DNA of 64,000 nucleotides, taken from Apostichopus japonicus (Eukaryota; Echinodermata; Holothuroidea; Aspidochirotida; Stichopodidae). The stretch spans positions 22,594,398 through 22,658,397 of the forward strand of contig NC_092577.1 of the NCBI RefSeq assembly GCF_037975245.1, given 5' to 3'. This document shows positions 1-64,000 of this stretch, piece after piece; the stretch's first letter is position 1; each line of letters opens with the position of its first letter. The position numbers and the translations under genes were made by a program. Under the pieces are notes generated by a model. It did not search any database. It had not been told where the DNA came from and saw nothing but the letters and a program-made list of their open reading frames with translations.

Positions 1-506
1 TAATCTCGTGGCGTTGAAACTTTTAGTGCCGAGTACATCTGTTATTTATACATCAGAAATGTAGTGTATACAAGCCATTCATATCGCCGGATACATCGGG
101 TGGTAACAATAAGTAGGATTACGTTCGCGGTTTATGATTCGACTGATCGTAAGTTGTGTTGTTTTTTCGCGTAGTAGACAAAATAAACACGGGAATTGAT
201 ACGCGATTTTTGCCAATAATTTAATTTTCAGTTGATATCAGTTTCGTTTAAACGTTCATCAGGTTTTATTAAACGTTTAAACGATGTTTCGTTCGTGAAC
301 ACGTTCAAACGGCACAGCACTACTAGATATTGATGACGGCAGAAGGCTAGAGCATGACCTACAATACTGTTACCAGCCGCCGGTAGCTAAATTCAAATAT
401 CAAAAAAAAAACCTTCGTAGTCTTGTTGGCAGTTTTAGTTCTGTATGTCACACACGTGATACGTGCAAGAACTGCGCAATCTTAATTACTGCTTACAGCC
501 GTTTTA
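1..506. other. non-coding stretch, no gene seen
   Basis: No convincing reading frame or RNA gene is visible. The one structural detail is a short inverted repeat around 245-283, where a GTTTAAACG-type motif is repeated in opposite orientation about 25 bases apart. Confidence 0.5.
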
Positions 507-719
507 ATGTTAATAGTGGACAGAGCTGTGACCTTGTCGGTAAAAACCCTGGATGAAAGCATTTCTCTAATTTGTATTGTGCAAGGTTTCACCATTTCTG
601 AAAATTGTTACTCAAGAAATCTAAAAGGGCGATTCATTAAGGTTGGAAACCTGTCAATCACACGTTTGAAGTGGAAGAGTATTAAACTATTTTACGAGTT
701 TAAAGGTCTGCTGTATAGA

Positions 720-1015
720 CCCCAACTATAGCACGCTATCATGGAAAAGTTTCTTGAGATTACGTAATCGACTTGCCTTGGTCGTATAATGACCTCTTTT
801 GACCAATTAGTCTGCAACGCCTGCCACATATTTTTTCTTGTATGAGGGTCTTTGTGTGAACGCTGTATGATTAACTACACTGTAGACATGAACATATTTC
901 CAGTGTTTACACAAAGAGCCTCATGGTGTTAAGAAGCTATGCAGGCTAATTATAGAACCTGAGGTCGATTACGTAATCACAAAACTTTCCTAGCTATAGC
1001 GTGCTATAATTGGGG
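720..1015. mobile_element. fold-back (MITE-like) element with ~52-bp inverted arms
   Basis: The left arm (720-772) and right arm (964-1015) are imperfect reverse complements of each other. Both contain TATAGCACGCTAT outermost and GATTACGTAATC innermost. A second inner pair follows (near 846-868 and 905-927, around GAGGCTCTTTGTGT), so the whole 296 bp can fold into one long hairpin. There is no coding potential. This layout is typical of non-autonomous DNA transposons. I could not find a convincing target duplication, so the superfamily is open. Confidence 0.6.
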
Positions 1016-1208
1016 CCAATAAAGCTGATCTCTAAATCTCAGTGATTTTGTTGATCTCCTTCTAAAAAACACTCCTCTGAGGCTGATATAATACACAACT
1101 GTGATATGAAAGTGTAAGGAGTGTACACAATCGCCACATGAAAGAATACGCGACAGTAACTTACTGTATCGAATCGTACAACTTTAACAACATGCATCTA
1201 GGGATGTA

Positions 1209-1345
1209 CTACTTTAATCTCTTGATGATACCAAAAATTAAACAAGCAGAATTTGCAACATTGGTTATGTTATACTGCCAAGAGAGCTTATTATCAATAA
1301 ACACCCCTACAAATTGTGTACAATTACTGTTGTTAATTGCGGTAC
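1209..1345 (-). pseudogene. LINE reverse-transcriptase C-terminal fragment (CR1/Jockey-like)
   Basis: The minus-strand translation contains FVGVFIDNKLSW followed by a stretch ending ACLIFGIIKRLK. This is the conserved post-catalytic segment of CR1/Jockey-type reverse transcriptases (consensus FLGV-ID-LSW-HI, then a helix ending in LR-L). The CR1-like element at 25.5-28.6 kb has the same motif (FLGVQIDHNLSW). Only this small piece is recognisable; flanking sequence gives no APE or catalytic RT motifs, so it is a decayed relic. Confidence 0.6.
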
Positions 1346-1985
1346 TCGTAAGGCTTAGTGTACACATTTGAGTTTCACCTTTGATATTATTTATTACCAC
1401 TAGCAATTGCGTTATTATTATTTCTACATGTTTTTTTTTTCTAAGCTTTCAGATCGTGATTTAATTCCAAATATGCAATTTAGAGGGCTTCGTTAACATC
1501 GAGATTACAATAATATACAGTTATGTCGTTAACAAATAATATAAACTGAAGGACACGTGATGACTTACATCCATACTGTAACGGTCGTGGCAAGACGAAA
1601 AATTAGGACGGTTTCGTACCAAAGTTGTGAAGTCACCGCAATTGATTTACTCCGCAGTCGCACATAGACTCCATGACTCCGTAAAACTATCGAAATACAA
1701 AAATAGAAAGCTAACGGTACTAAATACAACATTTTTATAGTTTGTTTTTGGGCACAAATAAAACTACACAAATTTCACTATTGCACAAACATGAACCAGC
1801 AAAGACACACGAAGAAAGCATTTAAATTGTAAAATGTATAAACACCAAAATACCTCTAAGATCGAGAACATCAAGAAACCACTATTACGAAACAGCATTA
1901 CGTGAACAGCATTACGTGGCATTACTTTCCAACCATTCTTATCTCAGTTATATGTAAAATTACGTATCCTGGCTAGACGCAACCA
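1346..1985. other. non-coding stretch, no gene seen
   Basis: AT-rich sequence between the LINE relic and the next LINE. Short frames exist on both strands, but none shows a recognisable motif or a start context worth calling. Confidence 0.4.
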
Positions 1986-2004
1986 ACGCCAGTAGTCCTT
2001 TTTC

Positions 2005-2690
2005 CCTGTGCGCCCAATATATGTATATATATGCCTTCCTTTGTTCCTGGTAGTGCTCCATGTGTCATGGTCGGAGACTTTAACTGTGTCCCAGACTCGG
2101 GTCTTGACAGACTCGGGGCTTCTGTGTCTGCTAGTCCCGACGCTGGGATCACAGAATTGGACAGATTCACTTCGGCACACCTTTTAGCCGATGTCTGGAG
2201 GCATATGCACCCGTGTAGTACGGTGTATACGTGGGTGAGGCCTAACGGAGAAGATGTCTCCAGGATAGATCGAGTGTATGCGCCCGAAAGTTTTCAATTT
2301 TCGGGTTGCGAGACGCTCAGCTGTCCGCTCTCTGACCATGACACTGTGGTAGCACGTTTTGTTTTGCCTTCCATTTTCCCGATCGGGCGGGGCCTATGGA
2401 AGCTTAACTTCGGATTCTTCGGAACTTCTGATTCTTGGCGAGGCAGAATTCCGCCAGGGTTTCGAGACCAGGTACAAAGGATGGCAAACATTGAAGCCGG
2501 CCTTTGCTTCTACATCCCAGTGGTGGGATAATATCAAGTTGCGCATCAAACGCTACGCAATTCAGTATTGCGTGACCCGCGCACGGCGTCGAAGAGAAAA
2601 ATTCTCGAAGCTGCGCGCGGAGGTGAAGTTTGGCGACCCTTCGGCAGTCATCGCTTTGCAGACTTATCTCGATGAAAAGTACCACGGTCA
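2005..2690 (+). pseudogene. LINE ORF2, endonuclease (APE) part
   Basis: The frame carries APE-family motifs in order: APN, VMVGDFNCVPD, SRIDRVYAP and LSDHDTVVARF, matching the catalytic Asp/Asn, R-ID and SDH signatures of LINE endonucleases. These enzymes nick target DNA and so prime reverse transcription. After SDHD the frame shifts (near 2440) into a second frame that continues the APE-RT linker, with FETRYKGWQTLKPAF and a basic stretch ARRRREKFSKLR. Coding homology stops near 2690, where the 1.2-kb insertion begins. Confidence 0.75.
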
Positions 2691-2746
2691 TGGGCGGCGA
2701 TCCGTACTTCCGAGTGGGGGGGATATGACCTTGTTGACTATCTAAG

Positions 2747-2850
2747 CGTAGCGCCACCATGAGTTGGCGCGAAGCGTACAAGAAAATTTGGGGATTTACA
2801 AACCCTCTAGATGGCCGGAAACGGCACTTGCCGAGGTTTCCAAGCGGCAT
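2747..2850 (+). repeat. interspersed repeat module, copy 1
   Basis: Shares its plan with 3225-3330 (plus) and 12455-12560 (minus): a GTTGGCGCG-AGCGTA segment, an AAAATTT segment, and a G-rich half reading GGAAA-GGCAC-TGCCGAG. Three dispersed copies identify it as a repeat family, perhaps an end of a DNA element. No coding content. Confidence 0.5.
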
Positions 2851-3133
2851 ATACCCAACTTTAAAATAGGGGATTTCATGTCCGAAATATCTCATAATCA
2901 GGATCCAAAATACTTTTTTTGAATTTCGGGTGTTATTTTGGGAAAATTGCCCCTGTCAATCTTGTTTCAGGCGCTACGTTAGAATGTTCGAGAGCTCTTT
3001 ATATTATTCGATGAAGAAAATGGCCTCATGCAGGCTATTATATAGGCCTATACACATGCAATACACAATTACACATAGTTACATTCCTAGGTACCGATTG
3101 CTAGGGCATCCAGGTGAAACGTACGTGTATTAA

Positions 3134-3506
3134 CAGGGGCGTCGGAAGCTATTTGGGATTGGTATGGAAGATCAGAGTGTGGCCATCTACCATAATTATC
3201 GGGGGGGTGGGGGACGTTTGGAAGGTCAAACTACGCTACGCGCCACCATTGGTTGGCGCGTAGCGTAATGGAGAAAATTTTGAAAAAATGCCTCCCAGAT
3301 TGCAGGAAATGGCACTTCCCGAGCTTTTCTTCTGTGCATTCTCCCTTGTCTGTTTTTGTACCCGATTAATCTTCTGAAACACATTTTGAAGTATGTTTTC
3401 ATTTTGGTTCTTGATTTTTAGCCTTTTTTTTCTTCTTAGTGCTACTTTTTTCTCCTTTTTTTTTGCGCCGTGAATATTGGTCCGGCGAACCGCTCCGACG
3501 CCCCTA
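3134..3506. mobile_element. short non-autonomous DNA element with 12-bp terminal inverted repeats
   Basis: The ends are inverted copies of AGGGGCGTCGGA (3135-3146 and its reverse complement at 3494-3505). ATTAA flanks both sides (3129-3133 and 3507-3511) and could be the target duplication, or TTAA within it. The interior has pyrimidine tracts (3420-3472) and the repeat module at 3225-3330, but no gene. It is about the usual size of a MITE. The superfamily is uncertain; TTAA would suggest a piggyBac- or Kolobok-type mechanism. Confidence 0.5.
3225..3330 (+). repeat. interspersed repeat module, copy 2 (palindromic head)
   Basis: Begins with a near-perfect palindrome (TACGCTACGCGCCA paired with TGGCGCGTAGCGTA, about 3233-3268), then GAAAATTTTG and CCTCCCAGAT-GCAGGAAATGGCACTTCCCG. 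The latter half is nearly identical to the minus-strand copy at 12455-12560. Confidence 0.55.
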
Positions 3507-3899
3507 ATTAAGCATTACCCTGGTAACATGAGATTCTCAGCTGTTGGAGGGAACATGTACGTGTGTAGGCCTACTATAGGGCCTATATGAATACTATGAG
3601 GGTGCATATATGTACTATATCAATACCGTGGGCGCAATAATACATTTTGTTGTTATAGGGCCAATGAAGCCTACAGTCAACTATTCTTGCTTTATAAAGA
3701 CGGTTTATTTGAAAAGATCGCACTGCGTTTATGGTATAGGCGAGAAATGAAGCTAAAAAGAGCCGTACATTCACGATGATGCATAAATGAAGGCATGAAA
3801 ATATTCTTATTCCTGGCATTTGGTGGGGGGGATATGGTGTATTACATCCCCTCCACCCATTTTCATGGGGGGATATATACCCCCCATCCCCCCCAGGAT

Positions 3900-6187
3900 C
3901 GCCGCCCATGACCACGGTGCCCGCGTCAGGGCCCGTGTCGAAGCGGTGGAAGCCGAGGAGCGCCCTTCACTGAGGTTTTACCAGTCCGTTAGCTCATCGG
4001 CGGGCGACAGACGCGTCCCGTCTGTGCGCGCTACCGATGGGACCGTGGTCCGTGACCCTCACGGCATTGTCCGCGTATATAAAGAGTATTATTCGAATTT
4101 GTTTACGCGTGGCAATGTCGACTTGTGGGCACAGTCTGATTTATTGAGGGGAATCTCAAACCGTTCCCCACGATGTCAATGATATTTTTGGGGGGGGGGG
4201 GCGGAATAACCACTGTTGAGCTTTGGAAGGCGCTTTAGAAGATGAAGAATGGCAAGTCCCCGGGTTCGGACGGGCTCCCGAGGGAGTTCTACCGAACCTT
4301 CTGGGCAATAATAGGAGCCGTCTTCGAGGACGCCTTCCAAAACGGACTGTTAAACCAAAGTCAACGTCTGGGCATGATTACTTTGCTGCCAAAGTCTGGG
4401 GACCCCTTGGATCCCCATAGCAAGCGTCCGATCACCTTGTTAAATGTGGACTACAAGTTGCTGGCTAAGGCTTTGTGCAACCGCCTTGCACTGGCTATGC
4501 CGCATCTTGTTGGTGATCTCCAGACTTGTGCAGTGAAGGGTCATTGCATCCAGCAGAACTTGTGGTTGATGCGCGACTTGACCGACTTTGTTATTGAGCG
4601 TGATCTGCCATGTGCATTGGTGTCTCTGGACCAGCAGAAGGCTTTTGACATGGTGGATCGCGGTTTTTTAATGAATGTATTGGAGACGTTTCAGTTGCAC
4701 CCGGTTTTTCGTAAATGGATTTCTGTTTTGTATCAAGAAAGTTTCAGTTCTGTTATCGTAAATGGGTTTTGTTCGGAGGTTTTTAACGTAGAGAGGGGGG
4801 TACGCCAGGGGTGCCCTCTGTCTCCATTACTTTATGTTTTGTTTAGCGAGTCCCTCTCTCGTCTTTTGGAAAGGGACTCAAGACTTGTTCCATTCGTTAT
4901 GCCAGGGGGTGCCAAAGTGAAGTGCGTTCAATATGCAGATGACGTCACGTGTGTTGTTTGAGTCTGGGCTCCTTTCGTGCCCTCTCGCAGGATTTATCTA
5001 TCTTTGAGAGAGCTACCGGGGCGAAGTTGAATCCGGAAAACACAAAGGGCCTTCGCCTTGGTAGCTGCAGATACAGAGACTTACCATTCGGTGCATCGTG
5101 GTCGGATCAAAATATCAAAATTAATAGTATATGGTTCGGCTGCGATGCACCTTGTGATGTAACCTGGAACGAGAGGGCTGAGGTACTTGAGAGCAGGCTC
5201 GAAACCTTTGGCACCCGCTGGCTTTCGATCCTGGTGCGGTTGGAGAGAGCGATATTTGCATTTATTTGGTCGGGTGATACAGAGCTTGTCAAAAGGGCGG
5301 TAATGTACCAAAAACTGGAGAAGGGTGGGTTAGGGGTGGTTCATCTGGAAACTAAATTGACCTTTTTGTTATTTAAGCAGTTGTTTGTAGCGGTAACTGA
5401 CCCAGGGTTGCCTTGTTCATATTTGGTACGTTTTTGGGCGGTTTGCACCTGCGTCGATGAGTCCCGGCGCTGTTTAGCAACAGAGAAGCGCATAGTAGTA
5501 CTCCAAACGTGTCATTTGCTCCGCTCTGATTGAGTTGCCCCCTGTTGACCTGTCACAGCCGGCCCTCGTTCACAGTTCGTTGCGGGATAAGGCCTTGAAT
5601 GCAACTTTTGTCCAGGGACGTCATTCTGCCGAAGTATGGCGTTCGGTGCATTCAAGGCTGAATGGTTGCAGGCTCCGTGATCTCGCATGGAGAGTTGCAC
5701 ACGGTGCCTTGGTGACCAACCTAAAAAGATATCATTGGCGATTGGGTGATGGACTGTGCCCTAGGACCGGCTGTGACAGCTTAGAGAGTACTGCTCATGT
5801 TTTTTGGCATTGTTGCTTTGTAGTAAACTTATGGGAGTGGTTCCAGACCTGGACCGACCGTGTTACGGTAGACCGTTCATGGTCGGTAGGGCAGGGCTTT
5901 ATTTTATATGGGGTAGACCCTCCAGTTTGTTCGGTAGCTGTGTTGCACCGCATGATTTTTGTTTGCTCTATTGTAAAAAAACATGTTTGGCGAATAGATG
6001 TAATTTGGTTTTTAGGGGGAAATTTGCCACTTGGCAGGCAGTCCTGGAGGCGGTGAAGTGTGACATTCGCCTTCAAATTGAAGGCGATTTTCGCCGTTTA
6101 TCTGAGGCTGCCTTTTTTGGACTTTGGTGTGCTGGGGAGGGGTTTTTCGTTTCGCTGCGTGCGGGTCGTCCTTTTGTAGGTTTTTGA
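3900..6187 (+). pseudogene. LINE ORF2, reverse transcriptase and C-terminal part
   Basis: After the insertion the linker resumes (EERPSLRFYQSV). RT follows: GKSPGSDGLPREFY, LLNVDYKLLAKAL, SLDQQKAFDMVDR (first catalytic Asp), GVRQGCPLSPLLY and the catalytic YADD box (about 4935). This order and spacing is that of the L1/Tx1 group. Downstream are WERAEVLESRL, FIWSGDTELVKR and a CCHC motif, CPRTGC then H-x4-C, near 5760-5812. The frame shifts at least twice (just after YADD and near 5530), and a segment of the thumb region appears deleted around 5215. The element is not active. Confidence 0.8.
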
Positions 6188-6355
6188 ATGTTTTAGTGGG
6201 GGGGGGGGGGGGTTGGGCGTTTTGTCTCTGCAGGTCGGCGGGCGTATGTTTTTTTGGCTCGCTAGACCTGAGTTTCGTTTGTCAGAATGGGATGGTTCGG
6301 TAGTGCCGTTTGGCCGTGACGTTTTGTATCCCGCATGGCGGGTCACGTAAAAAGC

Positions 6356-6660
6356 ACAAATGTGAAATGATCGTTTTTCATTCAAAGCAGAACATGATAT
6401 GTTAATCTTAAAGTAAATTGTATTTACAGTACAATGTCAACACCAGACAACAGTATCATGACTCACACCTCAAACTAAGATGATATAGGTTCATTCAATC
6501 ACAACAACTAAATAGCGTCACACCAAAATAGTAAAAGTACGTTACGTATAGGAAAAAATGTCAAGTGTCAACGTTTTGTTTTACACATTAAATTTCACTT
6601 ATTACGCCTCAAAATAACATCAACCAGCTGATATGTTCGTGACATCCACGTAACAATCCA
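6356..6660. other. intergenic, AT-rich, no gene seen
   Basis: Lies between the LINE 3' end and the stop codon of the PC4-like gene. It probably contains the 3' UTR of that gene on the minus strand; no clear polyadenylation signal or other feature was found. Confidence 0.4.
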
Positions 6661-7203
6661 TTATTCGATTACTGAGTTGGTCGAACTGGCAGTGTCGTGC
6701 CCCGTTGAATCAACGCTATTTGACAGCTTCAGTTTCAAATGGGTAACGCCTCGACTTTTGGGTAATCCATGAGACGCCTCAGCTTGTGCTTCCTCTTGAC
6801 GGTGTAAGGCATCTTCGATGAGAGGCAGCTTTTCAAGTAAGGTTGACCATTGCGGGGGTGTGAGAGCAATGCCTCTTGACGTCGGTAACATTCTTCCTGC
6901 TTGGTTGTAGAAAAATTCTCTGACATGAATGTACAGTTTTCCATTAAAGACGTTGACAGTCACAAAGCGGTCATCTCCGATGGGGATCCTTATGTCAGTA
7001 TCGTTTGAAACGTGTCGTTTCCTTTGAGTATGTCCTTTGATATTCACAGGTTTTGGTGATATGGACTGGTTGAAGTGAGGTTTCATCACGGTCTGGACTG
7101 GTTTCGAAGGGAGTGGCTGATCGTAGGTGGCTTCACTTGTCTCTGAGTTAAAGTACACAGTCTTCCCTTCAGTATCTTTCAATGATGTCCATGCAGAGTC
7201 CAT
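6661..7203 (-). CDS. PC4-like (transcriptional coactivator p15) protein
   Basis: 180 residues if started at the ATG at 7203 (MDSAWTSLKD), preferred because upstream residues look like translated leader. Residues about 3-30 (W-x-SLKDTEGKTVYFN, then Y-DQP) resemble a WW domain with the second Trp replaced by Tyr. Residues about 72-135 match the PC4 fold: IRIPIGDDRFVTVNVFNGK, HVREFF and GIALTPPQWSTLLEKL, the usual beta-strand DRFVTV, REF and QW landmarks of this single-stranded-DNA-binding domain. It lies 134 bp downstream of the next gene on the same strand. PC4-like proteins occur both as host coactivators and in large-DNA-virus and virus-like elements; which applies here is not decided. Confidence 0.7.
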   Translation of the reverse strand: MDSAWTSLKDTEGKTVYFNSETSEATYDQPLPSKPVQTVMKPHFNQSISPKPVNIKGHTQRKRHVSNDTDIRIPIGDDRFVTVNVFNGKLYIHVREFFYNQAGRMLPTSRGIALTPPQWSTLLEKLPLIEDALHRQEEAQAEASHGLPKSRGVTHLKLKLSNSVDSTGHDTASSTNSVIE

Positions 7204-7337
7204 GATACCTTTCGAGGATACGATGACGAAGCGATAACACCTTAGCGTCAGAAGCGAAGTACGAACTGATGGTTGGTAGTTGTGAGTTTGTCGAGTCCAA
7301 CTCAAGGAATGAAGTCACTGGTAGGCAAACGCCCCTT

Positions 7338-8183
7338 TTATTGCCAAATCAGAGATGTACCATACGCTTCGATGGTCAGTGGCAGTTTTACATTCATATC
7401 CATTTCAGCTTTTCGCAGTAAAAACGATATGCGATCATCCCCGGGGACAAGATTGTTTAGATGATCCCTCGAAGCTCCATTTGTAGGTAAATCCTCAAAG
7501 ATTTCAGAAAATTCGAGATGGTCCCTGAAATAACCAAAGAAAGGTTTGTCTTCTTCGCTCAGTTCAGCTTTCAACCGTTGTAGTATTTGAAGTTCGTTGA
7601 GGGTAAGCTTTGCTTCCTCGTAACTGATACCATGCCATGCTCTCACCAGGGCCTTCAGAACGATCAAACGCAATCGGTATCGAAAGGCATTGTTTTTCTT
7701 TTCGATCGCATGACTCCGTACGGCTTCCCTTACGATATCCGACCCATACTTTGTGCGAGCCTCTCTGATGAGGTCTATACGTGTCTCCAGTGTGAAAATG
7801 GTATTCGGTAATAAAGCGTTTTCTTTCACGTGTGAGATACCTCCTTTTTCGCCTTTCCATAATCCCAGGACAAACGGGTACATCCTGCCAAACTGAAATT
7901 CTGCAGTTTCCTTCACTTTAAGGATGGCTAAAATACGGTCAAAAATTCTGTGGACGACGTCACGGTCAATACAGTCTACGATAGATTGCCACATAGAGTG
8001 ATCATAAAGGATGTCATCCATGACACACTGGTGATGCGTTTGACTGGGGTGATTAATGTCACAACCGTAGCAGATCCTGTAAGGATAAGCAGTGATCGCA
8101 TCCTCCAAACAGTGTAAGAACGATGCCTCCAAGACGTTGAATATCATCTCTTCAGACACTTCGTTGTGAGAGAGTACAGACAT
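7338..8183 (-). CDS. unrecognised 281-aa protein with a Cys/His cluster
   Basis: A single open frame of 281 codons from ATG at 8183, with a TATA box 58 bp upstream. Near the N-terminus (residues about 35-52) is CYGCDINHPSQTHHQC, a C-x2-C-x3-H-x5-H-x-C cluster that could bind zinc. The remainder is helical and charged, with no catalytic motif I know. I recall similar CYGC-HPSQ proteins as multicopy, unannotated genes in invertebrate genomes, but cannot name a family. Its neighbours (PC4-like gene, two small TATA-driven frames) and its compact spacing suggest a mobile or virus-derived gene block. Length and intact frame argue for recent function. Confidence 0.65.
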   Translation of the reverse strand: MSVLSHNEVSEEMIFNVLEASFLHCLEDAITAYPYRICYGCDINHPSQTHHQCVMDDILYDHSMWQSIVDCIDRDVVHRIFDRILAILKVKETAEFQFGRMYPFVLGLWKGEKGGISHVKENALLPNTIFTLETRIDLIREARTKYGSDIVREAVRSHAIEKKNNAFRYRLRLIVLKALVRAWHGISYEEAKLTLNELQILQRLKAELSEEDKPFFGYFRDHLEFSEIFEDLPTNGASRDHLNNLVPGDDRISFLLRKAEMDMNVKLPLTIEAYGTSLIWQ

Positions 8184-8240
8184 GATGCACAGCGTTTGAT
8201 CAGCAAGCGATAAATGAGAGACGGATTTACAACTCTAACC

Positions 8241-8248
8241 CTTTTATA
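8241..8248 (-). promoter_or_regulatory. TATA box (TATAAAAG) of the 281-aa gene
   Basis: TATAAAAG reads on the minus strand 58 bp before the ATG at 8183. That leaves a start site about 30 bp downstream and a leader of about 30 nt, a compact RNA polymerase II core promoter. Confidence 0.65.
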
Positions 8249-8425
8249 CACGTCATGCCTCACACAAATCGTCAATGTTTCGAGTGAAAAACTCAATCAC
8301 TGCTAGTAAGTCCGTTGTGTACAATGAAAACACGATTTGGGCACGGGATGGTGCCTCTGTCGTTCGGAAAGCTCGAAACGCAAATGCTGCCTCATCGACG
8401 AACGCTAGCTCATGAAGTGCATTTG

Positions 8426-8617
8426 TCAGTGACTTTGAAGATGCATTTCAACCTCTTCCAAAAATTGTGTTGATCCATTCACTTCTGCGTAGTGTGTGTG
8501 TGATAAGCCGACTTCATCACTCTTTGCTTTGTGTAGCAAAAAATGATATATTTCATTTTTCAAAATCTTCAGAACACCGTGTTTTAGGTAGTATACAAAT
8601 CCTTCAGGCGGTTTCAT
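8426..8617 (-). CDS. small 63-aa protein, unrecognised
   Basis: An ATG-started frame of 63 codons (MKPPEGFVYYLKHGVLKI...). A TATA-like TATATAA lies 58 bp upstream, the same distance as in the neighbouring 281-aa gene. The peptide is basic and helical without cysteines, signal peptide or membrane segment. Being short it could be chance, but the repeated promoter-to-ATG spacing in this cluster makes it more credible. No family recognised. Confidence 0.4.
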   Translation of the reverse strand: MKPPEGFVYYLKHGVLKILKNEIYHFLLHKAKSDEVGLSHTHYAEVNGSTQFLEEVEMHLQSH

Positions 8618-8674
8618 GATATTGTTCTACTCAGTGTCTGGGAAAGACTGAACGATGAGCATGATGTGAATGCA

Positions 8675-8681
8675 TTATATA
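8675..8681 (-). promoter_or_regulatory. TATA-like box of the 63-aa gene
   Basis: TATATAA on the minus strand, followed by a pyrimidine-rich ATCGTTCAGTC that resembles an initiator (TCAGT), then the ATG at 8617. Confidence 0.45.
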
Positions 8682-8787
8682 GACACAGAGCGAAACCACG
8701 TGACGTGTGAGGTCAAAGTACCTAAGGTAAACAAAAATAATAAAGTGATTTGACTTACCTTCTAACCGTCTTCCATCAAACGACCCA

Positions 8788-9056
8788 ACAATATCGTAGG
8801 AACTTTTTTGGACGCTGGTGTGCTGGGGAGGGGTTTTTCGTTTCGCTGCGTGCGGGTCGTCCTTCTGTACGTTTTTGAATGTTTGAGTGGGGAGGGGGTT
8901 GGGCGTTTTGTCTCTGCAGGTCGGCGGGCGTATGTTTTTTTGGCTCGCTAGACCTTAGTTTCGTTTGTCAGAATGGGATGGTTCGGTAGTGCCGTTTGGC
9001 CGTGACGTTTTGTATCCCGCATGGCGGGTCACGTAAAAAGCACAATATCGTAGGAA
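8788..9056. repeat. 15-bp target duplication around a truncated LINE copy
   Basis: ACAATATCGTAGGAA occurs exactly at 8788-8802 and 9042-9056, directly flanking the LINE 3' fragment at 8803-9041. This is a textbook target-site duplication from target-primed reverse transcription, and it fixes both ends of that LINE family's 3' terminus. Confidence 0.9.
8803..9041 (+). mobile_element. 5'-truncated copy of the L1/Tx1-like LINE 3' end
   Basis: 239 bp nearly identical to 6111-6355, starting at CTTTTTTGGAC in the ORF2 C-terminus and ending CACGTAAAAAGC. It lacks the long G run of the larger copy. It interrupts a 39-bp tandem repeat. Clean 15-bp flanks and high similarity suggest a fairly recent insertion. 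Confidence 0.9.
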
Positions 9057-9285
9057 TTCAGGGATCTGCTTCCGGCAAAAAACTGTATATCGCATTAATC
9101 CACAGGACGGGTTACGAAACAACAATATCGTATGAATCCACGGATGTGGTTCCGTCACAAAACTGTATATCGTATTAATCCATGGGACGGGTTACGACAA
9201 AACAATATCGTATAAATCCACCGCTCTGGTTCCCGATACAAAAATATATATCGTAGTAATCCACGGAACAGGTTCCCACACAAAG
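9042..9285. repeat. ~39-bp tandem repeat (minisatellite), about six units
   Basis: Units share the pattern ATATCGTA-TAATCCAC-GG then GGTT-C and a short A/C tail. Successive ATATCG motifs lie about 40 bp apart, and alternate units are more alike, giving a two-unit higher order. The unit before 8788 also ends in ATATCGTAGGAA, so the array was split by the LINE copy. It lies upstream of the small TATA-driven genes. Confidence 0.75.
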
Positions 9286-9385
9286 TGACGAGTTTGTAGA
9301 TGAGAAAGAAATCCAGTAAATGCACCCAGACCTATGTGTAACAAGTGTTATGTCGTGTATGTGACACAGGCGAAAGGCCCTCCAA

Positions 9386-9520
9386 TCAAGCCTGCTCGTG
9401 TAATGCACCAGCCAAAAACGCAATCGACATGGTTACTTCCCAGCCATGACGCACCTTGCCTGCAATGCAGAGGATATAATGGTCTGACAGGGAGTAGTCG
9501 AAGGTTCTCAAAGCCATCAT
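9386..9520 (-). CDS. tiny 44-aa protein behind a TATA box
   Basis: Starts at ATGATG (9520-9515), reads MMALRTFDYSLSDHY... and ends at TGA (9386-9388). A TATATAAAGG box lies about 70 bp upstream. The C-terminal half (MSIAFLAGALHEQA) is mildly hydrophobic. No family recognised. I list it because it is the third frame in this cluster with a similarly placed TATA box. Confidence 0.35.
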   Translation of the reverse strand: MMALRTFDYSLSDHYILCIAGKVRHGWEVTMSIAFLAGALHEQA

Positions 9521-9590
9521 TACCCGTGTGTGCTCGTATCAGTCTTTGACACAGAATGAATCTGTCGTATCAAATCGGTGCCTTTATATA

Positions 9591-9600
9591 GTCTGCTCCG
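9591..9600 (-). promoter_or_regulatory. TATA box (TATATAAAGG)
   Basis: Minus-strand TATATAAAGG, 71 bp before the ATG at 9520. It matches the layout of the TATA boxes at 8241 and 8675. Confidence 0.5.
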
Positions 9601-10440
9601 TAATAGCGTCCTCTCTCTCAAACTTTTTGACCTTTGACACAATCATCTCACTCTTAGAACATCATACATACAATCTGGTCGGACGATCGATATTCGATCA
9701 TTGTTTATTGTACAAACCATCGATAGAACTTTATACTAATCCTCATTGATTTTCTACATGGACCACAATTTGCTGCACAGTGTGCTGTGCTTTATGTACA
9801 GTTCTCTATATATGCATGGTACACCGTACGGCATATACACATATATAACTGTTACAAACCAGTTCAAGCCATTGTAATTTGCTTTGGATATCGTCTTGGT
9901 TAATTTTTGGTTGTGTTATCGGCTCACGTTTTAATTTTTCTGACATCTGTGCATTTCGTCAATATAATTTGAGACACATACGCGGAAGGATTTTCGTTCG
10001 GCAATGAAACATTTTACGAAACATCGACCTTATTGAACATGAAGAATGCTGAATAAAATCGTCATCAACCTGTTTTTGAATGTTGCACAGACAAATCTAT
10101 CTACAGTCAAGCAGCCAAAATCAACTGTAAAAGTTATTTGCAAAACACGCTTAACACTTCTTTACTTTACTTATTTCTGTCCGCAACATCTTTCTATAAA
10201 GGAAGTCACGGTTTTTAGCGCAAGTTAGTAACATAAGCGTAAAATGACAGTGAGTAAATCGAAACGGGAAAATATCAAAAAGCAATGAATAACCACAAAA
10301 GCGATTAAGCGATTAGAAGAAACCATAGTTTAAGAAGGAAAAAACAGAAGGAAAAGTATCAAGACATGTCAGTTAAAGTGGGATGAAGGTAAACTCGTCG
10401 ATACAATTACGAGAGGTTCATTCGCGGAGTAGTGTAAGTG
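9601..10440. other. non-coding stretch, no gene seen
   Basis: AT-rich. Short inverted motifs occur near 9812-9850 (TATATGCATGG, CATATACACATATATA). No coding signal or RNA gene was found. Confidence 0.4.
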
Positions 10441-10442
10441 TT

Positions 10443-11410
10443 AGTTAACCTTTGGTGACTTCGGATCACATGACCGTTAACTTTGAAATTATTCCCATAT
10501 ACCATTTGCAACTTGTCCAAAAATATCAACCGTGTCACACCTTGGAACTGGGAGTTATTGCATTATGTCTGAAAATGAATTTTCACCTCGAATAATTTTG
10601 CACATGAAGGTCACACGGGTGTCAACCCATTGACATTTTTGATGGGAAGGTATCTTTGATATCCAAATCTAGCATCAAAACCAGACACTTTCTTTTTTGC
10701 TTGTTCCTCCCTAAATAAGCACATTTTTTCTAATGTGACCTTTGACCTTGGTTTCAGATGTAGTTTTATCTCCTGATTAAAAAAAACAACACGACAAGTC
10801 TGTACACCCATCCTAACTCCAACCGAAAAACTTTGACCCCATATAACTTCGCACACGAAGGTCGCACGGGGGTCAACCTATCGATATTTATGATCGGAAG
10901 GTACCTTTGACATCTGAAAATAGCATCGAAACTGTAAAAATCCCCAAAATACGTAAAGGTCACAAGAAGTCAAATTGAGGTCAAGGGTCATCCAGATGCG
11001 GGTCGACAATTGGATTACATTGAGGCAACTCCCAACCCTAACGGACAATTCGTTCTGAAGTTATTGCAAAAATACTATTTTTTTTTCATTTATTAACCTT
11101 TGGTGACCTCGGATCACATGACCGTTAACTTTGAAAATGTTCCCCTAACCACTACCAGCCTTTTCGCACATTGGCACTGGGAGTTTTAATATTTTCGGTT
11201 TTTGGACCATAACTGACCTTTGGTGACCTTTGTGGGCACCAAAAACAATAGGGCACACCTTCTCCATATGGCGGATCTATACTCCAAGTTTGGCCTCAAT
11301 CCAACATTCCCTTATTGAGATAGAGCGTACCCAAGCAAGTGTCACAGACGCACACACATACACACACACGCCAACCTGACTACACAGGTTCCTTTTGCTA
11401 AAGCAAGGAA
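10443..11410. repeat. interspersed repeat with internal duplications and a hairpin end
   Basis: The phrase CTTTGGTGAC-TCGGATCACATGACCGTTAACTTTGAAA occurs at about 10449-10485 and 11099-11135. A second phrase (CACA-GAAGGTC-CACGGG-GTCAACC, then GGAAGGTA-CTTTGA-ATC) occurs at about 10602-10660 and 10852-10910. The unit ends in a CA microsatellite (11348-11372) and a hairpin whose arms are GGTTCCTT and AAGGAACC (about 11387-11413). Such hairpin-plus-microsatellite ends are common on non-autonomous mobile repeats in marine invertebrates. No coding content. Confidence 0.55.
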
Positions 11411-11413
11411 CCA

Positions 11414-11945
11414 AAAATCCGGTCAGAAAAAATGACGGGTCCCAAAAAATTTAGTCGCAAAGATAATGTGGTCCGAAAAATGGGGGGAAAAAAGCCCCCA
11501 CCCCCCAAAAAGAAATGTTGGTCCAAAAAAATTGGTACTACCCCCGAAAAAAAAGTGGATCCCTAAAAAGTAGGGGCCCCAAAAATTGAGATCCCCCTAA
11601 AAAAAATTAAGAAAAATGGGGGTCCAAAAGAAATGAGTCCCAGCCAAAAAATTGGGTCCAAAAACATTAAGTACCGCCAAAAATTAGGTCAGAAGAAATG
11701 TTGGTCCCAACAAATTTGTTTTCCCCCAAACAAATTGGGTGCCAAAAAATGAAGTTGACCAAAGACATTTGGTCCGAAAAATGGGTCCAAAAAAGGTATC
11801 TCTAGACAAAGTACCCAAAAATTGGGTCCGGAAAAAATGGATCCCAAAAAATTGGGTCCGCAAACAAATTTGGCTGAACAAAAATTGGGGCCGGAAAAAA
11901 TTGGGTCAGAAAAAAATGGGTCCGAAAAATTTTGGCTCAAAAACA
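11414..11945. repeat. degenerate purine-rich minisatellite (unit ~15-20 bp)
   Basis: A long run of variations on AAAAAATTGGGTCCG. Translations of any frame give monotonous peptides (PKNWVRKK or FFGTQF-type), which is why long frames appear here by chance. The strand asymmetry is extreme, with A/G-rich plus strand. Confidence 0.75.
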
Positions 11946-12454
11946 ATCCAAGAGTCCCAATGTAACCGTATTGTCACTATGCACGCATACAATTTAGGCA
12001 ACAGGAATCGTTGATACTGGTCCTGGTATGGCTGTTCACGTTTGTCACTCTTTAATGTAGCGTCAATACGGACGCTTCTTAGTCGTCTTGACCGTTATAT
12101 TATGTCATGGAAATTTGTTCATGTGTTTTTATTAACACAACTATCAGTCCCGAGGAATATCAGAGCTTGAGGTTGATAATTCTGATAGGTAGGCCACGCC
12201 CAGAATTCATTTGTGCGCCCCAGGTCAGTAATTTACAGCTCCTGACCAATTGACACAAACCATCATTTATGCCTAATTGGTCTAACTTCAAGTACTAGCA
12301 GCTGCAGTGTGCCTGTTAAACGCTGTGCGTAGGCTACTTGTAAAGTTGTTGAAAATAAATTGAAAAAAATAAATTCGTTTCTTCGGTCTTCTTTTCATTC
12401 CAGTGCCAAATTTTCATTACACGAAACCTCGAAATATACAATTACAGATGTAAG
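11946..12454. other. non-coding stretch, no gene seen
   Basis: No supported frame, RNA gene or repeat boundary was recognised between the minisatellite and the next repeat module. Confidence 0.4.
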
Positions 12455-12560
12455 TTATATGGTCCGGGAAGTGCCATTTCCTGCGATCTGGGAGGCATTA
12501 TTGACCAAAATTTCTTTTGTACGCTCCGCGCCAACCGCTGCTGGCTCTCCGCTTAGATAG
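12455..12560 (-). repeat. interspersed repeat module, copy 3
   Basis: The reverse complement reads CTATCTAAGCG, GGTTGGCGCGGAGCGTAC, then TGCCTCCCAGATCGCAGGAAATGGCACTTCCCGG in pieces. It matches the modules at 2741-2850 and 3225-3330. It lies next to a truncated LINE copy. Confidence 0.55.
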
Positions 12561-12601
12561 TGTGGCGTACAAATACAGAACAAAACCACATCCACCTTCG
12601 C

Positions 12602-12695
12602 TTGACCTGAGTTTCGTTTTTCAGAATGGGATGGTTCGGTAGTGCCGTTTGGCCGTGACGTTTTGTATCCCGCATGGCGGATCACGTAAAAAGCA
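12602..12695 (+). mobile_element. very short 5'-truncated LINE 3' end, third copy
   Basis: 94 bp matching the last part of the element at 1995-6355, ending CACGTAAAAAGC. Flanked by CACCTTCGC at 12593-12601 and 12696-12704, a 9-bp target duplication. It lies just downstream of the minus-strand LINE ORF1 remnant. Confidence 0.85.
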
Positions 12696-12717
12696 CACCT
12701 TCGCGTATTTCTTTGGC

Positions 12718-13199
12718 GTGTGGTCAAAGTACTTTCCAGTATGGCAGGTGCGTCAGAACATTGCTTGACCCCCCACTCTTTATCATAAAGACATAAGAGG
12801 AGGGACAAAAACGAAAAACATGTCCCTCCTTCCCACAGAGTGAGCACAACTTCCCTTGGGCAAGCAGAGGTATCATGCCCAAGACGAAGGCAGCGCCCAC
12901 ACTTTTTGTTTGGGCAGCCCTTGGCTTCGTGCCCGGTCTCCCCACACCTGAAGCAGGCCGGGAGCTGACCGGGATAACGCACGTGAGCTTTACGCCAGGC
13001 AATAAACAGGAAGGAGGGGAAATCCTGCTTCAGGTCGATCCGAACCTGTCGGTGCCCGTTCAAAACCCCAGGGGTCTGTGCATAGGAGCACATTTTGGTA
13101 CCCTTGACAGCCCCAAACCGACCTAAAACAGTTGCGACAAGTTCCTGACGCACCTCTAGTCCTACGCGGATGACAGTTGCCCATACGGAACGTTCGTAT
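12718..13199 (-). pseudogene. LINE ORF1 C-terminal part with two CCHC zinc knuckles
   Basis: Minus-strand translation runs YERSVWATVIRVGLEV, VLGRFGAVKGTKM, GVLNGHRQVRIDL, then CFRCGETGHEAKGC and CGRCLRLGHDTSAC, two canonical C-x2-C-x4-H-x4-C knuckles. This is the RNA-binding ORF1 (Gag-like) protein of an L1/Tx1-type LINE. The N-terminal part lies 1.45 kb away at 14653-14871, and a 1.4-kb segment separates them. No ORF2 follows, so only a fragment is present. Confidence 0.75.
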
Positions 13200-14615
13200 T
13201 GTTACAGAAATTTGACGTATAAGCCTAGCAGATTTGTTACTGTTAATTTGTTTCGTTCTGTATTGAGCTCGGGCTGTTTACTATTCTTATTTTGATTTTT
13301 CCCGTCTCGGGCCCCAGACCTTTAACCCTTTTCTCTTTAGATCTAAGGAAGCTCACCGTGTTTTCCCAGCAGTGTAGACAGTTTTCCAAAACAAAAAGGG
13401 AAGCCGCTTCCTGCGTGCGCGCGCTTCGGCATACATCAAAAACATAAAAGGGGGTCACCGAGTTGAGCTATTCAAGCTACTTGGTATAAAAAGGATTGGT
13501 TTATTGTTCGTAAGAGGCAGACGCCCAAAAGTTGTGAAAGTAGTCAGTTAGCGCTAAGTTGCAATCGTTTACTGCAATATTACTCATGTGTACTCTCTAC
13601 ACGGATCTCTACTGTGATACTTGTGTATCAAGGAACCGTTATTGTGTTTCCTGTCTCTACCTGGTGACCGGTGATTCTAGACATTTTACTTGGTAATGAT
13701 TTTCATTTGTTTTCTTTTATGTGTTAAGGTAACTTGAGAATCTGAAAAAGCTACGAATAAGCCGTTAGTACCCGTCAATGTTATATCGACCGTGTCAGCG
13801 AAGTGAACCAATAACGATAGTATATTTGTTTGTCTATCTATCTCGACCAAATATAATATTAAAGTTGCCAGAATTACTTGTGATGTTACCCTAAAATTTA
13901 CAAGGCTGGAGCATTATCCTAGCTCAGAATTCAATGCGGTATATTGAGAAAGATTGACGTACAAGTACTGAAAAATAACCTAGGGCTGAAGCTCGACCAT
14001 CTCCCTATTTTGTGAATATGTGTATTTAAGACCCGAATTATACCTGGGTTTCAGTTTAAGCTCTCAGGATTTGCGAGACACAGTGCAGCTCGCACTATTT
14101 GCGAGAAACAGCCCAGCTCGCAAGTTGCAAGACACAGCCCAGCTCGCAGGATTTGCAAGACACAGCCCAGCTCGCAGGATTTGCGAGACACAGCCCAGCT
14201 CGCACTTATTTGCGAGATACAGCACAGATCGCAAGCTGCGAGAGACATTCCAACTCGCACGGATTTGCGAGATACAGCACAGATCGCAAGCTGCGAGAAA
14301 CATCCCCGCTCGCACTGATTTGCGAGATACAGCACAGATCGCACAGCACAGAAGTAGCGGGAAACAGATCAGCTCACAGGAATTACGACTTTTAGGGTTC
14401 GCTCGCATATTGCGAGTTATTGTCAGAACTCGCAGGGGCTGCGAGGTTTGGTCTACACTTGTATTTCTTTTGGTACTGCTTTACTTCCAATAGTGTTGTA
14501 AATGAGTTAAGCCATGTATTATGCCCAAAGATGTATTGCTACCATTTAACTCATCTTAAAGCGTTTGAACATTGATTGGAGGATTAATTGATGTACTTCA
14601 TTAACCATTGTAACA
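13200..14615. other. 1.4-kb segment splitting the LINE ORF1; possible solo LTR
   Basis: It begins TGTTACA and ends TGTAACA, a 7-bp imperfect inverted terminus of TG...CA type. About 285 bp in, there is a TATA box (GGTATAAAAAGG, about 13481). This could be a lone LTR of an old retroelement with a minisatellite in its distal half. No target duplication is visible at its edges, so the call is tentative. Confidence 0.3.
14063..14345. repeat. 28-bp tandem repeat (minisatellite), ~9-10 units
   Basis: The unit is close to GCGAGACACAGCCCAGCTCG plus CAGGATTT. Later units alternate with a second version (GCGAGATACAGCACAGATCG), giving a 57-bp higher-order period. Because 28 is not a multiple of three, the three frames rotate, and long chance frames appear on both strands. 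Confidence 0.85.
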
Positions 14616-14652
14616 GGCGAAAGTGTTTTCTTTTGAACAAAGTTTTTAGACA

Positions 14653-14871
14653 TTACTTGAACTCTTTGGCTGATTTTTCAAGACTCTGTGTTCCGACTTG
14701 ACTATACAATTCGGTCGGCGTTACAGTATGGAGTAACTGCAAAGCATCAACCTCTCCAGGCACAACAACACCGGCCTTACTTTGCAAAATACTAAAAACT
14801 TGCACCGGTGGAACCGCTTGTTCACCAGTGAAGGTCAAGTAAACAATTTTCGAATGACGGCGCGATGCCAT
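14653..14871 (-). pseudogene. LINE ORF1 N-terminal part
   Basis: 72 residues from ATG (MASRRHSKIVYLTFTGEQAV...) that resemble the start of L1/Tx1-type ORF1 proteins (TFTGE, PPVQVF, PGEVDALQLL). Same strand as the zinc-knuckle fragment at 12718-13199, and probably the same original ORF. 14880-15060 upstream would be the 5' UTR. Confidence 0.5.
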
Positions 14872-15110
14872 GATACCGAAGGTGGCTAGGCCACAGAGGA
14901 GGCTGGTTTAACACAAACGATATACGAACTGACGCACGAACGAACACAAGCTATCACACCCGCCTGGCGGGAAGTATAGCACAGTACAGTCACAATTAAT
15001 AACAGCTGTAATAGATGGCGAGAGCGAAAACTCGTCCGCACTCCACGACAGCCAACTGCCAAGGCATTTGAGACACTACAATATTCCCTACAGCGAATTG
15101 ATGAAACAAA

Positions 15111-18100
15111 TTATGTAAGCTCATTTTTGAAATACATTTCATAAATAAGATTAATCATTTTCTTCACGGTGTTATGAAACATAATATTTAGGTTGGCATT
15201 AAAATTATTAAGTTGGCTAGCACACCGGCTTTTCCAAGTAACATATTTAGAAATGTTCAGAATAAAGTAGAATCCCTTCTTTGCATTTATTAGAAGAACC
15301 ACTTCCAAGCAATGTTATTTATATGGATAATTTTAGTGACTTCAGAGAATGTTGACTTTACAACAATTGACAAATAGGTAAGTCATAGTTTCATTGGTAG
15401 CTTTACAAAATGTGCATGAAGGCGAATCTAATATTTTAAATTTGAATGAACTAACATTGGTATATAAAATATTGTGCATTATCTGCAAGTCAATGTCGGC
15501 ATCATAAAAGCTTTATGGAGGTTTGTAAATATTTGTCCATCTATTATTAAAACAAATGTCACCATAAACCTTTCTCCATTGTAATCCACCAATTGGTGTG
15601 CAGTGAAGCTTAGTTCGAAGTAGGAGAGTGGCTTTTTTGCAGGAAATATCACACGCATTGATAGTGTCGGCGCCGTTAACAAAAGTAATAATACACGCAA
15701 CTTCCGGCTGTCAGGACACAACTTTGTCTGAAGAATAAATATCGACTAGCCACTGTTCAGGGTAAGGCATCAATTATAGTGTTGATGTAACCCTCCACGT
15801 CGTTGCACGAAATCGGATTATCGGGGTCAGTTAAAGAGATGCATTCATGCACTGCTGCAGCCGTTAATTGAGCCGGGATAATCTCATACATTAGATCGCT
15901 TACTCTACTGATCCCACCATCAATAAAGCAACGATTAAAAAGAGTTGTGCCATTGGCGTCACGAATGAGGGGATTATGGAACAAGGGTTGGAATAAAATA
16001 TCCTCTCTAGTTAAAGGCTCACAGAAGTGGCCGTTGGTAATTTTCTTCCAGGCGAACAACATTTCGCGATAAAAGGGCCGAATGGATGAAAGTGATTTGC
16101 TGTTAGGAATGACCTGGAAGATACTCACATCAAGGTGCATGTTTTCGTAGTGATTCAAACATAAATATTTAATGTACCATTTAACATTTTACTTATGAAT
16201 TTAATTGTAATAGCATCCCGAACAATTTCTATATCTCTTAAATTAAGACCTCCTTTCTCATGCGGGTAACAATAGGGTGGAATATTTTATGGGGCTCTTC
16301 TTGCCGCGCCAAATAAAATCGAAAATACTTTCACGCATAGTCGTAATAACCCAGTCTAAACAAGTCTACAAATAAATATTGAATTAATAACAATCGATTT
16401 ACCTCTGGTAGTAATACACTGAACTTATTCACTTTATCTTTCCAATAAACAGTTTCTGCCAACACTCTGTTGTTGCCAATGGCAACCCCAAGAACTTCAA
16501 TATAGTCGTTTCTGACGGGGAAGTCGAAGTCATGACAATTAATTTAGGAATTCCCAAAAACCAAAAGCTCGGTTTTGTCTAGGTTGCACTTGGAACCAGA
16601 TGCATGTTGATAGAGTCTAAGCACTATAAGTATAGAATAAATGATGGTAATGCTGGACACAAAGAAAGTTGTGTCATCGGCATGCTGAAACACTTTCACC
16701 TCGACGTCACTAAATTTGATACCTGAAATAAGTGGACAATTCGTAATCGCTTCATGTAATGGCTCGGCGCTTTGAAGGTATAGGATTGCCCGTAACGGGC
16801 AACCCTGGCGGACTCCTCTCTGAATAGAAAACTCTTTAGAAATGAAGCCATTGTACTTTAGAGGTTTTGTTAATAATAATAATAAATACTACTAACCTCT
16901 AATGATAGTTCTGTCTAGTTTAACCCTCCTTGGATGGGTCCAGGGAACTTGATCTGCCAGTTCCAAGATAGATCCGTATAATAAAATCCTTAAAATGAAT
17001 AAATGGATAACTGAATCCGAAGCGCTAGTAATTAGGTGGGTTGCAATTGCTACATCCCACACATAAAATTTCCGGTGGATTCCCGAAGATTATACAAAGA
17101 ATATACGAATTTATTTAGCCAGCTATCGCTGTGGTGTAGGAGATGGTATATATCGTAGTGCTAAAATAATATTACGGCTTAGAGAACAACCTTCGCTGAC
17201 CGATTCACTGAACGAAGTGGCTGATAAAATATGTCGCTCTACACTTGAACTTATGACCCCAAAACTTTCTCTCGTTGGACATTGGTCCTCTTTGTTCAAG
17301 TTTACTATAAATGGGAGTGGAGATAAGCAAGAAAGTTGGGCGACAGAATGTCTATAAACAAAATAAGTAGGCTGTTCCACTTTGCGAGAGGGAATATATA
17401 GGCTCGCTTGCAGTGCGGTCACTACAGTACTTAATGCAAATATAAATGTTGTTATATAAAATCTTTACCCACATACGAAAATTAGGGCCGAAACCCATTT
17501 TTTGGCAGAACGTCATATATATAGGTGTGGTCGACCCTATCAAATGCTTCATATTGGTCGATTTTAAGCGCTGAGTATATTTCAATTATTTTCATTCACA
17601 TTGCTAATAATATTCTGCATAATTAAAACATTCTTAGTAATATCACGACCTGGAATGCAGCAAGTTCGATCATTTGAAACTATATTATGGATGACTTTCG
17701 AAACTCTATTTGCTAATGACTTGCTAATAATTTTATGGTCAGTATTTAATAAACAAATCGGTCTGCAATCATTAAGGCATCTAAGAATCATTTTTCTTAG
17801 GAATTAAAGTTAAAACACCAGTTTTCATAGAAGAACAAAGTTCATTATTCTGAAATATTTCGATAACAAGTTTTGCGAAAATGTCGGTGAATTCACGCCA
17901 AAATACTTTCAAGAATTGTACAGCCATCAAGTCCTGGGGTCTTATTTGGTTCCATTGGGAAGAGGGAGCTCTTCAATTCTTCGAGGGATAGGTCTTTATC
18001 GCACAGATCGTCTTGTGGAAGGGATTTTGAAAGATTATTGATTAATTCCTCTCTATAACTTCCATCAGTAGCTTCGCTTGAGTAGAGTTCTGTGTAGTAT

Positions 18101-18171
18101 TTTGTCTGTTCCATGATAATTTCCTGTTGGTCGCTAATAATGTCGCCATCGTTGGTTATTAATTGACGCAT
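15111..18171 (-). pseudogene. Tx1-like ORF2: RT and C-terminal domain (copy 1)
   Basis: In minus order: EELKSSLFPMEPNKTPGLDG (RT entry, about 17930), CLNDCRPICLLNTDHKIISKSLANR, DRTCCIPGRDITKNV, QKMGFGPNF-WVKILYNN, then after the 567-bp insertion the QRGVRQGCP motif (about 16820) and FQHADDTTFF (about 16680). The C-terminal part has AWKKITNGHFCEPLTREDILFQPLFHNP (about 16030) and DLMYEIIPAQLTAAAVHECI. These align motif by motif with the copy at 51042-56243. Frames are broken repeatedly. Confidence 0.8.
16860..17426. mobile_element. 567-bp insertion in the LINE, 6-bp target duplication GTACTT
   Basis: GTACTT flanks both sides (16854-16859, 17427-17432), and LINE coding (ICIKY / YNGFISKEF) is continuous across it. 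On the minus strand it starts TGTAGTGACCG and ends AACCTCTA. The start resembles an LTR (TGTAGTG, as in the BEL element at 43.8-50.9 kb), but the other end is not CA. Family unresolved; a solo LTR of another family is possible. Confidence 0.65.
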
Positions 18172-18499
18172 TACTTTTCGTTTTTCTCCACAGTTAAGAA
18201 GAATTTAGTTGACTTCTCGCCTTCTTCGTACCACTGGATTTTAGATCTGGGATCAGCACCGTTTATTTCGTTATTCATTAATGTGTTCATTTCATTTTCA
18301 AGACATTTAAGGAGAGTGCAGTGATAGTCCGTGAATTTCTCTGCTTTGTATTTCTCCTAATCGATTTGCTTTGTTAATTTCTTCTTTGTTCTTTGCTGTA
18401 GCTTACGTTTTATTTTGCTGTATCTAATAGAGGTGATTTTAATTCTCTCTTTGAGGTAATCATACCACTTCCGAAAATTAATTTCATAGTAAATATTAT

Positions 18500-18996
18500 G
18501 AATTTTCTCCTCGTTAATAAGATTACGGATTTAAAAACAATAGCTTTCATCGAGGAGTAATGAGTTATTTAAAATCCAATAACCAGGACCCCTGGGTATA
18601 AATGCGAGATCTAGATGAAGTTCTACAATGTCATGATCGGAAAAGGGATACTTTGTATGTTGACAATTAATAACATTATGGATAATACGTTTTGACATTA
18701 AAAATCTGTCAATCCTGGACGAACGGCGTCCGTCGACAGTATCTGTAGACCAGGAGAAATTAGTTGTCAGGATTGCGTTGCCTCCAGATATCGATGAGTT
18801 GATGTTCTATCATGAGGTCGTTGAGTGGTTTGCGGGAGACATCGGGAAGTGGTTTCACCGGGTATCTGTCTTTATATACCTTTCAAATATTGTTAAAATC
18901 ACCGGTTATAATGAGTGGTGTTTTTTTTATGAGCAATTTTCTCTTTCAAGTCTACGAAGAACGACTTTCTCTCCAGAGGAATATTTGGTGCATAAA
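18500..18996 (-). pseudogene. Tx1-like ORF2 endonuclease, C-terminal half (copy 1)
   Basis: Minus-strand reading starts NVYAPNIPLERKSFFVDLKEK directly at the edge of the 4.1-kb insertion. It continues past SRIDRF and the SDHD-type motif (about 18620-18720) to a WILNNSLLL-type segment near 18560. It is the second half of the endonuclease that begins at 23485. Confidence 0.75.
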
Positions 18997-19488
18997 CGTT
19001 TGTAGCACCCCTAATTTTTTGGTAAATTAGGAAGTACTAGAATTTAGATTTCCCCTTCCCTGTGATAGGTTCCCCCTACAAATTCTCGGGTTCTCTAGGA
19101 GTTCAATGGCCTGTCACTTCATTGCAGGAAGTTGTAATGACTAAATCTGTATTCTTGGAATGACATTGCTTTGTCCCCCAAGTGTACCAGAGAGTAAAAC
19201 CACCATAACCCATTAGTGAGCTAAGCTGTCCCCAGAGTGAGAGAGACCTTCTGCAAACAGGTGACCCTCTGTTCACCTGTTTGTGTATGAACTTGTTCTC
19301 TGGGACTACGTCACTAAGTTGTTTACACCTGTTGTCTTAGTGGTTATTTGAGGAATGTTGGTGTTTTCCGGTACTGAGTAGGCCGATCAGCTGGTTCATT
19401 TATCTCCTTATTTGGGCTGGGCAGGAAGTTGTATTGTCTTAGGGTACTGTCCCCTGGCTCTATAAGAAGGCCAGTTTACCAGCGATCT

Positions 19489-20332
19489 GTGCCACTCACT
19501 CGACAGCCCTCAGCCGTCGTTAGGATGTCGGAGACATCATCATTACAAATTACTCTTTAATTTCTAAACAGGTATGAACCACTTTGTATTTTTCAGAAGT
19601 AAGCTTCTTAAGTTTAATAGTAATGTTCAGTTACTCTGTGATGGCTCCAAGCACACAGATATGTTTTCTATCTAATTTAATTAAAGTCATACCATCGATT
19701 GATATACTTTACCATCCGTTGTGTAATTTAGTATAACTATGTGTTTCATTGATAATGATATATAGCAAATGTTGTTTATCCCATTATGATTATTTCTGTA
19801 TTGTGTACCCTATAAGTTACACTAAGCCTATACATGATATGCTACATGTATACTACATTTTACCCTTTTGTGGAATCCATATTAGCTGATGTATGTTCTG
19901 TACAGTAGCTCCCTTGGTGACAGTCCTTGTCAGAGGTTGACCCTAAATAGTTTTGCTACTATTTGTTGGTACATATGATATGTTTATGAGAGACTTATCA
20001 TGTAGGGTATATATTGTGTTATGTTATTTTAGTATTTAGTTGTCTATTAGGAACATGCTAGTAATTGGGTTAGGGCAATTAGCACTTGACTGAGACTTAC
20101 TGCATTGGTGTCCGTCATTGACTGCCACGTCGGCTAGATGTGGGGCTTATTATTTAGCCTTAATGATTAGAGTGTACTTGTTGTAGAATTGTCCCATATT
20201 TTATTTGGCACTGAGCCTATTGTATTGTTTATTTCGGTATGTAAGTTGTGCCACTCACTCGACAGCCCTCAGCCGTCGTTAGGATGTCGGAGACATCATC
20301 ATTAGAAATTACTCTTTAATTTCTAAACAGGT
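19489..20332 (+). repeat. 84-bp direct duplication in the left LTR-like half
   Basis: The segment starting GTGCCACTCACTCGACAG and ending TTTCTAAACAG occurs at 19489-19571 and 20248-20330, differing at one or two bases. The first copy is followed by GTATGA, a good splice-donor sequence; the second is followed by GTCCTTGG. It lies just downstream of the TATA box, where the transcribed leader (R region) would be. Confidence 0.75.
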
Positions 20333-20843
20333 CCTTGGTTTGGGTGGGCGTGTCTAAACGTCCTGGTCTTAAGATGCCCCCTCCCCACCAGGCCATGATG
20401 TTTCCCGGACTCGAAAGACGGCCGAACGGGTCTAGAGAGGGAGTGAGCCCCAGCCCCCAGCTATATAGTGGTCCATTCCGAAATTGGATTAATTGTACTT
20501 TTATTGTTTAATTATGTTGACAACTAGTGACAGTTGTTGTTTAATACCGTTGTTAACCTCCATTTGTTATTTTCTTTCTTCATGTCGTAGTTATGAATAT
20601 ATACCGCATAACTAAACATACGCTTTTGTATTATTCTGTTTGTTTGTATGTTGACTCAGACGAGCCAGTAGTTACAGCAGTAGTAAGGTAGGGTCCTTAT
20701 ACGTCACGAGGCGCATTGTTGATATGTGCGGTTACGGACATCGAGTATCTAGGTGCAGGTAGTTGACCTCATTACAGCCGACGAACCCCCGCTTCCCTAA
20801 AGGCTAATGTTCCCTGGATGGGAGCGATCAACCTGGGGTTATA

Positions 20844-20861
20844 TGGCGCCCAACGTGGGGC
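20844..20861 (+). other. primer-binding site for tRNA-Lys (18 nt)
   Basis: TGGCGCCCAACGTGGGGC is complementary to the 3' end of tRNA-Lys1,2 (CCA included), the primer used by several retrovirus and LTR-element groups. It is the best single evidence that the surrounding insertion is LTR-related. Confidence 0.75.
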
Positions 20862-21503
20862 TGTAATTATTAGAAAGGTAATAAGTGTAATTATTAGAAA
20901 GGTAAAGGTAGTAAATTTGTAACGCTACTCCACGACACCTACGATCAGGGAACAGCAGGGTTTGGGGCGTCTACTATGAACCTTGTGGCCAGCTAGTATA
21001 GGGACGGAAACTTAATGGAAAACATACACAAATCAGTAGGCAGAAACATTTATATTAGAGTAACGACGGGCTTCTGTATTCAATAGGCATAGCAACCACT
21101 CAAAAACACATATAATCAAGGAGCAGTGCTGATCTACCTTTAACTATACGGTTTGTATACATTATAAACACAGATAATAACAACTACAACTCGGTTTGTG
21201 TGGGTACAAATGCATTAGAACATTCCCACAACCTCAAACAAGGCAAATACGATAAACTCTCCCTCTTGTAGCCCGTTACGACTAACGAGACTATAAAGTT
21301 AACAAATACTACACTCGAACATATCCGCTGTCATTCCGATCCAGCGTCTTAGACCGGTCGGGCAACCATCGGGTGGAGTAGCCCCTTCCCTATGACAGTA
21401 TGTACCAGCGTCTATAGGGACGACCGGCGTCTATAAGTATTGACCAGCGTCTAATTGCCCAAGGCCATCAACAGTATGTGTTTAACAAGGTACACACAGT
21501 AAA

Positions 21504-22834
21504 ACCTGGATGGAGCAAGAGTCCAAACAGAATTCAAAATACTTGTAAGTTGTAACAAACTGTCTTCTCACACGAGTGTGTATTACTGCAGGTCTTGAGT
21601 GAATGAGTCACTAATTTGTGGGGGAACTAATCAACCCATTTAAAATAAAGTAATTAATAAGAGTAAATATTCATAATCATTAGATGATAAAATACAATAA
21701 GCATAAAACTATTGTCAAGGACAATGAGGCCAACATACCGTCTAGATACATAATAAACAATAATAATTATAGCATATAAAGTGTAACTTCTCAAGGTCAC
21801 AGGGTCTAGCATGCCAAAGAGCAGGAATTAAATTACTAATTGTCATAAAGAAAGGGGCGTGTGCACCTACCGCATGATAGCATATAACATAGTAACATTC
21901 AAATAGGTGTCAACCCATCAAAGGTAAAATAATTCCAACTAGCAATTATAACCAATATGACCAATCTAACATATTAAGTAATTTAGCCTAAATCACCTCA
22001 CAGTCCCTTTAACATGGTGAAGGATTAAATAATATGCTAACCCCTTTTGAGTTTGCATATTATCAAGGACGTTACCATAATAACCAGCAACAATTAATAG
22101 TAATAGTCATGTAATATAAAAGTGAAATATATGTTAGGGGTGGCTGGTAATAATTAAATAAGCAAAGAACCTTTCTAGTATTCTAGTGACAACACAGTCC
22201 CCTTATTGTAGTAAGCAAAACCCATAATTACCCCAACATGAATGCAGCACTCTAGGATTATAGGAGCAATACTTTACATATAAATAGCAAAGAAATAAAC
22301 TTGTGTAAATAACCACAGTCACAGCTGTTACCATGGTAACAAGGTGAATCAGGTAAACAACACCCATGGAGATACATAGGAAGCATAAGTTAGCACATTT
22401 AACGGGCATCACTACTAGCATATAACCACATATAAGCATATTGGGCCTGCTGAAGCCCTAAGCTAACAACAGGTAAAGTATCTGACTGCCATGTCTTCAA
22501 ACTAATAATCTTGGGATGATTACTATCAAAATAAGTAATGAGAAAGCAACATGCAATCTGGGTAGGCACAATCCCTTTAACACAGCTGTTAAAATAGTTG
22601 CAAATGACAACAATTACTATGAGAGGATTCTTGGGAGAAATCCTCAATAGTTAACATGGCAATCAAATAAATTACAATAGTACATATATGCTAGGGAAGC
22701 AACTTAACAATTATAGAAAAAGAATTCTTACCTGGATGGAGCAAGCGTCCAAACAGAATTCAAAATACTTGTAAGTTGTAACAAACTGTCTTCTCACACG
22801 AGTGTGTATTACTGCAGGTCTTGAGTGAATGAGT
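21504..22834 (-). repeat. ~105-bp direct duplication in the right half
   Basis: The block between CATTCACTCAAGACCTGCAG and GCTCCATCCAG (minus reading) occurs at 22834-22730 and 21608-21504. On the minus strand the first copy is followed by GTAAGA, again a strong splice donor; the second by GTTTTACTG. This mirrors the arrangement of the left half on the other strand. Confidence 0.75.
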
Positions 22835-23142
22835 GATCAACCCTATCCAATGGTGATTAGCCCTATCCAAATTGGTGGGAACTCCGAAATAGACAAACTC
22901 CCAGCCCTGAGCGGGTGAAACAATTGCTAAGGGATACATACAAGGGTAATAAATTGTGTCAAGTGGTGATCCCTAAATGGGGGTATAAGTGGACAAGCTG
23001 TCCCTCAATTAATCAGATGTAGGAGATCTGGGAGGAAGAAGGTTGTCGAAATAGGGCATAACTTTCCAGTTCAAGTCATGAACTTAAGGGGGCTTAAAGC
23101 AATAGGGGAGCATAGGGTGAAAGTAGTAGCTTGCTACACGTT

Positions 23143-23485
23143 AATAATAGTTAATAGTAAATAGTTAATTTCCTGGTTGTCGACAATGATGTCAATTTGT
23201 GCAAAACGGCGGTTTTTTTCGCTGGTATTGTTAACGATATTGATACCTGAGTCTTTTTTGATGAGACATGAAACACCTCTTCTATTATTGAGGGTATAAA
23301 AGGATAGTTTTGAAACTTATTTCACCGTTCCATTGTTTTGTAGCACTCTCATGATGAACGTCATCCCACAATGTTTCCTGCAGTAAAATAATGTCATATT
23401 TCCTCTTGGTAACCAAATTTAAAAGAGTATCTCTCTTGTCCGAATTCCTGAAGCCATTACAGTTTAAGGTGGCTAAGAACAGCAT
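23143..23485 (-). pseudogene. Tx1-like ORF2 endonuclease, N-terminal half (copy 1)
   Basis: Starts MLFLATLNCNGFRNSDKRDTL, with the APE opening motif LNCNG, then LLQETLWD (catalytic Glu) and, in a second frame, RRGVSCLIKKDSGINIV. It is cut at 23142 by the 4.1-kb insertion and resumes at 18996. Confidence 0.8.
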
Positions 23486-23691
23486 GATCCTGATGAATAA
23501 TTGTGGTATAATTACTGTGAATGTGTCTTTTTCGAGGTGAATTGTCTTGCACTTTTGAGGTTCGGCGTTGTGCTGTTCTTTCGACTATGTTTTAGTTGCA
23601 CTCTCGTGAACCCGTCGTCGCTTGACGCTGTTTTTTTTATCCATCCGGGATGATCTGACGAAGTTTCATTGTTCTGTGCAGTTTGTGGTCG

Positions 23692-24662
23692 TCACGGTAA
23701 TTTTGTTGATTTAGATGGCTGTCCTGATGAGTTTGGCTTTGTCGATTTTTCCTTCTCATCTTTCGGCTTCGTTGTTGGATTGTTATGGGATTGTTGTGTG
23801 TTTTTTCCTTTGGAGTTCCTTGGTGCCGGAGTGCTGGGTGCATGATCCACGGCGATTGCTTTCATGGCTTGCTGATGTGGGGGTGCAGTGTCAGGTGGTT
23901 GATTGGGTGCGGCCACTGCTTGTTGTTCGCGTGTGGTTTGGGTGTCCGGTGCGGTGTCACCCTGGTTTTCAGGCACTGGTGCGGTGTCACTTTCGTTTTC
24001 GACACACAGGAAGCTTTGTGTCCATATCTGTTGCATCTGAAGCACTTGACCTGCGGGCACCGGCTTTCAGAATGGCCTTGTGGCCCGCATCCTCTGCATG
24101 TGTACTGGGGGCAGTCTCTCATAATATGCTCAGCACTCAAACATCGGTTACACACCTTTGCCTGTCCGTTGTTTGAATCTCAGGTGTATGGCGTCACTAG
24201 GTCCTCCCACAGTTATCGCGTAGAGTAGGCTTTTTGCTCCATTAGGCATTTCAAGTCTTACAAACCGTATTCCGTTTTCTATTGATGGAAAATCCTTGTA
24301 AGTGATTACGCGTCCAGTCAGTCTTTAGAATATATCCAAACTCTACCAATCTTTGCGATAGTTCGTGGTCGTCGACCCATGAAGGCACTCCAAACAGGCT
24401 CACGGTAACAATAGACTTAGTCACTCCTGTAACATTGCATAGGTCGTCTTTAATTTTCATTCCAATTTCTTGTAATAGTTCAGCATCGTTTTGATTTTTC
24501 AGTTATGATCCATTGCCCCGATGGTTTTACACATCCTATAATATTTCCCATCCCAATTTTATTTGCCATTGCGGCAAGTACTTCTTTCGGTTCATATGTA
24601 TTGTCAATAACACGTAAACTATTGTCTTTCAGAATCTTTCCGTTTGGTTTCGCATAACCCAT
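23692..24662 (-). pseudogene. Tx1-like ORF1, RNA-binding protein with three zinc knuckles (copy 1)
   Basis: Begins MGYAKPNGKILKDNSLRVI. An RRM-like region follows (GVTKSIVTVSLFGVPSWVDD-HELSQRLVEFG). Three CCHC knuckles follow: CNRCLSAEHIMRDC, CRGCGPQGHSESRC and CFRCNRYGHKASC. The tail is Pro/Thr/Gln-rich. The frame is interrupted (near 24460-24480 and 24160-24250). It would bind LINE RNA in a ribonucleoprotein with ORF2. It matches ORF1 of the copies at 34 kb and 51 kb domain for domain. Confidence 0.8.
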
Positions 24663-24894
24663 TATAATACGAGTCGAAGCCTGGGCGTCGCGAGACGCCA
24701 GGTCTTCTAAAGTTTATCGTTCAACACTCACGAAATGATCTGGTAATACTTACAAAAACTGTGTGAAACTGTTTGTTATCCTCCGATAAACAATAGCAAC
24801 GAACAGCAAATCCAACAGTTATCTTCAGGAAACGGAAAATATGCGAAAAGCAGAAGGTCAGTAAATATACGTGTGAACGATATGAATACGTATT

Positions 24895-25484
24895 TCAAAG
24901 AATGAGTCCCACTTTCTCAACCGGGGGCGTTAACACATCATAACTAATAAGGTGTTTTCCTCGACCCCAAACGAAATCCACAACATTCTTATGATAAACA
25001 TCACAAACCCAATCAGGTACACATACAACGGTTGCCATGTAAGTAAAACGTGACGCCACCATTGCGTTGACAACAAGCGTTTTGCCCTTGAAGGACAATT
25101 TGCGCCCCTTCCAGCGCTTCAGAACCGTTCCGCGCTTAGCACTAAGTTCTTCCCAATTTTCTCTTTCGACAATGCGGTCGTCATTCCCTACCGCAACCCC
25201 AAGTACCGTTAGGTAATCAGATCTCACGGGGAAGGGATAAGTCATTTTGAGACTCTTAGATTTGCCAATTAGAAGCAACTCAGTTTTGTCGTAATTACAT
25301 TTAGATCCGGATGGTCTTTCATAATTTTTGATAGTTTGCAAAACGTGATGAATGCTCTCGGTATTGGCTAGCATAAAAGTGGTATCGTCAGCATGCTGAA
25401 ACATTCGAGGCCCAAAATGGAGACATTTGATACCACAAATATGGGTGTTCTTAGAAATTGCTTCACGAACGGTTCTGCACTAAT
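24895..25484 (-). pseudogene. Tx1-like RT fragment (copy A, distal part)
   Basis: Reads SAEPFVKQFL, FQHADDTTFMLANTESIHHV (catalytic HADD), GSKCNYDKTELLLIGKS, TVLGVAVGNDDRIVERENWEEL and SFKGKTLVVNAMVASRFTYMATVVCVPDWV. It is the continuation of the RT piece at 29880-30000: that piece ends ...GCHISALLY and this one starts (LS)AEPF, adjacent in intact copies. Everything between them is later insertion. Confidence 0.8.
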
Positions 25485-28400
25485 TTGATTTAATTTGATT
25501 TATTTGTTTTATCACGTGAATATATACATTGCGAAAGGAAGTCTTCTAAAAAACCTATATTGGCTTAACAAAGTAGAAGACTTCCTGAGAAAGGAATAGA
25601 AAAGAAAAGGAAATGAAAATATTACAGTTCACAAAAAAATCAATAGTAGTATGATATTTGAATTAATGAGATGCAATGATTTCTTTCATTAAATAGTTTC
25701 TAAATGATCTTTTGGATAATTTATTTTTGTTCATTTCTGTTATAGAATTCCAAGTTCTTATAGCACGATTTCTTAAGCTTAACATTCCTATTGAAGTATT
25801 CGTTGTGTAATAATGCGCATTATCGGCGTATCTTGTATTGTAATAATGTAGATCCCTATTACGAATAAGGTCATTCTGAAAAGCATTAGACAGTAGTCCA
25901 TTCCACACCTTATAAGTGAAGGTGGCAATATTTACACGAATTAAGTCATTGACTTGCAATAAATTCAGATTCTTAAATATAGGGCTGGTGCGATGACGAG
26001 GTGCAGCACGTGATATTTGTCGGATTGCCTTCTTTTGTAGTATAATAAGTGAATTAAGATTACTTTTATACGTGCCAGACCAAATAATAGAACAATAACA
26101 AATATGTGGTACTACCAGGGTTTCATAAAGTGTCTTTAATACGTGTTGTGGCAACAAGTGTTTTAATTTGGATAAAATCCATGCATTTTTAGCAACTTTG
26201 TTGCAGACTGTTGAAATGTGATCACACCAGGAAAGGTTGTGATCAATCTGGACCCCTAAGAACTTAGTAGTGTTAACTTGCTTGAGAATTTTGCCTCCCA
26301 TAATAATGTCTTTATCCCTATTAAATGTTCTGGAAGTATTAAAGACTATGTAATTAGTATTGTCTATGTTGAGCGATAGTTTATTGGCGGCAAACCAGTC
26401 ATTAAATTTATCTACTTGTAAAGAAATTTTGTTATCATCAGCAAATAGAATAATGTTAGCAATTTTCCGAAACGTGGCAGATGTCATTGACATATAAAAT
26501 AAATAGTAAAGAACCTAAAATTGAACCTTGTGGGACACCACAATTAATTTCTCCCAGTTGAGAGTGAGTGTTTTTGTAAGAAGTGTATTGAAAACGATTA
26601 GAAATATAACTATCTATCCAGTTCAGTGTCGTTCCTCTTATGCCACAATGGTGTAATTTGTTACGTAGGATGGCATGATCACTAGTGTCAAATGCTTTAG
26701 ATAGGTCGAGGAACACGCCAATGCAAGTTTTACTTTTGTCAATGCCACTGTATAGTTTGTCAATAACATCTGCCAGTGCAAGCTCCGTTGAATGTTCTGG
26801 TCGGAAGCCACATTGTTCATCGCAAAGGATATTATATTTGTTTAGGAAATTTAATATACGTTTAAACATTAATCTTTCAATAATTTTCGAAAATCAAGAT
26901 AATAGTGAGATTGGTCGATAGTTTTCGTAGTTATCTGAATCGCCTTTTTGGAAAATTTGAATAATTTTGGCAATCTTTAGTGCATCGGGGAAAACTCCGG
27001 TGTTAAAGGATTCATTACATATATGAGTCAAAGGGTTAACGATAAAAGGCATAAATTCCTTTATAATACCAGGTTTAAAATCATCATATCCTGCGGCTTT
27101 GTTTGGTTTCAAAGAAGAAGTCGCAATCTTTAATAATTCCTCCTCACAGACAGGGTATATAAATATAGAGCTACTGTTTACATTACTATGTATGAAGTTG
27201 GGTAGCGTTCCTTTGTTCTTCATTTTATTTGTCAGTGAAGGCCCTAGATTGATAAAAAAAAAATCATTAAAATTATTACCAATGTCATTAGTAATCTCTT
27301 CATCGCCATGTTTAAAAGAGGCAGGATATGATGATTGTTTACTCTTGTTATGTAGAATTTCGTTGATAGTTTTCCAGGTGTCATTAGATTTATAACTTGA
27401 TTCATACCATTTGTTATTAAAATATAATCGTTTGGAGAATTTAATAACATGGTTTAGCTTATTACGATATGCAGTATATGAAACTTTATTGTTGTTTGAT
27501 GAAATTTTAGTGTAATGCTTAAAAGGTTTGTTCTTTCTTTTTCATAGAAACTAATATGCCTTTGGTAATCCATGGGTGTTTCTTTTTACGCCTTTCAGTT
27601 TTACTAATGCAGTCTTTCGGGAAACAGTGGATTGTAAATTGAGTTAAAAGAATCATAGAACCTTTTATAAGCATTATTTGCATCAGAATAGGTTAAAACG
27701 ACGTTCCAAGAATTTTTTTTTATATTCGAAATAATTTTTTTTATGTTGGCAGTACTATAATTTCGTGTATAAAGAGGAGAATTCCTTTTATTTCTTTTGG
27801 CACTAACTGCAAGGAAAATAGGGAAATTGTCACTTAAGTCGGTTATTACAATTCCTGATGTGACAGAAGAGTGTATATTTGTTATGATGTTATCAACTAA
27901 TGTTTCTGAGGTTGAGCAAACACGTGTTGGTTTGGTGATTCCTGGGGAAAAAACAAGAGTAATATATAATAACAGTAAACCATAATATACGAGTTGCAGT
28001 GGTTTTGCGTTAATATGTTAAAGATATGTTGTATATCAGAGTGAAAATTGTCTATAGAACTATGTGGTGGCCTGTAAATACACCCAGTGATAATTTTTTC
28101 ATTGCTATGAGGTAACATTTCAACAAATATAGATTCAAATGAATTGTTCAAAATTGAGGTCGATATTTGAAGTTCAAATCATTATTTACAAATAAACATA
28201 CTCCACCACCCCTTCTATCGTTGCGATGCTTTTCTACGAGAGTATAATTATTTATATGTATAGTAGGAGATACATTTTTATTGAACCATGTCTCGGAGAC
28301 GCCAATTACTGAAAAATTAGTTTTGTTCAGACTGCGACTATTGAGGTGGAAAAAGGTAAGATCATGACTGGGGGTAAGTTATTATAAGAATTAATGCTGT

Positions 28401-28555
28401 AATACTCACAGGTAACATTTTCCCTAAATTCTATATAGTTGTCTGATGTTGCCATGAATGTGAGAGAATTATTACTAAAATGTTTGACACAATATTCATT
28501 TCTGTTTTGATTGTTCTTTTTCCTTCGGGTTAAATCGCCTGGCGGTTGAGACATT
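25485..28555 (-). mobile_element. CR1-like LINE (Jockey superfamily), minus strand
   Basis: 3' end at 25485 with a tail of AAATCAAATTA-type repeats that abuts the Tx1-like RT fragment. RT motifs in order: PNKAAGYDDFKP, NYRPISLLS, GVFLDLSKAFDTSDHAILRNKL, GVPQGSILGSLLFILYVND, FADD (about 26440), FLGVQIDHNLSWCDHIS, and a conserved C-terminal block (CYCSIIWSGTYKSNLNSLIILQKKAIR begins about 26100). The endonuclease is degenerate (28000-28330), with SETWFNKN and RRGGG-type segments. 5' end near 28555 joins Tx1-like ORF1 sequence. Several frameshifts. Confidence 0.8.
25663..27223 (-). pseudogene. CR1-like reverse transcriptase
   Basis: Three consecutive open blocks (26894-27223, 26456-26869, 25663-26493) cover RT fingers, palm and C-terminal domain. 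The 276-residue last block is intact, ending RSFRNYLMKEIIASH. The catalytic box reads LFADDNKI. Blocks are in different frames, so the protein is not made today. Confidence 0.75.
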
Positions 28556-28559
28556 TGGA

Positions 28560-29870
28560 CTTACGGTGTTATTCTTGCGTTGTGGAGTTTGGTTTGCTTT
28601 TTTTGTCAGCGTCCAAAATCCGTCATTTCATGATAGAGTTCGTTTCAGGTTCGCGTATAGTTCTGGGTTATCTTTATTTGTATTGGCATGAGTCTGTTTG
28701 TGATTGCTTTTCGCCTTGTCTGCTTTAATCTTTCCAGAATCGTCAGGGTTTGTTGTAGGTGTTGGTGCGGCTGTTTCAGTTGTTTTTTCCAAGCTTTTGG
28801 TCTGTGCTGTCGTTTGTTTTATCGTTAATAGGTGGGTCTTCCGTATTTCTGCTATCCATTTCCTCATGAGTATCGTCTCCTTTAATATCCGTAGCTTTCT
28901 CTAATTCTCTTTCATCTGTTTCTCTCTCAGCCTTCTCCTGAATCTCTGGGCCATTGAAGCTCTTGTCACCAAATTGTTGGCAATTGTAACATTTCACTGA
29001 GGGACAACGTGCTTATGTGTGTCCGTGCAGTCCGGGCAGTCTCTCATTATGTGGTCTTGAGCGAGACAAAGGGTGCAAACACGGCTTTGGCCGTTGTGTT
29101 TCAGTCTAAGGTGATGACTATATATCGTTATTGCATATCGTTATTGACTGGCAGCTCAAGTCGTACGAATCTAATCCCGTTTTCAACGTTGGGAAATTCT
29201 GACTAATATTTGTGGGTCCAGTTGGTTCTTATATGGCAGACATATTCTTCCAACTTGTTGGAAAGTTCTTCGTCACTTATGTATGTTGGGACGTTCAAGG
29301 CTCACGGTCAAGATATGTTTTGTAACACCCATGACATCACATTTTTCATCTCGAATTTTTATTCCCGTTTCTTGCAGCATGTCTGCATCGCTTCCGTTTT
29401 TCAGAGTTATAATCCATTGACCCCTGATTTCTACACATCCGAGTATGTTAATATGCCCGACATCTTCCGAGATTGCTTTTATTACATCTTGAGGGATAAA
29501 TCCATTGTCCAATATTCTCACACTGTTCTCTTTCTTTCCTCTCTTTTGCGACATAGTAGGGGTCTGGGTAGATTTCATGTTGTCATTATCTCCTTTAACA
29601 GGTTTCGCGCAACTCATTCCAACGTAACAAAGTGCTTGCCTGTGTCGCAAGACACGGCAGCTTAGTTTGACAAAAGTCTTAAATCTCTTAAATAGGATAT
29701 TTGTATCGGCTGATTCGAGTTAAAGTTACAATTCACTTAAGAGAAACTTACGATGGCAATATCCTTGCCAGAAGAACGGCTTCTAGTCCCAGGAAACTCC
29801 TCAAAGGAGCAATTATGGTGAGAATACGCTATCAGTGTTGCACCGTCTCCGTCTCAATCAGCATAATCAG
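28560..29870 (-). pseudogene. Tx1-like ORF1 and 5' UTR (copy 2), no matching ORF2
   Basis: Minus-strand ORF1 pieces: SQKRGKKENSVRILDNGFIPQDVIKAI, ILGCVEIRGQWIITLKNGSDADMLQETG, GVTKHILTVSLE (29273-29650), a knuckle remnant (CYNCQQFGDKSF, about 28980) and a Thr/Lys-rich tail. Homologous to the ORF1 copies at 23.7, 34.1 and 51.2 kb. Instead of the Tx1 endonuclease, the CR1-like ORF2 region follows at 28555. Confidence 0.7.
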
Positions 29871-29879
29871 CTAATTACA

Positions 29880-30000
29880 TCTAATTTCAGCTAATTACAT
29901 ACAACAGTGCCGATATGTGGCACCCTTGCCTCACACTTCTTTTGATTTCAAAAATATCAGACAAGTAACCGTTTTGCTAAATATGACTGTTGATATCCGT
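29880..30000 (-). pseudogene. 5'-truncated Tx1-like RT start (copy A), joined to a 5S gene
   Basis: Minus translation includes QNGYLSDIFEIKRSVRQGC (broken by one stop upstream), the GVRQGC region of the RT. It begins directly after the first 27 bases of a minus-strand 5S gene (30001-30027). So copy A is a 5'-truncated insertion into a 5S gene. Confidence 0.8.
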
Positions 30001-30027
30001 GTAATTGAACGTGATATGGCTGTAGAC
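30001..30027 (-). pseudogene. 5S rRNA gene, first 27 nt, cut by a LINE
   Basis: Minus strand starts GTCTACAGCCATATCACG and ends near CAATTAC, where LINE copy A begins. The rest of this gene is not recognisable nearby. It carries TTCAAT where most array members have TTGACT. Confidence 0.8.
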
Positions 30028-30102
30028 ATAAGAAGAGGTCAATGTAGGCCATTTCAGTTTCTCATCGTCGTGGCAACATAGTGTTATCAATTATGAAAAG
30101 AA

Positions 30103-30197
30103 AAGCCTACGGCACCCAGTATTCCCAGGCGGTCACCCATCCAAGTACTGACTGCGCTCTACGTTGCTTGACTTCGGTGACCGGACGAGAACCGGTA
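30103..30197 (-). pseudogene. 5S rRNA gene, 3' three-quarters, after LINE insertion
   Basis: Minus strand reads TACCGGTTCTCGTCCGGTCA to GGTGCCGTAGGCTTTT, i.e. 5S positions about 27-121, immediately after the A-tail of LINE copy 3. The internal promoter (A box and C box, positions about 50-97) is intact, followed by a T run. A 75-bp spacer separates it from the next 5S start at 30027. Confidence 0.85.
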
Positions 30198-30239
30198 TTT
30201 TTTTCCTCTTTTATTAAGTCAGCCCACTGGCTGACCCAT

Positions 30240-30425
30240 TGTCAACATTATTTACAAGGGTATGTTTGTTCAAAATGAAAACTTAATTAGAGGTAAATTA
30301 ACTATAACATGAAATAATAATTTCCTTAACAATTACTAATGCACCAATTGTCAACATTATTTACAAGGTTATGTTTGTTCAAACATAACATGAAATAATA
30401 ATTACCTTAACAATTACTAATGTTT
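30240..30425 (-). repeat. tandem duplication in the LINE 3' UTR (~105-bp period)
   Basis: TCAACATTATTTACAAGG with downstream ATGTTTGTTCAAA and AACATGAAATAATAATT..CCTTAACAATTACTAATG occurs at 30240-30343 and again at 30348-30425, with an internal deletion in the second. Confidence 0.8.
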
Positions 30426-30772
30426 AAGTTATCAGAAAACTAATTTATTAATCACCACAGACATAAAATTAAATGCAAAAGACAACAATGTCTAAGGCAA
30501 AGTGAAAAGACCAGACCCTGCTTACGTCAACACGTACTCTATTAAAATTAACCCCTTTCCAGATGGTAAGTATAGCTGTTCGATTCTTTCTTAGAGAGCA
30601 CAATATTGTTTTGGGTAAATATATTATAAAACCGTCAGAGCTTGTTTTTGTGGTAGTACACATCGAAAAGTAAGCGAATTTTCTTTTTCAGTACATTGTG
30701 AAAAACTTTTTCAATATTACATCGATAGTTATTATTGAGGCGAGATATTCTACAATTCCAAATTGTATACTT

Positions 30773-33700
30773 TTATATATTGAAGATGATGTCACACAAA
30801 ATTCCTACAATACAGTTGTTTTTACGGCCAAGACCCACAAGGGACAACCCCTTCCATTCATCTAAATTAAGTACCGGATGTAAAGTATTCAACTTATTAA
30901 CCAAAAAGTGCCATAAATTTTCCACTTCAGAACACTCAATAAAAAGATGAATAGTACTTTCGTGCGTGGTTTTGCAAAAGGTGCAGTAAGGAGAATCGGC
31001 TAATCCAAACTTGTACAATTTGTCGTTAGTGTAAAGAATATTATGTGATACTTTGAAGTCGATATCGGCGTCAAAGAAACACATTGGAGAACGATATATG
31101 TTACTCCATCTATTAGAAAAATCAAGACTGGGAAAATGCTGCTTCCAGTATTCTTCGCCCTTGGGCGATGTGTTAAGATTGTCACGCAAAAGGCGTGAAG
31201 CTATTCTGCACGAAACTGAGGAGGCATCTATAATGTTTTTGCCATTTTGAAATTTTACTGTAGGAATATAGTAAATTTGCGTAGATACAATTGCATCAGA
31301 AGAAAATATATCACCTAACCAGTCAGAGGGGAAGGCGTGGAGAATGACATCGATATAATTCTGAACATCGATTACTGTAAGGGGATTATCAGGATTAGCA
31401 AGCTCAATGCACTCATGCACGGCCTTGGCTGGCAGAGAAGCGGGTATAATCTCATACATCAGATCATGTCTTCTCTGGTCTCTGGTAGCCACAAACGGCC
31501 TTGAATTAGCCGATCCCATGCTAACATGAGTTCACAGTAATACGGGCTTAGCTTATGAACAGACTTGCGGTTAGGAGTAATTTGAAAGATACCACGCCCA
31601 AGGCTCATATCTTCATACACATTCAAAAAATACAAGATGAATTTTTTGTCATTTAATATTAATGTTTAATTCTAAGAGCATCTCTTGTTAGTTCAATGTC
31701 GCTCAAACTGAATCCCCCTCTGTCGATCGGTAAAAGCAACTTAAGATACTTAATAGAAGGTTTTTACCTCTCCAGATAAAATCGACTACACTCTGACGTA
31801 ATGTGGTGATAACCCAATCAGGGACTGGTAAAACAGTGGTCAAATATACTAAGCGAGTTACGATGAGCGAATTTATAGTGAGAGATTTACCCTTAAAAGA
31901 TAATTTTCTACCTTTCCAGGTATTTAATAATTTACGGCAGGAGGTAACTTTTTTTCTCCCAATTTTCTTTTTCGATTGACTTTTTGGTGGGATTACCATG
32001 GCTGCACCCAATGCAAAGTAATTCAGTTTAATCAATATTACAACTAGAGCCAGAAGCACGTTCATACAATTTAATGATGTTAAAAATAGAATAAATACTT
32101 GTGATACTAGACACGAAAAAGGTAGTGTCGTCCGCATGCTGAAAATTTTGGCTTCGATTTCACAAAATTTAATACCATGAATATATGGACAATTAATTAT
32201 AGCTTCATTAAATGGCTTGGCACAGAGAACATAGAGCATGGCTGAGAGTGGACAGCCCTGCCGAACTCCCCTTTTGACAGGGAAGGGATCGGAAATATAA
32301 CCATTGTGCTTGATTCGGCCATCGATATTGGTATAAAACAGTTTGATCCATTTTAGGAGCTTACGACCAAAACCCAGTTTTTCAGCGACTTCGAAGAGGT
32401 AGTTATGGTCAACGCTGTGAAAGGCTTTATATTGGTCAATTTGAAGAATAAAACCTGGTTTATTATATGAATTTACATACTCAATTACATTTTGCATAGT
32501 AAGCAAGTTTTCAGAAATATCTATTCCTGGAATACAACACGTTTGATCTTCTGAAATAATATTCTTACTTATACTTGTGATACGTTTGGCGAGAGCTTTG
32601 GCAATCATTTAAACTACGAAGATCTCCTTTCTTGGGTATAAGGGTAAGTATACTTATTTTCATGGATTCACAGAGTTCGTTGTCATGGAATGATGTCTCA
32701 ATGAGTGTAGTAAAAATATCGATAAAATCCCGCCAAAACACTGTAAAATTCAGCAGTTATTCCATCTAGTCCTGGAATTTTGTTCGGTTCCATTGCTAAC
32801 AGAGCGGCTTTCAACTCATCTAATGAAATATTTGCTTCACATGCTTCAACGTCCATTGGCGAGAGAAATCTTTTTAGTTCACAAAGTATCTGATCCCGCG
32901 ATTTGTTGTCGGTTTCTTCGGCTTGGTAGAGATTTGTATAGAACTTTACTTGTTCTTTCATAATTTCGTGTTGATCGGTGATGATCAAGCTCTGGTCAGT
33001 TAGTAGTTGTTTCATTACCTTCTTTTTTCGCCTGGATTTTTCAAGATTAAAGAAAAACTTTCTTGATTTTTCACCCTCCTCGTGCCACTGAATTTTAGAC
33101 CTGAGGAAGGTTCCTTGTAATTCTCTTAATGAAAGTTGGTTCGACTCATCTTCTAGGTTTTTAAGATGGGTACAGTCGTAATCGGAGAATTTTGTAGCTT
33201 TGTATTTCTCGTAGTCAATTTGTTTTGTCAGCTTCTTGTTGGCCCGACGTAGTGATTTCTGTTTTCTTTTGCTAAATTTTATCGTTGCATCTTTAAGTCT
33301 TTTTTGGAGGCCGTCGTACCATGATAAGAAATTATTTTAAAAATCAACGTGGAGTTTTGCTTCTCCAAGTAATTCACGAATTGATGTAAGGTAATCATCA
33401 TCATAAAGCAGGGAATTGTTAAAAATCCAACAACCTTGTCCACGTGGTTGACTAGAGAGATCGAGACTAATTACAACGAAATCGTGGTCTGACCGTGGGT
33501 ATTTGGCTATATTGCTGTTAGAAACACAATTTACGATGGTTTCAGAGGTAAGTATTCTGTCTATCCTTGATGATGACAGGCCATTCAAAGTATTCCGGAT
33601 ACATGTGAAGTTAGCTTTGCGAGGGTTTCTCTTCCTCCATATGTCAACGAGATGATATTTTACCATGATGTCATTAACAGGTTTACATTGTCGATTTTAG

Positions 33701-34104
33701 TTCATACTGCAGATTTTGATAGAAAACTCTTCTTTCCATCTGGTTGTTCGGAGCATATATTCCAATTACAGATAGAGGACGCTCATCAATGATAAAGTCT
33801 ATTCGAATAAAACGACAATTATCGTTTGTTATGCAGTTTGTAATATCAATATCACTATTTTTCCTGAACAGAACGGTTACTCCTTTTCTTTCTGGTGGGT
33901 ACAAAAGGAAGAGTACATTCTGCCACCCCATTCGACTAAAGCAACTTTTGGGATTTCTTCGTCCCAGAAGGTTTCAACTAGAACTGTTATGTCATACCTT
34001 TTAGATTTTACAAGGCTTAAGAGTTCTCTCCTTTTTTCAGCATTCCGTAATCCATTACAGTTCAGTGTGGTCAAGAGGAACATTGTTACGAGAAATGGAG
34101 CCAT
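30773..34104 (-). pseudogene. Tx1-like ORF2 (copy 3): endonuclease, RT, C-terminal domain
   Basis: Starts MAPFLVTMFLLTTLNCNGLRN (34104). APE motifs: LNCNGL, ETFWD, VIGIYAPNN, SRIDRILTS, SDHDFVVISL. RT: ALLAMEPNKIPGLDG, DQTCCIPGIDISENL, QIDQYKAFHSVDHNYLF, KRGVRQGCPLSAMLYVL and FQHADDTTFF (about 32150). C-terminal domain: DLMYEIIPASLPAKAVHECIEL, then a CCHC motif YCTFCKTTHESTIHLFIEC (about 30925-30980). Frames shift in the APE, near RT catalysis and after the thumb. ORF2 nicks DNA and copies the LINE RNA in place. Confidence 0.85.
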
Positions 34105-34694
34105 GGTATCGTCTTTTCCTTGGGTTTGTACATCCTTGCTAACCGGAGATTTGGCGATATATTCATTCTGCGTGATATGGTCTGTATCTTTTGTTTTAGC
34201 ATTGTTTCAAGGAAAGCTTCTTCATCACTACAGTCAGTTCGCTTTGTTCCTGTTTTTCCTGGCTTCTGATCTGTTTTTGCTTTATTTTTGACACTTGACT
34301 TGTCATTAGTCTCCATAGTTTTGGTTTCGGCTGGGCCCTTTGTTGCCTTAGTAGTTGTTTCTGTGTCCGTTGCATTAGAACCGGCCGGTACTGACAATTT
34401 TATGTTTGTTGGTGTCGGTGTTGCTGACGGTGCTGGTGCTGGTGTCGGTTCTGGTGTACCGTCCATAGGTTCACATTCAGAATGAGAGGCTGTGCTTTCT
34501 GCCTCACATAAAAAACTCTTATGTCCAAAATGGTTGCATATGTAACACTTGACGCCTGGGCAGCGTCTCTCTGTGTGTCCTTGTGTGGCACATTCCCGAC
34601 AGGTATATTGTGGGCAGTCTCTCATAATATGGTGATTACTTAAGCATTTGTTGCACACTTTGGTTTGTCCGTTATGTTTTAGTCTGATGTGCTC
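34086..34694 (-). pseudogene. Tx1-like ORF1 (copy 3), 5'-truncated
   Basis: Begins at EHIRLKHNGQTKV. Three CCHC knuckles follow (CNKCLSNHHIMRDC, CRECATQGHTERRC, CYICNHFGHKSFLC), then a Pro/Thr-rich tail and a basic end. It overlaps the ORF2 start by 19 bp, so ORF2 would be reached by reinitiation or similar. The RRM-like N-terminal half is missing. Confidence 0.8.
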
Positions 34695-34695
34695 G

Positions 34696-34709
34696 CGATT
34701 TCAAAATCG
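34696..34709. other. 14-bp palindrome at the flip point of the 5S array
   Basis: CGATTTCAAAATCG is a near-perfect palindrome of the 5S spacer element CGATTTTAAAATCG found at 42655, 42985 and 43417. Left of it everything 5S-related is on the minus strand; right of it, on the plus strand. Confidence 0.7.
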
Positions 34710-34877
34710 AATATATTAATAAATAACTACTTTGTTTTTATGTATTAGAATTTTATACATATATATATAAAATAAAGATTAACATAATATATATTAAATC
34801 CATTCATGTATAATATATATATTAAACCACTCATCATAAACTAGCAAACAACTAGCCTACATTTCACCTCTTGTAAT

Positions 34878-34997
34878 GTCTACGGCCACATCACGATGAC
34901 TATACCGGTTCTCGTCCGATCACCGAAGTCAAGCAACGTAGAGCGCAGTCAGTACCTGGATGGGTGACCGCCTGGGAATACTGGGTGCCGTAGACTT
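34878..34997 (+). rRNA. 5S ribosomal RNA gene 1
   Basis: 120-nt 5S gene with full internal control region (AAGTCAAGCAACGTA about position 48; GGATGGGTGACCGCCT about position 80) and T-run terminator. Variant with CACATCACGATGAC near the 5' end and GTAGAC at the 3' end. One base differs in the C-box region (ACCTGG for ACTTGG). Confidence 0.9.
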
Positions 34998-35072
34998 TTA
35001 TTTTCCTAATTGATAACACTATGTTGTCACGACGATGAGAAATTGAAATGCCCTACATTGACCTCTTCTTAT

Positions 35073-35192
35073 GTCTACGGCCATATCACGTTGACTATAC
35101 CGGTTCTCGTCCGATCACCGTAGTCAAGCAACGTAGAGCGCAGTCAGTACTTGGATGGGTGACCGCATGGGAATACTGGGTGCAGTAGGCTT
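35073..35192 (+). rRNA. 5S ribosomal RNA gene 2
   Basis: Full-length 5S with CATATCACGTTGAC 5' variant, 195 bp after gene 1 (short repeat unit). It has CATGG for CCTGG and TGCAG for TGCCG near the 3' end, changes that would weaken the terminal helix, so it may be a minor or inactive variant. A TTTTATTTT terminator follows. Confidence 0.85.
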
Positions 35193-35260
35193 TTATTTTC
35201 CTAATTGATAACACTATGTTGTCACGACGATGAGAAATTGAAATGGCCTACATTTCTTAT

Positions 35261-35380
35261 GTTAACGGCCATATCACGTTGACTATACCGGTTCTCGTCC
35301 GATCACCGTATTCCAGCAACGTAGAGCGCAGTCAGTACTTGGATGGGCGACCGCCTGGGAATACTGGGTGCCGTAGGCCT
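35261..35380 (+). rRNA. 5S ribosomal RNA gene 3
   Basis: Full-length, 188 bp after gene 2. Starts GTTAACGG rather than GTCTACGG and has GTATTCCAGC for the A-box flank, plus GGGCGACC in the C box. Possibly drifting, but all segments are present; terminator CTTTCTTTTCC follows. Confidence 0.8.
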
Positions 35381-35591
35381 TTCTTTTCCTAACTAGAACA
35401 CTGTCTTGCCACAAGGAAAGCGATTTTACAATCGAATATATTAATAAATAGCTCGATTGTTTTTATATATTATAATATTATACATATATATCTGAAATAT
35501 AGATTAACATAGGCTTTTATTTTCCTAATTGATAACACTATGTTGCCACGACGATGAGAAATTGAAATGGCCTACATTGACCTCTTGTTAT

Positions 35592-35711
35592 GTCTACGGC
35601 CATATCACGTTGACTATACCGGTTCTCGTCCGATCACTGTAGTCAAGCAACGTTGAGCGCAGTCAGTACTTGGATGGGTGACCGCCTGGGAATACTGGGT
35701 GCCTTATGTCT
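35592..35711 (+). rRNA. 5S ribosomal RNA gene 4 (3' end altered)
   Basis: 331 bp after gene 3 (long repeat unit). The 3' end reads GTGCCTTATGTC instead of GTGCCGTAGGCT, so pairing with the 5' strand of helix I is lost; probably a pseudogene or weak gene. Internal promoter is intact apart from GATCACTG. Confidence 0.75.
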
Positions 35712-35747
35712 GTCTTTTCCTAATTAGATTTTCCCATTAGAATTTTA
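35712..35747. other. 5S spacer ending at a LINE junction
   Basis: The spacer (TTTTCCTAATTAGA, then TTAGAATTTTA) stops at 35748, where the TAGA-repeat tail of the Rex1-like LINE begins. Confidence 0.6.
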
Positions 35748-35938
35748 GATAGATAGATAGACAATTTTATTGTCCATTTCAGAAAACAGAAAAGGGAAAT
35801 TATTTCCCGTCGACAGTAAGCATAAAACATTAGCGAATACAAACACAATCAAACAATAAGTAAACTATAAGTGAACAGCTACGAGGATTAAAGTAGATAA
35901 GCAGAACCAGAACAGTAACAGAGGCAGCACAGAGAGCT

Positions 35939-36079
35939 GCAAGTGACAAATCACACACTGTGGCCAAGTCGCTTTGCACGCGAGTTAAATAAGTGTATTG
36001 CCTCAGGTAAAAAAAGTATTACGGAACCTGGACGTATTGGGCACCTGTAATCGTATCCCGGATCTCTTGAAAATGATAT
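35939..36079 (-). pseudogene. C-terminal end of the Rex1-like ORF2
   Basis: Reads SFSRDPGYDYRCPIRPG, VILFLPEAIHLFNSR, then AKRLGHSV and a stop. This R-Y-R-C, FLP-AI-LFNS pattern is the typical tail of this LINE group. Separated from the main ORF2 at 39508 by the DNA element. Confidence 0.75.
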
Positions 36080-39000
36080 TAGTCCAGTCAATCTATGACA
36101 AAAAATGGCTCAACCTTAAACAAATTGCAACAGAATTTTTTTTAGCAGTTTTAGACTGATAAGTGTCTTATAAACATCATATCCAAAATCGACATTGATC
36201 CTGGTTGTCTAACCCAACCAAAATGGCGTCTTAATACAAAATGGCGGCGGGTTTATTTTTTTCAATAAATATTCTAATATATTGCCATTAAAGACATTAA
36301 TTACAATAAAAGCATAATCAAATCATACGGCGGTACCTTTAAATAGTGAAGAATGGTTGTAAATTAGATAGTAAAGAATCCGTCAGTGAGGGCGCTTTCC
36401 TCATCGCCATGTGATCATAAGTTAAGAGAGGACTATGTACGTGCAGGTTTATGTTTTCTAACTTCTTCCTCATTTAATTAATTTAGGATTTCAGGTGAAC
36501 AATGTTTACATAACTTTAGGCATAAGAGTATTGAGAAAAAACGTACCTTGCCTGGCAAATAATATGAAAACATGTGACTCTCCTTTGACATCACATTGTA
36601 TGGACATCTCTTGATTTACAAAACAAGGGATTTTATCACTAAAACTGAAATTTAACTTCTTTAGACATTGCCATTTTTTGTAAATAAGCAGCGAGTACTA
36701 TGCATTTGCAATCGAGCTAAACTTGCAATGCCCACATCGCTTCCTGTAGCCAATTAGTACTTTCTAACCGAGCGGCGATTCGTTTTGTGACTTGCTTTTT
36801 TTTTGGGGGGGGGGGCTGGGGTAACTATAGAACGGTGGTAGAGAGTAACATTTTTTTTTCATTTTGTGGGCCGCGGGGTGACAAAATTGTAACAATTTAT
36901 ACATTTTTTTCAGTGTGCTCCCTCTCACTTTAGTCGGGCATGCCCCCTACTTCCCTCTTTATTAAAAAGGAATTATCATATATTGAGGGATATTGATTTG
37001 ATTGAGGAAACGAACAAATTGGCGTGCTGAATCTTTTGTGATGACTTTCGTGATTCGTGATTCGGCTCATATGGAGTAGCTTTACACACCAAATATTTTA
37101 CTGAAACACTGATGAAGTAAATGATACCTTGAATAAACTAGGTCACTGCGGTAGGCTAACCCTAACCCATGAAAACCCTGGGTCGTGCAGCTTGGATGAG
37201 GGCGTGTCCAATTGAAGACACTTTCACATCATTCTCTTTTCCAACCATAATAGTGTTTAAGAGTAGTTTTAAACTGTCAGGAATAAACTTTAGATTTTGC
37301 TCAGTTGACGACACACTTGATGGGGATGGATATCTCAAATGCGATGCTTCCATTTGCTTTATATCACTCTACTATAAACAACTTCTCGGAAAATGCGTCT
37401 TGATGCCGTGGTCTCTTTGAAAATTGACCATACTGTGTTTGTCAATGTTACAACGTTTGGTTTGCCGTTAACCTCAGTTATCAAAATTGTATCGCCAAAG
37501 TGATCTTGTAGCCTTTACCTCATGTATACAGTGCTATAAGGGTTCGGACTCTCTCATTTTTTCGACTAGATCGGTTAGAGTAGCTTGTACTTCGTCATTT
37601 TCTTTCAAATATTCCGCAACTGTGATAAATGCGGCTGCTTGATGTTCATCTTCGGGACGTCCAGGGGTTCGTTTACTCTTAGAATTACCTTGAAAAGACT
37701 TTGGAAGCTGCTTGTGTGTTCTGAAATTAACGCTGCATGCCTGGTGATAGATTGCATCTGCAGCATGTAAATCGCTCACAAGTGAAAATCTGGCTTTCAC
37801 CTGTTTACCCCATTCGTCATCTTGGCCGCGGTCGTCACATGCCGACTCAATTTTCCTTTCAAATTAAAAGGTTTTGACTGGGTAGGCCTGATGACCTTTT
37901 TTACCGTTCACTTCAGCATTTTGTCCACAAAAAAGCAGTGTTCACCAAACAAAAACTGTTCAGTTTGTGAACGCAATTTACGCTTTAAACCGCATTTTCA
38001 ATTTGGTTTCAAATCGCTAACAATGGATCGTTTATTGCAATATCGTTTACGACATTTTTGGTGAACCCTCTGTCCAACAGATATGGTAAGTTCATCACCA
38101 CGTTGTTGGCTTGCCTCAATAATACCTTGAACACCCTTTTCTCGCAATGTCACGTCAGGGTCGCGGTCAGTTTCAAAAGAAATCTGACAGATGACGCACA
38201 CGTCCATCTAATAAAGAAAATAATAAATACAAAAATGTGCAATGAAGATATATGTGCAGGTTTACTTTACTTAGTTCACTAGGTTACTGATAGAGCATGA
38301 AGGTAGTGATACAGCATAATGACACCCCGTAAAGAGTAAATAGTGAAAAGCATACGACGACACAGTCACGTTTGTTTATCTTAAGTGACATTTTCAAAAG
38401 TATGCAATTATGTTGCAAAGTTTACAAAGATTGTATCTTAGTCATCGATGAAAATGCGGTTGTTATCTAAAGAATCCGAATGAATAATGGTTTGCTTAAT
38501 TGTGATGTATGAAAAAGTGAAACTTAATGTGGATCAATAATGAAAATCCATGATTTCTTCATTTTTCCAGCAATTTGTAGGTAATTACTAATGGTACGTA
38601 AGGGCATCCGTAGCTACAAAATTGTCGAAATCTCAGCATAAGCATAAACTTGCTTTTGAGTGCAACCCTGACTAAGCCTTTTTTAATCGTTCTTCTTTTA
38701 TTTGCAAGTTTTATATACTTGATGGTTTTACAGCTGTTTTAACGAATGCAGTTAGACTTATTGGAATATATTACGTCCTTTATCGACCGTTCATTCGCTT
38801 AAAATAACATTAGGCCTAACGTTATGCTAGCCTATACGTTCGTATTTCGTGCGAAACTAGCCAGACTGCATTTGTAAATGGTAGTTGGGGGTTAGTTTTC
38901 TTTGTAACCTTGTGGTAAATTAAAATATACACCAGCAAATGTTCTTTTTGCGTGGAGTTCGAAGTTAGATAAGGTCCAAGTCTAAATGTAACTAGGCCTC

Positions 39001-39507
39001 CATTGTCAGTGATATAGGCTACATCAGTACATGTATTTTGTGTAATACCAACCTAACACCAGTTTAGCGAAGCTATTCTTTCGATTATTTTCTTTCTTTT
39101 GTGCTATATTCAATTGATTTTAAACTACAGAAACGCAATGGCTATTACCTATAACAAAAATGTACATCTATTCCTTACCTGAACATTCCACGCAGATAAC
39201 AGATAGCAAAGACTCAAAAGCGTTACATCCTTGCTCAAGACAAAGGTTTTCGTGGCCGAGCGTGCGCGAGTGTAAGCAGTAGGCTGTAGCCACGGCAACG
39301 GCTATATAATTGTTTACCGTAGCTGATAAGAAGCATTAGTAAAATCGACACAACCGTTTCTTTTTGTAGCCAAAATTTCGGAATTTGGCAAATGTCGATT
39401 TATGTCGATTTTTAGTATGTTACTAATACGAATTTATTCTATCAATTTGCGTTAAAATAACTTCTGTTGCAATTTCTTTAAGGTTAAGTCATAGATTGAC
39501 TGGACTA
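36080..39507. mobile_element. 3.4-kb DNA transposon, ~50-bp terminal inverted repeats, TAT duplication
   Basis: Left end TAGTCCAGTCAATCTATGAC (36080-36099) and its reverse complement at the right end (39488-39507). Similarity continues inward through AACCTTAAA-AAATTGCAACAGAA on both sides. Flanks are TAT (36077-36079 and 39508-39510), and LINE coding rejoins across it. It carries one broken minus-strand gene (37162-38207). 36160-37160 and 38210-39470 show no coding. The 3-bp duplication does not settle the superfamily. Confidence 0.75.
37162..38207 (-). pseudogene. transposon-borne gene with two Cys/His modules
   Basis: ATG at 38207 opens MDVCVICQISFETDRD, LREKGVQGIIEASQQRGDEL, VHQKCRKRYCN. 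A second module follows in other frames: CFFCGQNAE, HQAYPVKT, then VSDLHAADAIYHQACSVNF. Both follow a plan of C-x2-C then H-x3-C with trailing aromatic, suggesting tandem zinc-binding units. Later parts read AAAFITVAEYLKEND, LTDLVEKM, and SVSSTEQNLKFIPDSLKLLL with SIGHALIQAARPR. I recall many paralogs in lancelet, hemichordate and cnidarian sets, in keeping with a mobile-element gene. No DDE motif was identified. At least three frame breaks. Confidence 0.6.
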
Positions 39508-42278
39508 TATGACTATGAAATGGGTGTGTGATCTTCTTTTATATTTTTTACTTTCTTTAACAGACTCTCTTCATATATAGTTGAGAGTGACGGAAGACTT
39601 GAACCAATGCAACATTCAGCTAACTTCCGAACACGTTCCAGCTCTGCCCTGTACTTCTTCGGCATACTGCCAAAGACACATATAATACTGGCCGTTATGA
39701 CACTTTGGATGATTGACTGGTAAAATAATTTCATGATGGTATAATTAACTCTGCATTGTTTTAATTTTCTAAGGAAATAAAGTCGTTGGCAGGCTTTACC
39801 CTTAACAGCCTTTGTGTGAACATTCCAATTAAGTTTATTATCAATATACGTTCCCAGGTACTTGTAGCTTTCTACCCTCTCAACTACGTTGCCATCAATT
39901 ATGACATGATCGTGGACAATATTTCCTTTCCTAAAATCAAACACTAGTTCCTTAGTTTTATTTATATTTAACATCAGACTGTTACTTTTACACCAAGCAA
40001 CAAATTTCTGTACTTCACTAACAAAGGCAGAGCTGTCATTATTATAAAGAAGACCAGTCAGCACGGTATCATCAGCATATTTGATAATATTGCATTGGTC
40101 ACTCGATATTTTACAATCATTTGTGTATAAGCAGAACAGCACTGGTGAGAGCACACATCCCTGGGGGGCACCCGTACTAATGACACACTGGTCAGATCTG
40201 AAATCACCCATTCTAACCATCTGAGGTCTACAACGCATATAATTGAGGACCCAGAGAACGATGTTATAGTTCACTTGCATGTCTAACAGTTTTTGTACTA
40301 ATATATTGGGCTTAATTGTGTTAAATGCACTCGAGAAGTCAATGAAGATTGACCTCACAGACGTTTTTGGTTGGTCTAAGTGCTTGAAGACCCCATGCAG
40401 GTAAACAAGTATTGCGTCATCTACACCTCTTTTGCTTTGGTAGGCAAACTGACTTTCATCAATAACAACACCTTTTTCAGCTAGAAGAAGTTTTAGTACC
40501 ACCCTTTCCAGACATTTCATGATATTTGACGTGAGTGATATCGGACGGTAGTCATTTAAACAAGAGACCACTTTTGTTTTAGGAACCGGAATTATGATTC
40601 AGGTTTTCTAGATCTCGGGAATAACGCCCTCATCAAGTGTTCTTTTGAAAATCGGAGTGAACACTGGCGCTAGCTGAGAGCTACATGTTTTTATTAACAT
40701 ATTTTGGACCCCGTCTGGGCCTGTGGCTTTATTTATCTTAACAGTAGAAAATATTTCCTGACAACATTTTCATTTACCATAACTCTGTCACTACCAGTGT
40801 TAGCACAATTGAGACTATTCCTCAATTTTGTATCAATTCCTGCATTAACCAATGTATCGCTACTCACATCAAACCTACAATAAAAATCATTCAAGTCATT
40901 AATCAGTTTTTGTCCATCTCTAATCGGTCCACTTTTATGTTTTCCTTTATAACCAGTTATACTTTGCATGAATTGCCAGGCTGCTTTCGAATTCCCCCCC
41001 TCAAATTTATCTTCCAATTTCTTTCCGTACTCTTTTTTTACATCTCTTAACTTCCTTTTTTATCTCCCGCTGCTTTGCCTTTACAAGATCAAAATCCTCG
41101 CTTGAGAATACAGCTTTCTTTTCATACACTACGGATTTCAACTCTTTGGATAGCCACGGTTTGCTATTTGTGAAAATGCGAAACGATTTCTTTGGGATTA
41201 TCAGATCAGCACAGAAATTAATATATTCGCTAACAGTTGTTATAGTGTCCTGTAAGTTTGGATCATCAAATACATTCCAGTCCGTGCACTCAAAACACCC
41301 ACGCAATTGGTCAAGAGCTTCCTTGTTCCAGCTTAGTTGCGTCTTCACAATGGGTTTGGATCTTTCCAGTTCACGACGGTACTTGGGCGACATATGGATA
41401 ATAAAGTGATCAGAACTAGCAAGCTGAGCTAAAGTTTTTACTTTGTAATTACTTCCATTAACATTTCCATAGCACATATCCAGTGTCGTGTTATTCCTTG
41501 TAGGCAGATCAATATATTGTGTATAAGTAGGCAGTAGATCGTCAATCTTGCAGTGATTAAAGTCCCCCATTATCATATTAACAGCATCGGGGTGGTAATT
41601 TTCAATGCGATTAATCGTTGCTTTCAATTGATTACGAGCATTGTCAGCATTCGCTTTCGGCTGGATATACACAGCCGTAACTAAGATCTGTGTGAATTCC
41701 CTTGGTAGATAAAATGGCCGAAGACCGATTGTCAAAACTTTCAATGTCAGGGGTGCATATTTTCTGTTTTACAGACAAGTTGTTACACCAGCTATCATTA
41801 ATGAAAAAACACAGACCCCCTCCTCTTGATTTTCCTGATTCGGTAGTACGGTCTCCACGAACAAGTGTATAATTTGGGATGTCAACGATTCTGTCAGGCA
41901 CACTTTCTGAGAGCCAGGTTTCTGTAAAACACATAAAGCCGGCCTCCCGGTATTCAAGTATCGAGTACATACCTTCAGCTCGTCCACTTTATTTTGTAGT
42001 GACGTTTTGTGCCCCCTACGCCTGTTCCTCTTCCGTACTCCACCACTTCTACCTCGCCTACGTCCCTTTATCTCCCCAGGGTATTGCTGATAGTCAGCCG
42101 GCTTTGGGCCTAGGCCATTGTGGCGTAACTGGGACAGTGCAGTTCGTGAATAGACGATACGCCTAGTTACACGATCATCACTACCGACACATCCATAAAA
42201 AAGTAGAAACAACAGAAAAACAAGAAATAACCACGTAAAACGACACTCAGCATGTTTTGCTTGAAACATGTTAGACAA
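39508..42278 (-). pseudogene. Rex1/CR1-like ORF2: N-terminal region, endonuclease, RT
   Basis: N-terminal basic region (KGRRRGRSGGVRKRNRRRGHK, about 42070), then APE: SLQNKVDEL, FMCFTETWLSESVPD, GGGLCFFINDSWC, VYIQPKAN, MIMGDFNHC and SSDHFIIHM. RT covers 40571-39513 as one open block of 352 residues with YADD (about 40075). A stretch around 40572-40740 and one at 41007-41020 shift frame. The N-terminal hydrophobic leader (WLFLVFLLFLLFYG) is noise or an unusual start. Confidence 0.8.
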
Positions 42279-42491
42279 ATATCACAAGACGGCTAGTCAA
42301 ATCCAAAAAACAACGACAAAACAGGAAGAACTGTCGAACGGTAGTCGCCACTGAGCAGCGCCTGTTGCACCATATATATGCCAAATATAGATTAACATAT
42401 AATATATATAATCCATTCATGTATAATATATATATTAAATCGACTTATCATAACCTACCAAACAACTAGCCTGTATTCCACCTCTTGTAAT

Positions 42492-42611
42492 GTCTACGGC
42501 TACATCACGTTGACTATACCAGTTCTCGTCCGATCACCGAAGTCAAGCAACGTAGAGCGCAGTCAGTACTTGGATGGGCGACCGCCTGGGAATACTGGGT
42601 GCCGTAGGCCT
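42492..42611 (+). rRNA. 5S ribosomal RNA gene 5
   Basis: Full-length. GGCTACATCACG 5' variant and CAGTTCTCG for CGGTTCTCG, with GGGCGACC in the C box like gene 3. T-run terminator present. Its CAGTTCT change lies at the LINE target site. Confidence 0.85.
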
Positions 42612-42821
42612 TTCTTTTCCTAACTAGAACACTGTCTTTGCCACAAGGAAAGCGATTTTAAAATCGAATATATTAATAAATAACTCCATTGTTTTTATAT
42701 ATTATAATATTATACATATATATGTGAAATATACATTAACATAGGCTTTTTTTCCTAATTGATAACACTATGTTGCCACGGCGATGAGAAATTGAAGTGG
42801 CCTACATCGACCTCTTCTTAT

Positions 42822-42941
42822 GTCTACGGCCATATCACGTTGACTATACCGGTTCTCGTCCGATCACCGAAGTCAAGCAACGTAGAGCGCAGTCAGTACT
42901 TGGATGGGTGACAGCCTGGGAATACTGGGTGCCGTAGGTCT
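42822..42941 (+). rRNA. 5S ribosomal RNA gene 6
   Basis: Full-length, 330 bp after gene 5. Closest to the array consensus, except GGGTGACAGCCT in the C box. Terminator CTTTCTTTTCC follows. Confidence 0.9.
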
Positions 42942-43164
42942 TTCTTTTCCTAATTAGAACACTGTCTTGCCACAAGGAAAGCGATTTTAAAATCGAATAT
43001 ATTAATAAATAACTCGATTGTTTTTATATATTAGAATTTTATACATATATATATGAAATATAGATGAACATAATATATATTAAATACATTCATGTATAAT
43101 ATATATATTAAATCCACTGATAATAACCTAGCAAGCAACTAGCCTACATTTCACCTCTTGTCAT

Positions 43165-43184
43165 GTCTACGGCCACATCACGAT
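43165..43184 (+). pseudogene. 5S remnant, first 20 nt only (copy 1)
   Basis: GTCTACGGCCACATCACGAT is followed directly by downstream spacer (TTCATAATTGATAACACT). The other ~100 nt of the gene are deleted. The internal promoter is absent, so it cannot be transcribed by the 5S pathway. Confidence 0.85.
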
Positions 43185-43254
43185 TTCATAATTGATAACA
43201 CTATGTTGCCACGACGATGAGAAATTGAAATGGCCTACATCGACCTCTTCTTAT

Positions 43255-43374
43255 GTCTACGGCCATATCACGTTGACTATACCGGTTCTCGTCCGATCAC
43301 CGTAGTCAAGCAACGTAGAGCGCAGTCAGTACTTGGATGGGTGACCGCCTGGGAATACTAGGTGCCGTAGGTCT
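43255..43374 (+). rRNA. 5S ribosomal RNA gene 7
   Basis: Full-length with GTAGTCAAGC in the A-box flank and ATACTAGGTG near the 3' end. Terminator CTTTCTTTTCC. It lies 90 bp after the 20-nt remnant. Confidence 0.88.
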
Positions 43375-43595
43375 TTCTTTTCCTAATTAGAACACTGTCT
43401 TGCCACAAGGAAAGCGATTTTAAAATCGAATATATTAATAAATAACTCGATTGTTTTTATATATTAGAATTTAATATATATTTGTGAAATATAGATTAAC
43501 ATAATATATATTAAATACATTCATGTATAATATATATATTAAATCCACTGATAATAACCTACCAAACAAATAGCCTACATTTCACCTCTTGTAAT

Positions 43596-43615
43596 GTCTA
43601 CGGCCACATCACGAT
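43596..43615 (+). pseudogene. 5S remnant, first 20 nt only (copy 2)
   Basis: Same break as the remnant at 43165: GTCTACGGCCACATCACGAT then ATCATAATTCATAACACT. Its repetition about 431 bp later shows the deleted unit has been copied along the array. Confidence 0.85.
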
Positions 43616-43803
43616 ATCATAATTCATAACACTATGTTGCCACGACGATGAGAAATTGAAATGGCCTACATTGTCTTGCCACAAGGAAAGTGTCTTGCCA
43701 CAAGGAAAGCGATTTGAAAATCGAATATATTAATAAATAACTCCTTTGTTTTTATATATTATAATTTTATACATATATATGTCAAATATAGATTAACATA
43801 AAA

Positions 43804-44177
43804 TGTGATGTCCGGGCACGGAGCTGAAAAGCCGACTAAAATTAGATGAACACGAAGACGAAAATCCCTAATGTAAAAACACACACTGACGAAAGTCCGT
43901 AGTAAAGTAATAAAACAACTTGTATTTACAGAGATATTTACACCGTTCCTCACAAAAAACACGAAAAACAAGGAAACAAAATAACTGTTCAATGATACAC
44001 TCTAAACGCTATAGAATGGTTATATACTCGAAACGTACTCGTATAAACGTACTCGTAGGTCACAAATGGTGATAATTAAGCTCGTAAATACCGTGTTGGC
44101 TTGTAGGCTTTCAACACCCGAAAACATAAAAAAATTACTTTTCTATGGAAGGCCGAATAAGCAACTCTGCCACTACA
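43804..44177 (-). repeat. BEL/Pao 3' LTR
   Basis: 374 bp, TGTAGTGGCAGAG... on the minus strand to ...GGACATCACA. A purine-rich tract (AATTAAGGGGCCGG) precedes it on the minus strand, as expected for the plus-strand primer. Confidence 0.92.
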
Positions 44178-44664
44178 CCGGCCCCTTAATTGTACAAACT
44201 AAGCATGTTTGACAATTACCCTAAACATTTTCTGATAGAACAATGAATAATACAACAAGGATAACAAACTAAACATTTTTATCAAAGCAAACTAGCACAC
44301 TTATTTCCAAACATGTAGAAAACGCATAGTAAAAAAAAAGTTCTCAAACAAAATAACAGCTCAAAAACTTAATCTTTTGCTTACAAATTACATATTAACT
44401 TTGTGTTTACAAAAGAGATAATTAGGTCTTCACGACCTTTACCCAAGGGCGCTTGGCTCACCTTGGTAGCTACATGCATTATTACATTGAACAAAGGAAT
44501 GCAAAACTTGGCTCAATACTCAACTGAAAGTAAGTCAAAAATGTCAGGTTAACATAACAATAGTAAGAAATTTCACATGGAGAGGTGAATTTAGATCAGA
44601 TCAGACCTTCACGGTCTTTATCCAAGGGCGCTAGGCTCACCTTGGCACATACATAGAGCAAGCT

Positions 44665-47600
44665 TTATTCATCAGCCTCTAATAACATGCACAGTTTGGC
44701 TATTGGCCGCTCTAATTCACTGGAAGCAGTTTTTACCTTAACCCGCCTAACCTCTCCCCTTTGATCTGACAATACTGAGGTGATACGTCCCATCAACCAA
44801 GAATTTCTCGGGGCGTTATCTTCTACTATCAAAACTATGTCTCCAGGCTCAAAGTTCCTCTTTGGTTTCAGCCACTTTTGACGCTGCTGAAGTTGAGGTA
44901 GGTATTCCCGAAGCCATCTCTTCCAAAAGAGGTCGGCAAGAAACTGCGCTTGTCTCCAACGTCGTCGCACGTAGACATCTGTCTTGACGAAGACTCCAGG
45001 TGGGAGATTAGGTTTGCCTTTCAGAAGAAGTAAGTGGTTTGGTGTCAGGGGTTCCACATCGTTGAGATCGAGGGACACAGTAGTTAAAGGACGACTGTTT
45101 ATTGTTGCCTCCACCTCACACAAAAAGGTTTGCAAACTCTCATCACTTAATGTTTGTGACCGCAATAGAACATTTAGGATCTGTCTCACAGTTCTGATTT
45201 GACGTTCCCAGACTCCACCATAGTGTGAACCAGTTGGTGGGCTGTATTTCCAGCCACCAAATTGGTTCCATTATCAGACCAAATTTCACCAACTTGTCCT
45301 CTCCTAGCGATGAATCTACGGAGTGCATTGATACAGGAATCGGTGTCGAGAGCATGTGCTACCTCCAAGTGTACTGCACGTATTGCAAAACACGTGAAGA
45401 CCACTCCGTATCTTTTCACTAACGAACGTCCCTGTTTGACATTGAAAGGTCCGAAGAAATCCACGCCCACTCTTGTAAAGGGTGGCTCATCAGGAGTAAT
45501 ACGAGAAGTCGGTAAATCAGCCATCTTTTGTTCACCAGCCTTTGCTCGCAAACGCCGACATGTTACACACTGGTTAATACATTTACGTACCAGTGCATGC
45601 GCACTCACAACCCAATACTTTCTTCGCAGATGCGACAGAGTCAGGGCTCTTCCTCCATGGTGTAACTGTGTATGGATTTCTCTCATTATCATCTCGGATA
45701 CAATAGATTTCTTGGGAAGGATGTACTGATGTTTCTCACATGCAGGCATGTCGTCCTCCCACTCTCAGCACTCCATCTTTGTATCTCGGATCCAGCTTGT
45801 AGGTAGGGCTTCTTTTCTTAACTGATCCGCCCTTAGAGTTGTCTCGTAAGGAAGCAATTTCATCAGGAAATGCTTGATTCTGAACAAATTTCACAACTGA
45901 AACTTCTGCTTCTTCCAAGTCGGAGACAGACAAATTCATTTTGAATCTCCTTTGTCTGGCATGTCTCATTTTCTCATCTATTTCCATTGGCTCTTGACCC
46001 TTCAAACTCTTACGAAGATCACTCAGCTGCTTTAGTACTGACATCAGTTTCAACATCCATGCAATGTGACACTTGAGCTTGAACCAGCTTGAGTACTTGC
46101 TGATCAACTCATTCATGGTGTTCTGGGCTACGTTGGTAGACGTAGCAGCAACCGTTGCCGTCTTTTTAACCTCTGGGTCTTTCAAAGATATATCTCGTTC
46201 AAATTTCTGTCTTAAGGGCCACTCGTTCTCATGCAGCCAAAGAAAATCTGGTCCAAGGATCCACCTATGGCATCGTATTAGGTCGTCTGCATACAGACCT
46301 CTCGATGCGTCATCAGCTGGGTTTTCTGAAGATTCCACATACGACCATTGACTTGGCTGGGAAGTGTCAGTAATAATGGCAACCCTATTGGCTACAAAAG
46401 TATGGTATCTCGCTGAACTATTACTGACGTATCGAATTACTGAGGTACTGTCTGTCCAAAATGTCACACTGTCCAGCTTGATATGCAGGTCTCTCTCCAA
46501 GGATTTGAAGAGTCTCACAGACACTGTAGCCGCTGTGAGTTCTAACCGTGGGATGGTGATTTGTTTGAGGGGGGCAACCCTTGCCTTCCCCATCACAAAT
46601 GCGCAATGAATTTGGTTTTCTTCATTCACGAAACGAACATATGCAGCAACACCATAACCGCTTTCACTAGCATCACTGAAAAGGTGTAGCTGGGTGTTTC
46701 TGACATTGTCATAACCATCTGACTTGAGACATCTGTTGACCTTGAAGTCTTTCAACTTTGGCAATTCTAACAGCCATCTTTTCCAACATTTCAGATGCTC
46801 GTCTGGAATATCGTCATCCCAAGCCAATTTCATTCTGCAAAGGTCTTGGAGAATTCTTTTTGCAACTAACACAAATGGGGCGAGAAATCCTAACGGGTCA
46901 TAGATCGAAGCAACTATCGATAGGATCCCCTTTCTAGTGTATGGCCTCTCATTCACTGTCACTCGGAATTGAAACTGATCTGATTCCACACACCATGAGA
47001 CTCCAAGAGCTCTGTCAATTGGTAGTTTGTCTTTCTCCATATCTAAACTCCTGATCCCTTCTGCTCTTTCGCCTTTGGGGATGGTATCCAAGACCAATCT
47101 ACTGTTGCTGACCCATTTGGTCAAACGGAATCCTCCTCTGCCCAATAATTCTCTCAATTGTTTCATCAGAATAATAGCTTCCTCTTCGGTCCCTACTGAT
47201 TTTAACATGTCATCCACGTAGAAGTTTTCCTTTACAGCTTCTACGGTTCTTTTATCGACTCCAAAGTCATCTGCAGTTTTATGCAACGCATAGTTGGCAC
47301 AACTCGGTGATGACACCGCACCGAACAAGTGCACCATCATTTTGTATTCTCGTAAGGGTTGGTCAGTATTCCCATCTGGCCACCAAACAAAGCGTAGGAG
47401 GTCACGATGTTCCCTTTGCACTCGAACCTGGTAGAACATCGCTTCAATGTCTGCCATGAGGGCAATTGGCTCCATTCTAAAGCGAAGAAGGACTCCAACC
47501 AATGAATTTGTAAGGTCGGGGCCTTGCAGGAGTTTGTCATTTAATGATACTCCCTTGAATTTGGCTGCACAGTTGAATACCACACGTATTTTCTTCTTCT

Positions 47601-50219
47601 GAGGATGGTAGACTCCATGGTGAGGAACATACCACACCTTGCCATCATCACGATGTGTCTCTTCATCTGTTATCGGAACTGCATAGCCTTTATCCAGCAG
47701 CCCTTGCATGAAACCTTTGTAGTCCTCATAGTACTTTGGATCCTTCTGAAAACGACGTTTCATGTTGGTAGCCCATTGCACTGCCAAGTCTTTATTGTTT
47801 GGCATGCAAGAATCTTCTTGTTTAAGAGGTAGGGCTGTTTCATAGTGACCATTCACCAACTTTGCTGACTTATCTAACTGTTGGAGGAATTGGTGATCAT
47901 CTCTAGATTTTTCAGGTATCTCTTCTGAAATCCTTTCGCTAAAGTCGTAGTTAAACTGGGAAGTTAACATTTCATCTATGGTCCGCAAACTGACGTAGTT
48001 GACATGAACCTTCATGCCACTCTTTATTGGACCATTCACAGTCCATCCCAGACATGTACGTACAGCATAAGGTCCATCTCCCTGGCTGTTAACCACTTCC
48101 CATGGTTCTAATGCTTTATGGGCATTTTGTCCAATGAGCAATCCAACTTCCGTTGCCTTTGAGTCTGGTATTGAGACTCTTCTCAAGTAAGGCCATTTTC
48201 TCAAATCATCTTGAGTAACAATGTCTTCTTTGTTAACTGGAATCCGTTTTTGGATGTACACTGTTGGCAATGGCAAGGAGTTCAGTCCTTGTAGGTCGCA
48301 CACTTCTATATTCACAACAAATCGACTATCCACCAGTCCATCATTCGGCAGTGTACTTAACAGTATTTTGGTCTTAGGTCCACTGACACACAACTGCTTA
48401 GCAAGGTTCTCTGTGTCTAAAAAGGCATAAGTCTCGACATCTTTATTTGTTGACTTAGATTTCACTCGCACTGGCACAACAGGCATGGATGTCTTATTGA
48501 CTCCGGCCCCCATGCAGATACTAGTCCCTGGTTGCGTGTTAACACAACTCGTCTTGACTGTAGTGGTTGTTTCTCTGGGTGGTTGATTTAAGCAGTCACC
48601 CAATTGGCTTGTGGGTTTACGTTCGGGCTGTTTACCATAATGAAGTACTGTAGGGTGCAGTTTCCGACATACTTTACAAATAAGTCTATCCTGCTTGCAA
48701 TCTTTACTAATATGATTACCATCAAGACATCTGAAGCACAGTCCTTTAGTACGTAGGAAGATCAACTTTTCTTCATGTGTTTTGGAGCCCAATTCTCTGC
48801 AGACTTCTAGCATGTGGTTATTGCCACAATACAGGCATTTAGTATATTCCATACTCCTTCCTTCGTTCTTGGATCTTGATTTCTGCTCCTGTAGAATTGT
48901 ACTGAAACCTTTAAAGGACTTTCTGTTTTGCCTGAATTTACTACAGTCCTTTGAACTCTCCATACTTATGTCACCGTAAATCGAGTCGGTAGCTATCTTC
49001 ACTTGTTCTCTGACAAACTCAACATAGTCGTGGAATCCTGCCAACATATGACTCTTCCCTTTGATTCTGTAGGCTTGCAAGCGCCATCTTTCTCGTAGTC
49101 TATAAGGAAGTTTGCTAACCAACTTCATTATACTCTCTGTCTGGTCCATTTTTCTGAGGATCTCACTTTCATTAATAGCGTTACCAAACACAACACAGAA
49201 TGTAAGGTAATCTTTCATAGCCGCTGAGTTTTCTCCTTTAATAGGTTGCATCATTTCTATTTCTTTTCTGTAAGAACTCAAGATTCTAAAGTCATCGCCG
49301 TACTCCTCCTCTAGCTCTCGTCTAGCCTGCTCATAACCTCTCTTTGGGTCTTTCCCCATGCAACTTCTTACTAGCTCTCTAGGCCTACCAGATGTAAACT
49401 GCTGTAAGTAGTATAGCCTGTCTTGGTTGTTGTCTGTGAGTTGCTCAATGTTGTGTTCAAAGGCAGCAATAAAAGCTCTGTAATCTTGAACTTTACCATC
49501 GAAAATTTGCAACTCACGCCTAGGAAGTGAAACAAGCTTTTGCTGGTCTATCATCATTCTTGAGATCTCTGTTTGGGATCGAATCAAGTTGTGTACACCA
49601 CTGGAATCAACTTTGTCGTCAGACTTTGTCAGCAGGCTTTCTTCGTCACTTGATTCTGGGTTGTCATATTTCTTGAACACATTTGCCTTTGCCTCTGCCA
49701 ACTTCATTTCAACTTCTAACTCATAATCCTCCCGTTGTTGTTTGAGCAATCTTTCTTTCTCTTCAATTTCTCTTCTTTTCCTCAACATTTCAACCCTAAC
49801 TTTTAGTCCCTCCAACTTGGCTTCCTCTTTCATACGCTCTGTGGATGCTACAGTCCTTACTGATGAGGCCTTTGAATTTTTGGAACCCTTACTGGAAACC
49901 TGAGAAATACTATCTTGAGGTTTTATGTCGACCTCTCTTCCTTTAATCCATTCAGACATTGCCTTGGAAAACTGTTGATATTCTTCCCATTTCGATTGTA
50001 ATAGGTGCTGTTCTCCTCTGTGGCCTCTTCCTCATTCAACGTAGCAATGTATGCCTTATGGGCTTCCGAAAAATCAACAAAGTTTCTGTCATACAAAGAC
50101 ACCTTTTCTCGAATTTTCTCATCCTCAACTGACGGTAGCGTTATAAGACTTGATATCTCATTTTTTAATCGAGTCGAGGTACGTAAGAACTTAGCTCTTT
50201 CATTTTTGAGAGCCTCCAT
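44665..50219 (-). pseudogene. BEL/Pao gag-pol region
   Basis: Parts in coding order: a coiled-coil, charged Gag N-terminus (about 49.6-50.2 kb); a conserved retroelement Gag domain (about 49.0-49.6 kb, with YYLQQFTSGRPRELV); CCHC knuckles (about 48.6-48.85 kb, CLYCGNNHMLEVC and CFRCLDGNHISKDC); aspartic protease region (about 48.2-48.5 kb); reverse transcriptase (about 46.9-47.8 kb, with FYVDDML); RNase H (about 46.3-46.7 kb, FSDASESGYGVAAY); and zinc-finger, integrase core and C-terminal domains (about 44.7-45.75 kb, with GVDFFGPF and EIWSDNGTN). Family by domain order. About three breaks in all. Confidence 0.9.
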
Positions 50220-50561
50220 GTCATTGGTTAAGGTATCGTATCAAAGTAACGACATAATGTCTCTTATAAGATTCCTTAGTGATGGCCCTTATAGGCTTCC
50301 GTAGAGAATGTTCAAGAAGCAGCACTCGCGCACTGCTTTCACTGAAACTGTAGCCCCGTTATACGAGAACTGTAACTAACCTAGATATTGTGCGCACTAC
50401 ATATACAGTAGATAGCTTTGCCTACTTCCGCTATAGCCTATCCACATTTCAATCAGTAGCGAGGGGGTCACAAAAAGGTTCGTAATCATAACGTATTGTT
50501 AACATATAAAATAAACAGTCCATCGTAAGGTTTCGTAAACACATAACCAAGGTATTTACCA

Positions 50562-50934
50562 TGTCATGTCCGGGCACGGAGCTGAAAAGCCGACTAAAAT
50601 TAGATGAACACGAAGACGAAAATCCCTAATGTAAAAACACACACTGACGAAAGTCCGTAGTAAAGTAATAAAACAACTTGTATTTACAGAGATATTTACA
50701 CCGTTCCTCACAAAAAACACGAAAAACAAGGAAACAAAATAACTGTTCAATGATACACTCTAAACGCTATAGAATGGTTATATACTCGAAACGTACTCGT
50801 ATAAACGTACTCGTAGGTCACAAATGGTGATAATTAAGCTCGTAAATACCGTGTTGGCTTGTAGGCTTTCAACACCCGAAAACATAACAAATTACTTTTC
50901 TATGGAAGGCCGAATAAGCAACTCTGCCACTACA
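50562..50934 (-). repeat. BEL/Pao 5' LTR
   Basis: 373 bp, nearly identical to the other LTR. The next minus-strand bases are TGGTAAATACC, the position and TGG start of a tRNA primer-binding site. Confidence 0.92.
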
Positions 50935-51002
50935 TAAAATATATATTAACTCCACTCATCATAACCTACCAAACAAGTAGCCTACATTTCACCTCTTAGA
51001 AT

Positions 51003-51041
51003 GTCTACGACCATATCACGTTCAATATACCGGTTCTCGTC
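51003..51041 (+). pseudogene. 5S rRNA gene, 5' part before the LINE
   Basis: GTCTACGACCATATCACG to CCGGTTCTCGTC, i.e. 5S positions 1-39. The last 12 bases are the left copy of the target duplication. It carries TTCAAT in place of TTGACT, as does the interrupted gene at 30001-30027. Confidence 0.9.
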
Positions 51042-51157
51042 GTTCTCGTGTTTGTTCGTATTTTTCACCCCTTTCCTTCCGTCCTTTTTCGGAATCGTGG
51101 CCATCGGCTAATGTGTTTGTGGTCAGCAGACATTTTAGTTGTTCTATTTATGATGTG

Positions 51158-52174
51158 TACGTATCACCGATAATAAATTTGAAGCCCGTGATGTCCTTCG
51201 CGCGCTATCTGATGACATTGGAAAAGAAAACATTCCCGGTTGTTTGAATTCCAACGGGCAATGGATCGTAATACTTAAGGAAACAACAGATGTAGAGCTT
51301 CTACAGGAGACTGGCGTACTGATTGATGGTGTAGGATACGAGGTACGAGGGGTAACAAGGAACCTACTCACTGTCAGCTTGTTTGGGGTACCAGTTTTCA
51401 TAGATGACAATGAACTGTCAGATAAGCTTAGAGAATTTGGGTGCATACTCAAGAGCGCATGGACCCACAAAACCTGTGAGGACTTTCCCAATGTAGAGAA
51501 CGGGATAAGATATATTAGGTTAGAACTCCCGTCCAACGCAAAGAGCCTTCCGTACTCCATTTTCATATCTGGAGTCCATCTTCGATTGAAGCATAACGGA
51601 CAATCCCGGGTATGCAACATTTGCCTTAGCTCGGACCATATCATGAGAGAGTGTAAGCAATATACTTGTAAAGAATGCGGTATGCAGGGTCACAGCGAAA
51701 GTAAATGCCCGCGGGTGAAATGTTACAGGTGCCAGGAATTCGGGCACAAAAGCTTCGACTGCCCTACTACTCCCTACACCCAAAGAGGACAACAATACCT
51801 CAGAAATGGAATCAAATGATTCGGCCTGCACAGAACAAGATAATACAACAATCCAAGATATCCCAGACAACCCCCAGCCACGTGAAACGATCGAAACAGA
51901 CATACAGACCCCAACAGAAAACGAAAACAAACCAAGCCGAAAGATTAATAGTTCCCAACCGAAACCGAGAAATAATGAAACCACAGACCCAGCGCCACAG
52001 AACACAGAGAAAGAAGACAACTCAACCTCGCAGAAACGGAACCTCTCTAGTGATGACGATTGGACTGTCCAAACGAGGAAAATGAAAAACAACAAAAAGA
52101 AAGCTGACCCTACACCCAACCTAGCCAAAGCGCGTAATTTTCAACCTCGCCAGCCATCACTAGAACAGCATTAA
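51158..52174 (+). pseudogene. Tx1-like ORF1 (copy 4): RRM-like plus three zinc knuckles
   Basis: Reads ITDNKFEARDVLRALSDDI, NSNGQWIVILKE, GVTRNLLTVSLFGVPVFIDD (RRM-like), then CNICLSSDHIMREC, CKECGMQGHSESKC and CYRCQEFGHKSFDC. A one-base frame change near 51780 leads to a Thr/Pro/Glu-rich tail ending PNLAKARNFQPRQPSLEQH. No in-frame ATG is seen before 51158; a stop precedes it, so the extreme N-terminus is lost or frameshifted. An ORF1 of about 330 residues would be typical. It coats the LINE RNA. Confidence 0.85.
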
Positions 52175-52176
52175 CA

Positions 52177-55100
52177 ATGTATTTTTCACTCACCGTTACA
52201 ATGTTTTTACTCGCCTGCCTAAATTGCAACGGACTGATCAATCAAGATCAAAGAAGAGGACTATTCTCTGACGTTGTTAAAAACAGATTTGACCTTGTTT
52301 TATTACCAGAAACCTTTTGGGACCAGTCAATTCACGACCAGGCCAAACTTGAATGGGATGGCGATATTTTATCTTCCTTCTATTCTCCCGCGAGACGAAG
52401 GGGAACGAGTTGCTTAATTAGGAAGGGTAGCGATATCGATGTACACCACTTCGAACCGGATATAAACGGTCGCTTTTTAAAATGAAGTATTACTGTGGAT
52501 GGACAGTCTTTTACAGTTTTTAACATCTATATGCTCCAAACACGCCGAGCGAACGAAAACAATTCCTAGAAGATATTTCAGGAAAACTCCGCAACGTGCC
52601 CGAACCAATTATTCTAGCGGGAGACTTCAATACCGTTCTTAATACTTACGTGGATAAATAGCCAACAACACCTAACCCGGACTCTTCTCGAAAATCTCTG
52701 AAACTTATTATGTCGGAATACGAGCTTGTCGATATTTGGAGAGAGCGCCACCCTTCTTTAATCCAATTTACAAGGACATCCAGCAACCACAAAACCGCTT
52801 CCAGGATTGATAGATTTCTTTTAAAGAAACAGCTAGTTCGCTACGTGAAATCATGCTCTATATCTCGCTATCCCGATTCAGATCACGACATGGTTGAACT
52901 TAAACTTGACTTTACCCTTTTACCTAGGGGCCCCGGTGTATGGATTTTGAATAACTCCATACTTGAGGACACATCCTTCTGTTCGGAAATAAGAGATCTC
53001 ATCGAGCGAGAAAAACAGAAGACTTGTTACGACAATAATTTCCTCCAGTGGTATGACGTTTTGAAAGATTCACTAAAAAGGACTGCAATGAAATTTACCA
53101 AGGTTTAAAAGCAGACTCTCGCGTACACATCAAAGAAAACTAAGGAAAGAAATCAACCACGAAAGGGCGAAAGCGCCAAAATATCAAGACTACGACACTA
53201 CAAGGCTACGGAATATAGAATTTCAGCTAGACGAGACGACCCGCGCAGATATCAGAGGAGCCGCGCTTAGATCGAGAATCAAGTGGTTCGGAGAAGGAGA
53301 ACGTTCGTCCAAATTTTTCCTCAATTTGGAAAAATCGCGACAAAGCAAAAAAGTAATGGCGCCAGATTCTCACCGACGAGGGCGCGATCATTAACGATCA
53401 AGACGATATTATCCACGAACAGGCCAGATTTTAGAAAACGCTTTACACCGCAGAACCGTCAGTGAGTATGCAGAGGGAAGTATTACTTAGGCAGCTTTCT
53501 AAAACGTTGTCCGAACCTGATTCTCAGTCATGTGAGGGGGACATTTCGGCTACAGAACTCCAAAAGTCAATTTTTGACATGGAGTCGAGTAAAAGCCCTG
53601 GTTTAGACGGACTCACTGTTCAGTTTTATAAACAATTTTGGGATGTATTGGGGAGATTTTTCTGAAACTCACGAAAGAAATTTATAAAACAAATGAAATG
53701 TCTAATTCAATGAAAACAGGTCTAATTACTTTCATACCCAAGAGAGGGGATTTGAGAAAACTTAAGAATTGGAGGCCGATTAGTCTTTTCAACACGGACT
53801 ATAAAATAATCACAAAGGCTCTGGCCAATAGAATCTCTAGGGTGATCAATTGCCTTGTCTCTAGTGACCAGACCTGTTGTGTTCCCGGCAGAGATATTGC
53901 CGACAATGTTCTGGCTATGAGAAATATTATTAATTATGTCAACGAAAACAAACAAGAGGCCTATGTTCTTAAAATTGATCAATTAAAAGCCTTCGATCGA
54001 GTAAACCATGAATATCTTATTAATGTTTTACAAAGGATGGGTTTCGGTACTAATTTCATTAACTGGGTTAAAATCCTTTACAACGATATTCAAGGTTGTA
54101 TTAAACACAATGGTTATATTTCAGATACTTTTCATATTCAGAGAGGGGTTCGCCAGGGTTGTCCAATTTCTGCTATTTTATATGTACTATCTGCTGAACC
54201 ATTTCATGACGCTATTTACAAAAGTAAGAGTATAATTGGTATTGATTTTATGCATCATGAAGCTAAAATATTTCAACATGCAGATGATACCACTTTCTTT
54301 CTGTCTGATACTTCTAGTGTTAAGTCCGTACAAAATGTTATTAACCTGTACGAGGGCGCCTCTGGCTCTAAGTGTAATGTAGAGAAAACCGAGTTACTAG
54401 TGCTCGGAAAGGGCAAAGTACGAAAAGACGAGTTCAATTTTCCGATAAGGAACGATTTTATACAAGTGCTTGGTGTTTGTGTCGGCAATGATAAGGATGC
54501 TCTTGAAAGAGAAAACTGGAAAACCAAGACTGCCTCTTGTTGCAATCTTCTCAAGAGGTGGAAAGGGCGGAACCTCTCCTTTAAAGGTAGAGCTCTTGTT
54601 GTAAATTCTCTAGTTGTCTCAAGACTGACATATCTTGCTACTATTATTCCGGTCCCTAAATGGGTAGGAGACTCTTTGAAAGAAAGTGTTATCGAATTTA
54701 TGTGGGGAGGTGAGAAACCTGGCATATCCTACAATGTTCTTCTTCAACCTGTAGACAAAGGTGGCCTTAACCTTTGTGACATTTTTCGGAAAAGAGACGC
54801 TTTACGTATGAAGTACATCTGTAAACTACTTAGTATCAACAGTATCAATCCGATGTTGAAAAATTTAATGCTCTATTTTCTGAATCATTATGAATATATG
54901 AAACTAGGTTTACACGTATTTCGTATTTGACCTCATAGCAATTCTATGAGAAAACTTTGACCGTATTATTATGAGTTGTTGAGTGCCTGGAAAAAGCTAA
55001 CGTATCAAAAGTTATGCCCTCCAGTGAACAGGGATGAAATTCTTATGCAACCGCTGTTCCATAATCCATTTATTGTTAATGAACCTGACGAAACCCTCTT

Positions 55101-56046
55101 TATCAGAGATTTCATTGAAGGTGGTATTATTTTTGTAGGCGATCTTATGTACGAAATGATCCCAAGACGGCTTCCCGCGGAGGGTATCCATGAAGCCATT
55201 ACTATGGCCAACCCAAATTGTAAACTTAATATTGATGACGTACATGATTACGTCACATCTATTTTGAAGGCTTTCCCAAAAGATTGGCTTGAACAAATCT
55301 ATTCGGGCGATAAAACGGTTAGTCAAAATGACAATGAGTCACTTTCACTCACTCTCTCTTGTGGTGATACCACGCTAGATGCGTCCACCGTTAGTGTCAG
55401 GAATGCAACTGATCTCCTAAGGGAGGCCGTCTCTACAATTCCAAAAGGCGAAATCCACTGGAAACACGTTTTTAACGATATCTCTTTTGAACATAGGTGG
55501 ACCATTACCAACAAAGGTCTAAAAGCTTTTCACGATAGTGACCTCGATTTCCGTCTTCTTGATAATATTTTATTCTGTAACGATAAGTTGTATCTTTTTA
55601 AGCTAGTTGACTCTCCTTTATGTAAGAACCATAATGAAACTGTCTTGCATCTTTTTGTCCATTGCAAAACCGTAAATCTTCTCTGGAGAGGTATAATCAA
55701 GAAGCTTCAGAAAATCTGTAAAATCAACAACAATGATAAATGGAGGCAAATAACTCTCTTAGGTATGGATCTCAATCATAGGAGGCATGAGACAATTTCG
55801 ATTGATTTTATTCTAAACACTTTCCAAAAAGTTGTTTGGACCACTCGTCTTAGCCTCCTGAACGGGGAAAAACACATTAATATTCAAAACTTCTTTCATT
55901 ATTCACTACGAAAGAAAATCGATTTCTTATTCGACTATTTTGTAAAGAAAAAAGAAATTTCTACATTTTGGGAGTTCTTTACTCAAGGTGACGTCATTCT
56001 CAATCCTCTTGAAGATGGCTCCTACGAGTACAAGTTTGACACTTAA
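52177..56046 (+). pseudogene. Tx1-like ORF2 (copy 4): APE, RT, C-terminal domain
   Basis: Starts 2 bp after ORF1 ends (MYFSLTVTMFLLACLNCNG). APE motifs: LNCNG, PETFWD (Q of QET changed to P), FNIYAPNT, AGDFNT, SRIDRFLLK, SDHDMVELKL. RT: DMESSKSPGLDGLTVQFY, WRPISLFNTDYKIITKALANR, DQTCCVPGRDIADNV, KIDQLKAFDRVNHEYL, QRGVRQGCPISAILYVL, FQHADDTTFFL (about 54273). C-terminal: LSAWKKL, EILMQPLFHNPF, DLMYEMIPRRLPAEGIHEAI. The CCHC is reduced here (SPLCKNHNETVLHLFVHC lacks the second Cys seen in copy 3). Breaks near 52485, 52660, 53108-53460, 53640 and 54930. Confidence 0.88.
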
Positions 56047-56243
56047 TTTTCTCTTGCCTTCCCCATTCTAGGATTACTCCCTTATCGTTGTGCATGATTG
56101 TATTGATAGTGTTGTATTATTGTTATAGTTTTATATATATTCTCTTTCTTTATTTCATGTAACCATGTTAATATCTGTACATTCAATCGGAGAAGCAGTG
56201 GGTTCTTCCGTCAATAAAAAAAAACCAAAAACCAAAAAAAACC

Positions 56244-56336
56244 CCGGTTCTCGTCCGATCACCGAAGTCAAGCAACGTAGAGCGCAGCCAGTACTTGGAT
56301 GGGTGACCGCCTGGGAATACTAAGTGCCGTAGGCTT
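56244..56336 (+). pseudogene. 5S rRNA gene, 3' part after the LINE
   Basis: Runs from CCGGTTCTCGTCC (position 28) to GTGCCGTAGGCTTTT with intact internal control elements and terminator. Changes: CAGCCAGT for CAGTCAGT, and ATACTAAGTG near the end. It might still bind TFIIIA, but it would start within LINE sequence. Confidence 0.9.
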
Positions 56337-56565
56337 TTATTTTCATAATTGATAACACTATGTTGCCACGACGATGAGAAATTGAAATGGCCTACATTGT
56401 CTTGCCACAAGGAAAGTGTCTTGCCATAAGGAAAGCGATTTGAAAATCGAATATATTAACAAATAACTCCTTTGTTTTTATATATTAGAATTTTATACAT
56501 ATACATGTAAAATATAGATTAAAATAGTATATATTAAATCTATTCATGTATAATATATATATATG
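56337..56565. other. 5S intergenic spacer (long type, partial)
   Basis: Contains the usual spacer modules: AATTGATAACACTATGTTGCCACGACGATGAGAAATTGAAATGG, CTTGCCACAAGGAAAG (tandem, slightly changed), CGATTTGAAAATCG, and the TATATATA-rich block. Interrupted at 56566. Confidence 0.7.
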
Positions 56566-58191
56566 AAAGACCAAATATGGAGGCAATTTTTTTTGGGGAG
56601 ATTTTCCATTAATTTAGGAGTTTACATACCCATAACCAACATGTCTAAAAAATAATCTTCGAAAACCTACTATAACCCATCCAAAACGACCACGAAAATG
56701 GACATTTTGGGTAGTCACGTGACATGAACCTCTGGAATGTCTGAAAACAGAGATTGACCCAAAGGAGCCTCTGGTCACCGTGTGACGTCAAAGTTTGTAT
56801 ACCGCGAAAATCAAACGCTGATATAGGCACTGTTTGTACACAGAAAGCGAACAATTGTACTGTTTTTGACTTCCAATTTCGAGCGTTTGAAAAGCTGTTA
56901 GCTTAAAAAAAGAACACATGAAGGTTAACAACAAGTTTTAAGACAATTATAAGCAAAAATTTTAGTTAAATTGCTTATTTTATTACCAAAATTTCCACTC
57001 AAATGGAGGCATCTTTTACATAGCGTAGCGTCAATAGGTCCGTACGGTACAATATACTTACATAGTACTTACTCGTTTTAATATCCAAAAGTATACAAAC
57101 ACAGAAAAAGTATCCTGTCAATAAACAAATTTAGCAGTGAATATCCTAATCCACGTTTCTTGTTCAATCCTGGGCGAAAAACTACCGTGAGTCTGTGTAA
57201 TTCCATAGAGTTAGGTCTAGTTGAAACAGGCCTTGACCAGTAACATCCCACAATCACAAGACAGTCACTAACGAAATAAAACGTCCGATCGCTACATACT
57301 ACCGTTTTTATTCAACTCCTTGGACCATGCAGATGTCGGAATAAACAGAACGGACAATATTACACATGTATCACGAACTCACGATACTGGAATACAACAA
57401 ATGAAATAGATAAATCCTAACATGGCTATTTACACATGCTGTGAGCCAACGCCGGCGAGAGTTGTAACTAACTACCGTACATGTACTAACAATGCTATAC
57501 CCTTGGCACGGTATATATATACGGTCATCTCTTACAGTAAATATATTACTGTCAATTGCGTGATATAATGTTACATGTAAGGACGTCCAGGGCGTGTTTA
57601 CGGTCAATTTCACATTAGCTATGTCCGACCATGGTCCGACACAGCTATCGACAGTATATAATTTTCACAGAATGAGACATTTGCAGCATACACTGAAGCA
57701 GGGTCATGCATGTGGACTCATGGGCATGAGATACTCCGGGTGCTGAAAAATCTTTCCGCGTGGATCTCAAAAAATTGATCCAAAGTCTGCAGCGTTTTAC
57801 GTCGGTTCTTTTACTCGAAAATCTAAAAAACCTGATGCTTTTGTTGGATGAGGTATAACTGCAACCTCCAACAACACAGAATTGTGACATTTTGAGGAAA
57901 AAGGAATAATATCGTTGATGTTTTTGGCAGCTCAAGTATACGACTTTACACACTAAAAGTATAGTTGTGAGTGAGGTATACAAACGTTGACGTCACATGG
58001 TCACCTGATGTCTTAGGAATGTTTCAGGAATGTCTGAAATAGAAGCTGACTTTTCGTCCCATTTTTCACTTATTTAACGTCCGAAATTGGTAAAGTTAAT
58101 TACAGCAATGTAATTGGAGTCAGTTAAGGATTACATACATGAAAAATGGTGGGATTTTATGTTCATCGAAAAGTCTCCATAGTTGGTCTTT
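56566..58191. mobile_element. THAP-bearing DNA element in a 5S spacer
   Basis: Left end AAAGACCAAATATGGAGGC and right end (reverse complement) AAAGACCAACTATGGAGAC form a ~19-bp inverted repeat. 5S spacer continues on both sides. It encodes one minus-strand THAP-like piece (57645-57983). With 1.6 kb and no transposase, it is non-autonomous or deleted. THAP domains occur in P-element, Kolobok and related transposases. No clear target duplication. Confidence 0.7.
57700..57894 (-). pseudogene. THAP zinc-finger DNA-binding domain, lone exon
   Basis: MSQFCVVGGCSYTSSNKSIR then FFRFSSKR, RLWINFLRSTRKDF and SHAHESTC. This shows the THAP pattern C-x4-C, the F-R-F segment and the conserved Trp, but the final C-x2-H is degraded. 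ATG at about 57891 is the likely start. THAP domains bind transposon ends. Confidence 0.55.
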
Positions 58192-58246
58192 AAATCCACT
58201 GATCATAACCTACCAAACAACTAGCCTACATTTCACCTCTTAGAAT
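58192..58246. other. 5S spacer just upstream of the last 5S gene
   Basis: TAAATCCACTGATCATAACC to CTACATTTCACCTCTTAGAAT, the normal upstream spacer sequence seen before other copies. Confidence 0.7.
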
Positions 58247-58347
58247 GTCTACGGCCACATCACGATGACTATACCGGTTCTCGTCCGATCACCGAAGTCA
58301 AGCAACGTAGAGCGCAGTCAGTACTTAGATGGGTGACCGCCTGGGAA
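58247..58347 (+). pseudogene. 5S rRNA gene 8, 3'-truncated, end of the array
   Basis: Identical in type to gene 1 (CACATCACGATGAC) to position ~101 (CCGCCTGGGAA), then unrelated sequence. The A and C boxes are present but the 3' strand of helix I and the terminator are lost. This marks the right edge of the array. Confidence 0.88.
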
Positions 58348-59078
58348 AGGCTCACGACCCCCGCAAGTACTAATCCCCTTTACCGATCACCGCACAGGAA
58401 TGAGCGAATTTGCCAAAAAATTAGATTCGTAATAGCGCCATCAATCGGCGCGGCGATAAAATAGAGCCCCAACATCCCCTGTATTTCTGCAGTTGTATTA
58501 TAATCATGAGATTGTTCATCTCTCTAAAACTTGCTAAAAAAATGTTTCAAGAAAGTTGCATTTCCAAGATTCAAGTTCAGCTGGTAGACAATCATATTAA
58601 ACCCTGGAGGTTATAAAGTAACCTTTAGCCTAGGTGCCCGCCACCTCCTTTGTTGATGTAGCCAGCATTTATGAAATTCGAATAACATTCATGTGAGGAT
58701 TTGACTTTTGACCACATTTATGAAATATATACAAAATCAGACCAACTTTAAAAAGAGGGTCTTTAAGGGGTTAGTATTTAAATAATTAGCAGACAAGACA
58801 GACAGATTGAGGGACAGAGAAAATGATATGCTTAGGTATAGTATTATAGTAGCTCTCTGACATAGCCAATAGAGCTAAAAACGACTCAAGAACATGTTGC
58901 TGACTGTTCAAAGTGGAATTTATTGTACCTCTTAGCAAGCTCATAGTATGTACTGCATTTACAATTTTTTATACTGTGACAATGGGCAAGTTTTTTTCAC
59001 TGCAGCCCAGGAACCATAAATGGTTACATGTATGTTGTCTGGTATGTAACTATATGGCAAGCACACGAGGAAGAGCCC
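58348..59078. other. non-coding, edge of array to 3' end of the next gene
   Basis: No gene recognised. It includes the region downstream of the minus-strand gene's polyadenylation signal. Confidence 0.4.
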
Positions 59079-59085
59079 ATTTTAT
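59079..59085 (-). promoter_or_regulatory. polyadenylation signal overlapping the stop codon
   Basis: The minus strand reads GGCAAATAAAATGG: the stop TAA (59084-59082) lies within AATAAA. So the 3' UTR would be very short. Confidence 0.5.
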
Positions 59086-60484
59086 TTGCCTTTTCTCCTC
59101 TGCAGTTCTTCGTCTACGACTCTTTTAAAATGTTCAAAGTCATTGAAAACGCCTCCAAATCCTGGGGTTGTGGACTTTCTAGTTCTTGGGCAAAATGTGA
59201 ACATTTTTTGGTTGCTGGCAGCACATTTTTCTTTCGAAGGTGTGTAACGCTTTTTTAGCCCACCACACTGTGCTATCTTACACGCAGAACATGGCTTTCT
59301 TGATTTGTTTGGCATCACTGGTTTTGGAGTATGGGATTGTGATGGTTTCGCTTTATATGTAAATGCTGCTTGGCTGGTTGAAGGTTGTAGCAGCACAGAT
59401 GATGCCTGGGGCTGTGAAGGTACAACCAATAGTATAGGTGCATTGGATGAACCTGATGGCATAACCTGTGCAGAGGTCGGTCGAGGTTGCAGTTGTCGCA
59501 AAGTTGAAGCTGACGCGATTGCACCAGTGGATGATGAAGCAACATGTTCGGTTTCCTCAACATCAAAATCCAATCTCCTTTTTTCATGTCGCCTTTTTCC
59601 AGTAATGAGGTCAACCGACGGGTACTGAACTTGAGGTCTGTCTAGAGGTGGAAGTGATGAAGGGAGGGCGGGGGCATCAGGCATAGTTTCGTCTGAGAAG
59701 ACCCGTTTGTGTGGTTTGACTTTTGGCTGGCAAGTGGCCCTCAAGTTTGCACTCTTAGCTTCCTTTGAAAGCATGTTTTTGACAGACTTGGCATTGATGT
59801 TGGGCAGAGGTATCTCAACATTTGACAAAAGTGGATCATCCCTTAGCCTGTCCACAATTCTTTTGTAATGGCCTAACACCATGCTAGCCGTCTTCGTGGG
59901 TGAGGAGTAGTGACTGACAGAAGGTCTGTTCTTTAACATTTTGATTAATATGTACAGGAGACGGGACTCTTCTGTTATTTGAGACGCCTGTGCGTACCTC
60001 ATCTGCGCAAATTTTGTTTTCTGAGCAGCACTGCTCTGTGGGTTTTCTGGACCTAGACATCTCCCAAACAAGGTGTACCCCCATTTAGACTGGTACCTTT
60101 TCACAAACTTTCGAGCCGATTTGTCATGTTCGTGGAGCGAACTAGCAGCTGTTGCAATCTCCCGTCTCAGAGAAGGAGGCACAATGTGTCTGTTACTGTC
60201 ATCAGCAAGCTGCAGTAGCAGCAGGGCCAGTCGCTCGACTTCCTCAAACCCGGGGAGATGAAGATGGCGGGGAGACATGAGCACATCCTGTAAAGCAGGA
60301 CTCTCTTCCTCTTTGACTTGCCTTGATGCACTCAGCACAGAATGCTCTATACTCAATGAATCAATAGGATCCCCATGGTCTTCCTCAGAGGCCAGGTCTC
60401 CAACCCCTTCATCTTCACACTCTTCTGAGTCACTCTGCTGGTCCTGATGAGGCTCATCAAGCTCCTGAGACGCTTTTTCATCAA
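59082..60484 (-). CDS. last exon of a five-exon gene, Cys-rich C-terminus
   Basis: Acceptor TTTTTTATTGCAG just before 60484. The acidic start (DEKASQELDEPHQDQ, SDSEECEDEG) leads to a conserved helical domain (PALQDVLMSPRHLHLPGFEEVERLALLLLQLAD, then KWGYTLFGRCLGPE and TEESRLLYILIKMLKNRP, given here in parts), a Pro/Ser-rich linker, and PCSACKIAQCGGLKKRYTPS with later cysteines, a probable zinc site. I recall this family as multicopy, unnamed genes in corals, lancelets and fish. 466 residues. The exon begins with 2 nt of a codon. Function unknown; possibly transposon-derived. Confidence 0.75.
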
Positions 60485-60701
60485 CTGCAATAAAAAATAT
60501 ATATATATATCATCTTTTTATATGCAAGCACTAATCCTACTAAGCTTTAGCACACATCTCAACAACGCCTGTTACAATCAATTGTCCTACTGAGCTGCCA
60601 ATCCTCATGACAGTCTCTCTTCAATGAGAGAAATGCTTATTCTCCCACTTCTAACCTTACCTGCTGCCCTTAACGTTTACATGATTTTATACGGTCACCA
60701 A

Positions 60702-61028
60702 CTAGTTTGCCACATCCTCATGATATATTGAATTTACTGTAGCTTTCTGAATGTAGTAGTCTCTGGATCTAAAATCTGTTGACTGGTAGTAGGCATACTC
60801 CACCCCCAGCAGCTCTTCAGGGCCTTCATCATGCCTCCCAGGATTGGGCATGGGTGCAGCGAAGTTTGGTTCAAAGAGGTGCTCCTTCCCGAATAGGAAT
60901 TCCGACTGCTGGTTTAATCGCTGGATTTGGCGGGGGTCCAGACATGTTGTCTTACGTCCTTGGCCACCAGCTACCTTCAGTGTCTCCATTCTTGTGTTCC
61001 ATTGAACTGCAAAGGTGATTAGGTACAC
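60702..61028 (-). CDS. exon 4 of the same gene (3' boundary uncertain)
   Basis: Begins after polypyrimidine-AG at 61029 with VYLITFAVQWNTRMETL, VAGGQGRKTTCLDPRQIQRL, LFGKEHLFEPNFAAPMPNP, EELLGVEYAYYQSTDF. The open frame ends at a stop at 60702. A good donor (ACA|GTAAAT) lies inside, at about 60745, phase 0. The last exon needs a 1-nt overhang, so the 4-5 junction does not fit cleanly. A missed small exon or a recent frame change could explain this. Confidence 0.7.
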   Translation of the reverse strand: MYLITFAVQWNTRMETLKVAGGQGRKTTCLDPRQIQRLNQQSEFLFGKEHLFEPNFAAPMPNPGRHDEGPEELLGVEYAYYQSTDFRSRDYYIQKATVNSIYHEDVAN

Positions 61029-62836
61029 CTGAAAAAAAAAAAATACCAATGAATAAATGAGTGTATAGGGTCATTCAAAGAAGTTGGGTACAAATAGGTG
61101 GTTTGACTGACTTTGAACATGATGCTGAATTTCAAATAAAAAAGTAGGTGTAATGAAACACCCGAACCGAATTGTACAGTTGCTTATAATAGCGTTTTCG
61201 ACTTGAATATATTGCGCACTTATATGCATATGTGTTATAACATGATAACACGTGTTATGCTAGAGGCACATTTTATTGCGGCCTGTATTAAAAAAAATAG
61301 AAAAATCTAAAAAAATTAAAAAATATAAAAATATTTTTTATTATATAAAAATTAAAAAAATTTAAACAAAAATTCAAAAAAATATATATAATACCACTAC
61401 GACTTACTGTATTGTATCTTTAACATATCTAGCTCTCGCATGCTCCCAAAACATAACACGTGTTAGTGTGTTATAACACCCTGGCATATAAATGCATAAT
61501 ATGCTACACGTTAAGAACAAATATAAGCTCAAACCTTTTCGGCTTGAATGACATGGGCATTCATTTCATTTTTAAACTTACCACACAGTATGGGACTAGT
61601 TGATGTGATGGAGGTTCGCTAAAGGTTTGTCAAGTTATGTCACAACAAGTGTTCCAGAACTTTATGTGTGTTGTGTTTTTGATTTTATTCCTATTGATGT
61701 TTCTTTTTAGTATAGCGCCACCCTTTTCTTGTGGACGCTCAGAAATCGTTTGTTTACAATTCTCACGTTAATCTCAGAAGCATCGCTTGTTTTAGATGCA
61801 ATCATATATCCTTAATCTATACTCATAGTTTCTATCCTTGGAGTGTGATAGTCTGTAAGTATTTGTTGTATTATTTACTGCTTATAGGATCACAAAATTG
61901 TAAATCTAAGTTGTTATTGGCCAGTTTCTGCTGTGTTTTGTGAGGTACCCTAATGTTTTCTATTCTCCATTATGTATTACCGTAGACCAATTCCGCTACG
62001 TTCCTGTTTTACGTTGTTACTTACGGTTCGTGAGATTTGCGTACTTGGGCTCACATGTTACCTGATTGTTAGGGTTTTATAGCAGTCATACTAGGTTGTT
62101 TATTGTAGTAATTTTTGGTATCTATTTTATTACTGCGTGTACTTCACATCTATTCTTGAGTATTCTATTACCTCAACGCATTCAGTATGTTTCGTTACCC
62201 TTGGGCTTCTATTTACGGGTTATGTTATCTTTGTTATTTGCTTGGTATGCGTACAGGGTACGTGTAGCTAAGATTTTGGTTGTATGGAGTTTCGGTTAGA
62301 CCATTGTTTACTCATTGTTTTCAGTTACGTATTATGTGTTCCCTACGTTGTCATTGTAGTATATATAGTGTACAGTTTTCGGATAACCACAAGTCAGACA
62401 TACAGTATTTGTTCACCTTGCCTATGTTAATTTCACTTTATCTTTAGTCAGGAATGTCACCTTCTTGTGGCATATGTTATCTAGCCTTGTTTTTATAACA
62501 TGTTCATTATTCTCACCTTGTTATTTAGACATAGATTTTTCAGTTTTACCGTCTTCTCACTCATTCATCAACTTATTAAACTGTGTCAAACGTCCATGAT
62601 CTTGTCACGGTTTATCTTTATTTTGGGGCTTGAGGGGAAATGGTTGTCTGGCTGTATAGCGCCCTCAGTTTATTAGCGCGAGGACAGCACAATGTGATTT
62701 GGGAAACAAATTGTCAAGTATGTCACACATAATTTTAGCACTGCTGCTGCATAAATAGCTGAATCTAACAATAGCTAGATTCACATGACTGGCATTGACT
62801 GACAGTAATCTAGAATGCTACAAGGTTTTTTCTTAC
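61029..62836 (-). other. 1.8-kb intron with a MITE-like insert
   Basis: Bounded by donor GTAAGA (62836) and acceptor TTTTTCAG (61029). It holds an A/T homopolymer-rich patch (61290-61390) and the inverted-repeat element at 61207-61502. No other gene seen. Confidence 0.75.
61207..61502. mobile_element. MITE-like inverted repeat in the intron
   Basis: The left arm (TATTGCGCACTTATATGC, TGTGTTATAACA, AACACGTGTTATG; 61207-61259) and right arm (61451-61502) are imperfect inverted copies around an A/T-rich core. About 296 bp. No clear target duplication; the superfamily is unknown. Confidence 0.5.
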
Positions 62837-63001
62837 CTGGAAAGGCATAATGCCACACCTCTGTGATGGGACTGCATTCACCATGTGAGCATGTAGGCCC
62901 TCCAACGAGTTGCTTCCTCTCCGACACCTGTACTTGTTCAACTGGATGCCATTTAGAGTCACCTCTCTAGTAGTGACGTAGAGTGAAATGTTAGGTGGGT
63001 C
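62837..63001 (-). CDS. exon 3 of the gene
   Basis: 165 bp, exactly 55 codons in phase 0, between TTTTATTTTCAG and GTAAGA. Reads DPPNISLYVTTREVTLNGIQ, then YRCRRGSNSLEGLHAHMVNA and PSQRCGIMPFQ. The RRGSNSLEGLHAH stretch looks like the E-containing segment of some DDE-type transposases (SN-EG-H-H), which hints at an origin from a transposase. This is inference only. Confidence 0.85.
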
Positions 63002-63250
63002 CTGAAAATAAAAAGAATGAATGATTTCACTAATAAATGATTTCTTATTATTTGTGATATTTGAATATTTTTTATCAGATTAGCTCAGTCAGTAGAACTC
63101 CCCCTCCCCTTCTTCACCCTCTGGGAGGGAGGAGCATGTTGATCAATCAAGAGATTGACCTCTGGCAACCTTTGGTCTCTCCTTTTGGTGCAACTTTCTT
63201 GCATCACCAACAACTGATGACTGTTTTGTACCTATAAACAATGAGCTCAC

Positions 63251-63394
63251 CTGCATACAACTAAGATGTTTACTGGCCGTCGCCCATTGAGCATCAACTG
63301 CTTCTGTGGACTTGAACAGAGGTATGCCATCAATATCCAGGCCAGCTGGTCCCTTAAACTCCTGCAAAATGGCCTCTATGGCACATGCACTCTC
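63251..63394 (-). CDS. exon 2 of the gene
   Basis: 144 bp, 48 codons in phase 0, between TTTGCAG and GTGAGC. Reads ESACAIEAILQEFKGPAGLD, IDGIPLFKS, AVDAQWATASKHLSCMQ. The -GLDIDGIPLFKS- segment is conserved in the family as I recall it. Confidence 0.85.
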
Positions 63395-63619
63395 CTGCAA
63401 AATAATAAATGTTCAAATAAAAAAAAAAAAGCCTTAAAGATAATTCAGATCAAGACTCACTGGTCTAATTCTAATGACAATGTAAACAAAAGAAAAGATT
63501 GCCACTTTAGATTTATGATGTCATTTACGATGTCAGTATCAATTGCATATCAGGTGACACTGCCCTCCTTCAGCTTTGTTATGGACACTGTTTATCCATG
63601 CACTATAAAAGCAGCTTAC

Positions 63620-63938
63620 CTCTACCCCTCGGGTTATGCGTCGAACATACGACTTCAGCTGGTGTGGCTTCACAAAAGGCAGCATCTGTTCATCTGAGTA
63701 CTGGGAATAAATCTCATTGCCGTTACGAATTGCCCGGACCAGCAGCAGCATGTCCTCTTTATTGTAGGCTAGGATGGCTCCGGCGAGTGCAGACATAAAC
63801 ATACCATACTTGGAGTGTGTTTGTTTAATCACTACTGTGTCCCATCGATGGAGCCAGTGTCTGATATCTAGGCGCACCACCATTCCCTCGTCTGTCCAGT
63901 CTTGAAATAAGGATTCGAGCCACGAAGTCCCACCATCT
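63620..63938 (-). CDS. exon 1 in window (internal exon; gene continues beyond 64000)
   Basis: Starts after TTTTCTGTTCTAG and ends at donor GAG|GTAAGC. Reads RDGGTSWLESLFQDWTDEGM, VVRLDIRHWLHRWDTVVIKQ, GMFMSALAGAILAYNKEDML, FVKPHQLKSYVRRITRGVE. The frame is open back through the acceptor, with no start, so upstream exons lie outside. VVRLDIRHWLHRWD could be the first Asp region of a DDE-like domain. Exon phases 0-0-0 with exons 2 and 3 show a live gene structure. Confidence 0.85.
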
Positions 63939-64000
63939 CTAGAACAGAAAAAAAAATTACAGATCATTCAGAACATTTCTTTATCCTGGGCAATTTCATT

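Follow-up and report, generated by a model that had tools for sequence, protein, structure and literature searches.

A decayed LINE within a 5S rRNA gene of the sea cucumber Apostichopus japonicus, very probably a member of a 5S-specific family

In a 64,000-nt stretch of the Apostichopus japonicus genome (the window), a 5S rRNA gene is interrupted by a 5,202-bp LINE, designated element A. The question is whether this LINE entered the 5S gene by chance, or belongs to a family aimed at it. The insertion into the split 5S gene was confirmed on re-analysis, and the features are listed in Table 1. The initial annotation described a 12-bp duplication of 5S positions 28–39 on both sides of the LINE. 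This target-site duplication (TSD), CCGGTTCTCGTC, is exact on both sides, and the match between the flanks extends no further. About 0.003 copies of the 12-mer are expected by chance in the window, and ten exact copies were found, all within 5S matches. With this expectation, a chance origin of the repeat is rejected. The left flank through TSD copy 1, joined to the right flank after copy 2, is aligned without a break to an uninterrupted 5S unit (251 bp, 91.6%, one gap), which is the empty-site paralogue. Other 5S copies without an interruption also match the joined flanks, though over shorter stretches.

The element had been described as a full-length LINE of about 5.2 kb with ORF1 and ORF2. 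The length, the boundaries, the CCHC-containing ORF1 and the RT-bearing ORF2 agree with this description, whereas "full-length" does not apply to the coding capacity, as both ORFs are broken. ORF1 changes frame close to its C-terminus. ORF2 is read in five segments, corresponding to four frame changes, and has five in-frame stops. The domain matches are zf-CCHC in ORF1 (5.9e-08), RVT_1 (7.7e-35), and zf-RVT in the C-terminal zinc region (8.2e-04, below the curated cut-off of zf-RVT). Despite the decay, the motifs sought for endonuclease and RT are still readable in the sequence of ORF2. At the start of the element, GTTCTCGTG resembles the end of the TSD at eight of nine bases. The end of the 5' UTR is only approximate because the ORF1 start is damaged.

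Element B is a related LINE, 34–51% alike to A over the ORF2 pieces and 64% over one ORF1 piece. At its 3' end it runs into 5S at position 28 or, as three bases are ambiguous, position 25, within 3 nt of the site of A. This end is followed by 5S, then array spacer, and then the next 5S start. Its 5' end is fused to the spacer of an oppositely oriented array. The first RT piece of element CE and its presumed continuation, separated by about 4.4 kb of other DNA, follow the protein P0011 up to residue 566 and then over residues 571–760. No TSD is present at the CE junction, and its border is uncertain. On their 5' sides, element D and an ORF1 fragment at 29.5 kb adjoin other LINE pieces, not 5S. 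The 3' ends of CE, D and the ORF1 fragment were not found in the window. Both ends are present in element A only; for B as for CE, a single 5S junction is clear. Several elements of the window are nested in one another.

Table 1. Positions of the 5S and LINE features in the window
Feature	Position	Strand	Remark
Element A, non-LTR retrotransposon	51042..56243	+	both boundaries; 5,202 bp
5S gene, 5' half	51003..51041	+	positions 1–39, up to the end of TSD copy 1
TSD copy 1	51030..51041	+	5S positions 28–39
TSD copy 2	56244..56255	+	exact
5S gene, 3' half	56244..56336	+	positions 28–119, opening with TSD copy 2
A, 5' UTR	51042..51153	+	about 110 bp
A, ORF1 main frame	51154..51816	+	CCHC zinc knuckles; start without in-frame ATG
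A, open frame with ORF1 C-terminal part	51719..52174	+	other frame; overlaps the main frame
A, ORF2	52177..56046	+	APE-type endonuclease, RT, C-terminal zinc region; broken
A, 3' UTR	56047..56243	+	AATAAA and A-rich tail at the end
A, candidate 3' stem-loop	56188..56210	+	AGUG loop; z -1.31, no better than shuffles
Uninterrupted 5S unit matching the joined flanks of A	34811..35060	+	empty-site paralogue
Element B	30199..34700	-	related LINE; broken; 5' truncated within ORF1; upper end approximate
5S directly downstream of B	30103..30198	-	from position 25/28 onward
B, 3' stem-loop	30215..30238	-	AGUG loop; z -4.55
5S interrupted by CE	30004..30027	-	positions 1–24
CE, first RT piece	29890..30003	-	5' truncated; meets 5S at position 24–27
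CE, second RT piece (presumed continuation)	24902..25464	-	
Element D	15120..24660	-	member of the clade; split by other DNA; 5' side adjoins CE
Element F, more distant relative	4200..6359	+	from RT on

The boundaries, the TSD and the empty-site paralogue are observed for A, and the junction is common to three elements. Insertion at a defined 5S nucleotide was found at both ends of A, at the 3' end of B and at the 5' end of CE; all of these junctions are located at 5S positions 24–28 or carry the 28–39 duplication. Both 3' ends of the clade preserved in the window (A and B) are at 5S. Assuming a uniform distribution in the 195-bp 5S unit, the chance of two more junctions within 3 nt of the first is about 0.0013, a value computed post hoc. 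As A, B and CE meet 5S at the same spot, they point to a LINE family aimed at the 5S gene. Against such a family, D and the ORF1 fragment have other neighbours on the one readable side, and all of the junctions come from one rearranged, 5S-rich window, in which the array itself could make 5S junctions more frequent. The proposed landing of an invertebrate LINE at a defined 5S site is supported by A together with the two elements of the same clade. Element A is very probably a decayed copy of a sea-cucumber LINE that has an APE endonuclease and inserts site-specifically into 5S, in the gene orientation.

Two RT trees were calculated. The first contains 53 of 178 proteins, picked for spread. In the second, CE replaces E, human L1 and two other LINEs of the window are added, and P0023, P0030, P0044, P0053, P0081, P0082, P0083, P0084, P0085 and P0129 are dropped. 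The row of P0001, an open full-length relative, is full in the first tree and filled in 26% of the columns in the second, and the trees agree. Both trees gave long-branch warnings and have no R1 and no Jockey reference among their rows. The clade of A, B and CE falls on the side of human L1, a plant RT and a Coccomyxa LINE-1. Within this one 18-row clade (support 100/100), each of A, B and CE represents its own lineage on a different early branch. P0083–P0085 fall outside in the first tree. In the second tree, rooted by us, the two other window LINEs, which we take to be CR1/Jockey-like, split from the remaining 50 rows at 100/99.

According to the initial annotation, the element is Tx1-like. 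The trees address this in part: the clade lies on the L1 side, apart from the two other window LINEs, but their rows include none labelled Tx1, Mutsu, Keno or Dewa. No protein of these names was found among 91 matches, or among the 120 of 431 and the 120 of 275 matches listed, and the last of these lists gave no named fish sequence either; most rows of the protein searches are nameless, and thus unlabelled Tx1 or Mutsu relatives may be among them. An APE-type endonuclease upstream of RT with no RNase H, a feature of the L1/Tx1 side, was recognized by motifs in A and in P0001 (PF03372, PF00078 and PF13966 present, PF00075 absent). Against solved structures, the endonuclease stretch of P0001 matches L1 endonucleases, with 5e-17 for the best. 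Element A has two ORFs, with CCHC knuckles in ORF1, and such knuckles are typical of the Tx1 clade and Mutsu. A Tx1-like, Mutsu-group identity of A is plausible. Element F falls outside the 18-row clade but shares its side of the tree. Further copies of what is presumed to be its 3' end lie at 8803–9041 and 12602–12695, with non-5S direct repeats, and F seems to use other, non-5S sites, if these are its copies. In a scan of genome contigs, one locus (L001) was obtained, a distant relative in a bacterial MAG. No 5S is present in its 4,972 bp, a point against 5S specificity, although these may not include the true ends of the element. Viral-contig scans with P0001, alignment A1 and the junction pattern gave no relative.

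Among solved structures, human LINE-1 ORF2p is the best match to P0001; its APE endonuclease and RT are aligned along residues 12–871 of P0001. Human LINE-1 is not known to be aimed at one gene, and it branches outside the A/B/CE clade. Mutsu is reportedly a 5S rRNA gene-specific LINE of zebrafish. In the available excerpts of PMC11202950 and PMC3706591, it is a two-ORF LINE, about 5.5 kb long, that sits within 5S rRNA genes, and the two ORFs of A fit this description (PMC11202950). Element A is also a two-ORF LINE of similar length inside a 5S gene, whereas its host is an echinoderm. By analogy, A probably works like Mutsu. Keno and Utopia target U2 snRNA genes and Dewa targets the tRNA-Leu spacer (excerpts of PMC4640811 and PMC3706591). 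These LINEs are likewise aimed at multicopy small-RNA genes or spacers, but their targets differ from that of A, and the endonuclease of Utopia is restriction-like. In Tribolium freemani, LINEs of about 5 kb, a length close to that of A, are regularly located in 5S arrays; they are described as Jockey-like, however, and interrupt 5S-plus-satellite arrays (PMC11202950, in part). Dada-5S elements of fish share the 5S target, but are DNA transposons (PMC8869645, in part).

Instead, element A could be an L1-like LINE of no particular specificity, which landed in 5S by chance because the region is a 5S array. The window has ten Rfam 5S matches, and the presumed copies of the related element F are at unrelated sites. 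However, 5S occupies only about 1.9% of the window, F lies outside the A/B/CE clade, and three separate lineages join 5S within about 3 nt of each other. This explanation is thus improbable. Still less probable is the union of 5S halves and LINEs by rearrangement of the array, without insertion. The region is indeed rearranged, as seen from the nesting and from the fused 5' end of B, but the exact TSD of A and its complementary halves, aligned unbroken to the empty unit, reject this origin for A. The same 5S stretch behind both A and B might suggest that a 5S-derived sequence forms the 3' part of the element itself, so that 5S would follow it anywhere. Array spacer comes after the 5S of both elements, and in A the 5S gene is also present on the 5' side with the TSD. 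A mobile 5S tail is rejected by these features, and is the least credible of the explanations. 5S-derived SINEs start with a 5S head and end in a LINE tail. Such an origin was dropped (compare PMC3747384, in part), as here the LINE is followed by the 5S body inside the array.

The remaining alternative is a variant of the preferred reading, in which the lineage is 5S-specific and gained its target independently of zebrafish Mutsu. Keno and Utopia, two distinct LINEs, reportedly arrived in parallel at one U2 site (PMC4640811, in part), and F, which branches on this side of the tree too, apparently inserts elsewhere. We regard an independent gain as possible rather than probable.

For the site-specific LINE, the following steps are proposed. 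The ORF2 endonuclease, the presumed enzyme, would nick the bottom strand between 5S positions 27 and 28, and the freed 3' end would prime reverse transcription of the A-rich tail of the element. The top strand would then be cut 12 nt downstream, after 5S position 39, if the nicks occur in this order. Fill-in of the staggered cut would leave the 12-bp duplication. The 3' stem-loop may have a role, and intact siblings of A may be active.

In the excerpts of the cited literature, a 5S-specific LINE is named as Mutsu from zebrafish only. No echinoderm 5S-targeting LINE is reported among the literature matches listed, in which subscription journals are thinly covered and Repbase is apparently not included, so that novelty is unproven. 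In the available text of an echinoderm genome review (PMC3308324), "5S rRNA" appears in the reference list only and retrotransposons are unmentioned. The excerpts of PMC5437419, PMC4110674, PMC12953832 and PMC11075544 add nothing on the insertion site of Mutsu, and those of a bivalve transposon paper (PMC10294476) mention Tx1 elements with no 5S target.

CE, A and B, each on an early branch of the clade, would all use one 12-bp site. Divergent families would thus have competed for the same 5S nucleotide since before their common ancestor split. We tentatively propose, with slightly less than even confidence, that the 5S target is an old common property of a guild of sea-cucumber LINEs, whether from an ancient animal-wide Mutsu lineage or by independent gain. 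Site-specific LINEs illustrate how a single multicopy gene can become the target of a reverse-transcribing element, and they attract interest as tools for gene insertion. The sea-cucumber clade with its 12-bp site, the open P0001 and the distant F, which seems not to use 5S, could be compared to learn where in the endonuclease the site is recognized, and how far back the 5S-targeting habit goes.

Element A, a LINE, splits a 5S rRNA gene. The gene is normal through position 39, and behind the LINE it picks up again at position 28. The target-site duplication (TSD) CCGGTTCTCGTC, which covers 5S positions 28–39, is present as an exact copy on each side, and the identity stops at 12 bases. The two flanks were joined (the left including the first TSD copy, the right after the second) and aligned with an intact 5S unit of the window. 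The alignment is unbroken across the junction (251 bp, 91.6% identity, one gap). These results bear out the initial annotation of a LINE inside a 5S gene with a 12-bp duplication of positions 28–39. Ten Rfam 5S matches are found in the window, among them the right half of this split gene and the partial gene behind element B.

Features of the window (positions in nucleotides unless kb is given)
Feature	Position	Strand	Description
Host 5S gene of A, left part	51003–51041		gene start through position 39
Element A	51042–56243	+	LINE, 5,202 bp
A, 5' UTR			about 110 bp
A, ORF1			CCHC zinc knuckles; frame change close to the end; start without in-frame ATG
A, ORF2			APE-type endonuclease (motifs), RT (RVT_1, 7.7e-35), C-terminal zinc region
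A, 3' UTR			about 200 bp; AATAAA at its end, then an A-rich tail interrupted by CC
Host 5S gene of A, right part	56244–56336		position 28 to gene end
Intact 5S unit	34811–35060		
Tandem 5S array	34.9–35.4 kb		period 195 bp
Element B	~34.70 kb to 30199	minus	RT and zf-RVT matches
5S start before CE	30004–30027	minus	
CE, first RT piece	30003–29890		
CE, second RT piece	25464–24902		
Nest of LINE pieces	15120–30003	minus	CE, ORF1 fragment, D and a CR1-like LINE
Element F	RT from 4200	+	more distant LINE
Presumed F 3' end	6112–6359		
Its recurrences	8803–9045; 12598–12697		15-bp and 9-bp direct repeats
PC4 ORF	6664–7305	minus	PC4 transcriptional coactivator domain (2.6e-15)
CR1-like grouping LINE	39516–42278	minus	RT and ALKBH8_N match
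Cut-off 5S starts	43165–43190; 43596–43621		18 bases of 5S, spacer directly after
BEL/Pao-type element	43804–50934	minus	Peptidase_A17, DUF5641; terminal repeats of 375 bp

The LINE had also been called full-length. Both boundaries, the UTRs and the A-rich tail agree with this, but the reading frames do not: ORF1 carries a frame change, and ORF2 has to be read in five segments with five in-frame stops. All eight endonuclease and RT motifs sought (chosen after those of L1) are present. Seven are as in P0001, an open full-length relative, and in the remaining one a neighbour residue is changed (PETFW for QETFW). Despite these kept motifs, the copy looks dead from its sequence because of the segments and stops of ORF2. 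The zf-RVT match in the C-terminal zinc region is under the curated cut-off. The joined ORF2 shows 73% identity to P0001 (1,290 aa), and it matches two Apostichopus japonicus 'pol-like' proteins at 96% and 94%, with 43% and 57% of the query covered. Holothuria leucospilota proteins, among others, are matched at about 50%. Judged by these LINE proteins, the window probably comes from A. japonicus (Echinodermata, Holothuroidea) or from a species close to it.

The junctions fit target-primed reverse transcription. The bottom strand would be nicked at 5S 27/28, and the top strand would be cut 12 nt downstream. At 51033–51050, in the order GTTCTCGTC then GTTCTCGTG, the last nine bases of the TSD and the first nine bases of A agree at 8 of 9 positions. 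A target-derived 5' end or a template jump is a possible origin of this repeat. A strong stem-loop closes the 3' UTR of B; its loop reads AGUG, and it scores −15.2 kcal/mol (z −4.55). Just 5' of AATAAA, A has a weak stem-loop with the same loop and different stem letters, which is no better than shuffles (59 nt, z −1.31; 79 nt, z −0.32). A conserved RT recognition signal cannot be claimed from a pair of sequences of which one is weak.

Two further LINEs meet 5S at the same spot. The ORF2 pieces of B are 34–51% alike to those of A, and one ORF1 piece 64%. The tail of B, ...AATAAAAGAGGAAAAAA, leads straight into ATACCGGTTCTCGTC. There the 5S sequence begins at position 28, or at position 25 if ATA, which fits 5S as well, is counted with it. 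Then follow array spacer and the next 5S gene start, broken at position 24–27, and an RT fragment. This fragment and a second RT piece adjoin within one protein, P0011, to residue 566 and then 571–760. P0011 is nearest to both (82% over 38 residues, 76% over 187). We infer that both belong to a single element, CE, which is 5'-truncated and has been split by about 4.4 kb of DNA that came in later. The first match starts a few residues into 5S, so the border is inexact. On the readable side of CE, no TSD was found.

The 5' end of B is fused to the spacer of an oppositely oriented array, and thus the region is rearranged. D and an ORF1 fragment at 29.5 kb, of the same group of elements, have LINE pieces rather than 5S joined to their 5' side; their 3' ends were not found in the window. 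The case for a site preference thus consists of one complete insertion and two single junctions. By a rough, post hoc figure, if junctions fell uniformly across the 195-bp unit, the chance that two further ones lie no more than 3 nt from the first is about 0.0013. No 5S match lies between the joined LINE pieces of the nest.

CAAT is present at 5S 21–24 in both 5' halves that host A and CE, and GACT in the eight copies with an uninterrupted 5' half (2/2 against 0/8, p 0.022). An older type of 5S may survive in the interrupted copies, or the targeted type may be a different one.

Element F lies outside the clade of A in both RT trees. Its presumed 3' end was assigned to it by position, downstream of the last ORF. 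Bounded at 8803–9041 and 12602–12695, the recurrences of this end have a 15-bp and a 9-bp direct repeat, respectively, in DNA unrelated to 5S, and the 8803 copy adjoins a minisatellite. With boundaries free by 25 bases, random pairs reached 15 in 0/150 and at least 9 in 4/150; therefore the 15-bp repeat of the 8803 copy is solid and the 9-bp repeat of the 12602 copy is weak. A LINE of animal type from a related group, with 39% in its best segment, was found at L001:1–4972, on contig WFXA01000126.1, which is binned with a Flavobacteriaceae MAG. It is probably contamination of the bacterial genome record.

The BEL/Pao-type element sits in 5S array spacer and is probably young; its terminal repeats are 99.2% alike. 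The LINE at 39516–42278 adjoins a 5S cluster starting near 42.37 kb, and in the 52-row tree its RT falls together with that of the CR1-like LINE. The cut-off 5S starts are deleted 5S units. The PC4 ORF is the only one of 20 scanned ORFs with a Pfam match unlike that of a mobile element.

Two RT trees of 59 and 52 rows were calculated; in the former, CE is represented by its larger piece. Two other window LINEs, presumably CR1/Jockey-like, were set as outgroup of the 52-row tree; their split from the 50 further rows has a support of 100/99. Of those 50, all but human L1 and a plant RT form a group of 48 (81/82). In both trees these outer rows drew a long-branch warning from the programme. A, B, D and CE fall in one 18-row clade (100/100 in each tree), with two A. 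japonicus and three H. leucospilota proteins, P0001 and eight further proteins. Its holothurian assignment rests on the five named proteins.

Passages of PMC11202950 and PMC3706591 describe Mutsu as the zebrafish LINE specific for 5S, with two ORFs and a length of about 5.5 kb, and a passage of PMC3747384 places Tx1 within the L1 clade. From these traits, A works like Mutsu and has the expected general make-up. It is not filed as Mutsu, because the trees hold no rows labelled Tx1, Mutsu or R1.

Within the clade, CE and P0011 form the first branch, the remaining 16 rows being grouped at 91/72 (59-row tree) and 90/79 (52-row tree). The next branches are A with P0001 and a 12-row group holding B and D (85/71 and 86/50). 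These values lend the early branching order no more than fair support. With A, B and CE scattered among the first branches, it is most simply assumed that their common ancestor already targeted 5S.
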